Assembly: GCA_947172415.1 (NCBI GenBank)
Contig: OX359189.1
Location: 766,501-830,500, forward strand
Reading direction: 5' to 3'
Length of the DNA: 64,000 nucleotides
DNA from: Chondrosia reniformis
Taxonomy: Eukaryota; Porifera; Demospongiae; Chondrillida; Chondrillidae
In this document: positions 1 to 64,000 of the stretch, in pieces
How the letters are laid out: the number at the start of each line of letters is the position of its first letter
How positions within the stretch are numbered: the stretch's first letter is position 1
Made by a program: the position numbers and the translations under genes
The notes under the pieces: model-generated
What the model was told of the DNA's origin: nothing
Seen by the model: only the letters and a program-made list of their open reading frames with translations
The model's database searches: none

Positions 1-1040
1 TAATATAGTATCCTCATTCAATGTTCAGCATGCATGTGATGTGTATAGTTCAATAGTCCTGTATATACATACACATAGATGTTGATAATTTACATGTAAT
101 AACAAAAGCCCTGGTATGTGTGTACACTAATATGCATGGCATGCACTGAATGTTCCCTGTAAGCTATAATCCTCGCTCCAAACATGCTACAGTAAATGAG
201 TGTGGCTGGGAATTTATAACTGAAAGGTGTTCATTAAGTTAGTCCTTATAGTGGACTTGTTCATTGGTGCTGATTAACACAGTCTTTCAATGATGATTGC
301 TACTAAAGCAAATCAAATATCTTTGTGGTGTGTATGTACTTGATTATGTACAAATGTACACACTAGTTTTGTTCTCTCAAGCATTGTGGAGGCATCTGAC
401 CATTAATTATAAAACAATTGCCTTCTTTCCCCAGTTATGTTGTTAGGAGATTGAGTTTAGACAATCATTCAGTCCCTAATATTGTTTGTCATGCCTCACT
501 TATTCCTTAGAGGAAATGACTTCACCCGACTTCTTGTTAGTCGTAATCATCTGAACAATATTTTAAATTTACAAAAAGCTGTTTTAAAACTATCCCCCTG
601 CAGTAGAATCTGGTTTGTGGTTAGCAAAATATGTACATACGTATACGTAGATGGGAATTTGAAATTAAAAGAGTTTTTGAATTTAAACCTTGTTATCAAG
701 GTTGCTGTATGTAGTGGTGATCCAAATCATACAATGTTTTTGAATTCGGTACAATATACAAATTTGTAATACATGCATCATTCTAATCACATACAGTGGA
801 ACTTTCCTAATACGGTCACCTATACTGGACCTAATTTGACAGGTGACTGGAATATCAGGGTTTAATAGTTTATAAAAGTAATACCGTGTGAATGTTTGGG
901 ACTCAGTTTAAGTGGCCACTTAATGTAAGCAAGTGACAAGAGAGAGATGAGCCTTCCTACATGTACGTACATAGTCTGGTCACTATTCCTACACAGCCAA
1001 TCACAATGTGTTTCCTCCTATCTTACAAAATCTACTAGCA

Positions 1041-1144
1041 CTCCTACCACTCTCTCCTACAAGCCCCTCCTACCACTCTCTCCTACAAGCCCCTCCTACC
1101 GCTCTCTCCTACAAGCCCCTCCTACCGCTCTCTCCTACAAGCCC
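1041..1144. repeat. 26-bp tandem repeat, four copies
   Basis: The motif ctcctaccactctctcctac followed by aagccc restarts at 1041, 1067, 1093 and 1119. Copies differ by an a/g change in the middle (taccac versus taccgc). It is pyrimidine-rich on the plus strand and lies in intergenic sequence. Confidence 0.9.
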
Positions 1145-2069
1145 CTTCTTAATATACGTATATCATTCCTTCTTCGTACATGAGTAAAAATACTTGCCTA
1201 TAATATTTTGTTCTTCCAATATTTTGGTCGCTTAGCTGCAATTCAGCTGAAGTCTAAATAGACTCTTATTTTACCAAGATAGGATATATTCATTTATTTT
1301 TGATATACATAGAGTGGACTCCACCTAATTATATGATGCATAATCCTCTTATTTGCAAATTATCAGGAACCAATACATTATTTATACAGAAAAGAACTCT
1401 TTTGCTAATTGTCTCAGTTCTGAGGCTATGTAATTAAGAGGAATCCATTGCATTAATTGAGGAAATATAGTAATTAGCTAGTATTCTCATGAAACGTGAT
1501 CATTAGTTGTGTTACTATAGCCAACATGCCTAATTTACAATGTACCTGACTCCAATAGTCACTTCACAATTTACATAATCACTCTAATAACTTGTCCTTA
1601 AGCAAATGTTGTCCCATTCTGTAACCTCACTACTTGTGCTTGTAGGCCCACATCAGTGGTATCTGGAAATATACACGTACACTGTACATGAAGTTAGATC
1701 TTCCTCTTGAGGCTAAGAATTACATATACGTAGCTATACAGGACTGGTAATCTGTCCTCGTCACACAAGACTACTGTAAGTAGGTGCTCTATGGAATAAC
1801 TGAAAAGTGGCCTTTTCAAGTGTCAAAATGTTGGGACAATCTAACTTGTATATTATGCAACATGTATGAATGTACGTATAATGCACATGTATATTAAAAT
1901 ATTATCTTCAAGTGTTTCAAACATGCACGTCCCATGCAGCATAGTGTATACGTACACATCTTCAAGTCATGACCTCAAGAACCTTTCCTACTGAACTACA
2001 CTGAATGTATTCAGTTTGACATTAGAATATACTATTAGTGTTTCTCAGTGCTAAAATATTTGGTTTAAA

Positions 2070-2137
2070 GACTACCTCTGCATACTACCTCTGTATACTA
2101 CCTCTGTATACTACCTCTGTATACTACCTCTGTATAC
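2070..2137. repeat. 13-bp tandem repeat, about five copies
   Basis: The unit tactacctctgta is repeated about five times head to tail; the first copy carries gca in place of gta. No coding potential or flanking gene is seen. Confidence 0.85.
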
Positions 2138-3563
2138 TACATAATTTGCATACTAGGCCTATATACACATAGACCATGAATATATAACCTCTTTTTGGAT
2201 ACATATATATTATAACTAAGTACTTCTGCCCTCATGATGAAGTAATCTAGGGAAACTATATATTACATAATTATCATCCCCTAAATTTACATTTCTTGGT
2301 TGGTTAAAGCTTAAGCAATCCATCTTTAAACTTTTAAATTAGCCTATACAAAAATAAGCTAAGTTATTATAAGGCTTTTCCAGACATTCAAGCATCCTTT
2401 TACAGCTCAAATTATATTTGATACTATTATTGTAGTAAAATAATGGTCACGCATTCTTTCAATCTATTGTTAGTTACATTTTTCAAATGAGAATTTTAGA
2501 AGTTGCTAAGCAACAAAAACAATTCAGGGGTGGATCTAAACATTTGTAAGGAGGGTGGTGCTATGTTATATAGGAATGTAACAGAAAGGATAAAATTAGT
2601 GATTTTGGAGTCACAAGACCCTAGGGTGGTAAGGTCCCTCAGAAAGAATACAAAGTCAGACTCAGAAGGCGTGTACGTACTTCAGTGCACCCAGAGCCCC
2701 TCCCCCCATATCTGCCACAGCAGTCCTTTTAATTTGATCTCAATCTGTAGAAGGAAAGCCAAATGTTAGTGTAGTTTTTGTCATCTAAAAATCTGAATTA
2801 TGTTTGGATTGCGGTTTTAAGTTGTGAATGATTTTGTACTCAAACTAACACTTTGTTTACCTATTTACCAATTGTTTTTACCACAAATATGTGCTTAAAA
2901 AATCTTTTATCAACTCTCAACATGAATCAAGAGATTACACAATAATTATATTTGTCTACTAGACAAGCATGAATTATATATTCCAAAAACTATGCCTACA
3001 CAATTTTCTTAGATTAATATAACAAACTTAAGGCAAACCTATACATGTAGCTTTGGGTGTATGTATTAAGTATATTTGTATACATGTAATTCTAAGCATA
3101 TTAAGCTGACATGCTTCTACATACAAAGAGGTTTATTCTTCTCTATATAAACAAATAAAAGTACTTTATAGTATACGTACTTTTCAACTTTAACTGAGTG
3201 GACTTATTTCTGTTATAGAAGCTTCACTCTACTATGTTTTTAATAGCAGTAAATTTATAGAATTTAAGCTATGCACCCTTCGACTTTACTGTACATAAAC
3301 TTTCATGTGACACCTTCCAATTATTGATTATAAAAGGAAGCGTAACACATTCTTAATAGAAACGGTTGATATTATCAGTAAAGGTTGTATATAAGTCTCT
3401 GTGATAACATACCACTTTTAGTTTTCTTGAGGCTTTATCACTAGAAGATACCTAGTAGTTGTAGACTTATAGGAGAATGAGTAAAGTCCGTTGAAGTTTT
3501 TTAAATTTACCTCCTTTCTTTGATTGTAGTACTTCGTCACTGTATGAGTTTGTAAAACCAAAA

Positions 3564-5789
3564 ATGGAGCCTCCTGAAGAGAATGGAAGTATCCATGAGA
3601 GACCCCAGATACAAGGTCTGGAAGACCCAACTAAATACATTAATGGAAATGGACCAAATGAGCCCATTGTAAGCATATCACCAGAGAGTGACCCCGATCC
3701 TAGCCTCGAGGAGAGTCTGGAAGTCTGCTCAAAGGAAGTCCAGCCTAGGAACACTTTGAAACAGCGATCAAAGTCTCACATTTTCCTTCGCTCAGCTAGA
3801 AAAATGAGGAGTTCATTCTTCTCTGAGAAGGATCCGCCTTCCTCTGGAAATCAATTTTATACTTTACCAAGAAAGGGGAAAAAGCAGAAATCTAAAAAGA
3901 AGAAAAATACTGTAGATGTTGAATCAACTGATATTCTGAGTTTTGAAGACAATGGTCAATACTCTGAGGAAAATCCCCCGCCCCTCCCTCCACGCCCACA
4001 GGAACTTCCTCCAATCCAGCAGCGTCAGAATGTCATTCAAAGCAAAATGACAGAGCTAGAGTTCCCAGACAACCATAACAGTGCACCAGCCGGGTTCTCT
4101 ATAACAAGGAGAGCAAACTCATGTGGTAGCATTCTTGAAGATAGTGATGAGGAATCTAATTTGGACATCCTCCCTAGATTAAATACTGTTGGAAATGCCT
4201 CTCCATACGAGGTGCCACAAAATCTCTTAAAAGTAGAAGAGAAGTCCAGAGCAGAAGACCTGAATACGAAACAGAGTGCTGATTCGATACCTACAGGAAT
4301 CTATGGTGACAGCTTCGGTCTACCCAGTAAGAGAATTGGTCTGAAACAAATACTGTTACCAGAAGCTTCTCCTCAAGTACCTCCTCAACAACATAAAGGC
4401 AATCTTGGAATATTTGGCCATAAGAGAAGTGGTTCCTATGATCAATCTTTGGGTCATATACAGAAAGATACACAGTCAGGTGCCCCACCTCAGTTATCCT
4501 CCAATTCCCTCCGTTATCCCACCTCCACCCACTCTTCTCTTTCAGTTCCAAGGCGCAGACCTGCAGTATCACCCGAGAGAGCACACTCAAGTCAACTGGA
4601 TTACAACAGAAATTCTGCTGTTTTTAAACACAGTTACACAAAGCACAGACCGAAGCCGAACACCAATTCCTACATAGCTGAAGACTTAAAGAAAACTGAA
4701 GATGAATTCCATTTTCGTCAATCTTCACTGCCAGACTTTCTAGCTGCCGTGCCAAAAGAAGAAGAAGAACTTCATACTGTGAGCTGTGTCACACTGACAA
4801 GCAGACATCATCACAAGACCTCCAATGGCTCCGAACAAGATTCCGTAATGAGATCTCACCCATTAGCTGAGACTGTCACAAGGACAAAAGAGGCCAGTGA
4901 GAGGGTAGAACAAGTGAGCATTTATGACAGTAAAATGGCTGACAGTGACTTTGAAACTCAAAGAACAGTTAAGTCTTCTTCAGAAGAGAGACAGTATGCT
5001 GTAGTTTCAAATTCAATAGGACATTTGGAGCCTGATAGTTCAGCACAGAGAAGAAGAATTTCCACATATTTTGATGTAGATGGAAAAGAAATTAACATTT
5101 ATGAACAAATCGATGACAGTCTGAAAGAGAGCATTGCAGCTGGAAAAAGCGCGTTTTCCACTCCTACAACAGGATTTCCTGCTCCCATTTCATTTCCATC
5201 AGATCCAGATCCAGAAATGTTAAAACAGATTCAAGATTGGCATAACAGATTCATGAGAACATATCATTATTTCATGCTAGAACTGGATAAAATTGTCAAA
5301 AAGGGGAATCCCCTAGAGGACCCTAAGCTAGCCATGGAGACCCAGCCCTCTGCTCAGTCACTTTTAAAACCTTTACCAGAAAAGCTTTCATCCATTACAC
5401 AGCCGTCTTCACTGGCTACAGCCAGACCAGAGGGAACGTCTGAAAGAAGGAGTATGAATTCCAAATCTGAAGTTGCAGAGGGATCATTGGTTAGTTCATC
5501 TACCTCCCACTATACAGCTATCACAACTGTTCAGAGTGGAAGCGAAACATCAATCAATGCAACTGCAGATACGCCTGAAGAAGACCATGTGTTTTCCCTC
5601 CATCCCTCAAAGTCTACAGATGAACTGTCAATTGCAAATCACCTTCCAAGGCCCAGAATAGCCTCAATGAGTGTAGGAGATAGCTCATGCCATAAGAGCG
5701 TTTCTCAGTATAGTAGCACGCAAATGAATGGTCACACACCCAACTCCAAGTGCACAGTAACACACAGTCGTAAAGTGTCCATTGTTTAA
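3564..5789 (+). CDS. Unrecognised 741-aa disordered, proline/serine-rich docking-type protein
   Basis: A single uninterrupted frame of 741 codons runs from ATG 3564 to TAA 5789. I do not recognise the family. The protein is dominated by Ser, Pro, Glu and Lys and shows no membrane segment or signal peptide. Visible short motifs are a basic lysine run near residues 105-117, a polyproline SH3-type ligand (PPPLPPRPQ) near residue 137, two YxxP sites (YTLP near residue 98, YEVP near residue 214) of the kind bound by Crk-type SH2 domains, a YEQI site near residue 515, and a C-terminal Ser-Ile-Val that fits a class I PDZ ligand. The only stretch that looks folded is a short tryptophan-containing helix near residues 555-575 (IQDWHNRF, then YFMLELDKI). 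A 3' splice site at 3528 suggests a 5' UTR intron. Scaffold or adaptor is my inference; the ORF itself is solid. Confidence 0.85.
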   Translation: MEPPEENGSIHERPQIQGLEDPTKYINGNGPNEPIVSISPESDPDPSLEESLEVCSKEVQPRNTLKQRSKSHIFLRSARKMRSSFFSEKDPPSSGNQFYTLPRKGKKQKSKKKKNTVDVESTDILSFEDNGQYSEENPPPLPPRPQELPPIQQRQNVIQSKMTELEFPDNHNSAPAGFSITRRANSCGSILEDSDEESNLDILPRLNTVGNASPYEVPQNLLKVEEKSRAEDLNTKQSADSIPTGIYGDSFGLPSKRIGLKQILLPEASPQVPPQQHKGNLGIFGHKRSGSYDQSLGHIQKDTQSGAPPQLSSNSLRYPTSTHSSLSVPRRRPAVSPERAHSSQLDYNRNSAVFKHSYTKHRPKPNTNSYIAEDLKKTEDEFHFRQSSLPDFLAAVPKEEEELHTVSCVTLTSRHHHKTSNGSEQDSVMRSHPLAETVTRTKEASERVEQVSIYDSKMADSDFETQRTVKSSSEERQYAVVSNSIGHLEPDSSAQRRRISTYFDVDGKEINIYEQIDDSLKESIAAGKSAFSTPTTGFPAPISFPSDPDPEMLKQIQDWHNRFMRTYHYFMLELDKIVKKGNPLEDPKLAMETQPSAQSLLKPLPEKLSSITQPSSLATARPEGTSERRSMNSKSEVAEGSLVSSSTSHYTAITTVQSGSETSINATADTPEEDHVFSLHPSKSTDELSIANHLPRPRIASMSVGDSSCHKSVSQYSSTQMNGHTPNSKCTVTHSRKVSIV

Positions 5790-6096
5790 GTGACATTAAT
5801 TAATGTATCTCTCGTATTATTTATCACAATTTCTGCACTTAATTTGTATAACTTTTATACATCATTTTATTGTCACTTTAAATAATTGCAGCCCTCTGAC
5901 GCATTTTATATATATTGGTACGGCTGTGTATGTGGTAATATTATTACAATAACAACGTTAATTTATATAGGCAAACAGGCTAGTAGGAACGTATTTTATT
6001 GTCCAATGACTAGGTATGTTGAACAAAAAATCTGTCAGAAATAGGAAGAGGTCTAAACGTGGAAAAGAGTGGAAGGTGTAAAGGTGCTGTGGAGCC
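5790..6096. other. Short gap between two plus-strand genes
   Basis: About 300 bp of AT-rich sequence between the stop at 5789 and the ATG at 6097 must hold the 3' end of the first gene and the promoter of the second. I see no TATA box or other site that I would defend. Confidence 0.5.
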
Positions 6097-9000
6097 ATGC
6101 TTTATCAGACGTCCGTACGCATTTTAGTTAGAAACTCTTTGATGATATATTATCGCTGTGAAATCCCTTCTCCTGGCGGAGGTGGGAGATTAGACGTAAG
6201 GTCCTTTAGCACCTTTTTTGAAAGCATTCAGACTACTTCAGTCAGCCGAAAACATATCAATACCGAGACAAATACACATTTGATGTCACCACTCCTTGAG
6301 CACAAAGCCACCTCGCCTTTGATCATGAAGTTTACGTCTGCAGAATCTAATAGCGTTGCTAAGGAGAATGGTAGTAATCAATCATCTGACAGTCAGCACT
6401 TCCCAAATGGTGACCCAACCTCTTCTTCGGAAAACTCTTTAGAAGAGGCATTCTCATCCATGGACTGCTCCCTGCAGCCAGTGAACCATCTCGAGATGGA
6501 ACTGAGAGAGATAATAAAGAGTATTATAAATAATTATGACAAGTGAGAGATTTAGTATGAATATACATACCATTGTATGGTATACTGAAGGCCTATAGCT
6601 AGGGAGGGTTAATTGAGCGAAAAATATGTTTTTATCACAATGGGCCTTATATATGAACTTGTAGAGTACATTTCCAAGATGTGTGGGCTTAATAATTGTT
6701 AACTTGTACAACAACTACAATGACCATTAATAAGATGCGGTTCAACAGAACTAACTTCTTAATTCTGCTTTTCTGATGGTGATTTCTGTCTCGACTTTAG
6801 GAGAAGCAGTAGGGAGTTGAAGGTGTTATCGCACGTGAGCAGGCTGTCATTCTTGTTGAAGAGCCATCCAGAACTGTCTAAAACAGTCTGGGAGCTGAAT
6901 GCTGTACCAGTCCTCGCCAACCTTATGTTGGCAAGAGACAGTGAAGTGAGAAGAAGAGCAAGATTAACACTTGCACTGATAGGCTACACACCAAGATTCA
7001 AAAAGAGGGGTCTCCGGATCCTTGCCATCGATGGGGGAGGAACAAGGTTAGAGGACAGCTGTGCTGTACAAATACATTGACAATGAGATCTTTATATTGT
7101 GAAACCTCAATTCCTTGTACAAATGAGGTGATTTCATCTCGCCACAACTGTTTTGCGCAGTCACTTGAAACTAGATAAATAGCTTTAGCCATCAGTGCTT
7201 ATCACTGAGTTGCAATAATGATTTGCCTCATCCAACTTGCAACCTTCTGTGTATCACATTTCATGTTATGAGGAAATTATTTTGCCAGCTTCCTTGATTG
7301 CAACATCATCTTCCACTTGTAGGGCTCTAATCCCAATTATTGTATTAAAGCACTTGGAGAGGTTGTGCAATATGAAGGTGTACCAGATGTTTGATCTCAT
7401 ATGTGGCACAAGCTCAGGTGAGCCACTGTATATAGCCTGGGCTGTCCTTGAGTATCCTAGCAACTGCTGTAAGGGACTATCCCTTAATTACAGGTGAAAT
7501 CATTCTAACATATCTACATTACACTACACTAAAATGTACAGTAGAAGTGGTTTTTTAGAAATTCAAAAATTACTCAAAATTTTGATTTGACTTTCCTATT
7601 GGTCAGTTATATATGTACCGTGCTTTACTTTGTAGCTTTAGAAATGCCAATGGTGTTTCCTTTGTGAATTAGCAAAGCTAACCTTATCAGAATAGTGCCT
7701 GCACCTACGTAGGTTATTGCTTTATAATTATAGAAGGGCAGAGGTATTTCCTTGTTCGGAAAAATATGTTCTGTTGTTAAATCTCCATTTACAAGTCTCA
7801 ATTGTATCCTTTATCTTTTAATTGCTGGTGAATATCTTGAGTAATGCCTGAAATACCAAAGTGCTGCGTGACTCATCAAGAAGACAAATATTTCCAGGGG
7901 TCACTGTGACAAAGGGTGGAATTCCCAGAAACAGCTGTCTGGCCCAGTGGAGAAGAAGAGAAGTAAAAGGAGAAACTCTTGTATCCTTACTCAAAGCTCT
8001 CACTAGGTTTAGTTTCATATAGGCCTTTACTCTAAAATGGATGTAGCATGTAAGAAAGATGACATGTTATTTATGAGAGAGCTGCTTCCATGTGTTTACA
8101 TGTTGAGTGGTCTTCTATAGGAGCCATAACTGCTGCCTTTCTGTGCATCAGAAGAGACGAGATTGAGTCTGTGTTACGAGTTAGCAGAAGACTAGGCACT
8201 GAGGTCTTTAGCAATAGTGAAATTACTCAAAAAATGGCCGGCATATCCAACCTTCTAAGGAAGCATGCTTATTACGATGCTGAAAAGTTTGAGAACCTGA
8301 TCAGGTGAGTCAGGTGTAGTGTAGTTGTTGGAGGTGTACTGTTCACCTCAGCTCTACCTCCCGTCTGCAGAGACTACCCAGAATCGGAAAGGCTTCTGAT
8401 TGATTCAGCAGCAGAAGCAGGAATGCCAAAGGTCAGTTGCAATCTAAGGACAACAATCTACATTCCTGAACAGCCTACTCTCCAGACAGTCGGACAACTT
8501 TGTATATATTTAGAATAATTTCATCTAGCCATCCTTTACACCATTTTTGTGGCAAATGTTTTGTTTTTTTAAGAATGTATTAATAACAGTCTTTTTGTAT
8601 GCGGTGTAGTTGATACTTCAACCGAGATTAGTTATGAAGGGACAGGTCTGTTAAATAAGAGCCCCAGTGTGGCCTGAATGGAGGGGTCTGTTAAATAAGA
8701 GCCCAGTGTGGCCTGAATGGAGGGGTCTCTTAAATAAGAGTTCAAATGTGGCCTGAATGGAAGGGTCTCTTAAATAAGAGTTCAATTGTGGCCTGAATGG
8801 AAGGGTCTCTTAAATAAGAGTTCAAATGTGGCCTGAATGGAAGGGTCTCTTCAATTAGAGACTATGTTATGGTTTGTAAGTATGTAGAGTAACATGCTAC
8901 CTGACTGTGAATGCCAATCTTCTTTCATTCCTATCTGTAGTTGGTGTTTGTATCAACTATAGCTTCATGGCCAAATTTGGAGCCACATGTGTTTCGCAAC

Positions 9001-10425
9001 TACAACCATCACCCTGACACCAAGTCTTACTACAGAGGTTGCAGCAGCGTCAAGCTTTGGGAGGCTCTGAGGGCGTCCAGTGCAGCCCCAGCCTACTTTG
9101 AAGAGTTTAAAATAGGCGACTACTCTCATCATGTTAGTAGGCATGTGTTGTCATAACAACCACTTTACAACAAGAGTTTAAGACACTATCATCATGTTAG
9201 CAGGCATGTGCTGTCATAACAACCACTTTACCTTATATGGTAGTTTTTGATACTTTAAATGTTACTATTTTGAGTGATTTGTCTTTCAAACAGCTTTACT
9301 ACCAAATATGGTCAAGTCATTGCCTATCACCTTGGTGATGTACAAGCACTTGTGCATGCAGTGGGAGTACTATATCCCCCCTGTCCCCACTGGAATGTGT
9401 CTATTGAATAGTGTACATTTGGTTGTCTGCCCTCCACACACACGTTGTTTGTCTGTTCAACCATTCATCTCTTGTTACACAATACTACTGTGTTGTTACA
9501 CAATACTACTGTTGTTGTAAACAATACTACTGTTGTTGACCCACATTCTGATAGGATGGGGCTTTGTTGACAAACAATCCGTCTGCCATTGGTTTGCACG
9601 AGGCAAAAAGGATCTGGGGAAAGCAAGTTCCAATTCAGTGCCTTGTCAGTTTGGGAACTGGAAAGTGTGTGACTCAGAATGGTGTCCAGCCCGCCCTGAA
9701 GGACAAGCTACTGGGTGTGATGGCCAGCGTGACTGATACTGAAGGTAGTGTGGGTGTGTTATATGGGTGGGTGTGTCATACGGGTGTGTGTGTCATACGG
9801 GTGGGTGTGTCATATGGGTGGGTGTGTTATATGGGTGGGTGTGTCATACGGGTGTGTGTGTCATACGGGTGGGTGTGTCATACGGGTGGGTGTGTCATAC
9901 GGGTGGGTGTGTCATATGGGTGGGTGTGTCATACGGGTGGGTGTGTCATACGGGTGTGTGTGTCATACGGGTGGGTGTGTCATATGGGTGGGTGTGTCAT
10001 ACGGGTGTGTGTGTCATACGGGTGGGTGTGTCATATGGGTGGGTGTGTCATATGGGTGGGTGTGTTATATGGGTGGGTGTGTCATACGGGTGGGTGTGTC
10101 ATACGGGTGGGTGTAATGTATGACAGTCCACTGTTTCTGTCTCCAAATAGCTGTGCACATGATTCTGAAGGATATCATATCCTCCTCCATTTATTTTCGC
10201 TTCAATCCATTCCTTTACGAGAACATACCCATTGATGAGTGTGATCCGAAGAAACTTGATTCCATTGTCCAGTTGGCAGAAGACTATGTTAAGGAGAACT
10301 ATACCATTTTGGAGAAAACTGCTAAAGTGCTGACTCAAGAGAAGACTGTTTGGATGTCAATGAAGGAGAAGACACTTTCTGCAAAGGACCACCTTCACCT
10401 GTTGTTGAGAAAGCTCCAGACATAA
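6097..10425 (+). CDS. PNPLA8: Calcium-independent phospholipase A2 gamma-like patatin enzyme
   Basis: Joined exons 6097-6542, 6801-7046, 7323-7417, 8121-8304, 8371-8431, 8941-9132, 9555-9744 and 10151-10425 keep one frame and give 562 residues. The patatin domain shows the glycine-rich oxyanion motif IDGGGTR, the nucleophile elbow GTSSG (Ser split across an intron) and the catalytic Asp in HHDGALLTNNPSA. The RASSAAP and SLGTG blocks and the RFNP...ENIP and LTQEKT blocks near the end match PNPLA8 rather than other patatins. The family hydrolyses membrane phospholipids at mitochondria and peroxisomes; the basic, hydroxyl-rich N-terminus (MLYQTSVRILVRNS) would suit mitochondrial import. Helical repeat-like sequence at residues 150-220 precedes the catalytic domain. 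It is shorter than human PNPLA8 (782 aa). The glycine usually following GGGTR is Ala here. Three introns or intron parts carry repeats (about 7891-8070, 8640-8857, 9745-10117). Confidence 0.88.
7891..8070 (+). repeat. Dispersed repeat family member (copy A)
   Basis: This intronic stretch contains the blocks cccagtggagaagaagag, aaactcttgtatcctta, caaagctctcactaggttta and gtagcatgtaagaaa. Related blocks in the same order recur at about 39031-39128 (same orientation) and, reverse-complemented, at about 13465-13605 and 46864-46956. It has no coding potential and looks like a short non-autonomous element or old SINE/MITE. Confidence 0.7.
8640..8857. repeat. About 42-bp tandem repeat in a PNPLA8 intron, five copies
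   Basis: Five copies contain ggtctSttaaataagagyyc followed by tgtggcctgaatgga, with a few base differences. The array ends about 80 bp before the 3' splice site at 8940. Confidence 0.85.
9745..10117. repeat. 16-bp GT-rich minisatellite filling a PNPLA8 intron
   Basis: More than twenty copies of gtgggtgtgtcatacg and its close variants (tat for tac) fill the intron between the donor at 9745 and the acceptor at 10150. Because 16 is not a multiple of 3 and the unit has no stop in any plus frame, long false ORFs run through all three frames. Confidence 0.93.
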
Positions 10426-10740
10426 ACGGAACTGTTTAGTAACTGGAGTCTGATTTTTTATTTTTTTATTGATTATTTAGATGTAGATTTTTATGAAACA
10501 CATTCCTTGGAATGGCTTCATGTATCTTCAACCTTCTTCATGATTCGCAATCTATACAATTATGATTGAACAACAAAATGCAAATGTTCATATGACAAAA
10601 AGTTACCATATCAAAAGTGTATATAATACTTGACAACACTTCAAATACATTCAGCCAAACACATACGATAAAATAAAGGAAATGAATCAAAGTTGTCATA
10701 AAATGCATAAATGTCTTATAGTGTTCCTCAACTGTCATTC
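10426..10740. other. Convergent 3' region between PNPLA8 and ISCU
   Basis: This 315-bp AT-rich interval separates two stop codons on opposite strands (10425 and 10741). It must contain both 3' UTRs. No further gene is visible. Confidence 0.6.
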
Positions 10741-11506
10741 TCAATTGTTTCCAGTAGCTTCTTTCTTCACCTTGTAATTGTTAACAGCTGCTTTAATGGC
10801 ATCCTCAGCTAGCACTAGAAGAGAGGGGGTCACAGGCGGTGATAAACAGACAACAGCAAGGCTTCACAACTCACTGGAGCAGTGCAACTTCACAGGAGGA
10901 AGGGACAGCTCAGTGGCAATATCAGTATTCTTGATGGTCAAGGCCTGATCCAACTACATGAAAATATTACAAGTTACAATGTCAAATGATGCCCAAATTA
11001 ACACGCATAAACTATTTTTTAAAAATGGCACAATAACACAATTTATCACTGCTAACCATTTATTACTGCTATAACCTGAATAATAACTTTCAGAACTCAC
11101 CGTTTTTCCCTTAATCCATTCTGTGGCCAGCGAACTGGACGCAATGGCGGAGCCGCACCCGAAGGTCTTAAATTTGGCATCCACAATCTCTCCTTTGTCG
11201 TCAACTTTTATTTGAAGCTTCATCACATCACCGCAGGCGGGCGCTCCAACCAGCCCGGTACCAACGTCTTTGGAGCCCTTATCCATGGACCCAACATTTC
11301 GAGGGTTCTCGTAATGATCAATGACCTTCAGTACACAAGTCGATAAAAAGTATACATTTTCCCACTCGCATGGATATAGTTTGCTTATAAAACCTATAAT
11401 ATTAGCTATAAAATTGCAATAATCACACCTTTTCGTGATATCTTGCAACAGGAGCGGCAGTTCTTACGGCTAAAAGCCTGCTTACAAATCTTCCTCCAGC
11501 AGCCAT
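10741..11506 (-). CDS. ISCU: Iron-sulphur cluster assembly scaffold ISCU
   Basis: Exons 11506-11429, 11325-11101, 10953-10875 and 10814-10741 (minus strand) join in frame to 151 residues. The order of motifs is diagnostic for ISCU: VIDHYENPRNVGS, the first cluster cysteine in GAPACGD, the second in TFGCGSA, then EWIKGKT, and the third ligand pair in KLHCS followed by MLAEDAIKAAV. The N-terminus (MAAGGRFVSRLLAVRTAAP) is an Arg/Ala presequence as expected for the mitochondrial matrix form. There it holds the nascent [2Fe-2S] cluster built by the NFS1-ISD11-frataxin complex. Length fits the family (human 167 aa). The ATG lies 43 bp from the CDC40 ATG on the other strand, so the two must share a promoter. 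Confidence 0.95.
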
Positions 11507-11549
11507 GTTTAGATCACGTGCTCTCAAAAATATCGATTTAGATTACAAA
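11507..11549. promoter_or_regulatory. Bidirectional ISCU/CDC40 start region with CACGTG E-box
   Basis: Only 43 bases separate the ISCU ATG (minus, 11506) from the CDC40 ATG (plus, 11550). The palindrome CACGTG, preceded by T, lies at 11515-11520. This core binds bHLH-zip factors of the USF/MYC/TFE type in animals. An in-frame upstream ATG at 11505 overlaps the ISCU start codon on the other strand, so transcripts from the two genes may overlap. Confidence 0.6.
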
Positions 11550-14500
11550 ATGGAGTCGTTGTTGGCTTATCAGAGTGATGAAGAAGGTGATTCAGGAGCT
11601 CCCTCAGAAGCAAAAAGAGAAAAAATCTCCGAAGACACTGACACCGTTATACCACTTCCTATTAAAACAGCAGCCCAAGTGGCTGTTAATTGTGCCCCAC
11701 TAGTCCCAGATCGAGTAAGTTCCTCTCATGTCCTACCCCCAGCATTCTCCGTCTAATGTGGCTCTCTCGTTTGAATTAGGTATCCGTCCAGACGGCTGCC
11801 ATAGATCCTTCTGTAAAGGAAGTGCATTACAATCCAAAATATGAAGAGATATTTGCTCCACAGGTGAGTAGACCGCATTATAAGGTTCTATACTTGACAA
11901 CTTAAAGGTTGGTAGTGTGGGTGTGTCATGTGTGGGGTGGGTGTGTCGTGTGTGGGGTGGGTGTGTCGTGTGTGGGGTGGGTGTGTCGTGTGTGGGGTGG
12001 GTGTGTCGTGTGTGGGGTGGGTGTGTCATGTGTGTGGGGTGGGTGTGTCATGTGTGTGGGGTGGGTGTGTCATATGTATGTTGCTGATATTGGTAAATTG
12101 ACAAGTGTACTTGCAACAGATATACTGCTTTGAGTTGTGGTAACTTGTAGATCTGTGAAATGGCAGGATTCTGCCAATCCGTAGTGTGTAGATCATGTAG
12201 TACATGTGTGTGTACGTAGATGGGTCCTTCTAATCCTTTTAAAACTGATCAACAAAAGGCAAAGAAGAACATGCTTTCTGGATTTGTAGAGCCAGCTCAT
12301 TTTAACCATTTTGAATTTGAAAATCAGCGGAGGACGTTTCACAAGTTTGGTCAGTAAACTGGTGTAGTCAATTAGTGTGTATGTGTGTGTATGTGTGTAT
12401 ATATGTGTGTAGGTTATGCAGTTAATCCTTCAGACAGCGTCCTAGGAACAGCAAGGTGAGATTAAACCTCTTAATCCTACATAATACATTTCTTACGAAT
12501 GGAGTTGGTGGAAAAAAACTTGAAACAGGTTATTTTAAGTTTTTTTGTTTTTATTCCACCATTCTGCTGAAGAGTCACATTGAAGAACCTGGTAGCTAGA
12601 CTGTTGTGGTGTTTCTGTGCGTGTGTTGTGTTATCAGCTGCAGTGTGTCTGTGATATGTAGTATTATTGGCGACAAGGAGGCAGCTGAGTTTACCAATGA
12701 AATGACTGCTTTTGAGCAGCAGAAGGGAGCACCTGGGAAGAAGCGTAAGAGAGAGGGGCGGGGCGACCCGGGAACAGTGGATGAGTATCAAGGACCATGG
12801 GCAGACTTTGTGGGAGAAGTGAAAACAGCTAAACCCACAGAGGTGGATAGTTTACCAAGTATTTTATTTAGCTGTGTGAGTCTACCTTTCTAAGCTTGTC
12901 TACTTATGTTACCAGGAGCAACTGGCAGTTCTGGAGAAGCAGTTTGGAGATAAGAAGAAGAAGAAGAAACAGGAAGAAGAGGTTGTGGAAGAAAAGACAA
13001 TGCTTCACAGTAGGTTCCACGACACTTGAAATATTTAAACAAGCCAATCAAAATCCTTACTCATCAATGAATCCAATTTAGAATTTACCATGACCTCTGC
13101 CCTTTCATATTTGACAGTGGTCCATTCCAGGAAAGATATTGATTAATTTCCCAACATCAAGGTGATTATAATTCTGTTTTCTTCTCTACTCAGTTGATGA
13201 TCCGTATGACTACCAAGGAAGATCCTTTCTGCACATTCCTCAAGATCTTGATGTAGATCTGAAGAGTGAAGAACCGCCAGACAAGTGTTATGTACCAAAG
13301 AAGCTACTACATACATGGTCAGTGTGAGGCATATAAATATAATATAAATATAATAAGCTACCATCGACATAATCATATTAGGGATCTACGTATAGTAGAT
13401 ATTATAGAGGTACCTATCAGTTTCATACGGGTATTCCAGCAAGGGATGTCCCACAAAGTAGCACACATGAAAAATCTAAGAAACCATTTTCCTACATGCT
13501 ATGCCTACTCTGTAAAAAGCCTATAGGGAACTAAACCCGGAGAGAGCTTTGGATGAAGATACAAGAGTCTTTTCTTTCTTCTTCTGCTCCACTGGGCCAA
13601 CATGTATGTCGTATTTTGTTCTGTAGGAGCGGGCACTCTAAAGGAATTTCAGCTATCCGCTTCCTTCCACAATCTGGTCATCTTCTCCTTTCTGCTGGCA
13701 TGGATAGCAAGATTAAGGTATATAGTACTAGTCACTGTGTGTATGAACATGTATAATATTTACTTTATTATATTGCTTACCTAGTTATGGGAAGTTTATA
13801 AAGAGAGAAGATGCATTAGGACCTACTTAGGTATGTAAAACTAAATTGTTAAAATGGCTCTATAAGAATTTAGCAGTTTGTGTTTGTAGATAATTGCAAT
13901 TATATATCAGGGAGTATGATACGTAGTACTCTCAGTAGGGATGACCGAAAAACATGGCCGCCCTATTCAATGTATTATCAATTAATAAAAAGTGTATCAC
14001 CTTATTAAAGTGGCCTCTCCTTTGCCTGTTTTAGGTCATGGTAAAGCTGTCAAGGATGCGTGCTTCAGTAATGATGGAACCAGGTTCCTCAGTGCTAGCT
14101 ACGATAAGTACCTCAAGCTGTGGGACACGGAGACGGGGAAGTGTATTGACAGGTTCAGTAACAACAAGCTCCCTTACTGCATCAAGTTCAACCCGGATGA
14201 GGTACCACCCGCCTGTTGTGAATAATACACTTAGCTTATGGAATCTGAAGGATATGTATCATTTTCACAATCACTTTTAGGATAAACAGAATCTGTTTCT
14301 TGCTGGTTGTAATGATAAAAAGATCTATGGAGTGAGTTAATACACTCAACCATGGCCCGTATACTATACTAATTATATTATTAATGCATAATTAATACAC
14401 TCATCCATGGCCCATATACTATACTAATTATATTATTAATGCATAGTGGGATATTAAGAGTGGAGAAACAATTCAAGAATATGACAGGTAATCTATGCAA

Positions 14501-15639
14501 CAAAATGGCTGACCTTTTACTGTATATTGGTTTCCATGGCAACCTGCAGACACATGGGAGCTGTGAATACCATTACATTTGTGGACGAGAACAGAAAGTT
14601 TGTGACGACAGCTGATGACAAGAGTTTGAGGGTGTGGGAGTGGGACACGCCCGTGGACATGAAGTTGATAGCCGAGCCAAACATGCATTCCATGCCAGCG
14701 GTTACAGCTCATCCTAATGGTGAGTGGGCGGGTAACCATGGCAACAAATTGGCCAACTTAGTTAATGTTTCCATAGTAAACATTGAGTATTAGGTATTTG
14801 TGTTTGTTAGCAGATTATTGATTTTGTTTATAAATATTTGTTGTAAATATGTGTTGTTGCAGGTAAATGGATAGCTTGTCAGTCCATGGATAACCAGATA
14901 ATAATATTTGGAGTTCACAACAACTTTAGAATGAACAGAAAGAAGACATTTAAAGGACACATGGTAGGACACTGTCATCCCTAATCACTTGAATATCTCC
15001 TCTGCGTAGCTTATTTCCACTACATTTGTGTACACTCTGTCTTGCAGTGCATAGTGTATATATACTAGTGTATATTGACTACTACTTTAATTGCAGGTTG
15101 CTGGATATGCTTGTCAGATTGATTTTTCTCCTGAAGGAAGGTATGTTGGTAGTATCCAAAGTTTTACTGATAATCAAAAATACAGGAAAATTGTATACAC
15201 ATACATAAGGCATATGTATGTCTTATTGTATATGTACATAGTTATGTGATTTCTGGTGATTCGGATGGTAGACTAAATATTTGGGATTGGAAGACAACAC
15301 GAATACACAGGTGTGTCATGTGTGTGTGTGAGAGAGAGAGAGAAGGTTATAAATTGTTTCTGTTATCTCAGAGTCTTCTTTCCGCTAGACCTGTCATTAT
15401 CATCTTGTCGCCATACCTTATTTTTCTATGTGGATACTGCATAATAATACCTCACACTTGTACTTGGTCAAACTTAATTTTGTGTCCAAGTGTAAATGTG
15501 TGATTAACTATCCATTTCTCTTGTTTGCAGTAAGTTCAAGGCGCATGACAGTGTGTGTATTGGAGCGTTGTGGCATCCTCATGAGACGTCAAAAATAGTC
15601 ACTGCAGGCTGGGATGGAGTGATCAAACTTTGGGACTAA
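11550..15639 (+). CDS. CDC40: Pre-mRNA processing factor 17 (CDC40), WD40 splicing protein
   Basis: More than a dozen short exons between ATG 11550 and TAA 15639 spell a PRP17 orthologue. The N-terminal part has [12 protein letters not shown], then the blocks [46 protein letters not shown], a KR-rich segment and [10 protein letters not shown]. The C-terminal part is a seven-bladed WD40 propeller: [75 protein letters not shown] and a final [11 protein letters not shown] at the stop codon. PRP17 acts at the second catalytic step of splicing. I chose ATG 11550 because it begins the conserved MESLLAYQS; the frame is open upstream to 11505. Introns carry a 20-bp minisatellite (11905-12075) and a dispersed repeat (about 13465-13605). 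Confidence 0.93.
11905..12075. repeat. About 20-bp GT-rich minisatellite in a CDC40 intron
   Basis: Head-to-tail copies of gggtgggtgtgtcgtgtgtg and variants with an extra tg run for about 170 bp. The core gggtgggtgtgtc is the same as in the 16-bp array of the PNPLA8 intron about 2 kb upstream. Confidence 0.9.
13465..13605 (-). repeat. Dispersed repeat family member (copy B)
   Basis: Reverse complement of copy A at 7891-8070: the order gtttagttccctatagg, then gtaggcatagcatgtagg is seen downstream of a cccagtggagcagaag block and the ctcttgtatc block when read on the minus strand. It lies in a CDC40 intron. Confidence 0.65.
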
Positions 15640-16097
15640 ACCTTCCGATCTAACATGCAACTTATATGTCATGTGTTGCAGTACATTTATCAGCCAAATA
15701 ACTCTCTTTATTTTCCCAGCACTCTTTGAATTGCTTGAGTGCTACGTATGTATAACAGTAATCCAATGTTGGCAGGCACTGTGTACTTACAGACATTGTG
15801 ACTTAACCTACCTGTTCACTAACAGCTCTTCACACACACTACTAATTGTATATTAATGTACACTTTTAATTAAATAAAATATTTGAGAAGGAGTAGGAAG
15901 TAGGATACTGCTTTCCATAAAGATCGAGCCAGGTCAAGATGGGAGGGTAAAGCTATACTACATATAATGATATAGTATTATATGCCAAGGGCTCAAATTT
16001 AAAAGGAACCACATGCGACATGCAAATAAAATAACTAAAATACAACGAATAACCAAAAAAAACGATAAACATTACCATTAATGTCAAATTAATTCCC
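15640..16097. other. Convergent 3' region of CDC40 and the kinase-zinc finger gene
   Basis: AT-rich sequence with aataaa at 15873-15880 on the plus strand, suitable as a CDC40 polyadenylation signal. The 3' UTR of the minus-strand kinase gene should also lie here. No further ORF of interest. Confidence 0.5.
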
Positions 16098-16391
16098 TTA
16101 AAAATTGAATGCATCCATCTCTTGGTAACAGACCTCACAGTAGCCCATTCTTTGTTCTGCTTTATCCCTTCCACAGGTTGGGGTCTTGCATCTCTTCTCC
16201 GGTATCACAGCTCTCCGTTGCATAGCTCCTTGGTGACATTCCAGACAGTAGAAGTTACACTCCTTCATACCTGGATATACACAGCCAGGTGTCTGGCACA
16301 TGGCAAATTGATTTCTAGGTGGTTCCCGTGTAATGTCCTCTTCCTGAGTCAGCCGTCGCATGTCAAATCCTGGAAGATCATTTGCGAGGGC
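16098..16391 (-). pseudogene. In-frame coding-like zinc-finger extension beyond the TGA
   Basis: Directly after the TGA at 16394-16392 the same reading frame stays open for 97 codons to TAA-type termination at 16098. It encodes ALANDLPGFDMRRLTQEED, then the finger CQTPGCVYPG...CLECH and the finger CKTPTC...CEVCY. The next gene carries almost the same residues (20106-20440 and within 21429-23850). Either the TGA is a recent nonsense change that truncates the protein by about 98 residues, or it is read through. The joint RNQFAMC fuses sequence that lies in exon 1 of the neighbour to sequence that lies in its last exon, so the intervening part was lost here. Confidence 0.7.
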
Positions 16392-18476
16392 TCAGAAAAA
16401 GTGATTGGAACAAAGCTTAGGACACCCAGGGTCTACCACCTGAGTGCATCCTTGGTAGGTGCACCTCTTAACTACATTAGTAGCCTGGGGCTCTTGATTA
16501 GCATCCAATTTCATGTTCTTTGAGTGGCAGCTGTAGCAGAGACCGCCAAACTGAGGGACTCCGTCATCTTGTTGACACTGAGCACATCTTCCACCTCCTG
16601 GGACATTCTGCCTCCTTTTGTCGTAGCATTTGGTACAGTATCCAGCTGTGTTGGGGAAACCAAAATAATCACACCCAGGGGTCTGACATTCAATTGGGTC
16701 GTCCTTAAACTTCACTGGGTTTGGTGGCTGAACTGAGTAGTCCTTGTACTTTATCTTCTTGAGTTGTGGTCTATTCCCTTTAATGTTAAGCTTGGTCATC
16801 TGGTTTCTGAGATTAGCTCCTTGTAAAGCACTTGGATCAGTTCTCCTGGGACGTGGCACTGGATTAGGACCCGGTGGTTGGGTAATGATTGGAGCAGGAA
16901 GGTCAAACCCTGAATCATCATCCTGTCCTGGTCGCTCTGTCGGCTCAGTGTTATATCCCTGTCTACCCCTAGAGAACACATCCTGGCCAATAGGCTGAAT
17001 ACGATAGCTAGAGGTGGGTGGGTCCTTATGCCTGATGGAGTCTCCATATCTAGAAGGCTCTCTCTCTATTCCTTCTTGAGCTTGTGCAAGGAGTCGCTTG
17101 TCAAAATCTGGCAGCTGATCTGAGACTGCTTGAACAAAGTGTTCAGTACAGAGGTAGTTGTTGGAGGAAGGGTCTGCCTGTTTACCACATTGACGGTAAG
17201 TACATCTATCCTTAATTCTGGCAGCTGTAGGAGCTTGTGACAAAGGTCTTATGATTTGAGAAGAAAGGTCAAATTTTAATTCATCGTCCAGTTCTATTCA
17301 AATCAAATAAACATTATATATAAAGGAAGTCTTGCAACCACTGCTAGTCTAGCTAGGGGACAATAAATAGAGTACACATTTTTTATCATTGATCTGCTAA
17401 CTTAAAGGTGTTTTACTACTACTAGTATCCACAGGATGGTGATTCTAATACTGTAATATACCTTTGTCCTCAATACCAGAACTTGACACTCCTAATCCAG
17501 ACATTTCATCCCCAAAAACGACCTTCATTTGATTATAGAGGTTTTTTATCGTTCTAAGTTGTGATGCCTCCTTATGTATCTTATTAACAATCATTGTATC
17601 ATCACTCTTTTGAAGCACAGATTCAATTTGTCTCAATTCTGTCACCACATCTGTACTGCTAGGACGTGACTCTGGAAGATCTGCCAAACAGTTATTAATA
17701 AGCTTAAGAAACCATTGCCTTTCCACTTCATTCAGTCTCTCAATTTGACGTTGCCTTCTTTCCAGCTCAGTCAGGGCCACCAGTTGAGTACCTTTGTAGG
17801 TGGTGGGATGTGATGGATTGGGCCATACATGGGTCAGTGTGGTTGTAATACAGTTGCCAAAGGAGAAGATGTCTAGCTTCTCATTGTATTTAGGAGGGTC
17901 TCGGAGGGCCTCAGGAGCCATGAAGACATGAGTACCCTTAGCTGAGGACTGCCGGGTCAACTTGGCCAGATTAATGGCTCGGGTCATGCCAAAATCGGTC
18001 AACTTTGTAAGGAATGAATATCTATTTAGCAGAATATTATTAGGACTCAAGTCGTGATGAACTAGAGGTGGATTCAGTTTGTGAAGGTAGCACAATCCCT
18101 GAGCAACTTGACGTAAGACTGACACTTTGTCTAGAAGAAGGAACTCCTTTTTGCTTTGCTCCTCCAGGTAGGACCGAAGAGATGTATCCATCTTCTCCAA
18201 CACGAAAATTGGTACCCGTTTTCCAGGTATCGAAACAACTCCAAGAAATTGTACAATATTTGGATGTCTCAGGGCGGACCAAACTTTAAGTTCCTTTTCG
18301 AAATCTCCGGCTAGTTTGTCCATTTCGACTTTTGATAGTGTACTCAGAAATATGTCGTGCATACCCTTAGCGGCACATATGGTACTGCACCATTCTACCT
18401 CGAAAACCTCGCCGTACGATCCTCTGCCGATCACTTTGTCAGTGAAACAAACTTCTTGCAGAGTCAAAGAAGCCAT
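16392..18476 (-). CDS. TKL-type protein kinase fused to A20-like zinc fingers
   Basis: Exon 1 (18476-17462) and exon 2 (17293-16392) join in phase 1 to 638 residues. The N-terminal kinase has the glycine loop IGRGSYGEV (16-24), catalytic-site lysine in CAAK (K37), LRHPNIVQFLG, the loop HHDLSPNN (D142), DFG (161-163) and APE (187-189). The usual Arg of HRD is His, but the catalytic residues are present. Closest style is tyrosine-kinase-like. After a linker come A20/AN1-like fingers: CTYRQC...CTEHF (about 370-390), CQTPGC...CTKCY (about 540-560), CAQC...CYSCH (about 572-592) and CTYQGC...CSNHF at the very end. The frame then meets TGA at 16394-16392 where the paralogue next door has CGA, and coding-like sequence continues in the same frame to 16098. 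A20-type fingers bind ubiquitin in known proteins, so ubiquitin-guided kinase signalling is an inference. Confidence 0.85.
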
Positions 18477-18540
18477 ACTTCTGCTTACGTCACAAATTAA
18501 TCTAAGCAGAAAATCATGGGCCTGTAGAAGATAGGGATAA

Positions 18541-18650
18541 CGCCCAGTGCCCAGCCAACTTCTGCAAAAATGGCTGCCGCCCACGTAAGCACATTCCAAG
18601 ATTTTGCTGACTCAGCATACCAGGATTCTTGAGGGCCAATCTGCAGATTA
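18541..18650 (-). repeat. Left arm of a 1-kb inverted repeat, at the kinase gene 5' end
   Basis: About 110 bp here match 19435-19545 in inverted orientation: aaaatggctgccgccc, then tgctgactcagca, then ccaggattct and gagggccaatc. The arm lies 65-175 bp upstream of the kinase ATG (18476), so it probably overlaps its promoter. Confidence 0.8.
18605..18617. promoter_or_regulatory. Perfect T-MARE/AP-1 palindrome
   Basis: TGCTGACTCAGCA is the full Maf recognition element with an AP-1 core (TGACTCA). It lies about 130 bp upstream of the kinase ATG. In animals such sites bind small Maf-CNC (NRF2-type) or AP-1 dimers. Binding in this organism is an inference. Confidence 0.6.
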
Positions 18651-19434
18651 TAGCCTGGAATTTTTATACAGTGTATAATGGAAGTTAGTGTCATGTCAAT
18701 AGAAAAGGCCCATCACCGAGATACAGTTGCCCCACTGCACAGCCACCGAGAGTCTCTGCATGAGATGGGCAGTTGCTGCCTCCTCCCCCATGGCCTGAGT
18801 CGACCTAGGTCCTTGAGGAGTGCCTTGGTGAGTGAACTGAAAATCCCAGTCATTTCCACTGCAACTGGGGAGAAGAAATGCACTGGGGTGAGGTGTACAT
18901 ATATACTTGGCCACTTTCCTCTCCTCCACCGGTGCCACTACTGCCCCTGCTTCCCTGGTGGCACTAGCAGAATAGGAGAGAACAAACATTGATCAGTGTA
19001 CATGAAATAAATTAAAGACCTCAGCCTCTTATGTCCACGTGTGCAAGTTATATACCAAATGGTCTCTAACCATGTTGTTTATGTGAATGCATGCAACCAA
19101 CTGTCGGTACTCCTAGCTCACACTCAAGGCAAATCAAATCTGTGGTGATTATTGGCTGAGATCCCCGAGACTGGAATTTTTGCTGATAATGGCACGAATA
19201 TGCATCATCTTCAGTCTATACTAAGGCGTGAAAAGGTAATTGGAAGGCCATGTGTTTTACCTTATATGATCTGTAGAAACTACTACTCTGTATGCAGTTG
19301 TGAATTTCAGTGTGGCTAAAGTCTTGTAGTGTTTAATAGTTACAATATACTGAACAGGAAGCCATATACGTTAATATAATTTCTGAAAACAATATATATA
19401 GGGGCGCCAAATATTCTAACAATATGATTGGCCC

Positions 19435-19545
19435 TCAGAATCCTGGTATGCTGAGTCAGCAAAACTGAGAAACGTGCCAGACTCACCTTACACGGGCGGC
19501 AGCCATTTTTGCGGAAGTGGGGCTGGGTACGAGATTACATGTTGC
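19435..19545 (+). repeat. Right arm of the 1-kb inverted repeat with a second T-MARE
   Basis: This is the inverted partner of 18541-18650 and includes TGCTGAGTCAGCA at 19449-19461 and gggcggcagccatttttgc. Read on the plus strand it corresponds to the kinase promoter read toward its gene, but no kinase ORF follows it. Confidence 0.8.
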
Positions 19546-19765
19546 AAGGCTTGCAATGCTTCATTTTCGTGTTGACATAAGGTAAATTTTTGATGCTTCC
19601 TCATTGTTGTCAAGAAAACTTTCAAACAATGGGAAAAGTGATGTGCATGGATAAGTAACTTAAATTTCAGTTTACCACTTCTGTATGGTTAGCTGTATAT
19701 GTCATGATCACTGTCTAATTTTTTAAATGTTAAATATATTTTCCTTATATAATACCATATACCCC

Positions 19766-19779
19766 GTTGCCGGGGCAAC
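19766..19779. promoter_or_regulatory. X-box-like palindrome GTTGCCGGGGCAAC
   Basis: Perfect inverted repeat of two GTTGCC half sites separated by two bases, which fits the RFX-factor X-box pattern. It is about 1.3 kb upstream of the kinase start and 330 bp beyond the OTU gene stop, so its target is unclear. It could equally be part of a small hairpin repeat. Confidence 0.35.
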
Positions 19780-19800
19780 CACCGGGATATAACAGTATTT

Positions 19801-19915
19801 AAGAAGCTATATACTGCCCTTGGATTCTTAAATTCTGTTTAAGAAGCTATATGCTTCCCTCGGATTCTTAAATTCTGTTTAAGAAGCTATATACTGCCCT
19901 CAGATTCTTAAAGTC
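19801..19915. repeat. 40-bp tandem repeat, three copies
   Basis: Copies start at 19801, 19841 and 19881 with aagaagctatat and carry ggattcttaaattctgttt or a close variant. Each copy holds the short inverted pair cttaaa/tttaag. Confidence 0.88.
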
Positions 19916-20105
19916 CCGCCAAAATAACGATAAGAAGCTTCGGAGTATATATCACTTATACCGTGTACCTTAATAATTAACATAGGTAATATACACAACT
20001 TCAACTATATAGTTAATCTGTCCAATAGTACAAGAATAGAAATTAAATGCAATACAACATGTAGCAAAGAAATCCATTTTGAAACTCCCTTAAAATATTA
20101 CTGTG

Positions 20106-23100
20106 TTAGTAATCATTGCCTTCCTGATTGAAATATCTCTCTTGGTAACAGACCTCACAGTAGCCCATCCTTTGTTCTGCCTTCTCCCTTCCACAGGTTG
20201 GGCTCTTGCATCTCTTCTCCGGTATCACAGCTCTCCGTTGCATGGCTCCTTGGTGACATTCCCGACAGTAGAAGTTACACTCCTTCACACCTGGATATGC
20301 ACAGCCAGGTGTCTTGCACAGCTTATCAATGCTGTCCTCTTGGTTGCTAGGAGGCAAATGTCTGGATCCACTCGCACCTCCAGATGTGGAGCCCTGTCTT
20401 GTGGCTCTGTTTACCTCCGAATAACTCCCTCCACCTCCTCCTAGGAGTATGAAACAAAATAATAAATAGCTTACTTTCTTGTTATGCAGAACAATGCTTT
20501 CAACAAAAACAAAGTAAAATATAGACAAATGCGATTATACTATCCCATTTCTAGAAGTATACACATCTTATAGTCAAACAATTTTCCCTAAAAGTTAGAA
20601 GCAAGGTAATGAAAATGAAATTTAAAAGTTAAAAATTGCTAAGTTTAGAGAAGTATATACTTAAGTAAAGTTGGAAATATGTTATTTTAAATATTAAACT
20701 AAAAGTGTAATTTAACCTACCATATTGATGATTGTAGCATCTCTCACAGAAACCCTCGTATCCAGCAGATTGGGGACCCTTGCACAGAGCACATCTTTTA
20801 TCTTCATCAAAAGGGCTATATCTATCATGTTGGCCACGCCTATCCATTGGGTCACGCCTGTCCATTGGGTCACGCCCATCCCTTGGGTCACGCCTATCCA
20901 TTGGGTCACGCCCATCCCTTGGGTCACGCCTATCCCTTGGGTCACGCCTATCCCTTGGGTCACGCCCCCCAATGTCCTGATCCCTGTAATGTGGCCTATC
21001 ACTTTGTCGGACCCCTTCCCAGCAAGCTGAACAGTAATCACTATAGTCTGCTTCAGCACTATTGTTACATTGAGGGCGCCTGCACTTTATACTCTGTGAC
21101 CTTTGAACTCCTGCTGGAGCCTTTGTAAAGCATTCCTTACAAAGGCCATTATATTTGGCTTCTCCAACATTTAGACACTGACCACTGGTACAGACTGAAT
21201 CATTGCGTCGAGGAGCCGGTTTTGGTTTAGCAGTATCCATGGGAACAACAGGGTCTGTAGAAGCAGAATTAAAACTGAGATTAAACTCACTACATTTCCA
21301 ACAAATTAGTAATATATTTATGAATCCAAATACTTAATAACACTTGTAAACAGAAATGAGTTGTAATGCATTCACTAAGCAGTACAGCCAGTAAAAATGT
21401 TGGGTAACCAAGAGTGTATACAACGCACCTGGTTTCTTCATCATCCGAGTAACTTCCTTTGTGTGTGTGGAGCACAGAAAGTGTCCGTATGGGTTGTAGT
21501 CTGGCTCCTGTCCAGTGCACATGAAGCACTTCATAGTAGATGCTTCAGGTTCCTTCCCTTGGATGTTAAGCTTGGTCATCTGGTTTCCGAGATCAGCTCC
21601 TCGTGAAGCATTTGGATCAGTTCTCCTGGGACGTGGCACTGGATTAGGACCCGGTGGTTGGGTAGTGATTGGAGCAGGAAGGTCAAACCCTGAATCATCA
21701 TCCTGTCCTGGTCCTCCTGTCGGCTCAGTGTTATATCCCTGTCTACCCCTAGAGAACGCATCCTGGCCAATGGGCTGATTACGATAGCTAGAGGTGGGTG
21801 GGTCCTTATGCCTGATGGAGTCTCCATATCCCCCTCTCTCCCCTCCTTCTTGAGCTGGTGCAAGGAGTCGCTTGTCAAAGTCTGGCAGCTGATCTGAGAC
21901 TGCTTGAACGAAGTGTTCAGAACAGAGGTAGTTGTTGGAGGAAGGATCTGCCTGTTTACCACATTGCTGGTAAGTACATCTACCCTTAATTCTGGCAGTT
22001 GTCCCTTGGTGGTTGTCATAGTAACCAGGCCCTTCCCTCCCACGTCCACTTCCTGTATTTCTAGGTGGTTCCTGTGGAATGTCCTCTTCCTGAGTCAGCC
22101 ATCGCATGTCAAATCCTGGAAGATCATTTGCGAGGGCTCGGAAAAAGTGAGCAGAACATAGCTTAGGGCACCCAGGGTCTACCACCTGAGTGCATCCTTG
22201 GTAGGTGCACCTCTTGATGCCGCTGGGGTTGGGCTTCTGGGAACCAGCCAGACGTCTCTCCTCATCAAGGTTATTGTAAGCCAGTGTACCTCCACCAGAG
22301 GCACTAGTAGCCCGGGGCTCTTGATTAGCATCCAATTTCATGTTCTTTGAGTGGCAGCCGTAGCAGAGACCACCGAACTGAGGGACTCCGTCATCTTGTT
22401 GACACTGAGCACACCTTCCTGGGACATTCTGCCTCCTTTTGTCGTAGCATTTGGTACAGTATCCAGCTGTGCTGGGGTAACCAAAATAATTACAGCCGGG
22501 GGTCTGACATTCAATTGGGTCGTCCTTAAACTTCACTGGGTTTGGAGGCTGAACTATGCGATCGTGGCGGCTCCCGTACGGATCTGGGAGATTTGATGCT
22601 CCGTCATCGCTGGGTCTCCTCTGGTGTCCGGTTCCTCCAAACACGGCCATCTGCTCTTTATAGCAATCATCGCACAGATAGTTGGTTGACACTGAGGCAC
22701 CAGGAGAATTACACTGCACACATCTCGGTCTTTCTCCACCCCTTTCCACCGGTTGACCAGTGCTTGATGTACAAGGAAGGCCTCCACCGTAGGATTGTGT
22801 GTGGTACTCTTTGGCTTTCTCAAGATACTCATTCCAAAATACATCAAAAAAATGTGATTTGTCCTCCCTTTGAATGTCTATAGCAGCTACCTCAAAATGA
22901 TCGTTTAATTGGGGTGGCTGCCTATAACTGATATTGAGGTATTCATTCTTAATAGTCTCAATCTGATCATTCTCTTCTCCCAAGATAAATTTGACTGGCA
23001 ACTTGTTGCCATTGGCGCTGACAAGGGGGCAGCAAGGAGGGTGCTTCATCTTTGCGTCATCGGCAATCACCAAGGCACTGAAATGAGCTCCTGAAAAGCT

Positions 23101-23850
23101 GAAAAGTAACGGATTTTTCCAGGTGTCCTTTGAAGCCCACAGAATAGGTAAGTAGATGCCTGGAATCATATTTTCCTGCAGTGAAGCACCCGATTGGTTG
23201 GAGTAGATCTTTGAGCTGCCATACACAATAATGGGCCTCCTAAGGATATTAGCCAGGACAAAGATGTGGAAATCATCCAAGCTTTCCTTATAATCTGCTT
23301 GCTTGCGGGGATTTACCCTATCTACCATTTTCTGCCATTCTACTGACCACTGCTTGGGGTCAAGGCTCATTCCAAACTTGTGGTTGGCAATTCTCATCTC
23401 AGCTTGCCAACGATCATGAAGGCTGGTACCATGAGATTCTCTTAGAGCAGTGTATAACGCACCTCTCAGCAGCCCCTGAGAGTCATGGATGCCCCACATG
23501 GATAGTGAGGCAGAGTGAAGCAAACAACTGCCGTCACCTCTTGTGTTGAGGCAGAGGAGTTGGGCACAGTTCTTGAACCAGTTTATTATGCGATCTTTCT
23601 CTAGGATAGTCTGGTGGGCCTTGGAAGTGAGCTTGGAGATGACAAAGTCCTTCACCTCCTTGGACTGTCTGTTTAGATCAGACATTGGAAAGACAAACGT
23701 ATAGAAGGACATAACTGTAAAAAATCCCACTAAATTATGAGGAGCATCTTGAAGATCCTCCTCTATTTCCCTTCTGACTCCATCAATATTCTTCAAGTTG
23801 CCAGTAGACAAACTTCTAAGTAATCTCGCGTCGTGCGGGTCAGCAGCCAT
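20106..23850 (-). CDS. A20/TNFAIP3-like OTU deubiquitinase with multiple A20 zinc fingers
   Basis: Exons 23850-21429, 21254-20721 and 20440-20106 join in phase 1 at both introns to 1096 residues. The N-terminal OTU domain has the A20-type nucleophile block GDGSCLLHSAS (Cys109), the helix block FVLANILRRPIIVYG (about 197-211) and the catalytic His in SGAHFSALV (His256). Human A20 uses Cys103 and His256. The zinc fingers follow: CVQC...CDDCY (377-397), CQTPGC...CTKCY (448-469), CAQC...CYGCH (480-500), CTYQGC...CSAHF (548-569), CTYQQC...CSEHF (625-647), CFMC...CSTH (775-796), then CTSGQC...CKECF, CRRPQC...CSACW, CALC...CERCY in exon 2 and two more in exon 3. That is about eleven, against seven in human A20 (790 aa). 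A20 trims Lys63 chains and restrains NF-kB signalling; that role here is inference. A coding minisatellite builds the RDPRDR linker. A 5' UTR intron is likely (acceptor near 23903, donor near 23962). Confidence 0.9.
20830..20965 (-). repeat. Coding 18-bp minisatellite (six-residue RDPRDR/RDPMDR repeat)
   Basis: About seven copies of cctatcccttgggtcacg and variants lie inside exon 2 of the OTU gene. The unit is a multiple of three, so it adds six-residue charged blocks to the linker between zinc fingers without shifting frame. The shadow frames give false G/P/S-rich ORFs. Confidence 0.9.
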
Positions 23851-24223
23851 TTTCTCGTCGAAGAAGGAGAACGAGTTGACAGAGAATACTCTGAAGTTAG
23901 CTGGAGAAGAAGAAGAGTGTGTGAAGTACTATGTTTTAGTACAATCTGAGAAGAACTTACTTTGTCTGTAATAAAAGATATTCAGCGTCACTTGAATTCG
24001 ATAGAAGGATCAAGCAAAGAGGACGATCGTCTTGCCAGATGACGTAAGGGACTTACGGGGAAAGTTTTTCTAAGAGGGATTACGCAATATTTGCCGTATA
24101 GCCTGTAACTCAATGATAAAATGGCCTCCAGTTGCAGATAATTCACTGAGTTCGACATGCTTATAAAGAGGTACATAGTATACTGAATAAAAGTTAGCTG
24201 GAGAAGAAGAAGAGCGTAAAATA

Positions 24224-24286
<63 letters not shown>

Positions 24287-24819
24287 AGTGCACACGTGCA
24301 AAAAACATCACTAGGGTACAGACCAGACCCAATGAGGCACTTTATGTGGACTGCAAGATTTGGCTGATTCAGCCTGACTGTCTCTGTGGACTATATTTAT
24401 GATGTGAATGTGTATACTTGAAATTAGATATAATATATACTCTGTATATACTCTAGTTTAGATCTGCAATTGGAAGGAACTTACTGCAATGCTGCAATTG
24501 AGTCATCAAATATCGGGGGAGTTTTATAGGGAAAGAGTTTTTATCTCAGAAGTTTACTTAAAGATTGTGATTTACATATATAGCACTTTATATGGTTTCC
24601 AATTGCAATTTATAAATTAAAAACGAGCAGTAAATAGTTGTTTCAGAAATAAATTCAACAAAGTTCTGGATACAAGCACACTTGCCTCATAAGCACTCTC
24701 GCCTCATGTAAGAGGTACCCATGTAAGCGCACTCGTGCACCTCAAGACATGCACCGCACATACATATGCATGCTAAAATCTGAATAAAATTATTTGCAAC
24801 ATTGTTATAAATAAACAAT
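23851..24819. other. Upstream region of the OTU gene and 3' region of the next gene
   Basis: Contains a likely 5' UTR intron, an ATT microsatellite (24222-24284) and a TGAGTCA AP-1 core at 24499-24505. The 22-base stretch beginning gttagctggagaagaagaag occurs twice, near 23896 and 24193; the first copy provides, on the minus strand, the pyrimidine-rich 3' splice site of the leader intron. No coding sequence is recognised. Confidence 0.55.
24222..24284. repeat. ATT trinucleotide microsatellite, about 20 units
   Basis: An uninterrupted run of att units upstream of the OTU gene. It yields a false poly-Asn ORF on the minus strand. Confidence 0.95.
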
Positions 24820-27800
24820 TCATGTAATTTGTTCCTTTAATTCATCTGCTTCAAGTTTGCAGTCACTTTTATTGAGTGCCTCCAGCAAGGTTAGAAGAGT
24901 TCTTTCCCTTTCTCCTGTACCATTCACCTGTCTCAGCCACTGTCCAAACATTTCCATGCAACGAGCATGATTATCAGATTTGTCAGCTTCAATAGCTTGG
25001 CACTTTGTATAGCTGAACCCCAAATTGGTTGCTATCCTATTCCACTGTTGGGGCACCTTATCAGCAACTGTACTTTGTATGAGTGCCATGTGACCTTCAT
25101 TTAGCAGGACACTGATATGTAATAAAGATAAAAAAAATATATGTACTGTATTATATTTAACATTGATCCAGAGGCAATAAAGAATTTCAATTGTAATACC
25201 TTAAATGAATATCTTTGGAACCTCTTTCAATGTCAGCTATAATTAAGAAAAAAATCAGAAAATTATATACCAAGGTCATTCAAGAATACAAATAATACAT
25301 ATCCTATATACGATTAGCTATATACATACATGAATATTGACACCTAAATATATGGGTAAGTGATTATCATGCACCTTCTTCTTCTTCTTCTTCTTCAAAT
25401 GCATTTATTTTCTTATATTCTTCAAGAAAGTTCTATATAGGCAAAACATGTATACACATGTAGTTGTTCCTAGCTGTCTCTCAATATGCATTCATTTAAA
25501 AAAGAGAACAATGAGGAATGCTGAAATTTGGTCTATTTCTGCTTAGCCACTTTTGTGAAGCGAATGTTGCAGAGCATCAAAACATATTTTAACATTTAGA
25601 AATGCACATAAGAGTGCAAATGCCCAAGTGTAAATCTATATATGTACCTTAAGATCTTCAATATTCCTCAATTGTGAGTCTATTCTCTTACTCCACAGAG
25701 TGGCTGTTTCCTTCTACATGTGACAATATATATATACGAATCAAGGAACTCAACCAACTAAAGTGATCACGATATGCATGCATCGACATACTGCATACCT
25801 CCAACGTGGTGATCCTCTCCTTTAAGTCTTGAGTTTGTTTTTTGTACTCATTGATAATTTCAGACTTCTCTAATCTCTCCACTTGTCTCATCAATGTTTG
25901 GTTAGATTTTTCTTCTGTTTCTCCTTTCTTACAGTATATCTATATATAGAGAATATAATAAAATGTTTGCATTATTTATTTAAAGTGATTGTGAGCTGTT
26001 TCATTCTCATGCAGTGCTCTAATCAACTGCTTCTATATAGGGTAACATGCATGCAGCAATAAATTAAATATCAGACATATTCCAAATGCATGTATACTTT
26101 ATATACATTTAAGACAATGTTCTCTGCATTCTTTTCTTTATCATACTCCACTTCCATTGTCTTCAACCTCTCTACCAGTTCCACCATTGCCTGCATCTCC
26201 TTTTCCTGTTCAGCTTCTTTCTTCTGTAATAAGACAACAAAACCTAGCTTGCATGTATGTATGCATGTATATATGAGAGAAATTGTTTTTTCTTACAAAC
26301 TCCAACACAAACTACTTAATAATATATAATTACACTGCATGCCACAGTCATATGAATGTGAATTTAATCAAATTGTGTCCCTTTAATTGTGATCCAGTTT
26401 GAAGGTTGCCTTTGCATGTAGTTATTCTTTGTAACAGTTCTAACCTTATATTCTTTTAACTCCTTGTCATATTGCTGTAATATCTCTTCATACTGTACTT
26501 TAGAGGCTGCCAGTTCATTGACCAAAGACTGCTTTTCTTCATTAGCCTTCGCTAGCGATTCCCTAAGGCTATCTATCTCCTGTTAAGTGCAAAGCAGTAT
26601 AAAGTCCTTCAATGAATACATATGTACTTAGCATTACCTTCAAATTTGTATCTCTCTGTGTGATTAATTCTTGGATAGACGCTTCTAATCTCTCCACATG
26701 GTCCATCAATGTCTGTTTTTCCTTCTTCGCCTTTTCATCTTCTCTTTTCTGTAACAATAATAACATTTGTCGGCTTATAAACATAATTTACACTATACTC
26801 ACACTAATGTCTCCTAGCTGAGGATCGAGGACAAATGAGCTTAAATTCATGCAGGGGTATATATTTTGTCAGTATATATACCTATATTTATATTAGATTA
26901 CCTTAGTATATTGTAACTTGCACTGTATATAGGCTCCATTAATCTCCAAATTGGATTTCTCCATTTAACTAAGGTTTTAATTACCTTTGCATGCTCTTCT
27001 TCACTAGCTTCAGGTTTCTGCTTCTGTAACCATTGAGTCCTATTATCCTTCCTTGAATAACATATCTTACATAATCCTTCATATTTTAGTTCTCCAGCGT
27101 TTCTACACTGATCATGAGCATTTGTACATTGACTGAGTGAATGAGATAGATTAAGTGGGGCTGGCGTCAATGGGTCAACTGGCAGTATACCTATTAAGAG
27201 CATGAAAAATGTATGTAAATTAATTTAATTACGCCAAAGGAACCTCTAAACTCTAACAGCACATATAATCGTGGGGTACAGTAGAGGACCAAGCTCATTT
27301 TCTATTGTGCTGTACTAAACTGAACTCTATCAGATCTGACTTGTTTGCTTATTGTAACCAAATTAAATCAACTGTAAATTCATGTCCATGTCCCAAAGCA
27401 ACGAGCTATATTTTCTCTTAAATAGACAATAATAGAATTATCCACTTTTTGTTTAAGATGTATAAACTTAGGCATTCCCTTTTATTCACAACTTAATTAA
27501 TGTAATCACCCTCACCAATTTTTTGTGACTAGTAAGCCTATTTGGCTGGTCAGATTACTGATGTAGCGTTTTTTCCATTTCCCACATACATGGGTATAGG
27601 AGCAAAATCCCGTAATATTATTTTTATTATCAATTTAATGTTGCAACACTGACCATTAATTGTGGAATCACTCCGTCGACGGGTATTTTTAAAGCATTTA
27701 TTGCACATTCCATTGAAAATCATTTCTCCAGTATTTCCACACTTATCATTGGCACACGAATTGCTACGTTTACAAGCTTGTTTGGACTTAGTATCCATTG

Positions 27801-28120
27801 GATCTGTAGGAGCAAAGTAAAGAAATAGCACTCAAAAGTATTAAGTATTACTGTAACAATTATTAAAGTTATCTGCTAATCTCTTTGGACGAGTATTTAT
27901 ACCTAAAAACTTACCACTAAAATTCAAGAGAGCAACTTTATATATCTACCTACATGTATAGCAGCTTGACCTAACCTAGTTTCTCCGACTTCCTGGCAGC
28001 TCTCTTTTTACATGCGTAGCAGATGTGATCTCCTTTCGGTTTCTGATCAGGATAACACATAATGCACTTGTAGGATGATGTTGTATTTGGTTGAGATTTC
28101 TCGGTGTCTCTAGCAGCCAT
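24820..28120 (-). CDS. A20-like zinc finger, coiled-coil and Death-domain protein
   Basis: Eleven exons (28120-27976, 27803-27654, 27190-26985, 26748-26638, 26579-26445, 26223-26107, 25927-25799, 25713-25648, 25432-25375, 25236-25200, 25111-24820) keep one frame and give 481 residues. Fingers are CIMC...CYAC (exon 1), CANDKC...CNKCF (exon 2) and CTNAHDQC...CKICY (exon 3). Exons 4-8 encode a Lys/Glu-rich coiled coil; exons 4 and 7 are related to each other (TLMDHVERLE and TLMRQVERLE). The last exon is a Death domain: VPQQWNRIATNLGFS, a middle FGQWLRQ helix and RTLLTLLEALNK near the C-terminus. Death domains recruit MyD88/IRAK/TRAF-type partners, and the fingers suggest ubiquitin contact; the cellular role is inference. 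Exons 1 and 2 resemble the exon 1 end and exon 2 start of the OTU gene, with the same intron phase. All junctions have GT-AG ends. Confidence 0.82.
27397..27557 (+). repeat. 160-bp dispersed repeat (copy 1)
   Basis: The segment from agcaacgagctatattttct to ggctggtcagatta recurs at 36668-36826 in the same orientation, with roughly nine bases in ten matching by eye. It lies in intron 2 of the Death-domain gene. No terminal inverted repeat or ORF was seen. Confidence 0.85.
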
Positions 28121-28764
28121 CCTTTCTCATGGAATGGAGGGTGAAGCGAACCAACTATTTAAAAGATAAAGAGAAGAGCTAGACTACAATAGCACGGAGC
28201 TATAGTAGAGGACTTACATTGTCTGAAATATCAAGAATACTACGTCGCGAAAAAGGAGCTCCTGCTAGCTTGCATGGATCGGTGTGAGATATGATGTAAT
28301 GGGAACGGTACTTTCCTGTGGACTTCACCTGTATATCTACATGCATGATTTTCATCACATACGAATTATTAAGCACATTCCACTAGCTGTGTGGCCCCAT
28401 GCATTACGTCATAAAAGAGACCCATGCTTTTAGCGAAGGAGAAAAGTTTCATTTTTGTGCAGGTGGCTTTAATTTCAGTTTAGCAAGTCTTTGAATGGCT
28501 CGTTCACAGATCTACGAAACGATAGATAGATATAAAGCTAAGATAGAGCTTAATCGTGTTTTTTCGTGCCACTCTCTCTGTAACAGCTGCTATTATAATT
28601 GCTATTATTAGAAGTCTAATATAGTCTACATATGTCGTAGCTTTGTAGTAACATTAAATAGGCAATAAATGTAAGACCAAACCAATAGCTATAGTAAGCA
28701 GTTCTGCAACGACAAAAGCAGCTAATTGTATTGCAAAACTTTTAATGCTAATGACGTAATGAAA
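28121..28764. other. Divergent spacer between the Death-domain gene and CDK5RAP1
   Basis: About 640 bp separate the two divergent ATGs. On the minus side an upstream ATG (near 28130) opens a very short frame ahead of the chosen start, and a GTAAGT donor near 28214 suggests a leader exon. CRE-like sites are ttacgtcat near 28404 and tgacgtaat at 28752, the latter 13 bp before the CDK5RAP1 ATG. Confidence 0.5.
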
Positions 28765-31700
28765 ATGGCGTTAAATACACTTTGGATGGCCTGTACATCG
28801 GCTAAAGGTGGCAGGCTGTTACGGTGAGGGAAAGTGAGAGTGAGGGAGAGTGAGAGTTAGGGTGAGATTGAGTTTGGGGTAAGGATGAAAGAAGCTTTAG
28901 TTCGAGTATGCACTACTTATGTTACCTAGCCATTCCAGTGAGGTGGATGTAAACATTAGCATCTGGCATGTGTTTTATAGCGTACTAATGAGTTCTGTTA
29001 CATGTAAGGACCTTACATACATCTGTCCTCTGTTATACTAGGTATCTGCAGGTCAGTATATGTCAGTATACTGGAACTGGAGGACAAGTTGGGCCTACAT
29101 CTGCTGTCTCGAAATCCAAATTGCCAGTAGAGACTATTCCAACACTAAAGGACTTTATGCTACAGAATGTACCAGTCGAAGGGAAAGCCAATATTGATAG
29201 TACAGCCACTGTTCCTTATTTACAGCAGGGGAACTACCTGTCTAAAGATAGGAGAGGTACATATAGTTAGGTAACCATGGTAACAGTAAAATAGTAAGGA
29301 TATCCCATACCTTCTACATGGTCATGTGGTCTTGCAGACCACACCCACTTAATGCCTTTTATGGACGCCAGTTTCAGTCTAGTATTAAGAGGCTGACTTG
29401 TAATGATAATAATGCAGCCCAAATAAGTCATATTTTAGCTTCAATGATGTAGCTGGAGAACAGAGGTACACAGGGAGAGAGAGAGATGTGTGTTTATATA
29501 GATGACAGCAATGCTAGTCCAAATGTATCATACTAAATTTCATTTCTGTACCTGTTACTTGGTTGCAGTGTACTTTGAGACCTACGGCTGTCAAATGAAT
29601 GTGAATGACACAGAAATAGCTTGGTCCATACTCAAGCAGGCAGGCTACAAGCAGGCACTCTCTCCTCAAGAGGTACTCCAACACCTTCTGACAGTACATA
29701 CGTAGTTTATCCACTTTTATTTGTAAATACCTTATAACAGTTATCAATATAATCTAACCACAACCATTATCCCTAATCATTTGTCATAAAAAAGTTGTAT
29801 TGTATGAGTGAATTGTTATGTGAATATATTTTCTAAACTAAATTTCCTCATACATTAGATGCTTGTTTGTATACTTCTCTCAGTGACACTGTCAATTGAC
29901 ATGTGACCTTAATTATGTAATGCAGTCCTATCACCTTGTCTACATAGGCTGATGTTATCTTAGCAGTGACTTGTGCCATTCGGTAAGTCTCTGAGTGTTT
30001 CTCCATATTGTCAAGGAATGCTTGATTCCTGTGTTGGTGGCTTCCTGTGTTGGTGGCTTCCTGTGTTGGTGACTTCCTGTGTTGTTGACTTCCTGTGTTG
30101 TTGACTTCCTGTGTTGTTGACTTCCTGTGTTGGTGACTTCCTGTGTTGTTGACTTCCTGTGTTGCTTATTACCTTTTTCTTTAGTGAAGGAGCGGAAAAG
30201 AAGGTGTGGTCTCGATTGGACTATTTTCGCTCTTTAAAGAAGAAGAGAAGTCGTAAACTCCATCCTCTGAAGGTTGGTGTCTTAGGATGTATGGCAGAGA
30301 GACTGAAGACAAAGATCCTGGAAACGGACAAGATGGTGGACCTAGTAGTTGGACCAGATGCCTACAAAGACCTGCCAAGGCTCCTCTCGCTCACAGGAGA
30401 TGGGCAAACGGCTGGTGAGACATATCTTCCCATTGTCTTCCTTCTCTGTCAACTGTATCAGTAATTTTTATGCATACAGTGAATGTCTTATTGTCCCTTG
30501 ATGAGACGTATGCTGATGTGATGCCAGTAAGGATTAGCCAGAATTCCAAATCCGCTTTTGTCTCGATCATGAGGGGTTGTGAGAACATGTGTAGCTATTG
30601 CATTGTCCCCTTCACCCGAGGAAAGGAACGGAGTCGGCCCATCCATTCCATCATTGAGGAAGTCAGGCAACTCTCTGATCAAGTATGTTATTTGGTCATG
30701 TGACTGAAAGCATATTTATTAATGATCTTCAATTAGACGATTTCTAACTGTGCCAAACTTATCTTAGAGATGGTTCATCTTTAGTCTTTTTTGAGTGTCT
30801 AGAGATGATCTTAAATGGTATCAATGTTTGCAGGGAGTTAGAGAGGTGACGTTGTTAGGTCAGAATGTTAACAGTTACAGGGATACCTTCGAATCATCCA
30901 TCCCAGTCACCCACTCAACTTCCACTGTGCACAGCAGAGGATTCAGAACTGTTTACAAAGACAAGAGTGGGGGACGCCGGTTTGCTGACCTTCTGGATAA
31001 AGTGTCTCTGGTGAGCAGACCTCCCACTGTGTCTTATCAGCCATCTTGAAATACTTCTGCTACTTCAAACAGGTTGATCCAGAAATGAGGATCAGATTCA
31101 CTTCTCCACATCCAAAGGACTTCCCCGATGAGGTAACCAGTATATGCCTCTCTGTGTTAGTGAGAGTGTGTCAGTGTGGGGTGTGTCAGTGAGAGTGTTT
31201 CAAAGTGGATGAGTCAACAAGGGTGTATCAGTGAAATGAGTGAGGGTGTGTCAATGTGGGTGTCCGTGAGGGAGTGTCAGTGTGTGTGTGTCAATGTGGG
31301 TGTGTCAGTGTGGTGTTTGCTACTGATAGTAATATGACATGAGATAAGTTCTTTCTGTTTAGCTATTACATATCATTAAAGAACGACATAACATTTGTCG
31401 TCACATACACCTTCCTGCTCAAAGTGGTAACAATGAAGTGCTGAGATCAATGAGGAGAGGATACACAAGAGAAGCTTATGTTGCCTTGGTGGATCACATA
31501 AGATCAGTCATACCAGGTCTCAATCAGTAGTCAACAATACAGTGGTGCATATATGTACAGTGTATTGTTTTATACCAACTGATACAATCTTATTACGGAT
31601 GTACAATACTAGTTAGTAGTACTGTCAAATATTGGTATTGTGCAATTATCTCTCTCTCTCACTCTCTCACTCTCTCACTCTCTCACTCAATTACTAGATG

Positions 31701-32491
31701 TATACCTCTCAAGTGATTTTATTGCTGGCTTCTGTGGAGAGTCGGAGGAAAGCCATAAAGACACACTCTCTCTGATTGAGAGGGTAAGGTATGACTCTGC
31801 CTTCCTCTTTGCTTATAGCATGCGGCAGAAGACTCATGCCTACCACAAGCTTAATGATGATGTACCTCACGAGGTAAAACAGAGACGTCTCAAAGAGTTG
31901 ATAGATTTGCACTATAAGATTGCTGGAGAGAGAAATAAGACAAGGATCGGACAGGAGCAAGTCGTCTTAGTCAACAAGGTATAGTTAATATGGGATAGGG
32001 CAGGTTGTAACAAATGCCAGACATATATGTAGTTGGTGCCAGTATTCAGTTTGCGAATAGATCAGCTTGTGTGTGAATTATACTATGATATGTAGAAGAG
32101 TAAAAAGTCTAAGGATGACTTTGAAGGACGTAATGATGGTAACATTAAAGTTATCTTTCCAGACATTCCTATTCCAAATCAGAAACTTGAAGAACAAGAA
32201 ATTGAACCTGGAGATTATATAATAGTCAAGGTAACACAATTAATTCTAAATTTCTTTCAGGCAGTTCATTTTGCATCTTGTAAGACACTCATATAAGATG
32301 AAAGATGAACCATCTGAAAGATATTTGATGCATGCAGTTATAAGGATTAGATGCATGTTTTAAAATTATAATGCGACTTTACATTTTAGATTACAGGATC
32401 ATCATCAGTGACCCTCCGTGGAGAACCATTGAGGAAAAGAAACCTTTCCAGATTAAGTCTGTCAGCTGCTGAAAATCAACCATACTCTTAA
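28765..32491 (+). CDS. CDK5RAP1: tRNA methylthiotransferase CDK5RAP1 (MiaB family)
   Basis: About ten exons between ATG 28765 and TAA 32491 encode a MiaB-type radical SAM enzyme. The N-terminal cluster domain shows [19 protein letters not shown] and [10 protein letters not shown], which supply its three cysteines. The radical SAM signature is CENMCSYC with a preceding SIMRG. Blocks [52 protein letters not shown] and FAYSMRQKT follow. A C-terminal TRAM domain ends with GDYIIVK and [12 protein letters not shown]5RAP1 converts i6A37 to ms2i6A37 in mitochondrial tRNAs; the N-terminus ([20 protein letters not shown]) is compatible with import. The start exon is short (donor after CTGTTACG at 28825), and exon 2 begins at 29042. 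Introns hold an 18-bp minisatellite (30010-30170) and gtgtcagtgtgg-type repeats (31150-31315). Confidence 0.94.
30010..30170. repeat. 18-bp minisatellite in a CDK5RAP1 intron
   Basis: About eight copies of gacttcctgtgttggtgt-like units, alternating ggt and gtt, lie directly upstream of a 3' splice site (acctttttctttag at 30184). They may lengthen the distance between branch point and acceptor. Confidence 0.85.
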
Positions 32492-32934
32492 TTATTGTTA
32501 TTTATATTGCATGTGTTAATTAATTCAGTTTTCAAAGTTTTTATATTACAACTGCAAATTGGCAATGAAGATTCTCCTTCAGTTTCTCTTTAAAGCAGTA
32601 TAATTAATTATACATATATATACATGTATATATATATATACGGCCCCTGATGGAGCAAGTCAGCCAGTATGATGGTTTCCGAGGACAGTGTCTTGAGAAG
32701 CAGACTGCATTTATTCTATCTATGGCATGCACCAACTATTCTATTTTAAACTATATCAGTGCAATGTGGTGTGCCAGATTTGGCCTGTGATGTGAACAAA
32801 CTATATTATATATATTATTTATTGTCATTTTTTTAGTGCTACATTGGACTTTTGTAATGTCCTAGCACCTGTTGGTGTGATGCACTCTAATCATGATATT
32901 GATTGATATTATGTGAGTAAACATCGAAATTTAT

Positions 32935-33140
32935 TTTTTCGTTTTACTTTCCTTTTTTTCTTTTTCCTTCTACTTTCCTTTTTTCCTTTTTTTCTTTTTC
33001 CTTCTACTTTCCTTTTTTCCATTTTTTCTTTTTCCTTCTACTTTCCTTTTTTTTTTCTTTTTCCTTCTACTTTCCTTTTTTTTCTTTTTCCTTCTACTTT
33101 CCTTTTTTTCTTTTTCCTTCTACTTTCCTTTTTTCCTCTT
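32935..33140. repeat. Pyrimidine-rich tandem array with cttctactttcc units
   Basis: Repeated tttttctttttccttctac and tttcc units, about 24-32 bp each, give low-complexity ORFs on both strands (Phe/Leu/Ser-rich on plus, Lys/Arg-rich on minus). These are not treated as genes. A homopurine-homopyrimidine tract this long could form triplex DNA. Confidence 0.88.
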
Positions 33141-33429
33141 ACAACAAGTATTATAAATCCAAAGGCCGGCCCATGTCCCTTTGATTGCGTTGCAGGGCAC
33201 AGACATGTATCATTTATGTTATGCAATAATTTACAAGAGTATACCGAATGCTTTTTTAATAGATGTATGCATTTGCGATGAGCTGGGTCGTATCTCAATC
33301 TCATTATTTTCATTATCGACAATTGCGATTGTATATAACTACTGCACAATGATCATTTTTGTTTGACAATTCTGAAATATACATTTACATGATTTTAAAT
33401 TAAAAAATGTTCAAACAATGCAGTTCTGG

Positions 33430-34430
33430 AACAAGTTCTTCATGGTTGTAAAGAGACCATGCTGTTTCTTCTTCTTTTGAGTGTTACTGGAACGATGCTG
33501 CAGTACTTCGTTTCGCATCACTTTACTGAGTGTAGTAAAGGTGATCCCAGGACACACCACGTGGAGGTAGAAGTACTTCGTGCCCCAAAAGGCCTCCGGT
33601 TTCTCAACTCTGTTTGACACTTCCACTACTTGCGTCGTAAGAGAAGTTGCTCGGGAACGGTCCGGCGTACCTGACCGACCTGTGACCAGTTACTAGTCCT
33701 GCACTGCCTCACGCTACGGACAGAACAAGCCCGACCCTGGCGGACCACAAACTCCCACCAATGAGAATCATCATGTGCACACAACGCAGCTTGGGAACAC
33801 TGTACACAGACTTTAGCTCATTGGGATCGGCCAGGTTGCTTTAGAGTAGGGACCCATCGATGAACTACAAGAAAAGAATGAGAGAATACATAATTAACAG
33901 CGGACATAAACATAGAGCACACGAGCATGTAAAATTCCAATTGTATAACTGCATGCAAAGTCTTCCAAACCAACCTGATGTGGCAGCCTACAATAGCTTC
34001 CTGACCGACTACGTAGTGGCACTGGACCACACCAACCTCCAGGTACGGGTCGTATAGCAAGAATCCGCAAGTGCCAATTTAACACACAAGCAAGATTAAT
34101 AGTGAGATCATCTCCAGGCACTAACCCATAGGTAGAGAGACCACCCCACTATACGAACACCGATGACCTTTCGGATAGGCATGTACCATGACTCGTGCTC
34201 CAAGCATGGTTTTCGCATCGATCCACACCAAAGTAGACCTCCAGAGTTGATAGCCCGGAGGCCAAAGACTGGAAATTTCGTCGACTATTTATTAGAAATT
34301 GTCGGCGGGAAACATCGCGAGTTTGGCGGAACCAAAATTTCGCTGATTGTTTTCGAGGTCCTGTTCAAGAACAATGGAGAACATGACCCGGCCTATTCAG
34401 CAAGTTGTTATTGTTATTGATTTTAGATAG
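33430..34430. other. Unexplained segment with raised GC and CpG content
   Basis: Between two AT-rich stretches this kilobase is visibly richer in GC and CpG (for example cgtcgtaagagaagttgctc and cggtccggcgtacctgaccg). Open frames are 65-85 codons on both strands and I recognise none. Possible explanations are a decayed gene or element, an unmethylated promoter, or a noncoding RNA; the sequence does not decide. Confidence 0.35.
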
Positions 34431-36667
34431 AAATCATTCATGGCTATCCAGCGAAGCAAATCATAACATGTACAGTGACCCCATGAATAGAGGTGCTTAA
34501 TAATTAATTAGTAAACAAGCGATCGGTATCTTAATTAATGAACCTCTGATTATTTCAGCAGTAATCTTTTATTTCACAAGCTCTTGCAAGCGCATGCATG
34601 AATCGACATGTCAATCGGCATGTTTCATGCACAACACAGGACAACGTCACAAGGATATATATAAATATGAACAAGAATCCCTGCGCTACTGTGTTCTTCA
34701 ACATATACATGTTAAATCAATTTGTGAAACCAAAATGGCCGTTGCTCAAATTGCAATCGCTTAGATTGAGGAACTTTTGCAGTGTCCATGCCTAAACTAC
34801 ACTCATTGGTAGGTCATCTTGTTTAGAGAATCAGACAAACTATATAGCTAATTTAAATGAAGTCTATAATGTTTCTTTTTCTTTTGATTAGCATACAGCA
34901 TCTTTTCCTCATGTAAATACTTTTTACTTCAAAATGTAATTTCTACTTAACGTTTATACAAACTTTCGATTAGACAAGTATATATGTTTTATTATGCAGC
35001 CTATATTTGATTTGCTGTATATTCATCTATTTATAGAATTGTCATGAAAGTCCAATATCAGTTACCTAGCAACATGTCCAATTGAGAAACAAGGAGGACT
35101 GGGTGCAATTATTATTGAAGTTATTGGCTTAACCCATTCAGATTGGGAAAGATAGTGAAATAAAGTGAAAATTTGCATGGAATTTACAGTGAGTGTAACA
35201 GCTGTAAAGTAGCTGGGAGTTACTAGTTACTAGGGACTGGTAGACATGCTAAATCTGGTGGTATCATTGAACAGATGTGGTGTGTAGTACATGCTTAACA
35301 GGTTCTCTGTATCCTGTATCACATAGGAATTTACATCTGTTTCTTATCATTGATCTGTAAAGATGTATATTAAAAATTAAATTGGAGTGATTTACATACC
35401 AACATGGGTTTGTATTGTTGATGTTATATCATGAATCTGGTAAACTTTTTGGTGTATATATATATATACATTATACACTTTCAATCAAATTTGTCAATCT
35501 CTTGAAACAATAGCTCTTTAGAATTTGTTACTGGTCAAGTATGTGGGACCAGTTAGTAAATTAGTAATCCATGCAGTGTTTCTCAGGAAAGATAACTTAA
35601 GCTGTTAACTTTCCCAGCCTGGACAAAGTACTACAGATCTTACAGCTCTATTCATCTTCAAGGCTTGTGTGTATATAGAATACTTCATTTTGATTCCTAA
35701 TATTATTTAGTTTTGATATACAGCTACATAGCTACAATGACCTTAAACAGATATATCTTCTCAATTTGTATAATGAATTATGTCACTTCTTGGACTGTGT
35801 ATCTGTTCATGTACATGTTAATCATAGCAACTGATATTAGGAGGATATTCCTCTTCATGTGCATATGTGATGCATGTTATTGTTATTGTTAAGCTAGTAC
35901 ATGGGTTCATGTAGCCTATTGTCTAATTCCTCTCAATGGCTGTCAACTTGCATCTGTACAATAATGGATTTTTTAGATCCCTTGCAAACTATTACCATGG
36001 TAAAAGCTTAATACCAAATTTGGTATGGTAGCAAAAACAATCTACGTATAACATTACCCAGTTTAGAAGGGCTATCTATAGATGGTGAATTATTATCCAC
36101 TCATTGCAATATATTTCTGACAATCAGTACTGAATCTAGTATCTATACTTTGTGTCCTGTATAGCCCTGGTCAATTAATCAATTTGCCTTTTATACTTGT
36201 ACACTGTCTCCTGACTACTTTGTCATCTCTGCATGTAGACATTATTCATGTTTCTCTTGTTACAAGTATATGGCATTTAGTTCAATTGTATATAAATGAG
36301 TTAGTGAAATCATTGCTAAAGTACTTAAAGATCAAACTGGAGTATATTAATTGATGTGCATATTAAGCATTTCATCTGTATTAATTCATCTGGCCAAGTC
36401 TGTCTTTTAATAAATAGCTAAATTATTTTATTGCCTTTTCTGTTTGTCTTCTAAGCCTTATATATGTCCACTCAGAGTATAATTATAATAAGCTGTGCAT
36501 AAGTAAAATGTGCAGCTTGTTTTCTCTTTCCACAGCTCAGTTCCATCTCCAATTAAACCAAATGAAGGGTTTCCATAGCAACCAGTTTCAAGATTTTATT
36601 TGTCATCCTCTTTGTATATAATGATATATATTTGAGGAGTGTGCATGTGACCATAATATATGTATAT

Positions 36668-36826
36668 AGCAACAAGCTATATTTTCTCTTAAACACAGAC
36701 AATAACAGAATTATCCATTTTTTGTTTAAGATTAGGGACTTAGGCATTCCCTTTTATTCACAAATTAATGTAATCACCCCCACCAATTTTTTGTGACTAG
36801 TAAGCCTATTTGGCTGGTCAGATTAT
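36668..36826 (+). repeat. 160-bp dispersed repeat (copy 2)
   Basis: Matches 27397-27557 from agcaacaagctatattttct to ggctggtcagatta, with small insertions or deletions and point changes. It lies about 360 bp beyond the stop of the ARID1-like gene. Confidence 0.85.
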
Positions 36827-37183
36827 ATACTGATTGTCACTCTAATAATCATTTTATATTATTATTATTGTCTTTTGTGTATGTACTCAGTGAATGTGGT
36901 TAGTTGGTGAAGAGTTGAGAGGCAGTCTTTCTCATTGGTCTCTAGAGTACAACGAGCTAATTTGTGGAGCTATATACACTACACTAATTATATATATAAC
37001 TTATGTGCATTGCACTAAATGAGTATTCTTCACCAAATTTTAGCATATTAATTAAATTCATTGTATATTTCGATAGCACCCAACCTTTATTAATGAGATG
37101 AGAGCATGCATGATATAATTATAATATGAATTGAAGAAACTAAAAAACACGACAGTTGTATGAAGATGAGGGTTGATTGTAGA

Positions 37184-40100
37184 CTATGAGTTTTTATGCT
37201 TGCCTAATTCAAATAAAATGTCCATAATGATGGTCGAGACTGATGCATCCAAACATTCAGATGTTGACAAATAAAGCAGTCGATCCATACATGAAATAAA
37301 CAATGCTCGGTTCTGAGGGTTACGGGAGAGGTAGAGTAGGGTAACGACAGCTCTACGCAGCATAGCCAGCGAGAGCATCGAGGAGTTCTCATCATAAATG
37401 TTATATGGTTGAGATTTCCTTCGTTGCATCAGTTCTGCACTTTCGAGGCACTCTATCAGATACGTCACCACCATCTTCTGTTGTCCAATCAGATGACAGG
37501 CTGTTTCATCACCTTGTGCAAGATTTGACAGTAAAACTAGTGCAAGTTGATGAATCACAGGTTGGTCTTTGTAACCTAAAAAATTTACTAAACGAGCATA
37601 CAGTACTTCTAGTCTCTTTAGGGGTGGAGTAGCCAAAATGTAGTCCACATTGGAATCTGCTATAGACATCTTGGCCAATGTCTCTAACACTAATCTCTGT
37701 GGTGACACATCAAAGGCTTGTGCTGACGAGGAGAGTTGGTCTGTAGCTTGTGTCGAGGGACATACAGACCAGTGTAGTAATCCGTCCAGCAGTGGTAGAG
37801 TAATACTTTCTGGAAAAATGGATAGATCAAGCTGACCTGAAATATTAGAGAGGATTATGAAGACGCTTTCTCTGATAGCTTTCAAGCAGTCCCACCACCA
37901 ATAGTCATGTTTTAGCTCTTCGACTTTCTTGTCTTCTTCTGTTTGGTCCGAAGTGGGCAGTTGGACAGTGTGGACGTGGTGAAGCATCAGGAGACCACCC
38001 ATGACTTTGAGAAGCCCCGAGTGCTTAGTTAGTTCGGTGTCATTGCCAGAGATAAAAGAGAGACTACGAAGAATGTTAGCCAAACAGAGACATTTTTGCT
38101 GTAGTGCCTCCTTGTCAGGCGAGACTTTCCACAAGACAGACTCTTCTTCATCACAAACTTCATATTCTTCCTGGATAAAGCCATCTGGAGTTGCACAACG
38201 ATATTTCTTCATGCTAAGGCAGTCCTCAAAGTCTGTACAATGCTGGCCTCTTGAGTATTCGTCAGAACTTTCTGAGATGGTGCGAGCCTGTCGTCTGAGA
38301 TACATACAATGTGGGTTCTGCTCCTCGATTCGCTGGAGACCTTTAAATCTTTCTTTTTGTGCTTCCACTTGATCCAAAGTGCTGCTAACAGTTGATGTTG
38401 GAAAATTGGTGTATCTCGTGCTGTAGTCCACGTCAATGTGACCAAGAAAGTCAGCTGATCCGGGTCCTTCTTCAGTGGTACCCCTGGGGTCATGCACTTT
38501 GACCTCTGGTACCTCAATCAGTCTAGGATCACGGTAGTTGGTATCTTCAGAATTGCTGCTCAGGGCGATGGTTTTTGGAGTAACATACTTGACTCGGCTT
38601 TGAAACTGATCCGTTTTGTCTTCAGCAGGGGACTCGGTGAAATCCATTAGTGAAATGTTGCTTTCACAAGATGGCTGCAGATAATAGGAGTTCCTCTCAA
38701 AACTAGCTCCAAAGATTTCCCGAAGGCATTTCCTGAAATGATCCACTATGGAGTTGAGTAAGGTTGGTTGGTGGTGGAGGGTGAAGTATCTGGCTCCTTG
38801 GTCATCTGCTAGTAGAATATTCACTATATCAATCGCCCAACTTGACTCGGGCAGAATTCCAGATTTTAGGGACATCCAGATCTGTTGCATGTGCAGTGAC
38901 CCACCTGAAAACAGAGAAGATGAAAATACTTATTTCTTCAATCCACCAATATAGGTACAAACATGTCACATTTTGTAGTCAAAAACACTGAAATAGGCAA
39001 ACAAAAGTACTAAGAAGAACTTCTTAAGACTTCCAGGGTCACTGATGATTAGTGGTATTCCTAGAATCAGCTACCTGACCCAGTGGAGCTGAAGAATATA
39101 GAGAAAAGACTCTTGTATCCTTGTAGAAGTGGTGTTGGATAACTCGCATGGTTATTAATCAAACCATGTGGACAGCCCACTCTTTCATTAATTGGTTCAA
39201 AACACAGTGAGTGTGGTAGTACATAGGCCTTCCTATAAACAGTCTAGACAATTAAATTGTGGTAAGAATGGAAATCCTGGACACTGACTGATTACATAAA
39301 AACTAACATCCAATTTGTGCCAACAATCTTATCACAACAGATTGTTACACTGTCTGTGCTCAAGTTGAGATAACCTGCCATTCAAAGAGACTGTTGCCGA
39401 CCACAGGAATCTAATGTTACCACTAATTAAATAAATGTCTGATTTGTGGTAATGAATCTCATTAGAGTAACCTAAAGTTGTACAAGTTGTCACACTAGTA
39501 CACAGTTCATTCCATATCCTTCCTTATTAGGTTTCCATGGTGATCATTACAGGCAATAAAATCATGCAATCAAACTCATATTACAGGCTAGCTTGTCTAA
39601 AGGTGCTTCACTGTTGCACCATACTGAAGGTTCACGGGACAACTGTAATTTTAAGGTTCCCTCTGTAAAGCCACTGCGTATACAATGATTTAAAAGGAAC
39701 TTTTTATCACATTAGACTTCAAAGTTTAAATATGTATTATAAAGACACTCCATAATTACCTATACATTCACAGGCACTTCTACAAGATACGTAGGTCAGG
39801 TGGACAAGCCAGAACAGGTTAGCTTTCCCTGAACCAGAACAACATCTTATTAGTTCAAACAAGTAGTTAATCACATACGTATCTACACATAGATCCTCTC
39901 TGAGTTGTAAGCCTCCCCTGAGAATGAAGACTAATTACGGTACACAAGGCTGCTTGTAGTACATACGTACGTAGTTTTGTCATAATACACCAAGGAAGCA
40001 CCGGATTCCGTTCTCAGGGAGAGCTAGTTTGTTTTTTTCTCTTAAATGATGCTTGATGATTACAGTTAGCCTTCACTTGGAGATTACCCTAACTACGTAT

Positions 40101-43100
40101 ACGGGCTAACTATGGAATACGTAGGGGATATGTACGAGATATACGTACGTATGGGGATTTGTACGCAATACGTATAGGATATCAATGTTATACATATGGG
40201 ATTCACATAGGATAATTGTATGATATGTATGGTATATACTTATAGTATTGGAAATGCTTGGGACACACATCACACATACATACGTACATACATCTGAAGT
40301 GTGGAATGAAAGAGGAAGGACTTACCACAGTCAGCGGCTGTCATCTTCTTCAGTCTCATAAAGTTTGGCTTTGTTCCTTCTACTGTTCCTTCCCACTCCT
40401 GCTTTGTAGTTTGTTTTGAGGAAGACTCCAAAGATTCCTCACTTTTCTGAGAGGATGATTGCGCTGAGGGCATTCTTGCCTCTGCACTTTGACCTTTACC
40501 ATTAGCTGAGGCCCTCACTGCAGGGGACTTGGGAGCCCCCGGCTGTGTGGCGGCGCTGGAGGACAGAGAGTTGGTCTTGCCCCAAGAATCATGTTTCTTT
40601 TGCAGAGCTGCCTTCAGCAAGTTTTCGTTGCTGGTACTTGCAGAGAGGGGGGCTGTTAAGACATGAGGTTGCTGGCCGTGATGGAGAGGTGGAGAGGGGT
40701 GCCGAGAATGGTTGGGTGGATGTCTTACGATGCCAGGGTGTTGTTGGTGAGAAGACTGTTGTTGGAGGTAGTTCATTCTCTGCTGTTGCAGGTAATGCTG
40801 ATGTTGCTGCCAGGCATGGTGCTGCTGCTGTATGTAGGCTGCGTCACCATAGTGATGAGACCTCGGTGGCATGGGTGAACTGGACATTTGGTGGGCGTGG
40901 GCCGCTGCATATGAATGATGACTACCTCCATGCATATGGTGCTGGGGATGATGTAATCCAACAGGGGAAATCCCATCCAGTCCCCCAGGGTGATAGGGGA
41001 TGCCTGCAGTCTGACCAAAGGACTGCCTGAAGTCAGCATCATAAGGCCCTGACCTATGGTAGGCTGACGGAGGGTATCCCGCTTGGGGATAACCCTGATG
41101 ATGTGGTAAATATTGGGGTGACATTTCCCTGGTGGGGTCCTTGTACCATGCAGGATTGCTATTGGTCGGAGGTGGTTGCTGTGGAAACTGCACATTTGTA
41201 GGGTATTGTGGTTGAGTGGGTGGCTGAGGTGGAGGGGTCTGTACCGTCTGATGCAGGTGGGTGGTGCTGCCCTGCATGGGATGATAAGCGGAGGGACTAC
41301 CAAAGCTCTGTTGAGGGACAGACCCAGGACCTCCTGGAGGCTGGTCAGAGTATAAGTTAGGGTCCTGAGCAGGAGACGACTTTGGCAGCTGATTTGATTC
41401 TTCTGAATTTGATACATTTTGTGGAACTTTTGGCGTGGATTGTGAATTTAAGTCTGAATAGGAGGAAGATAATCTCTTTGGTACTGGTAGATGCTGGCCA
41501 GGAGAGTCCATTGTTGATGGACCAGCTCCCCCGTGGGCCATTTGGTCTGCATCAGAGGAGGTTGATAGAGAACGAGACTTTGTTCGGTCATATCCCGCAT
41601 TATCCTGAAACATCTACATCAAAAGGAAATGAGGGTTGAGAGGATAAGGGGAGGGTGGAGAGGATAAGGGGAGGGTTGAGAGGATAAGGGGAGGGTGGAG
41701 AGGATAAGGGGAGGGTGGAGAGGATAAGGGGAGGGTGGAGAGGATAAGGGGAGGGTTGAGAGGATAAGGGGAGGGTGGAGAGGATAAGGGGAGGGTGGAA
41801 AGGATAAGGGGAGGGCGGAGAGGATAAGGGGAGAGTGGAGAGGATAAGGGGAGGGTGGAGAGGATAAGGGGAGGGTGGAGAGGATAAGGGGAGGGTGGAA
41901 AGGATAAGGGGAGGGTGGAGAGGATAAGGGGAGGGTGGAGAGGATAAGGGGAGGGTTGAGAGGATAAGGGGAGGGTGGAGAGGATAAGGGGATGGTGGAA
42001 AGGATAAGGGGAGGTCATGATATTCAACATACGCATGTGGAAAAAAGAATTTACAGATGCAGATCAAGTGTTACACAACACACCTCATGTCCAGATGCTA
42101 GCGGTGACGATATGTGGTGAGGATTATGCAGAGGGTTGTGTTGCGGAGAGGTCAGTTGCTGCTGAAGGACACTAGAGGATGATTCCTGTCTCAGAACAGG
42201 ACTCATAAGGGAGGGAGAGGAATGTGCTTGATCCAAACCCTCTGATTCTTCGCCGTTATCATTTGCATCAGAGAGAAGATCTCTGACAAGTTCAGTGTCT
42301 TCTTCTTTATCCACCGCTGATGCCATTGGTTGGTCGTCCCTCTTCTCTTCCGTCCCTTGCATTGCAGTTTGAGGAGAAGAGAGCACCCCTGAGGCTGTAC
42401 TTGTGTTAGTGCTCGAGGTTGGCCAGGCAATGTGATGGGATGAAGATGCGTCTTTAGATGATGTCATCTGGTTGGTATAGGAGGAAGCCATTCCAGAATC
42501 TGTATCTTGTGAGTACATCTGACCTGCTACAACGGGATGGGGCCCAGATGTGGTAGATTGAGGCGTGGCCATGTGGGGCAGGTGGGGGGAGAACCTTTCC
42601 AAGTTGTTCACAGGCCGGTTAGGAGCTTGTAATCCTCCACTCATTCTGCTTGCATCCTGTTGCCATGGATTCATGGGGGAACCCCCTGGATAACCTTCCC
42701 CTGAGTACCCGGGTGTTGGGTACCCATGTTGAGGCATATTCCAGGATGCGTGTTGACGACCATATGGATCGACTCCACTACTGTGTCCCCACTCCACAGG
42801 ACCCTATGAAAATGTCAAATCTCAGTTAGAAAGTACGTACTACTGTATAATGATCTGTATTTTTTTAACTGATACTACACTACGTAGAGAGAAAATATTA
42901 TCTTTGACTTTTTTATCTGACTGTTTCTTGCAATGAGCCCATATGACAGCCATTTAATCATTATCATTATGGGACAAAATTAACCATAATGATAATCAAA
43001 CCACAATCATTTAAATTAAAACTTTATCCATGTAAGGCTAGCAAACACATGGATGTACCTACTTACCTGTGATCGAGGTAACCGTGGCACCATCATAGCA

Positions 43101-44434
43101 CCTCCACCCATCCAGTTTCCCATTCCAGATTGGCCAACATTGGTATGGAACTGATTTCCTATCGAATTATGTGGATAATTTCTGTATCCAGGAAGCTGTG
43201 ACATGACACGCCCATCTTGTGCGGCCTGCACTCGGTTTATAGACATGAACTGATCATTCTACAGAAAAAGAATACCATTCTCTTGTAATATTGGCACATT
43301 TCAATACAGAAAACTAACAATGTATGACATGTATGTGAATGGGAATTTAAATCTTTGTGTACTCTTAATATAATGCTCTATTTACTATACCCTCACAAAT
43401 TATACCAGTGTCTCAGTTGATTACACACATAAGAAGTACATACTAGGAAGTAGACAACATTTGTTACAAATGGCATCATTCTTATAGAGCGCATAATTTG
43501 TAATGTTCTTTACAAAGTTAGTCAGGTTTGTTTCTTGGCTTATGAATCTCATTAACAGGTCTTTTATGGATCCAAATCAACAACCACAAGCATTTTAATG
43601 GAAAACTATTCCCATGAAACTCAAAGGAATGTACTTTAGAGGTCTTACTATAGATCCAGAAACATACAGCAGAAACATTGTACGTTTTAGTAGATTTTAT
43701 TTAGGCTGTTTGTCTACATAATTATTTATATTCCTAATCAATTCGGTGGTACACAATTGTGCTCTCTCTGCCAGCCAAACAACCTAAATAAATTCCCCAC
43801 CCAGCTTTAAGCGGCCTCATTTAACACACAATATGAATTTAAAGAACTAAAGCTGTCTATATTCAACTACAGTATTTGGTCATGATCATGAATATTAGTT
43901 CCTTTGTTTTCACAAGCAAGGCACTATGGAATGTTGATTACAAACAGCTATCACACAATACATGAAACTCTTAGTATTTCTTTCAGCTAATTTATGTGGT
44001 TACAAGAGGTCAAAGTAGACATTCCATTATCTTTGATGTGCTCCTCCAGTATCACAGGTGTGGCCATGTTGTCTCAAAGGATGAAAGCAATTCAGTGTTA
44101 CAATAGTTACAACTAAATTCCCACACTGAGCAAAAGAGGGTTGCAGGAACAGTTTGGGGAATACCCCAGTTCTGTGATAATGCTGATAATTGGTGCAACT
44201 GTACATTTAAATTGGTTCAAGGAAAACCTCAACAACACTTCAAATAGTAATGAAGTTACTCACAGAAACAGCTCCATTTCCCATGATTTTGGAATTTAAT
44301 CCTTTTCCTCCAAACTCTGGTGGTACAACATGGCCTTGTAACATGCCATGAGGGAATCTTCCTGCAAATTGTTGTCCCACGTGTCCATGCGCATTCGGAT
44401 CACCGTGCATTGGGCCTTGTACGGATGGATCCAT
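37184..44434 (-). CDS. ARID1/BAF250-like SWI/SNF subunit, no ARID domain found
   Basis: Exons 44434-44264, 43258-43067, 42803-42084, 41613-40326 and 38904-37184 join in frame to 1363 residues. The first four exons are Pro/Gln/Gly/His/Ser-rich with PQYLPHHQGYP-type stretches and polyglutamine-like runs, as in the N-terminal half of ARID1. The last exon begins with WMSLKSGILPESSWAIDIVN and holds the BAF250 C-terminal armadillo-like domain: CLANILRSLSFISGNDTE, WWWDCLKAIRES, ISGQLDLSIFPES, LDGLLHWSVCPS, VLETLAKMSIADSNVDYILA and ALVLLSNLAQGDE. These match ARID1A/B closely and place the protein in the canonical BAF complex. Human ARID1A (2285 aa) has an ARID DNA-binding domain between these halves; I see none in any exon. 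Introns 1 and 4 (1.0 and 1.4 kb) could hide small exons. A leader exon is suggested by a donor near 44696. Confidence 0.85.
39031..39128 (+). repeat. Dispersed repeat family member (copy C)
   Basis: Shares ttccagggtcactg, ggtattcctagaatcagct, acccagtggagctgaaga and gactcttgtatccttg with copy A at 7891-8070. It lies in the last intron of the ARID1-like gene and lacks the right-hand half of the family. Confidence 0.7.
41630..42015. repeat. 20-bp G-rich minisatellite in an ARID1-like gene intron
   Basis: About nineteen near-perfect copies of ggataaggggagggtggaga occupy almost the whole intron between exons 3 and 4. Closely spaced G runs on the plus strand could form G-quadruplexes. Shadow frames give Pro/Ser/Leu repeat ORFs on the minus strand that are not genes. 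Confidence 0.95.
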
Positions 44435-44920
44435 AGTGGAGGACCTGATCAAAGCAGGTAAATTCTGTAAAATCCAAGGAAAAATATTTCAATTTCTTTT
44501 CGAGAAAACACAATATTATATGACCTAATGCGTCTGTTTGCTATTACGGACTACTGCTGCCGCTTAAAAGCCAACTATTGACTCTTACCCTACCTAAACA
44601 TGGACGACTTGGTGAAATATTTCAGAAAATGGCAAATTTTGGCGACAATCTACCTTTGATATTTTCGTGACGAGTGCGAACCTACCTTCTAATCCTCAGT
44701 ATCTGTCCTGAGTGCGTATAAACCTCAAATGATGCTCCAAAAGGCTTGTTTCTTTATTACGTTGATTTCCTCCATTTTCCATTTACACAAGGATGATTGT
44801 GGCTAGATGAAATTCATAGCACGACGTCACGTGAAACCTCATTCGTTTGCGCATGCGCGAAATAACTTCCTCATCAATTACGGCGGGATGTTTAAAAGTA
44901 AATCTTACAAAAATGAATTA
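44435..44920. promoter_or_regulatory. ARID1-like promoter region with NRF1-type palindrome
   Basis: This 490-bp interval lies between the ARID1-like ATG (minus, 44434) and the SLC35F stop (44921). It contains TGCGCATGCGC at 44848-44858, which is the NRF1 consensus palindrome, and an overlapping CRE/E-box cluster gacgtcacgtga at 44823-44834. A 5' UTR exon with a GTAGGT donor near 44696 is likely. The sites suggest a housekeeping-type promoter. Confidence 0.55.
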
Positions 44921-45601
44921 TTAAATAAGTGACTTCAATCTGACTCTCACATAACACATGTTTAGCTTTTCCCATAAATATTGATGTACATATTTTTCCA
45001 TTGTTACTGGAGGCCTCAAATTGTAAACAATGAGACCACCCACTACTAGCACAAAGGCCAGTATATAGAGCCAAGGAAACTGAAAACAGAGATAAAAGAG
45101 AGGGTCTTGTATCAAATTCTCAAATAACATGACTGATACTAGACTTAATCTAACTATATATTCAAAATTCAAAACAATGTAAAATAGTTTCCCACTAATT
45201 TATGTCCAGGGTGATCATAATTGCATATCAATTCAAGGAAGCAGTAAGGACAATCATTTGAACTGATATCATCAGCTATTGTAGCATCTGGTGCTAAAGT
45301 ATTGTAGTTTTAAAATACTTTAGCTTTAGTTTTCTAGCTTCTCTCTCACTGGATGCCTCAATAGCAGTCCAGTAGACTAGAGGCCTTCCCAGTTGAAATA
45401 AGAATACCTCACCCCTATATATTGCAACCAAAGGGACTCACTGATAATTTGAATAGAAACAATCCAAACAGAAGAGCATAGACATCTGCGGTAAGCAGGG
45501 ATAAGTTCACTAAAATGGCACTGGATCTTTTCATAACTATTGGCATCAGCAAGGCCAGAGATAGGAGACAGGTAGCAAAGAGAATTAGCAATAATACTAC
45601 A

Positions 45602-45670
<69 letters not shown>

Positions 45671-47837
45671 AACAATGACCATTTAGAGTGTGTCAAACAA
45701 CAGTTGAGATTATCAAATTTAATACACAAATTATTATATCACTTACCAGAGCACTAAAATACATAAAGATTCTCAACTTCTCATTATAATACAAAGTCAG
45801 CCTCTTAGATAAAATGTCCTTAAAACTAAATATTACACACATTCCTGAAGGAGTTGGCTTTGAGAGGTAACCTGTATCTTCAGGTCTGCTCAATGTCTGT
45901 ATACCTACCTAGCCTATAATCCCAGTAAACTGCTGCGAGAACATCCCTCTCCAACACACTCCTACACATTAAATATATGAAACATAATACTGTAAATATC
46001 TAATTTGAGATGCCATGCAAATGTGCCCCATCATAGGATTATGGATATAGAGTATAGATATCTGTTACAGGACATATGGAGCAAGTCAAGCAGATAATTG
46101 GATTTACATTTGTATTCCAGTGACCAAGGATCCTCCTAGACCCAGACCGGCTAAAAATTCCACTATAGAATGGTTCTTTACTAGAAACTCTTGCACAACA
46201 TTGCTAGTCCCGTAAAGAAGAGCTCCAGACAGAGCCAAAATGTCACCAATGGCAAGTGAACCTTCTACATGAATAAAAATGAATGGTTTAGTGGTTATTA
46301 TAGAGTTATTGCCATTGCAATTGGATACAGACCACTGAGCTGTCAAGTATGGGAAGGCATGAAGGAGCAAGTCCAGGCTATATGTACACAACCTTAAGAA
46401 CTTGCTTACATATCTCATAGTAAATACATTGGTCCTTGCTGGGCTTAAACAGCATCAGAAATATTCATCTAATTAAGGGCTGATATTGGTATTGAAAACA
46501 ACCAATAATTCCCCATTTGCACTCTGCTCACAGCAGAATTACCTGTTACTACCAAAATTATGACAGTCAGATTAGATGTGTTTACGACATGTTTAAAATT
46601 TTCCTATAATTTCTTCTCTAGACACAGAAACCATTTATATGATTGTGTTTTTAACAGCCACTATTGCCAGTTGCCATTTTGAATAATTAGAGAGTAATGA
46701 ATTTTTTATTCCAAAAATTTTGCTAGTTATTTCCTTATTGTTCCCTATGGTCCTGCCATGTCACTTAGTAATACTTTCCATTATCCAATGAAAATATTGA
46801 GTACTACAGTATTAATGACACATACATACATATATGTTCTTTCTACACTGAAGTACGGAATAGACTAGTCATGAATAATCCTTTTCTACATGCTCCATCT
46901 ATCCCACAGTAAAGGAACTAAACCCAGTGAGAGCTTTGGATGAGGGTATATTCAATCAAGTTTGTTCATAAAGTACAAGCACTAACCTTCAGTGACAGTG
47001 CTGGGCTTGTAAAGGTCGGCCAAGACAGTGCATGCAATTCCAATAAGGCATACACCAATACCCACAAGGTTAACAATACGATAGCGCATTTTAAGCACCA
47101 AAAACGACAACACTAATACTGTGAATGTTGCAAAACTGTCAAGGAGCTACAGACATAGAGAAAACAATTAAAGAAAATTATGGAAAATTGGAAATTAGTT
47201 GTCAACTAGTATTGCTTCTAAAAGCAATCAATGTCAACAATGCTCACTTGTATACTGGTCAAGGTGGTGTACTGGTATGCCAGAACTGCAAGAAAATTTG
47301 CCTCCGCATCAATTGTTCCAACTATTAAGTACTTCCACCAGTTATATTTCAAAATACTTAGGAAATCCTCCCGGCATGCTAAGATTGGTCCAAAGATGGT
47401 TGCCAAGGCAACATATACAATGAAGGTTTGCATAAGAGGAGCCTTAAAGTTGTAAGGATGTCCACTTAATAACTGTGTTGCCACTCCAGTTCCACAGAGA
47501 GCTAATGATAGGATTTGCCCCAATAAGAGGGTTACAATGATGGGCCTATGTTTGAGAGAGAAAATGAAATTCATAATGAAGTAGTTTGACCGGCTATGTA
47601 AACTAGCATACACAATTGCACCAACTAACTACATGAGGAATAAATAAGCTAAAATAACTTTATTTAGAATTCCTGTACAAAGGTCTAACTATCTAAAAAT
47701 CAATGTTACTTTGCTATTCCCCAATATTTCTGACATTTCGACCTCTCTTGGCCTTCCGTGTCGTTGTTCGGGGAATCCTTTCGCTGATTTAGATCGCCTT
47801 CAACTGGTGTAGTCGCATCGTCGTCAGATACTGACAT
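44921..47837 (-). CDS. SLC35F1/F2-like multi-pass solute carrier
   Basis: Exons 47837-47710, 47545-47248, 47146-46987, 46261-46108, 45961-45905 and 45801-45747 join with matching phases; two more exons lie at about 45594-45441 and 45079-44921. Hydrophobic segments typical of the drug/metabolite transporter fold appear in order: IVTLLLGQILSLALCG, TFIVYVALATIFGPIL, the family hallmark WWKYLIVGTIDAEANFLAVL and AYQYTTLTSIQ, then LLDSFATFTVLVLSFL, GDILALSGALLYGTSNVVQEF, LVNLSLLTADVYALLFGLFLF and FPWLYILAFVLVVGG. These motifs fit SLC35F1/F2 specifically. Substrates of the subgroup are not settled; human SLC35F2 takes up some nucleobase-like compounds. One splice is uncertain: the strong donor GTAAGT after 45747 leaves phase 0, whereas the frame of the next exon needs phase 1, so an adjacent weaker donor may be used. 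A CT microsatellite forms that acceptor's pyrimidine tract. Confidence 0.85.
45605..45668. repeat. GA/CT microsatellite at a 3' splice site of the SLC35F-like gene
   Basis: About 31 uninterrupted GA dinucleotides on the plus strand. On the coding (minus) strand this is a CT run ending in tttgtgtag, immediately followed by the exon that encodes LLLILFATCLL. It therefore acts as the polypyrimidine tract. Confidence 0.95.
46864..46956 (-). repeat. Dispersed repeat family member (copy D)
   Basis: Read on the minus strand it shows catccaaagctctcactggg, tttagttcctttac and gagcatgtagaaaagg, matching the right half of copy A and of copy B. It lies in an intron of the SLC35F-like gene. Confidence 0.65.
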
Positions 47838-48112
47838 AGATGTGCTATGCTACATAAACAAGTATCAATATATAGTATTCGGCTGATTACCAGTTTCACA
47901 AAAAAATTCAACTACGCATAGGCGGCCATTTTCTAAAGAATCCATATTATTTTAGTCTATCAATCTAATGCAGGTGGCATATGGAAATCAGTGTAGGCTT
48001 AATTAACTGTCTACACATACGTACAATAAGGGGCTATCGTGGCTAATTTTCACTTTGTTGAATATAAATTACAAACGAAAATAAATCTCAATCTTGTGGT
48101 GTGTTATATAGC
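47838..48112. other. Short spacer between two co-oriented minus-strand genes
   Basis: About 275 bp hold the SLC35F-like promoter and the 3' UTR of the coiled-coil gene. The sequence aggcggccattttct near 47921 resembles a YY1-type core (AAAATGGCCGCC on the minus strand), 85 bp upstream of the SLC35F-like ATG. Confidence 0.45.
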
Positions 48113-51100
48113 CTATTTACTAGCTGCTACTTTGAATTGCAATTGCAGTCTTGCTATCTCTGCATCCAAGGAAGCCAAATCTTGTCTAAACTGCCTCTCG
48201 CTGCTGGTTGTCTTGGTAGTGGCTTCACTGAGAAAGGAGACGTTCCTGACAACTCCTGCAGGTAGACCTTCCTTCCCACACTGCAGTCCGCTGTCTATCA
48301 GATCACTTATGTCACTGGTACTGAGGTTCAGCTGTTGGTCAAATGATGCGGTAGTCTCTTCTACCAAAGTGGAAGATGTTTGATCCAAAAAGCTCTCACT
48401 AGTGCTGTTTGCCTTCTCTCCAAATGAACCTAGAAACCTTTAAAATAAAATTGTTTTCTTACAGCTTACACTTATATAAACAGGCTCTAATGGACTCAAT
48501 CGTCATCCACAATAATAGAATCTAAATAGAGCAGTCATCACTGAATTGCAGTCAGTTAGTAGAGTCCCTATATAGTGGGTTGTACATAAGGCTTTCTATA
48601 ATGTAGCCACCTCTCTAATAAGGCCAAGTTTAGCTGGCTCCAAATGGCCGCATCACTAAACCTATGTCTATACCCTAGCCATAAGGGGACTATACTGACT
48701 TTTGAGTGTTCCCATGTTCTGCAAGATCTTGCAGTTTTTGCATCAAATTTTGAGGCACCCTCCATCCTTCTTCACTGCTACCTCTGGTTCTAGTTACAGC
48801 AGCAAGGAAAGTTGCAATGCAGTGTCGCAATGCCCTACGGGAGATGACAATATAATTAGTATGTATACATGTGTACATGACCTCTACATCTAAAACAACA
48901 CTTAAAAAACACATATTAAACAACAAGTACAACTTAAAATTAACATTTCTATATCAAGGAGTTACATACGTATGTCAGACAACACTTCACTACAGTAGTA
49001 CCCAGATAAAATGCACATGCTTTAGCTCACTGAATTCTGTATCTGACTTACAATATATTATCATTAGAGTGGGATAACTGATTCTCCCTCTCCTCGGCTG
49101 ATATCTGCATCATCCTCATCTCTGACTGGACCATCTCTAGCTGGCCTGTCAGCCGAGAGACATCTTCAGTTAAAAGTTGAAGAGATTTGGCTTTTAGACT
49201 GATTTCTTGATGCAAGGAATCAGAATTCTATAGCACAGATGTATCAGCTAAACTCATCTCCTATAATACATTTAATATAACACACTTGTTGAATGTGGCA
49301 GTAATCTCCTTGAAGCCTGGCATTTTCCAATTTAATCTGTTTCAACACAGTCTCCTTCTTGGACAGCTGACTGCATTCAAATAGGACACAGTCACAGAAG
49401 ATAACACAAGAGATTGCACTACTGCAGATGCCACGTTGTCAAGTAGACATTAATATGTACTGTATAATTAGGTGGAACTGTACCACCTTCCTACTTACGT
49501 ACATTGAATATGCATAACATACTCTTGTAGTGCATTATTTTCATTTTCAAGTTTTTGCAATCTGGCCAGCCAGTCCGCTGTACTGAGGGGAGAGGCAATG
49601 TCACTGGACTTGCATGCTTCAGGAAGCTCCTCAAAGTGCTTAGCTAAGACAGCTTGTATAAGAGAGATGTTCTTTATAGTCAAATTCAAAATGGTATAGC
49701 CTAGAAAATGAGATTCATTCAAGGTGTAATTGATTATAGTTACACCTATAGATGAAGTTGATATAAGATTATTTGAAAAGTGCTGCACTAGATAATATTG
49801 CTAAACTATCGGATTCTGGAGCACTGAACTTACCAAATATTTGGCTAGTTCTTTCCAAGTTTTGAAGATGAAGACCCAGCTTTGAAATCAGTTCAGATGG
49901 AGCAAGATTGTTAAGGTCGTCTGACATTTCTAAACCAGTCACAGGCTGCTGGGATGGCAATAATGTAGGTTGAGCTACAAAAGGAATCCCAGGGGTCACA
50001 CCAGGGGCCACACCAGGGGCCAGTCCAGGGGTCACACCAGGGGTCACACCAGGGGTCACATGAGGGGGATTCCCCCAAGGCTGATAGTGGTATTGAAGTG
50101 GATTAGGGAACAGCTCTCCGGGAAAAGGGTAGCCATTTTGGCTGTAGAAGTTAGAGAAGGGTGGTTGGCTGGTAACGCCTGATTGGGTCTGGTTTGATGT
50201 GGAAGAAGGTTGTTGATAAAAAGGGAGTGGATCCCTGTGTATAGTTGGGGGTGCGACCAAGGGTTGACTAAAGTGTTGAGCACTTTGATTCCGTGACACC
50301 TTTGACTTTGATGCAGACCCAAAGCTTCCATCACCTTTAGCTTGAGGACTGATAATTCTGCCATTGAGTAAGCCTCTTCTTGTATCAATAGCTGATTCAC
50401 TCTTGAGGCGGCGATGGGCAATCACTCTCCTTCTCTTTGTCTCCTTGTTGATGAGTTTGGTGGTTGTCTTTGCTGGTTGAGCCACGCCCTTCAGAGGGAC
50501 AGCCTTCTGCTGCGTCTCCTTGAGCGGTGTGGAGGTGGCCTCAGGCAAGGGGGCCCTCCTGAGCCTCTCTCCAGGAAACTTTGGCTTTTGAAGCACCTTC
50601 TGACCTTTGAACTTGTGGCTGACTGCAGTCCTTCTCTGCTCTTCATCTAGTCAATTGGAAAGTTGGAAAGGAGTTTGTATTATCATCATGCACACCATTA
50701 GAATCTATCCAGACTTATGAAAGAAAATATGTCTGCAATAATCACTAGATGTATGATTTGTGACTTGTAAATGTAGGTGTACACTTATAACAATATGTCA
50801 TAGTTTATCCTACTAGAGAAAGTATCATCAATTAATATATCAAATCACATGACTACTAATCATAAGTCAGATTATCAAGGTAAGATACCAGTTTAATATT
50901 GCAGGGTTTACCTCTCTTGGTCTTTTCAGCTTGAGCTAGTTGCTTCAACAGAGCGGCACATCTGTCAAGACCAGCTTGGGCAGACACCACCTACACAAAA
51001 GCACTTAGAGGATTCAGACTAGATCATGCTAATGAAGCCTCCAAGGCAACGTGTGCTTGGTGTTACTGTTCTACTAAGCAGGAGAATACAAGTCAGTGAA

Positions 51101-51189
51101 TGATACAAATTAGGCTTCCTTACCCGATCCTCTTGCGAATCGGTCGAGTACAACGAATATTTGGTTACGGGTTGTCCTCCCTTGGCCAT
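48113..51189 (-). CDS. Coiled-coil protein, CCDC14-like (centrosomal family candidate)
   Basis: Starts with MAKGGQPVTKYSLYSTDSQED at 51189 and ends at 48113 after about nine exons. The second exon encodes VVSAQAGLDRCAALLKQLAQ, and a large third exon (near 49827-50646) encodes a basic, Pro/Gln-rich segment. The rest is heptad-rich coiled coil: LARLQKLENENNALQEYV, KKETVLKQIKLENARLQ, SLHQEISLKAKSLQLL and DLASLDAEIARLQLQFK near the stop. The YSLYSTDS plus GLDRCAALL combination reminds me of vertebrate CCDC14, a centrosomal/centriolar satellite protein, but this rests on memory of short motifs. A 12-bp coding repeat (49985-50055) gives VTPG units. The ATG is 62 bp from the SAP18 ATG on the opposite strand. 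Confidence 0.6.
49985..50055 (-). repeat. Coding 12-bp repeat (VTPG/APG units)
   Basis: Six copies of ccaggggtcaca or ccaggggccaca inside the large exon encode GVTPGVTPGLAPGVAPG-like residues. The unit preserves the frame. Confidence 0.9.
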
Positions 51190-51251
51190 TAAATTACCCG
51201 GGGTTGCCACGGAGATACTAAAGTAATTGTAGAGAGCCACACCGTAGAAAA
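51190..51251. promoter_or_regulatory. Bidirectional start region of the CCDC14-like gene and SAP18
   Basis: 62 bases separate the divergent start codons. The element gttgccac at 51203-51210 (GTGGCAAC on the minus strand) is one good half of an RFX X-box, and the other half (GTATCTCC) is poor. Such sites are common near ciliary and centrosomal genes, but this one is only suggestive. Confidence 0.45.
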
Positions 51252-52029
51252 ATGGCGGATGATCAGGGAAGAATTGATCACGTTGATCGAGAAAAGGTAG
51301 GATCCTTGAAAGGTTTAGAATTTACATTTGCTCGGTAAAGCATTTATTTTTGCGTCTTCTTTAGACTTGTCCTTTTCTGTTAAGAGTTTTTACAAACGAA
51401 GGCGATCATCACAGACCGGAAAATTTTGGAAGAGGAAAGACACCAACAGATGAACTACGCGTATATACATGGTGAAATTAACGATATATAATTTAATTGT
51501 TGCATACTAGAGTAAAGCCAGCATTTCCACAGTTCTCGCAAAAAGCGTAAGGATTCACTAAACCAGGTTTAAAATTATAAAACAAATGTAGATATTCTCC
51601 ACAAGAACTCTGTTGTGAAGTAGCTCTCACAGTATATATATGTAGTTCCTGTTCTGCAGTATATTCAAACCATATACGTAGATATGAATATAACAAACGA
51701 TTATGAACTGCCATGACTAACATTCCCACTACTATTGCTACCACTAATTAATACTGTATTCCCATTGGTTTAGGTTGGATTGTACATTGAAGGAACTGAG
51801 CTCTCTCATTGGAGAGGTGAACCCTGATTTACGAGAGAAGGGAACCATCTTTTCCTTTGCTACAGTCTTTCCAGACCGCAGGCTAAGAGGAGTCTACAGG
51901 ATGAAGGAGATAGGTACCATTATCAGTGGGAGGAGGGGGACTGATGACACAAAAACCTTGAAGTCACAAAAGTTTCAAATTGGAGACTATATCAGTGTTG
52001 CTATATCTCTCAGAGCAAGACATCGATGA
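51252..52029 (+). CDS. SAP18: Histone deacetylase complex subunit SAP18
   Basis: Exons 51252-51296, 51365-51471 and 51774-52029 join in frame to 135 residues. The ubiquitin-like SAP18 fold is evident from KTCPFLLRVFTNEGDHHR, ELRVYTWLDCTLKELSSLI, FSFATVFPD, YRMKEIG, and the terminal FQIGDYISVAI followed by a basic tail. Human SAP18 has 153 residues. It joins the Sin3-HDAC corepressor and, with ACIN1 and RNPS1, the ASAP complex of the exon junction. Starting at 51252 places MADDQGRIDHVDREK before the conserved domain; no earlier in-frame ATG fits in the short divergent promoter. Confidence 0.95.
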
Positions 52030-52258
52030 TAGCCCATTTGTAGGCTGGTTAACTTTCCAACAAAATGTTTGTTTGACTTGATAACATTTATACTAAAACA
52101 GCAATTGTGAATACAAGTATTGATTACAATATTGCGATGATATAAGATATGTGAATATAAAGTACTAAACCATAATATATGCATACCAACTATAGATGTT
52201 AAATAATGTGTTTATCATGCAGTACAAAAGCATATAATGGAATCTTGGGAGTATAGAG
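52030..52258. other. Convergent 3' region of SAP18 and the PET-LIM gene
   Basis: AT-rich, 229 bp between two stop codons on opposite strands. No gene or defined element seen. Confidence 0.6.
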
Positions 52259-54418
52259 TTAGGCATACGCTGCACATGTTTCACAGAAGAAATCTCCGTG
52301 CTGGCTCTCGTAAAACTCATTATTACTGATCTGCTTGCTGCAGCGAATGCACACAAAGCAATCCTTGTGAAACGGATGACCTTTATAGATGGTGTACTTT
52401 CCAGTGATGGGCTTGACACACTTGGTACATCTGGAGCTGAATAACTTGATGTAGCACTCTTTGCAAAATGGTTTGTCCTCATGGCAGTTTGGAGTCTCTT
52501 CAGTTAGAGTCTTCTCACAGTGGGAGCATGAGAGGCAGGATGGATGGTACGGCTTGGATTTGAACATAAGACCTTTGCCCTTAATCTCCTTCTTACAGCT
52601 AACACAGCGAGTAATCCCAGATGAAGACTTGCTTCTGTAGCACTCCCTGCATCGAATCTTCTTATCCTTGAGGACAAACTCTTCTCCTGATAGTGGCATG
52701 CTACACTTACAGCACTTGAAGCAGTTAGAGTGCCAGCGGTGGCTCTGGTACTGGACATATGTGTCCTTTGAGGAGATGATTCCATCGCATGTAGAGCACT
52801 GGGCAAGGCCTCCAACTATGCACTGACCACAGAACACCTTTCCTTGTTCCTTGTAGAAGGCCTTGTCACGTAAGGGGGTGCCACACAGATAACAGGCAAA
52901 GCAAGTTGCATGCCAGTATCTTCCAGAAGCCCCCAGCTTCTTCTCTCCAACAGAAATGGGCTTTCCACAGATGTCACAGTTGTCAGCATCCTTTGAATTG
53001 TAGCACTTCACACATGACACTACTCTGTCATTCACCTGGATAAACTTTAAGCCCCCCAACTGATTATCACAGTACCAACAGCAAAAGTGCTCCCCGTGCC
53101 AGTAATAGCCCAGGGCCTCAGTAAAGGTGTCATTGAAAATTAACTGCAAACCACAAGATCAGTTTTATAATTAAATGCAAGCAATATTTTTTTTAAATTT
53201 GAACTTACCTCATCACACCCGTAGCACCTTTTGTACTGAATGCTAGCATGACAACGCCCACAATATATAGCATCATCTTCAGACCAAAAGAAGTATTTCA
53301 GATCTGCTATGAATTCCTTGCAGTTGGTGCAGCAGAAGCATTTGGGATGCCAAATCTTGTTGGGGCCAGCATGTCCTATCTCAGTGGACAGGTAATACTC
53401 ACCATGCATTACATCAATGCCGCAGTTGGCACATGCCTGCATCGAGTGGAAAGATTTAGTATTAGAGCTATATAGACTAGGAAACTGTTCATTGCAAAAA
53501 ACACCTATTTATACAAAATCTCTGAATGGCCAAGGTGCATGTTTAAAAAATATTCTAGAAACTTGGAAGATCGTAAGCAGATTGTCAATAATAAGCATTA
53601 TCACCGGCCGCTCAGCCCCCAATTTAGGGTCTTCAGCAGTGGTGGGTAGTAGCTATTTACAGTATATTAGTAGGACCGTCACAGGCATCCTGTCAAGTGG
53701 TACATACTCCAGAACAAATAAAAAGTTTGAGTGTATGAAGCCTGAGAATTAATTAATCGTACATCAATTGGGGCCCCGTACTCCACTTTAGCAATCGACA
53801 CCTCGCCCTGATCTCCTTCTCTCTTCTTGAAAAATTTGAGAAATCTTTCCTTTTCCAGTTTACTTAAAGGATGACAGCGTTCGACCTCAAAGTCGTGACT
53901 TGGTCGTTGTTTAGCAATTAGTTCCTGTCTCTTCTGAGCTCCCTTGCTACCAACGCGAGGAATGTAGTCCTTTGGGAGTGACTCCATAAATTTGATCATC
54001 TGTAAATTGAGGATCGGACAGATAGAACTACTTCACCTTGCTAATATTTATTTAATGGTCCCACCTCTTGCACTTCCATCTCTTTGGGTTGCCAAGTGTA
54101 TTTGAAGCTCTCGCCAGGTTGAGGTTTTCCCTTTTTAAGGTCGCGTTTTTCACCTTTCTCCAGCACGAGATGCCGGTCGGTAGAGCAGAAACAGTTAGTG
54201 CATCTCTTTCTCCAAGGGTGAACGCTAAGGCCAGGACATTTCTTACCGCAGTCCAGGCACGAAGTACCCTTTGGTTTCTGAGCTACGAGCCCCACCTGCA
54301 AGAGAAGAGGAAGTGCGAGGTGAGCGAGATTGAATTCTACCAGCAAGAGCCTTCAAGTGTGAACCTTTTTGCTGTCTTTCTTAACCAACCCTTGAGAGTC
54401 ATTGGTCTCCTCAGACAT
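52259..54418 (-). CDS. PET domain plus six LIM domains (LIMPETin/testin family)
   Basis: Five exons: one from ATG 54418, one near 54297-54066, one near 54000-53763, then 53436-53209 and 53143-52259. A cysteine-rich N-terminal part (CLDCGKKCPG...CTNCFC) is followed by the PET domain (ESLPKDYIPRVGSKGAQKRQ and KLEKERFLKFFKKREGD). Six LIM domains follow, starting CANCGIDV, CYGCDELI, CDICGKPI, CSTCDGII, CVSCKKEI and CTKCVKPI, each with the C-x2-C...H-x2-C spacing. Testin has three LIMs and prickle three; PET with six is the LIMPETin arrangement known from Drosophila Limpet. Such proteins link actin, focal adhesions and gene regulation. The short first exon (MSEETNDSQGLVKKDSKK) ends at a weak GTTCAC donor, so that splice is less certain. 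Confidence 0.9.
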
Positions 54419-54721
54419 TGCTTTTATTTAAGGCACTCTAGCTGAAGTACGTTCGAAATCTTGTGGGCGTGTACGTAGCTGAGTCGTAACCACAGGGCGT
54501 GTCTCAAAGGGGTAAACACGTCCCTCGTGATTCGTGATTACCGAAGAAAAAATGGATATATTTTATCCTGTTCTGCTGATTATAATTTAATAAAATGACA
54601 ATTACCACTTTTGCTGTACAAGTATATATGTAGTTAACTGTTGCAAAAATACATTACACATGCAAGGAGGAAGAGGCTAAATGAATAAAGGACATTAATT
54701 CTATGAGGTGTCTTGAAATCT
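54419..54721. other. Spacer between the PET-LIM gene and CHMP1
   Basis: About 300 bp between the PET-LIM ATG and the CHMP1 stop, both minus strand. A motif cgtgattcgtgattac near 54526 is a direct repeat of cgtgatt. Nothing else is recognised. Confidence 0.5.
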
Positions 54722-56641
54722 TTAGTCTCCGCCATCGTTTGCTCTGAGTTTGGCTAACTTTGCTGTTAGCTCAGCCTGTAAGAATGAGAATAGTAAGTGT
54801 CAAACAAAATGGAGGTCATTTTTCTGAAAAGTTGAAAATGTAATAATAGCTTGAGACGGATTATACACACAAGCTATATTTCACACAAGAGTCAGCTAAA
54901 ATGGTCAGATCACTGGTAAGCAAACTTGTCCTTTATCCACTAAACTCACATCTCCTTCAGTCACAGTATTAGTAATGGCAGCCGATGGTAACTCCAGGTT
55001 CAACTCCAGCCTACAGGGGGACACTCAAGTGGTTACAACATAAAACATACACAAAGTATTTCAATTCTACAAAGAGGAGAGTTCTCATAACATACCCAGC
55101 TTCATCGGCAGTTTCTTGCATAAGACCCTGTACTTGATTCTGTAAGGAAAACATATTTATTATCTATGTACTTGGGTTTTTAGCAAAAGATATTTTTGAT
55201 CCCAGCTCAACGAATAACAGCTTTGTTTCTACACACTGAGTATTATACATACTCTATTTAGTTTCCCCAAATATCAATATATGCATATTTAATACGTACT
55301 TTTTCACAACAAGTTAACATATACCCATTGAAGAGATACAATTAGTATTTGCTAGCTATACCTCTGGGATATTTAGTGTGACTGCTCCCTGCATGGCTTC
55401 GTCCATGGTTTGAGTTTGGACGTCCAAGTGTTCAAACTGACGTTCAAACTGATCCATGACATTTACAATCTGAGAAAGAGAGGGAATACAGTTGATTTGT
55501 CCATTCTGGGTTTTACACTTACGGCTTTACAAACAATTACCTTTTCTAAATTCATTGACTTGAGAGCTGAATCCATTCCATGCACTACCCCAGCCATAGC
55601 CTTGGTAACCTAGCAACAAGCATACACACTAACATACAGGTTCATCTCATCATCAAAGAGTATATATTATTCTTACCTGCTTCATTGTAATGGCCGTCTG
55701 TACCCTTGAAGCAACTGCATCTATTCTGGATGACAGCCTTCTGTAGTTGAGAGCCTACGGTAAAGGTTAACGGTAAAGGTTAACGGTAAAGGTTAACGAA
55801 AAAGGTTATGACATGGAATGGAAAGACTAAATAGTATGAATATGTCTAATATAGTTACAGTATGTACGTACGTATATCCTATACCAACAGACTATCTTAC
55901 TTGATTCTTGTTTCTTATGGAATTCTCAGCATGAATTCTGGCACCTTCCAAATTGTTCTTTTGAATTGCCTTCTTCAATTTGCCTTTCTCAGTTTTTTCG
56001 TCTTTTTCTGATTTTTTGGCATTTCTCTCAAGTTGCTTAGCAGCAAACTACATCCCAAAGCAAGAGTCATGTGATACTCACGTGCCACATCACATGTACT
56101 CTACATATTGGTCTGTCAATAAGTGTTCAAAACACACAACTGTATTAACATACCTTCAAATTGAAAAGATTCTCTAAAATTTCAAGTTAAGGATTGTAAA
56201 CAGTACATTAAATGGAGGACTAATTACCAGAAGACGTATTGTATCATTAACCAAGGATAGTTACATTTAGAGTAGACGAGGATTGATTTATATATAATAG
56301 GTAAATAGGTTAGGGTTTTAGTACTTTGAACATTTGTGATTGGAAAGGAAATAACGCAGAGAATAAGTAGATAGAGTACAGGAGAGAGTACAGGTCTACA
56401 GCATATATTCAGGGAATACTGTACTATGGATTCACACTGCACCAAACGTCCCCTTCACTGCCACACCTATCTATATTCAACTCCTCGCACTAAAACACAA
56501 AATAAATATTGAAAGCTAGGGGTAGCAATCGCTAATCTTCAGACAAAGGATACTCTCTAAATTCTTCGTAGACATCCTCCACTCTTAATGTCACTAGAAA
56601 CAATCCAAATACTGATGATACAAGTTCTCACAGTCACCCAT
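54722..56641 (-). CDS. CHMP1: ESCRT-III subunit CHMP1
   Basis: Small exons between about 56170 and 54722 give FAAKQLERNAKKSEKDEK, IHAENSIRNKNQ, LSSRIDAVASRVQTAITMKQ, VTKAMAGVVHGMDSALKSMN, VMDQFERQFEHLDVQTQTM and finally NQVQGLMQETADEAG with ELTAKLAKLRA. This is CHMP1, closer to the 1B type in its MIM-like C-terminal helix (family end: QDELSQRLARLR). It drives membrane scission in multivesicular body formation, abscission and nuclear envelope sealing. The exon encoding ENLFNLK begins in phase 1, which requires an upstream exon ending in ATGG; the only good match I see is a four-base coding exon at 56641-56638 with a GTGACT donor. That start is tentative; the body of the gene is firm. A 15-bp repeat (55756-55803) sits in an intron. 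Confidence 0.85.
55756..55803. repeat. 15-bp tandem repeat in a CHMP1 intron
   Basis: Three copies of ggtaaaggttaacgg lie directly upstream (minus-strand sense) of the exon encoding ALNYRRLSS. They include the 3' splice site sequence itself (ttaccgtag). Confidence 0.85.
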
Positions 56642-56853
56642 GTAAAGTATGAATGACGTCAGTCACTAAAATGGCAACAGGAAAGGACTCGTGATCAATC
56701 ATGTGACCACATCCAAGATTCGGTTCCATTTCAAATTTTATGGACAAAGGAGAATGGAAAGTCGAAGGCGCGTTAGGGGAAGTACCTAGTCTCGAATTTT
56801 CTTAGCTGAACGAGAGCACGTTGCAATCAAAGATTCCATTTGGACCAGGTATC
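56642..56853. promoter_or_regulatory. Divergent CHMP1/FKBP promoter with a perfect CRE
   Basis: The 212 bp between the presumed CHMP1 start and the FKBP ATG hold TGACGTCA at 56653-56660, a full cAMP-response element palindrome, plus tcatgtgac near 56699, an M-box/E-box-like site. The CRE is 12 bp from the presumed CHMP1 start. Confidence 0.55.
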
Positions 56854-59839
56854 ATGAGCGAGGAACAAGAGCCAGTCACTAACATCTACGCCGATGAGAA
56901 GGAATGGGGAGAAGACATCACTCCGGAGGAGGACAAGGGACTATACAAGCGCATTTTGAAGGAAGGAGAGGAAGGCGAAGGGCCCCCTGATGGTTGCAAG
57001 GTCAATGTCCATTATACTGGAAGGCTCTTGGATGGTACAGTGTTTGATTCCAGTCGAGAAAGGAATGAAGTCTTCTCGTTTAACTTAGGAAAGAGTAAGT
57101 CTAGACAATACAGGACACTGAATCTAAGCTAGAATTTAAACTAATGCCAGCATTCAGGGACCACCAAATGATTCGTTTAAACTGGTAATACAGCAAGATT
57201 ACATATTTTCATATACTCTTGTGTATTTAATGTGTGCTTTCAAAATATTGAAGTGGACTACGTGAAATGCTTTCTATTCTGTTTCAGAGGCGGTGATCAA
57301 GGGATGGGATGTCGGTGTCAAGTCCATGAGGAAGGGGGAACAGGCACTGCTGACCTGTAGACCTGAGTATGCTTACGGAGAGGCAGGACAGCCACCCAAG
57401 ATCCCAACCAATGCAACCCTGCAGTTTGATGTGGAGCTCCTCTCCTGGGAGGGCGAGGACATTACGAGCAACAAAGATGGCGGAGTAAGGAGACTGCTGT
57501 TGGAGAAGGGGAGCGAGAGTGACTATTACAAGCCCAAGGAAGGCTCTCAGTGTGAAAGTACTTGAATTACTCATTCACATAGAAATGGCTCCTTTCTTAT
57601 AAGATTTATATATTTGGGGAAAACCCTTTAATTTACTGTTGACTTTATTAGCCAACCAATATATGTACGTACCTGGGTTCAAATGATGATAATATTGTTT
57701 GTGTATATGTTAATATACCAGTAAGATGTAATTTGAAATTTGCAAGAATTTATTTTACAACTATATTCTGAACATTTGTATCTTAATTTATTTACAATAT
57801 CTTTTTTTTCTATTAAAGTTTATATAATTGGAAAATTAGATGGACAAGTGTTTGATGAGAGAGAAGTTGACTTTATCTTGGGAGAAGGTACATCAATGAC
57901 CTATTCGGATAATTCCTGGATACACCTGGCTCGCTTGCTAAGAATATACTTGTAATTTGGCCAAACTGTCTGAATTTAAAAGCCCCTGTTTAGTATTGTG
58001 TTGTAGTCTATTACTACTCAAAGTACCTACCAGGATGTAGATGTCACTGATTGACAAGGACTGCAATCAATTAGTTATACTTGCACCCTGTTATCTCATT
58101 ACATCTCCTCTTATTTATGTCTCTATTAATGACAGGATCTGAGTGTAACATTGTTGATGGTATTGAAATTGCCCTGAAAGAAATGAAAAAAGGACAAAAG
58201 GTTCTTCTTGAGATCAAACCCGAGTATGCATTTGGGGTTGAAGGGTGTAAAGATTTTAATGTTCCTCCAAGAGCAGCCGTCTCCTATGAGGTTAACTTGA
58301 AGAACTTTATCAAGGTAAGCATATAGGATAAAGTTTCATCCATTTAGAATTGCATGCCTTCCATGTCATATACGTATGACATGCCGTGCATGCACTTATA
58401 TAGTTAAGCTAGTAGTATTGGTAACATTTTAAGATTTATTAGTTCTTAATAGCTTGTGTTTTATATGATGCCTAGGCAGTATTTATCTGACTGGCCCCAT
58501 TCTTAGCTATGTATATTTTTAATCCTCTCTTCAAGTGTTAATGATTGTTTTGTCTCTCTGCGTTCTTCCTTTCCTCTTGAGACAGATAAAGGAGAACTGG
58601 GACTATGAAAACACTGGTGAGCGGGTTACCGAGGCAACTGATATCAAGGAAAGAGGAACCAACTATTTTAAAGTAAGCCTAAAATACTTTTACCATATCC
58701 ACTAGCCTATGATTCTGGTAGATGGCTGTATCAGTGTGCTTATACAGGTGCTCTTTCACTAATGAACAATTTTGACCATCTATAGTGATATTCATAGTTG
58801 GTAGGGGAAAACCCTTGTTAATTTTAACCGTGCAGCTGCTTCTAAATTTTCCCAACTATCAAAAGTGATAGATTTTTTGTTGTGTTCATAATTTCTGCTG
58901 ATGAAGACCTTAAGGTCGAAACATTTGGAATACCGATTCAATAAATATTGCTGATGCTCAAACACAATTAGTCTCTTTCCTCCAGTTAGTATTTAAGTGT
59001 TCACTGCTGTATATTGGACTATTGCAAAAAGGGGTGTAATATACTGTTTGCTTGTCATGCTGCAGCAAGGCAAGTATAGCTTAGCTCTAAAGGTTTACAA
59101 GAGAGCTCTGAGTGTTGTTGATGAAAGCCACTTGTACAAGGACGAAGACAAGGCTGCGACAGCTGACATAAGGCTCGCCCTCCAGTCCAATCTAGGAGCC
59201 GTCTACCTGAAGATGAATGATGGATCAGAAGCTATAGCAGCTTGCAATACAGTTTTGGAGAAGAACCCAAGTAATATTAAAGCATTATTTAGAAGAGGAC
59301 AGGTGAGTGGGAAGATGCAGTTACATCTCTATATGTAGTCACATATTCATATTTTACTACAAAAGTGTGCCCCGGGGCCTTTCCTTTGAACACCCAAAGA
59401 AATCCCTCCATTCCCCCTCTTTCTATATTCAGGGGTGTTGGAACTGTTGCGGCCACACTCTATTTGTATTACCTTTTATAGCACTTGCGTGAGCAGAACA
59501 TTTATACTTTTACTTTAGGCAAACATCATTCTTCAAGAGTTTAGTGAGGCTATAAGTGATTTTGAAGAATGTCTCAAGTTGGACCCCGAAAATAAAGCTG
59601 CAAAGTCTAGAATAGTGTTTGCTAAACAAAAGCTTAAAGCATTCAAGGTTGCAGAGAAGAGGCATTACGCCAAAATATTTGAAAGACTTTCAGAAGAGCT
59701 TAAAAATGAACCAGATGAAGATGACAATGAGACTAAAGATGAAGAAGAGACTACTAATGGGGATGATAGCAGTGCGGTAGATGGGAACAAGCAGGAGGCA
59801 ATGGATACTGCTCCTTCAGAAGAAAAAAATGAGGATTGA
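56854..59839 (+). CDS. FKBP4/5-like peptidyl-prolyl isomerase co-chaperone
   Basis: About eight exons between ATG 56854 and TGA 59839. The first FK506-binding domain is complete: [59 protein letters not shown] and FDVELLSW. The second domain is degenerate, as usual: [30 protein letters not shown] and [10 protein letters not shown]. Then comes a TPR domain: [50 protein letters not shown] and [17 protein letters not shown]. The C-terminus is acidic ([12 protein letters not shown]). FKBP51/52 use the TPR to hold the HSP90 C-terminus and chaperone steroid receptors and other clients; invertebrates usually have one such gene. I chose ATG 56854 as the first in-frame ATG. The intron at 58680-59063 includes a hammerhead-like motif. 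Confidence 0.93.
58894..58925 (+). other. Hammerhead-ribozyme-like core in an FKBP intron
   Basis: The sequence ctgctgatga is followed by the palindrome gaccttaaggtc and then gaaac, i.e. CUGAUGA, a stem-loop of four pairs with a TTAA loop, and GAAAC. This resembles the conserved hammerhead core with one extra A before stem II. I could not find convincing stem I and stem III partners. The surrounding 150 bp look like the tail of a mobile element. Treat as a weak candidate. Confidence 0.25.
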
Positions 59840-60041
59840 TCCCAATACTTTAACATTTGGAGAAGCATTGACTATATTTTCCATAAGCTATATAGGAATT
59901 ATTTGTAAAGCATTTGGCTGCTAATGATATACGCATAATGCATAGGAATTCATAATTTCAAAATAAACATTTAAAACATACAAAGTCAAAAAGTTTACTG
60001 AATAATGGGGCAAAATATAAAGATAAATAATTGGAGTTCTT

Positions 60042-61301
60042 TTAATGATTTTGATTTCCTACATGATAAGAAATTGGCATTTCTCCAGTCTGAGTGATAG
60101 ATTTGTATATATATTCACTCTTGAATTCGTCAATATTTACATATGCAGACTGAAAATGCCTCATTCCATCATTTAAACGAAAGCCATTTCGACCATGTAG
60201 AATGCGTAGGTTATTGAATACAATAGTGTCTCCTGGTTGCAACCTTATAATCACTTTGTCAAATGTATTTATCCATTGTGCAAAGGAGTAGTGAGCCGGA
60301 TAGTACATTGACTCCTTATCAGGAGTTGTCTGAAGGTAACCCTCAACAATAGGGGACCACGTGACAGCTATAATCTCTCCCTCCTCATTCAGCTCAATAT
60401 GCGGCTTTCTATACACCATATGAACAGGTCTGCCCCTCTCATAGTGCACCTTCTGGAAGGTAGCAGGAATGGTGGTCAGGGTGGCAAAGTCTTGTGGGTG
60501 TGCCTTTCTGAACTCTTCAGCCGCGTGGAATGAGTCAACAAAAAAACTCTCTCCCCCTTCAACACAGGAATCAAATTTCAAGCAGTGGAAAAACTGCAGT
60601 CCCGGTGGAGATTTCATGTAAGGGATGTCAACATGTGGTTCCAGGAATACGTTACTATAAGCAACATTAATTGGTTCAGGGGCCGATTTCACATCAGTAA
60701 CTCCTCCGTATATAGTTTTCTGTATTGGAGCTATCAAGTTGAGGACCTTCTCAACTGTACCATCATCTGTTGGAACATTCTTCAAAAGAACAAGACCTTG
60801 TTCGGCGAGAAGCTGCAACCATTTCAAAACAAGTTTTTCATCATTCAACATCTCCGGATAACTTATTTTTGTTACAGGTTCCTTTAATGGAGGCGGCTGT
60901 CTGCTTCTTGTATCAAGGGGAGGATCATAGGAATTCTCCTTCAGCATCTTTAAAGGAAATATTCCAACGTGACCTAGGTCTTCCTTCCAGCGCACCGTTA
61001 ACTCTTTCCCTTTAATGCCTACCTCAGATACAGTGTATGGGGGCTGGAGCGAATACGAAGGGCGCATTTTCTGACCCGAACTGCTAAGGCATTGTGAACA
61101 CAGACAATTGTAGCGGAGCCACGTACCATCATAACGAGATACGGTACTGGATACAGCGCTGCTCTTGTCCCAAGAAACCACAAGTCTCCCTCCTTCAACG
61201 GAGGCGGAAGAGATCCCACGGAGAGCTTGAAGAAGAAAGTAACTACTCTTTCTGGCTAGCTTATTGTACGCCATTTTATTAATCAAGTAATTAAAACTCA
61301 T
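60042..61301 (-). CDS. Gamma-butyrobetaine/trimethyllysine dioxygenase-like enzyme, copy A
   Basis: An intronless frame of 419 codons. The N-terminal zinc-binding domain has C66, C68 and C71 (NCLCSQC) and the conserved GHVGIFPL His111. The 2-oxoglutarate oxygenase fold gives the iron ligands His223 and Asp225 (EPHVDIPY) and His369 (RILHGRN), with Arg381 in MRHFQSAYVN as the likely 2-oxoglutarate contact. Family members are BBOX1 (last step of carnitine synthesis) and mitochondrial TMLHE (first step). Motifs and length (human BBOX1 387 aa, TMLHE 421 aa) do not clearly separate the two. The N-terminus is basic and hydrophobic, compatible with mitochondrial import; an alternative start is Met10 (61274). 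Copy B lies 39 bp upstream on the same strand. Confidence 0.88.
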   Translation of the reverse strand: MSFNYLINKMAYNKLARKSSYFLLQALRGISSASVEGGRLVVSWDKSSAVSSTVSRYDGTWLRYNCLCSQCLSSSGQKMRPSYSLQPPYTVSEVGIKGKELTVRWKEDLGHVGIFPLKMLKENSYDPPLDTRSRQPPPLKEPVTKISYPEMLNDEKLVLKWLQLLAEQGLVLLKNVPTDDGTVEKVLNLIAPIQKTIYGGVTDVKSAPEPINVAYSNVFLEPHVDIPYMKSPPGLQFFHCLKFDSCVEGGESFFVDSFHAAEEFRKAHPQDFATLTTIPATFQKVHYERGRPVHMVYRKPHIELNEEGEIIAVTWSPIVEGYLQTTPDKESMYYPAHYSFAQWINTFDKVIIRLQPGDTIVFNNLRILHGRNGFRLNDGMRHFQSAYVNIDEFKSEYIYKSITQTGEMPISYHVGNQNH

Positions 61302-61340
61302 GCATGGTCAATAGCAATATGTCAATATAAATGTTTACTC

Positions 61341-62606
61341 TTAATGGCTACCATTTCCTACATGATAACAAACAGGTTTCAAACCAGCTGCAATGCTCCT
61401 GCACATATATTCATTATAAAAATCATCTATGTTCACATAGGCACCATGGAGATATCGACTGCCTCCATTCAGAGTAAACTCATTGCGAGCATGTAGAATC
61501 CTCAAATTGTTGAATGAAACAATGTCTCCTTCCTTGAGACGGAATTTTAAACACTGAAACTTCTGAATCCATTTGGAGAAACTGGAATATGCATTGTAGT
61601 ATTCTGCTATTTCATTAGCTGGTGCAACCACCGCCCCTTCAAATGGTGGAGACCACAGAACACCAATAATCTCTCCCTCCTCATTCAGCTCAATATGCGG
61701 CTTTCTATACACCATATGAACAGGTCTGCCCCTCTCATAGTGCACCTTCTGGAAGGTAGCAGGAATGGTGGTCAGGGTGGCAAAGTCTTGCAGGTGTGCC
61801 TTTCTGAACTCTTCAGCCGCGTGGAATGAGTCAACAAAAAAACTCTCTCCTCCTTCAACACAGGAATCAAATTTCAAGCAGTGTAGCAACTGCAGCCCCG
61901 GTGGGGATTGGTAGTAGACGAGATCCATGTGAAGCTCCAATTCTGAGGTACTGTAAGCTATGTTAATAGGGTCCGGTGTAGCAACCACATCAAAAGTCTT
62001 TCCATATATAGTTTCTTGAAGTGGTGCTATTATGTTTACCACCCTTTCCAAATATTCTTTTTCTGTTGGAACATTCTTCAAAAGAACAAGACCTTGTTCA
62101 GCGAGAAGCTGCAACCATTTCAAAACAAGTTTGTCATCATTCAACATCTCCGGATAACTTATTTCTGTTACAGGCTCCTTTAATGGAGGCGGCTGTCTGC
62201 TTCTTGTATCAAGGGGAGGATCATAGGAATTCTCCTTCAGCATCTTTAAAGGAAATATTCCGTCATGGCCTGGGTCTTCCTTCCAGCGCACCGTCAGTTC
62301 CTTCTCTCTCGTTTCAATATTAGTAATTTCATAATTTGGCAAGGCATCGCGGGACAGGAACGCCTTCTGAGAGGTGCCATACCTGCAAAGGTCACAAGTA
62401 CAACTGTGGCGCAGCCAAATAGCGCTGTACTTAGAAACGGTATTTTCGTCTTTCCAGTCAACTTCCAAGTGTTTTCCTTTTATTTGTGCTTGGTAGTCAA
62501 TTGTAAAAGTCCTCACTGTAATTTTTGGGGCCAACCAGAGGGGTCTTAACCTTTGGATAAAGGTCATTTTAACAAACCTTCCTGCGATTGCGCAATGTAA
62601 ACGCAA
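61341..62606 (-). CDS. Gamma-butyrobetaine/trimethyllysine dioxygenase-like enzyme, copy B
   Basis: A second intronless gene, 421 codons, in tandem with copy A. Zinc ligands are C69, C71 and C74 (SCTCDLC) with His114; iron ligands are His226 and Asp228 (LHMDLVYY) and the His of RILHARN near residue 372. The SRYLHGAYVN block follows. Two long blocks are nearly identical at DNA level to copy A (about 60378-60595 with 61675-61892, and about 60765-60990 with 62065-62290), while the N-terminal third, the active-site strand between the blocks and the last 110 codons differ clearly. Iron-site neighbours differ (VDIPYMKS versus MDLVYYQS), so the copies may prefer different substrates. Basic N-terminus as in copy A; alternative start Met14 (62567). 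Confidence 0.88.
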   Translation of the reverse strand: MRLHCAIAGRFVKMTFIQRLRPLWLAPKITVRTFTIDYQAQIKGKHLEVDWKDENTVSKYSAIWLRHSCTCDLCRYGTSQKAFLSRDALPNYEITNIETREKELTVRWKEDPGHDGIFPLKMLKENSYDPPLDTRSRQPPPLKEPVTEISYPEMLNDDKLVLKWLQLLAEQGLVLLKNVPTEKEYLERVVNIIAPLQETIYGKTFDVVATPDPINIAYSTSELELHMDLVYYQSPPGLQLLHCLKFDSCVEGGESFFVDSFHAAEEFRKAHLQDFATLTTIPATFQKVHYERGRPVHMVYRKPHIELNEEGEIIGVLWSPPFEGAVVAPANEIAEYYNAYSSFSKWIQKFQCLKFRLKEGDIVSFNNLRILHARNEFTLNGGSRYLHGAYVNIDDFYNEYMCRSIAAGLKPVCYHVGNGSH

Positions 62607-63006
62607 CTAAATGGTTGTGGTTTAGTTGTATCATTGTGCACTACTATTTTTAGCTGCAAACAAAGCAAACGAAGTGTAATTGTAGTGAGCTTTGGGATCG
62701 GTTGATCAACAGGAACTTCGTAAGTTAGCGCTCACTTTCCCCCTATTTTCGTGGAAATTAAGCTTGTTTTAGATACACATTAATATGTCGGTGTCTCCAT
62801 TAGAGTAAAAAGCTAAGATATGAAACTAAGGACGTAAACATTGGCATTGTATGTATTCAAATTCACATTGTATATAAATGAAGTATAACGAGACTGGCGT
62901 TCCAATTTATTAACGCGATTAATAGTGTTTAAGCATAGTTTATTGTGATACGTAGTTTTGAGTATCTGATCGTTTAATTTTGAACTAAAGCTACTCTTAT
63001 ACGTAT
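62607..63006. promoter_or_regulatory. Divergent spacer between dioxygenase copy B and the PH-domain gene
   Basis: 400 bp hold two start regions on opposite strands. No TATA box or named site stands out; there is no room for another gene. Confidence 0.5.
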
Positions 63007-63273
63007 ATGCCTCTGAACTTTAGGAACAGGACAGCGAGCATGTTTCGCAAGAGAGCTTTATCGAACGGCCTCATTGGAGCGCAGGTCGGAGAGACTTTAA
63101 AAGTTGGGTACTTGAGGAAGAAGGGACACGTCAGGAGGAACTGGCTAGATAGATGGTTTGTACTGACAACAGAAGGACTTTACTACTACAAGGCCAAAGG
63201 CGTGAGTGTTTTACAGTCTGTAGATGTTAGCTCTGTCAAGGGTTCGCTAATAAACTTAAAATGTGACAGTCTT
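63007..63273 (+). CDS. PH-domain protein, first exon only (gene leaves the window)
   Basis: The exon runs from ATG 63007 (or Met12, 63040) to a GTAAGT donor after 63273, phase 0, 89 codons. After a basic leader (FRKRALSNGLIGAQVGETLK) it opens a pleckstrin-homology domain: VGYLRKKGHVRRNWLDRWFV and LTTEGLYYYKAKG, i.e. strands 1-3 with the Lys/Arg pattern that contacts phosphoinositides. I see no continuation of the domain in the remaining 700 bp, so the next exon must lie beyond the window. The family (for example PLEKH or ARAP/ADAP types) cannot be told from this part. Confidence 0.75.
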
Positions 63274-63673
63274 GTAAGTTTTTATGCAGCTTGCAATTTC
63301 AGTCTGTACGAGAGCAGAGTATGTAGTTAATTTGTAAATTCTCATTGATGTAATTTGGCGGAATAAATTTGTTATGTAAATACTTTTGCTTGTTAGTAAT
63401 TTAATACCTCTTGTAAGGTCATTTAGATGGTACATCTTGTAAGGTGTTATGTCTGAAAGATCACTTAACATACCAAAGGACCTTCTCTTTCATCTAGTAA
63501 TGTACCACTTAGCACTTAATTTAAATAGTCGAATCTTAATTCTATTATATGATCTAGATCAGCCTCGCCACACTGGATCCAGTAGTTTGCTTCATTGAAG
63601 CCCTAGGCATATAATTAATGTACAAAGCTCTAAATTCCATTTGTAATTAGAAACGTAATTATTATGTTAAAGC

Positions 63674-63760
63674 AACCGCCTTCTTATATACCGGCCTCCT
63701 TATATACCGGCCTCCTTATATACCGGCCTCCTTATATACCGGCCTCCTTATATACCGGCC
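63674..63760. repeat. 16-bp tandem repeat, five to six copies
   Basis: Unit cttatataccggcctc is repeated head to tail in the presumed first intron of the PH-domain gene. Each unit carries TATATA and a CCGG site. Confidence 0.9.
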
Positions 63761-64000
63761 TTCCCCCAAACTCTTCTGCTCTATGAATATTGTACTATGG
63801 GAAACAGTGCCTCAAAATTGAATTACTGGTGGGACATACATACCACAAGCATCCTATAGCTCCAGGGAGCACTGTCTTTTACAGGCAGTCAGTCCGTTAG
63901 AGTGTGGCAGCTTCAGACTGTTATACGTACATGTATGTAGAGACTATATGTGAACAATCCTACAATGAAAATGTATTTCTTATTGCTGTGTGAAATGTGA

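Follow-up and report, generated by a model that had tools for sequence, protein, structure and literature searches.

How do three adjacent genes come to carry the same kind of zinc finger on three different signalling modules? The question is posed by a cluster of minus-strand genes at 16098-28120 of the window, as we call the whole stretch of 64,000 nucleotides analysed here (C1:766501-830500 of the Chondrosia reniformis assembly, which totals 117,379,552 bases in 15 contigs). This assembly, odChoReni1, is reported as 117.37 Mb in 14 chromosomes and the mitochondrion, with a chromosome 1 of 10.41 Mb, a QV of 69.8 and haplotypic duplications removed by curation (PMC12181767). Gene K joins fingers to a TKL-type kinase, gene O has an A20-like OTU domain with many fingers, and gene D combines three finger-like modules with a coiled coil and a Death domain. 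The splice models, drawn up by eye, predict 638 aa from 2 exons for K, 1096 aa from 3 exons for O and 481 aa from 11 exons for D. The answer that we favour, and hold to be rather probable on the sequence comparisons below, is that D and K arose as chimeras at O's locus, when parts of its finger region were copied onto genes from two large families.

The initial annotation had described three neighbouring minus-strand genes in which related fingers are fused to different modules, and this description stands: the kinase, OTU and Death domains all exceed their Pfam cut-offs, and the fingers are homologous. Exon 1 of K (17462-18476, with the ATG at 18476) encodes the kinase (domain at aa 13-281; PF07714 at 7.2e-37 on the spliced protein and, above cut-off, at 2e-37 on the exon's open reading frame, 17448-18611). 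Its motifs are kept, namely the Lys in CAAK, HHDLSPNN (HxD), DFG and APE at aa 34, 140, 160 and 186, and its best solved matches are CTR1 and TNNI3K, which we take to be TKL members. Exon 2 (16392-17293) carries four A20-type fingers (aa 369, 541, 575 and 616) and ends at an in-frame TGA. Exon 1 of O (21429-23850) contains the OTU domain and the first fingers (PF02338 at 2.4e-13, above cut-off, on the reading frame 21337-23928); exon 2 (20721-21254), with further fingers and a linker, and exon 3 (20106-20440), with two C-terminal fingers, were placed by splice model and finger pattern.

Fingers were counted with the pattern C-x2-4-C-x9-13-C-x2-[CH], which matches 5 times in K, 11 in O and 2 in D, one match each in K and O overlapping its neighbours and forming no separate finger. 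In 500 shuffles per protein the means were 0.01, 0.11 and 0.004, and the largest counts 2, 2 and 1. Profile searches divide the domains first named for the cluster: kinase, OTU and Death pass, and zf-A20 stays under its cut-off of 21.6 bits in all three genes (on exons, 20.3 bits for D, 18.9 for K and 15.9 for the exon-2 reading frame of O) and is not among the Pfam matches for the OTU exon of O. On the spliced models K scores 17.2 bits, and D has no match at E 0.01. Genome-wide, the zf-A20 search lists two places, both on C4 (the second at C4:8943813) and neither of them the cluster; the profile passes its cut-off in four of the five O relatives given (31.5-40.3 bits), with no match in P0007. 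For K and D, which lie below the cut-off, homology to the O fingers was established instead. Among solved structures, the K finger at aa 541, which has a YFG motif, is best matched by A20 (3oj3/3oj4; E 5e-4 for 3oj3), and an O finger matches a PDB A20 finger at E 9.5e-4. One finger of the cluster matches the solved A20 ZnF4, and O exon 2 matches solved A20 fingers weakly (E 0.16). An AN1-like character, also proposed at first, was not borne out, as no AN1 domain is among the Pfam matches on exon reading frames.

The fingers of K consist of four blocks found again in O. Block C (16774-17228) corresponds to O 21554-22002 at 92.5% DNA identity, block A (16475-16734) to O 22302-22555 at 93.1%, block B (16311-16469) to O 22057-22215 at 94.3%, and block D (16118-16300) to O 20138-20320 at 95.1%. 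O has A, B and C in exon 1 and D in its last exon, while the order in K is C, A, B, D. The A fingers precede the B/C-type fingers in O and in its relatives P0002 and P0005, whereas in K a C finger comes before A. Since P0002 and P0005 agree with O, and five relatives (36-39% identity) align with it across the finger region, O has the older order, A before C; the claim extends to A and C only, as B and C fingers are alike and, among the fingers of the relatives, it is the C finger that comes closest to O's B finger. The frame is kept through the C-A and A-B junctions, through the B-D junction and through two 6-nt indels. Judged from these alignments, the K fingers are a recent, reordered copy of O's. 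The block ends fall within O exons, and exon 2 and both introns of O are without counterpart between B and D in K. A retrocopy of O into K was considered and rejected, since the blocks end inside exons and their order is changed.

Whether K is a working gene depends on a splice and on a stop. The kinase-finger gene first proposed has both of its parts, but on separate exons, and their link is a predicted in-frame splice across a 168 nt intron (17294-17461). The unspliced frame contains a stop between the two exons, and the kinase reading frame has its own TAG at 17445. Scored with a matrix derived from 11 introns of O and D that were picked by eye, this intron has the top donor (10.2, at 17462) and the top acceptor (9.3, at 17293) of the region, the runner-up acceptor scoring 8.7 at 17444. 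The stop is the TGA at 16392-16394, which lies inside block B, two codons past the fourth finger, at a place where O has CGA (Arg). Given its position, the four K fingers stay whole; block D and part of B stand beyond it. The gene start at 16098 given in the initial annotation takes in 97 further codons (16098-16391) with two more fingers, a reading frame that our model leaves untranslated. A sequencing error at the TGA is unlikely in view of the QV. Splicing around it was tried by eye with one short GT-AG pair, which gives a stop at the junction.

It is quite possible, if short of probable, that K is simply a kinase gene ending at the TAG at 17445, and that what follows it is a duplicate of O's fingers that is decaying and yields no protein. 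Such a view takes in the kinase frame's own stop, the in-frame TGA at 16392 and the lack of a start codon ahead of the first finger in the finger frame, and it is further favoured by Ka/Ks, which is 0.83 (0.42-2.14) in block C and, in the part past the TGA, 0.77 (0.19-3.31). Against it, the strongest donor and acceptor sites of the region connect kinase and fingers in frame, and the block junctions and both 6-nt indels preserve that frame. The conservation of the fingers also argues against decay: before the TGA, 48 of the 253 sites are invariant in O and the five relatives, and none of the 24 amino-acid changes falls on one of them (P = 0.006 if a neutral K took all the changes, 0.08 if it took half). 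Ka/Ks before the TGA is 0.44 (0.24-0.88), a value near 0.5 being equally expected with constraint on O alone; for blocks A and B1, which were picked after the fact, it is 0.15 (0.03-0.52). From these substitution patterns and the predicted splice, a shortened but working K, active despite its TGA, seems somewhat more likely than a dead gene.

An inverted repeat lies upstream of K (18547-18641 and 19426-19530), with arms of about 100 bp and 78% identity framing a stretch within 18540-19535. At its centre (about 18994-19338) is a repeat present dozens of times in the genome, many of the copies being in inverted pairs. We considered a role for the inverted repeat and set it aside: its arms match this locus only, among the 77 matches listed (40 of 1394 candidates were scored), and no causal link emerged.

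As part of the same explanation, and with the same probability, O would be the sponge's A20-type protein. Its OTU domain finds TNFAIP3 as the closest solved match (phmmer, 1.5e-43), ahead of OTUD7B (2e-35) and ZRANB1 (2.3e-30). Cys109 (codon at 23524-23526) and His256 (23083-23085), the predicted catalytic residues, are both intact at the residue numbers at which they had been reported. The position of human A20 Asp70, which we take to be the third catalytic residue, is occupied by Ser76 in O (23623-23625); human A20 and all but one of 11 aligned relatives have Asp there, the exception being P0007, with His. The O protein may bind more than it cuts. Taken to its end, this substitution would make O a pseudo-enzyme that acts only through binding of ubiquitin chains, and the cluster a set of chain readers and not of editors. 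We regard this as somewhat unlikely, as Cys109 and His256 are kept, many OTU positions are invariant across O and the five relatives, and a different acid could stand in for the missing one. Two further features concern O and its domain. An 18-nt tandem repeat in exon 2 (20804-20983) encodes an Arg-, Asp- and Pro-rich linker, and a genome search with PF02338 gave 73 OTU matches, some of which lie in frames longer than 2000 aa and may belong to mobile elements.

A similar picture emerges for D, at a greater age. Its exon 1 (27976-28120) holds the start codon and the first finger-like module by the splice model, exon 2 (27654-27803) an A20-type finger homologous to O exon 2 (Pfam match below cut-off, and alignment), and exon 3 (26985-27190) a third, atypical module of the form C-x6-C-x11-C-x2-C, read from the translation. 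The three modules align with the C-terminal fingers of O at 46 of 138 identical residues (33%; pairwise E 5e-17), a score reached in none of 2000 cysteine-preserving shuffles, and the first introns of D and O lie at the same aligned Leu/Pro-Asp-Pro place, both in phase 1. The D fingers thus appear from alignment and intron position to be an older copy of O's last fingers. A finger module common to the genes, as the initial annotation had supposed, is borne out at two depths, with DNA 92.5-95.1% identical between K and O, and 33% identity with the same first intron between D and O. A repeat of 160 bp, 91% identical between its copies at 27397-27557 and 36668-36825, has the first of these between exons 2 and 3 of D.

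The remainder of D agrees with the coiled coil and Death domain first assigned to it. Exons 4-9 (25375-26748) encode a region of about 200 aa without proline, whose heptad periodicity was matched by none of 1000 shuffles; the splicing around exons 6-7 is where the model is least secure. Exons 10-11 (24820-25236) encode the Death domain and the stop (PF00531, 1.4e-7 on the spliced protein and 6e-9 on the exon reading frame 24823-25200; 32.0 and 36.4 bits respectively, with a cut-off of 22.6). Compared with solved Death domains the Death exon matches weakly (FADD, E 0.023), and its single-sequence fold has low confidence (pLDDT 43). The by-eye splice sites, and the gap of roughly 1.9 kb from the final finger exon to that of the Death domain, leave some room for D to be two genes, one a small finger gene and the other a separate coiled-coil/Death gene. 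We consider this quite improbable: the junction of exons 3 and 4 has the highest donor score (11.3) and the second-highest acceptor score (13.5), though as a member of the matrix training set, and the frame stays open through all 11 exons to a single stop.

The divergence between O and K, at 5-7%, is comparable to that between the two haplotypes of some animals. That their similarity is an assembly artefact, a retained haplotype, is nevertheless hardly credible, since the finger blocks are reordered and sit on a different first exon 4-6 kb off on the same chromosome, in an assembly reported to have a QV of 69.8 and to have had haplotypic duplications taken out by curation (PMC12181767).

The chimeric origin of K and D that we prefer is further favoured by the distribution of the parts, as the fingers are local and their partners dispersed, which would fit O fingers being grafted onto incoming genes. 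Within this genome the fingers are restricted to the locus: all five matches to the middle fingers of O lie here, as do all six to its end fingers, the sixth being a D exon. The D finger exons matched D only among 89 scored matches, O not being listed. For the K kinase, the genome yields at least 135 further scored matches, and in 35 of these the identity is 46-70%. No A20-type pattern was found on the kinase strand within 1.5 kb of the seven best-scoring of these paralogues, whose tails are mostly coiled-coil-like by eye. Matches to the Death domain number 142 at E up to 0.001, counting D itself. Three of its nearest relatives (51-52%) are at C1:1.208-1.228 Mb, two of them after long GTPase-like reading frames (labelled by eye), and the sole finger-like pattern near them is on the opposite strand.

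The combinations themselves had been put forward as non-standard, and kinase with A20 finger and A20 finger with Death were indeed not met in protein or literature searches, both weak tests of absence. In a large protein set, the finger tail of K (aa 340-638) had O as its only relative and D had none, which weighs little because that set handles multi-exon animal genes poorly; a literature search of titles and abstract openings, again a weak test, found neither combination.

The order of events can be proposed from the two divergences. A copy of O's fingers onto a coiled-coil/Death gene would first have given D, the old chimera, and a later copy onto a TKL kinase gene would have given K, the young one. 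Most likely, the A20-type fingers would bind ubiquitin chains and so recruit whichever module they carry to signalling complexes that are ubiquitinated. Once there, O would edit or cap the chains, D would use its coiled coil and Death domain to enter Death-domain assemblies, and K would phosphorylate chain-bound targets. For A20, chain binding in RIPK1/NEMO complexes is reported, M1-linked ubiquitin being bound by ZnF7 and K63-linked ubiquitin by ZnF4 (PMC9110840). By analogy, the sponge fingers should bring the K kinase and the D Death domain to complexes of this kind. The "writer, editor and adaptor" circuit of NF-kB/IL-1 type in the initial annotation is doubtful in that form: a kinase is not a ubiquitin writer, O has Ser at the Asp70 place, and K has a premature stop. 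A ubiquitin-editing circuit at the locus, with the three predicted proteins in a common pathway, is an inference.

A bolder version, which we think unlikely as a whole, is that the sponge A20-like locus is a donor that repeatedly grafts its fingers or its OTU head onto kinases, Death adaptors and TRAF-like ligases, with K a newborn, working, ubiquitin-directed kinase. If this were true, new ubiquitin-directed signalling proteins would arise beside the ancestral brake. Already on the explanation that we favour, the locus would show how regulators of the ubiquitin/NF-kB type gain parts, by the copying of one gene's binding module onto its neighbours. The copy in K is young enough that the DNA still shows its steps. 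As natural fusions, A20-type fingers with a kinase and with a Death domain would test whether fingers alone are enough to recruit an enzyme or adaptor to ubiquitin chains.

Several known systems resemble parts of the cluster. RIPK1/IRAK type proteins, which act in NF-kB pathways, combine kinase and Death domains; there the kinase is joined to Death, whereas here each is joined to A20-type fingers instead. Cezanne/OTUD7 proteins resemble O in their OTU domain and A20-type finger, OTUD7B being its second-best solved match, and a separate gene with OTU and zf-A20, Cezanne-like by eye, is present on C4 of this genome. A20/TNFAIP3 is like O in its N-terminal OTU, as O's closest solved match, in the Cys and His that are kept and in the putative A20-type fingers that follow, one of them matching the solved A20 finger 3oj3. 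O differs in the Ser at the Asp70 position and in sharing its fingers with two neighbours, and also has more finger modules than the seven reported for human A20 (PMC9110840).

A parallel fusion is found among the relatives of O. Over a shared 446 aa, with the OTU and the first finger, P0007 and P0005 are 97% identical. P0007 then continues in a single frame through RING and TRAF zinc fingers to a part matched by MATH models, which score under their cut-offs; the two probably lie on one contig. Like the genes of the cluster, this TRAF-A20 fusion is a near-copy of an A20-like gene with another signalling module. Unlike K and D, it keeps the OTU and the first finger, adds an E3-type module, thus a different partner, and has no zf-A20 by Pfam. 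The P0007/P0005 pair suggests that A20-like genes have been duplicated and fused to new modules more than once. Chimeric Death-domain proteins of amphioxus (PMC2575513) are comparable as reported lineage-specific domain shuffling in innate-immune networks; they differ in that the main text of that report does not use the words A20, OTU or zinc finger.

No RNA genes were found at Rfam gathering scores in 14000-30000, and no tRNA genes within the window. Two direct copies of a 660-bp stretch (approximate length), 87% identical, lie at 60352-61011 and 61648-62307. The cluster is flanked by two plus-strand frames labelled by eye, one for a WD40 splicing factor resembling CDC40/PRP17 (13989-15598) and the other CDK5RAP1/MiaB-like (28992-29705).
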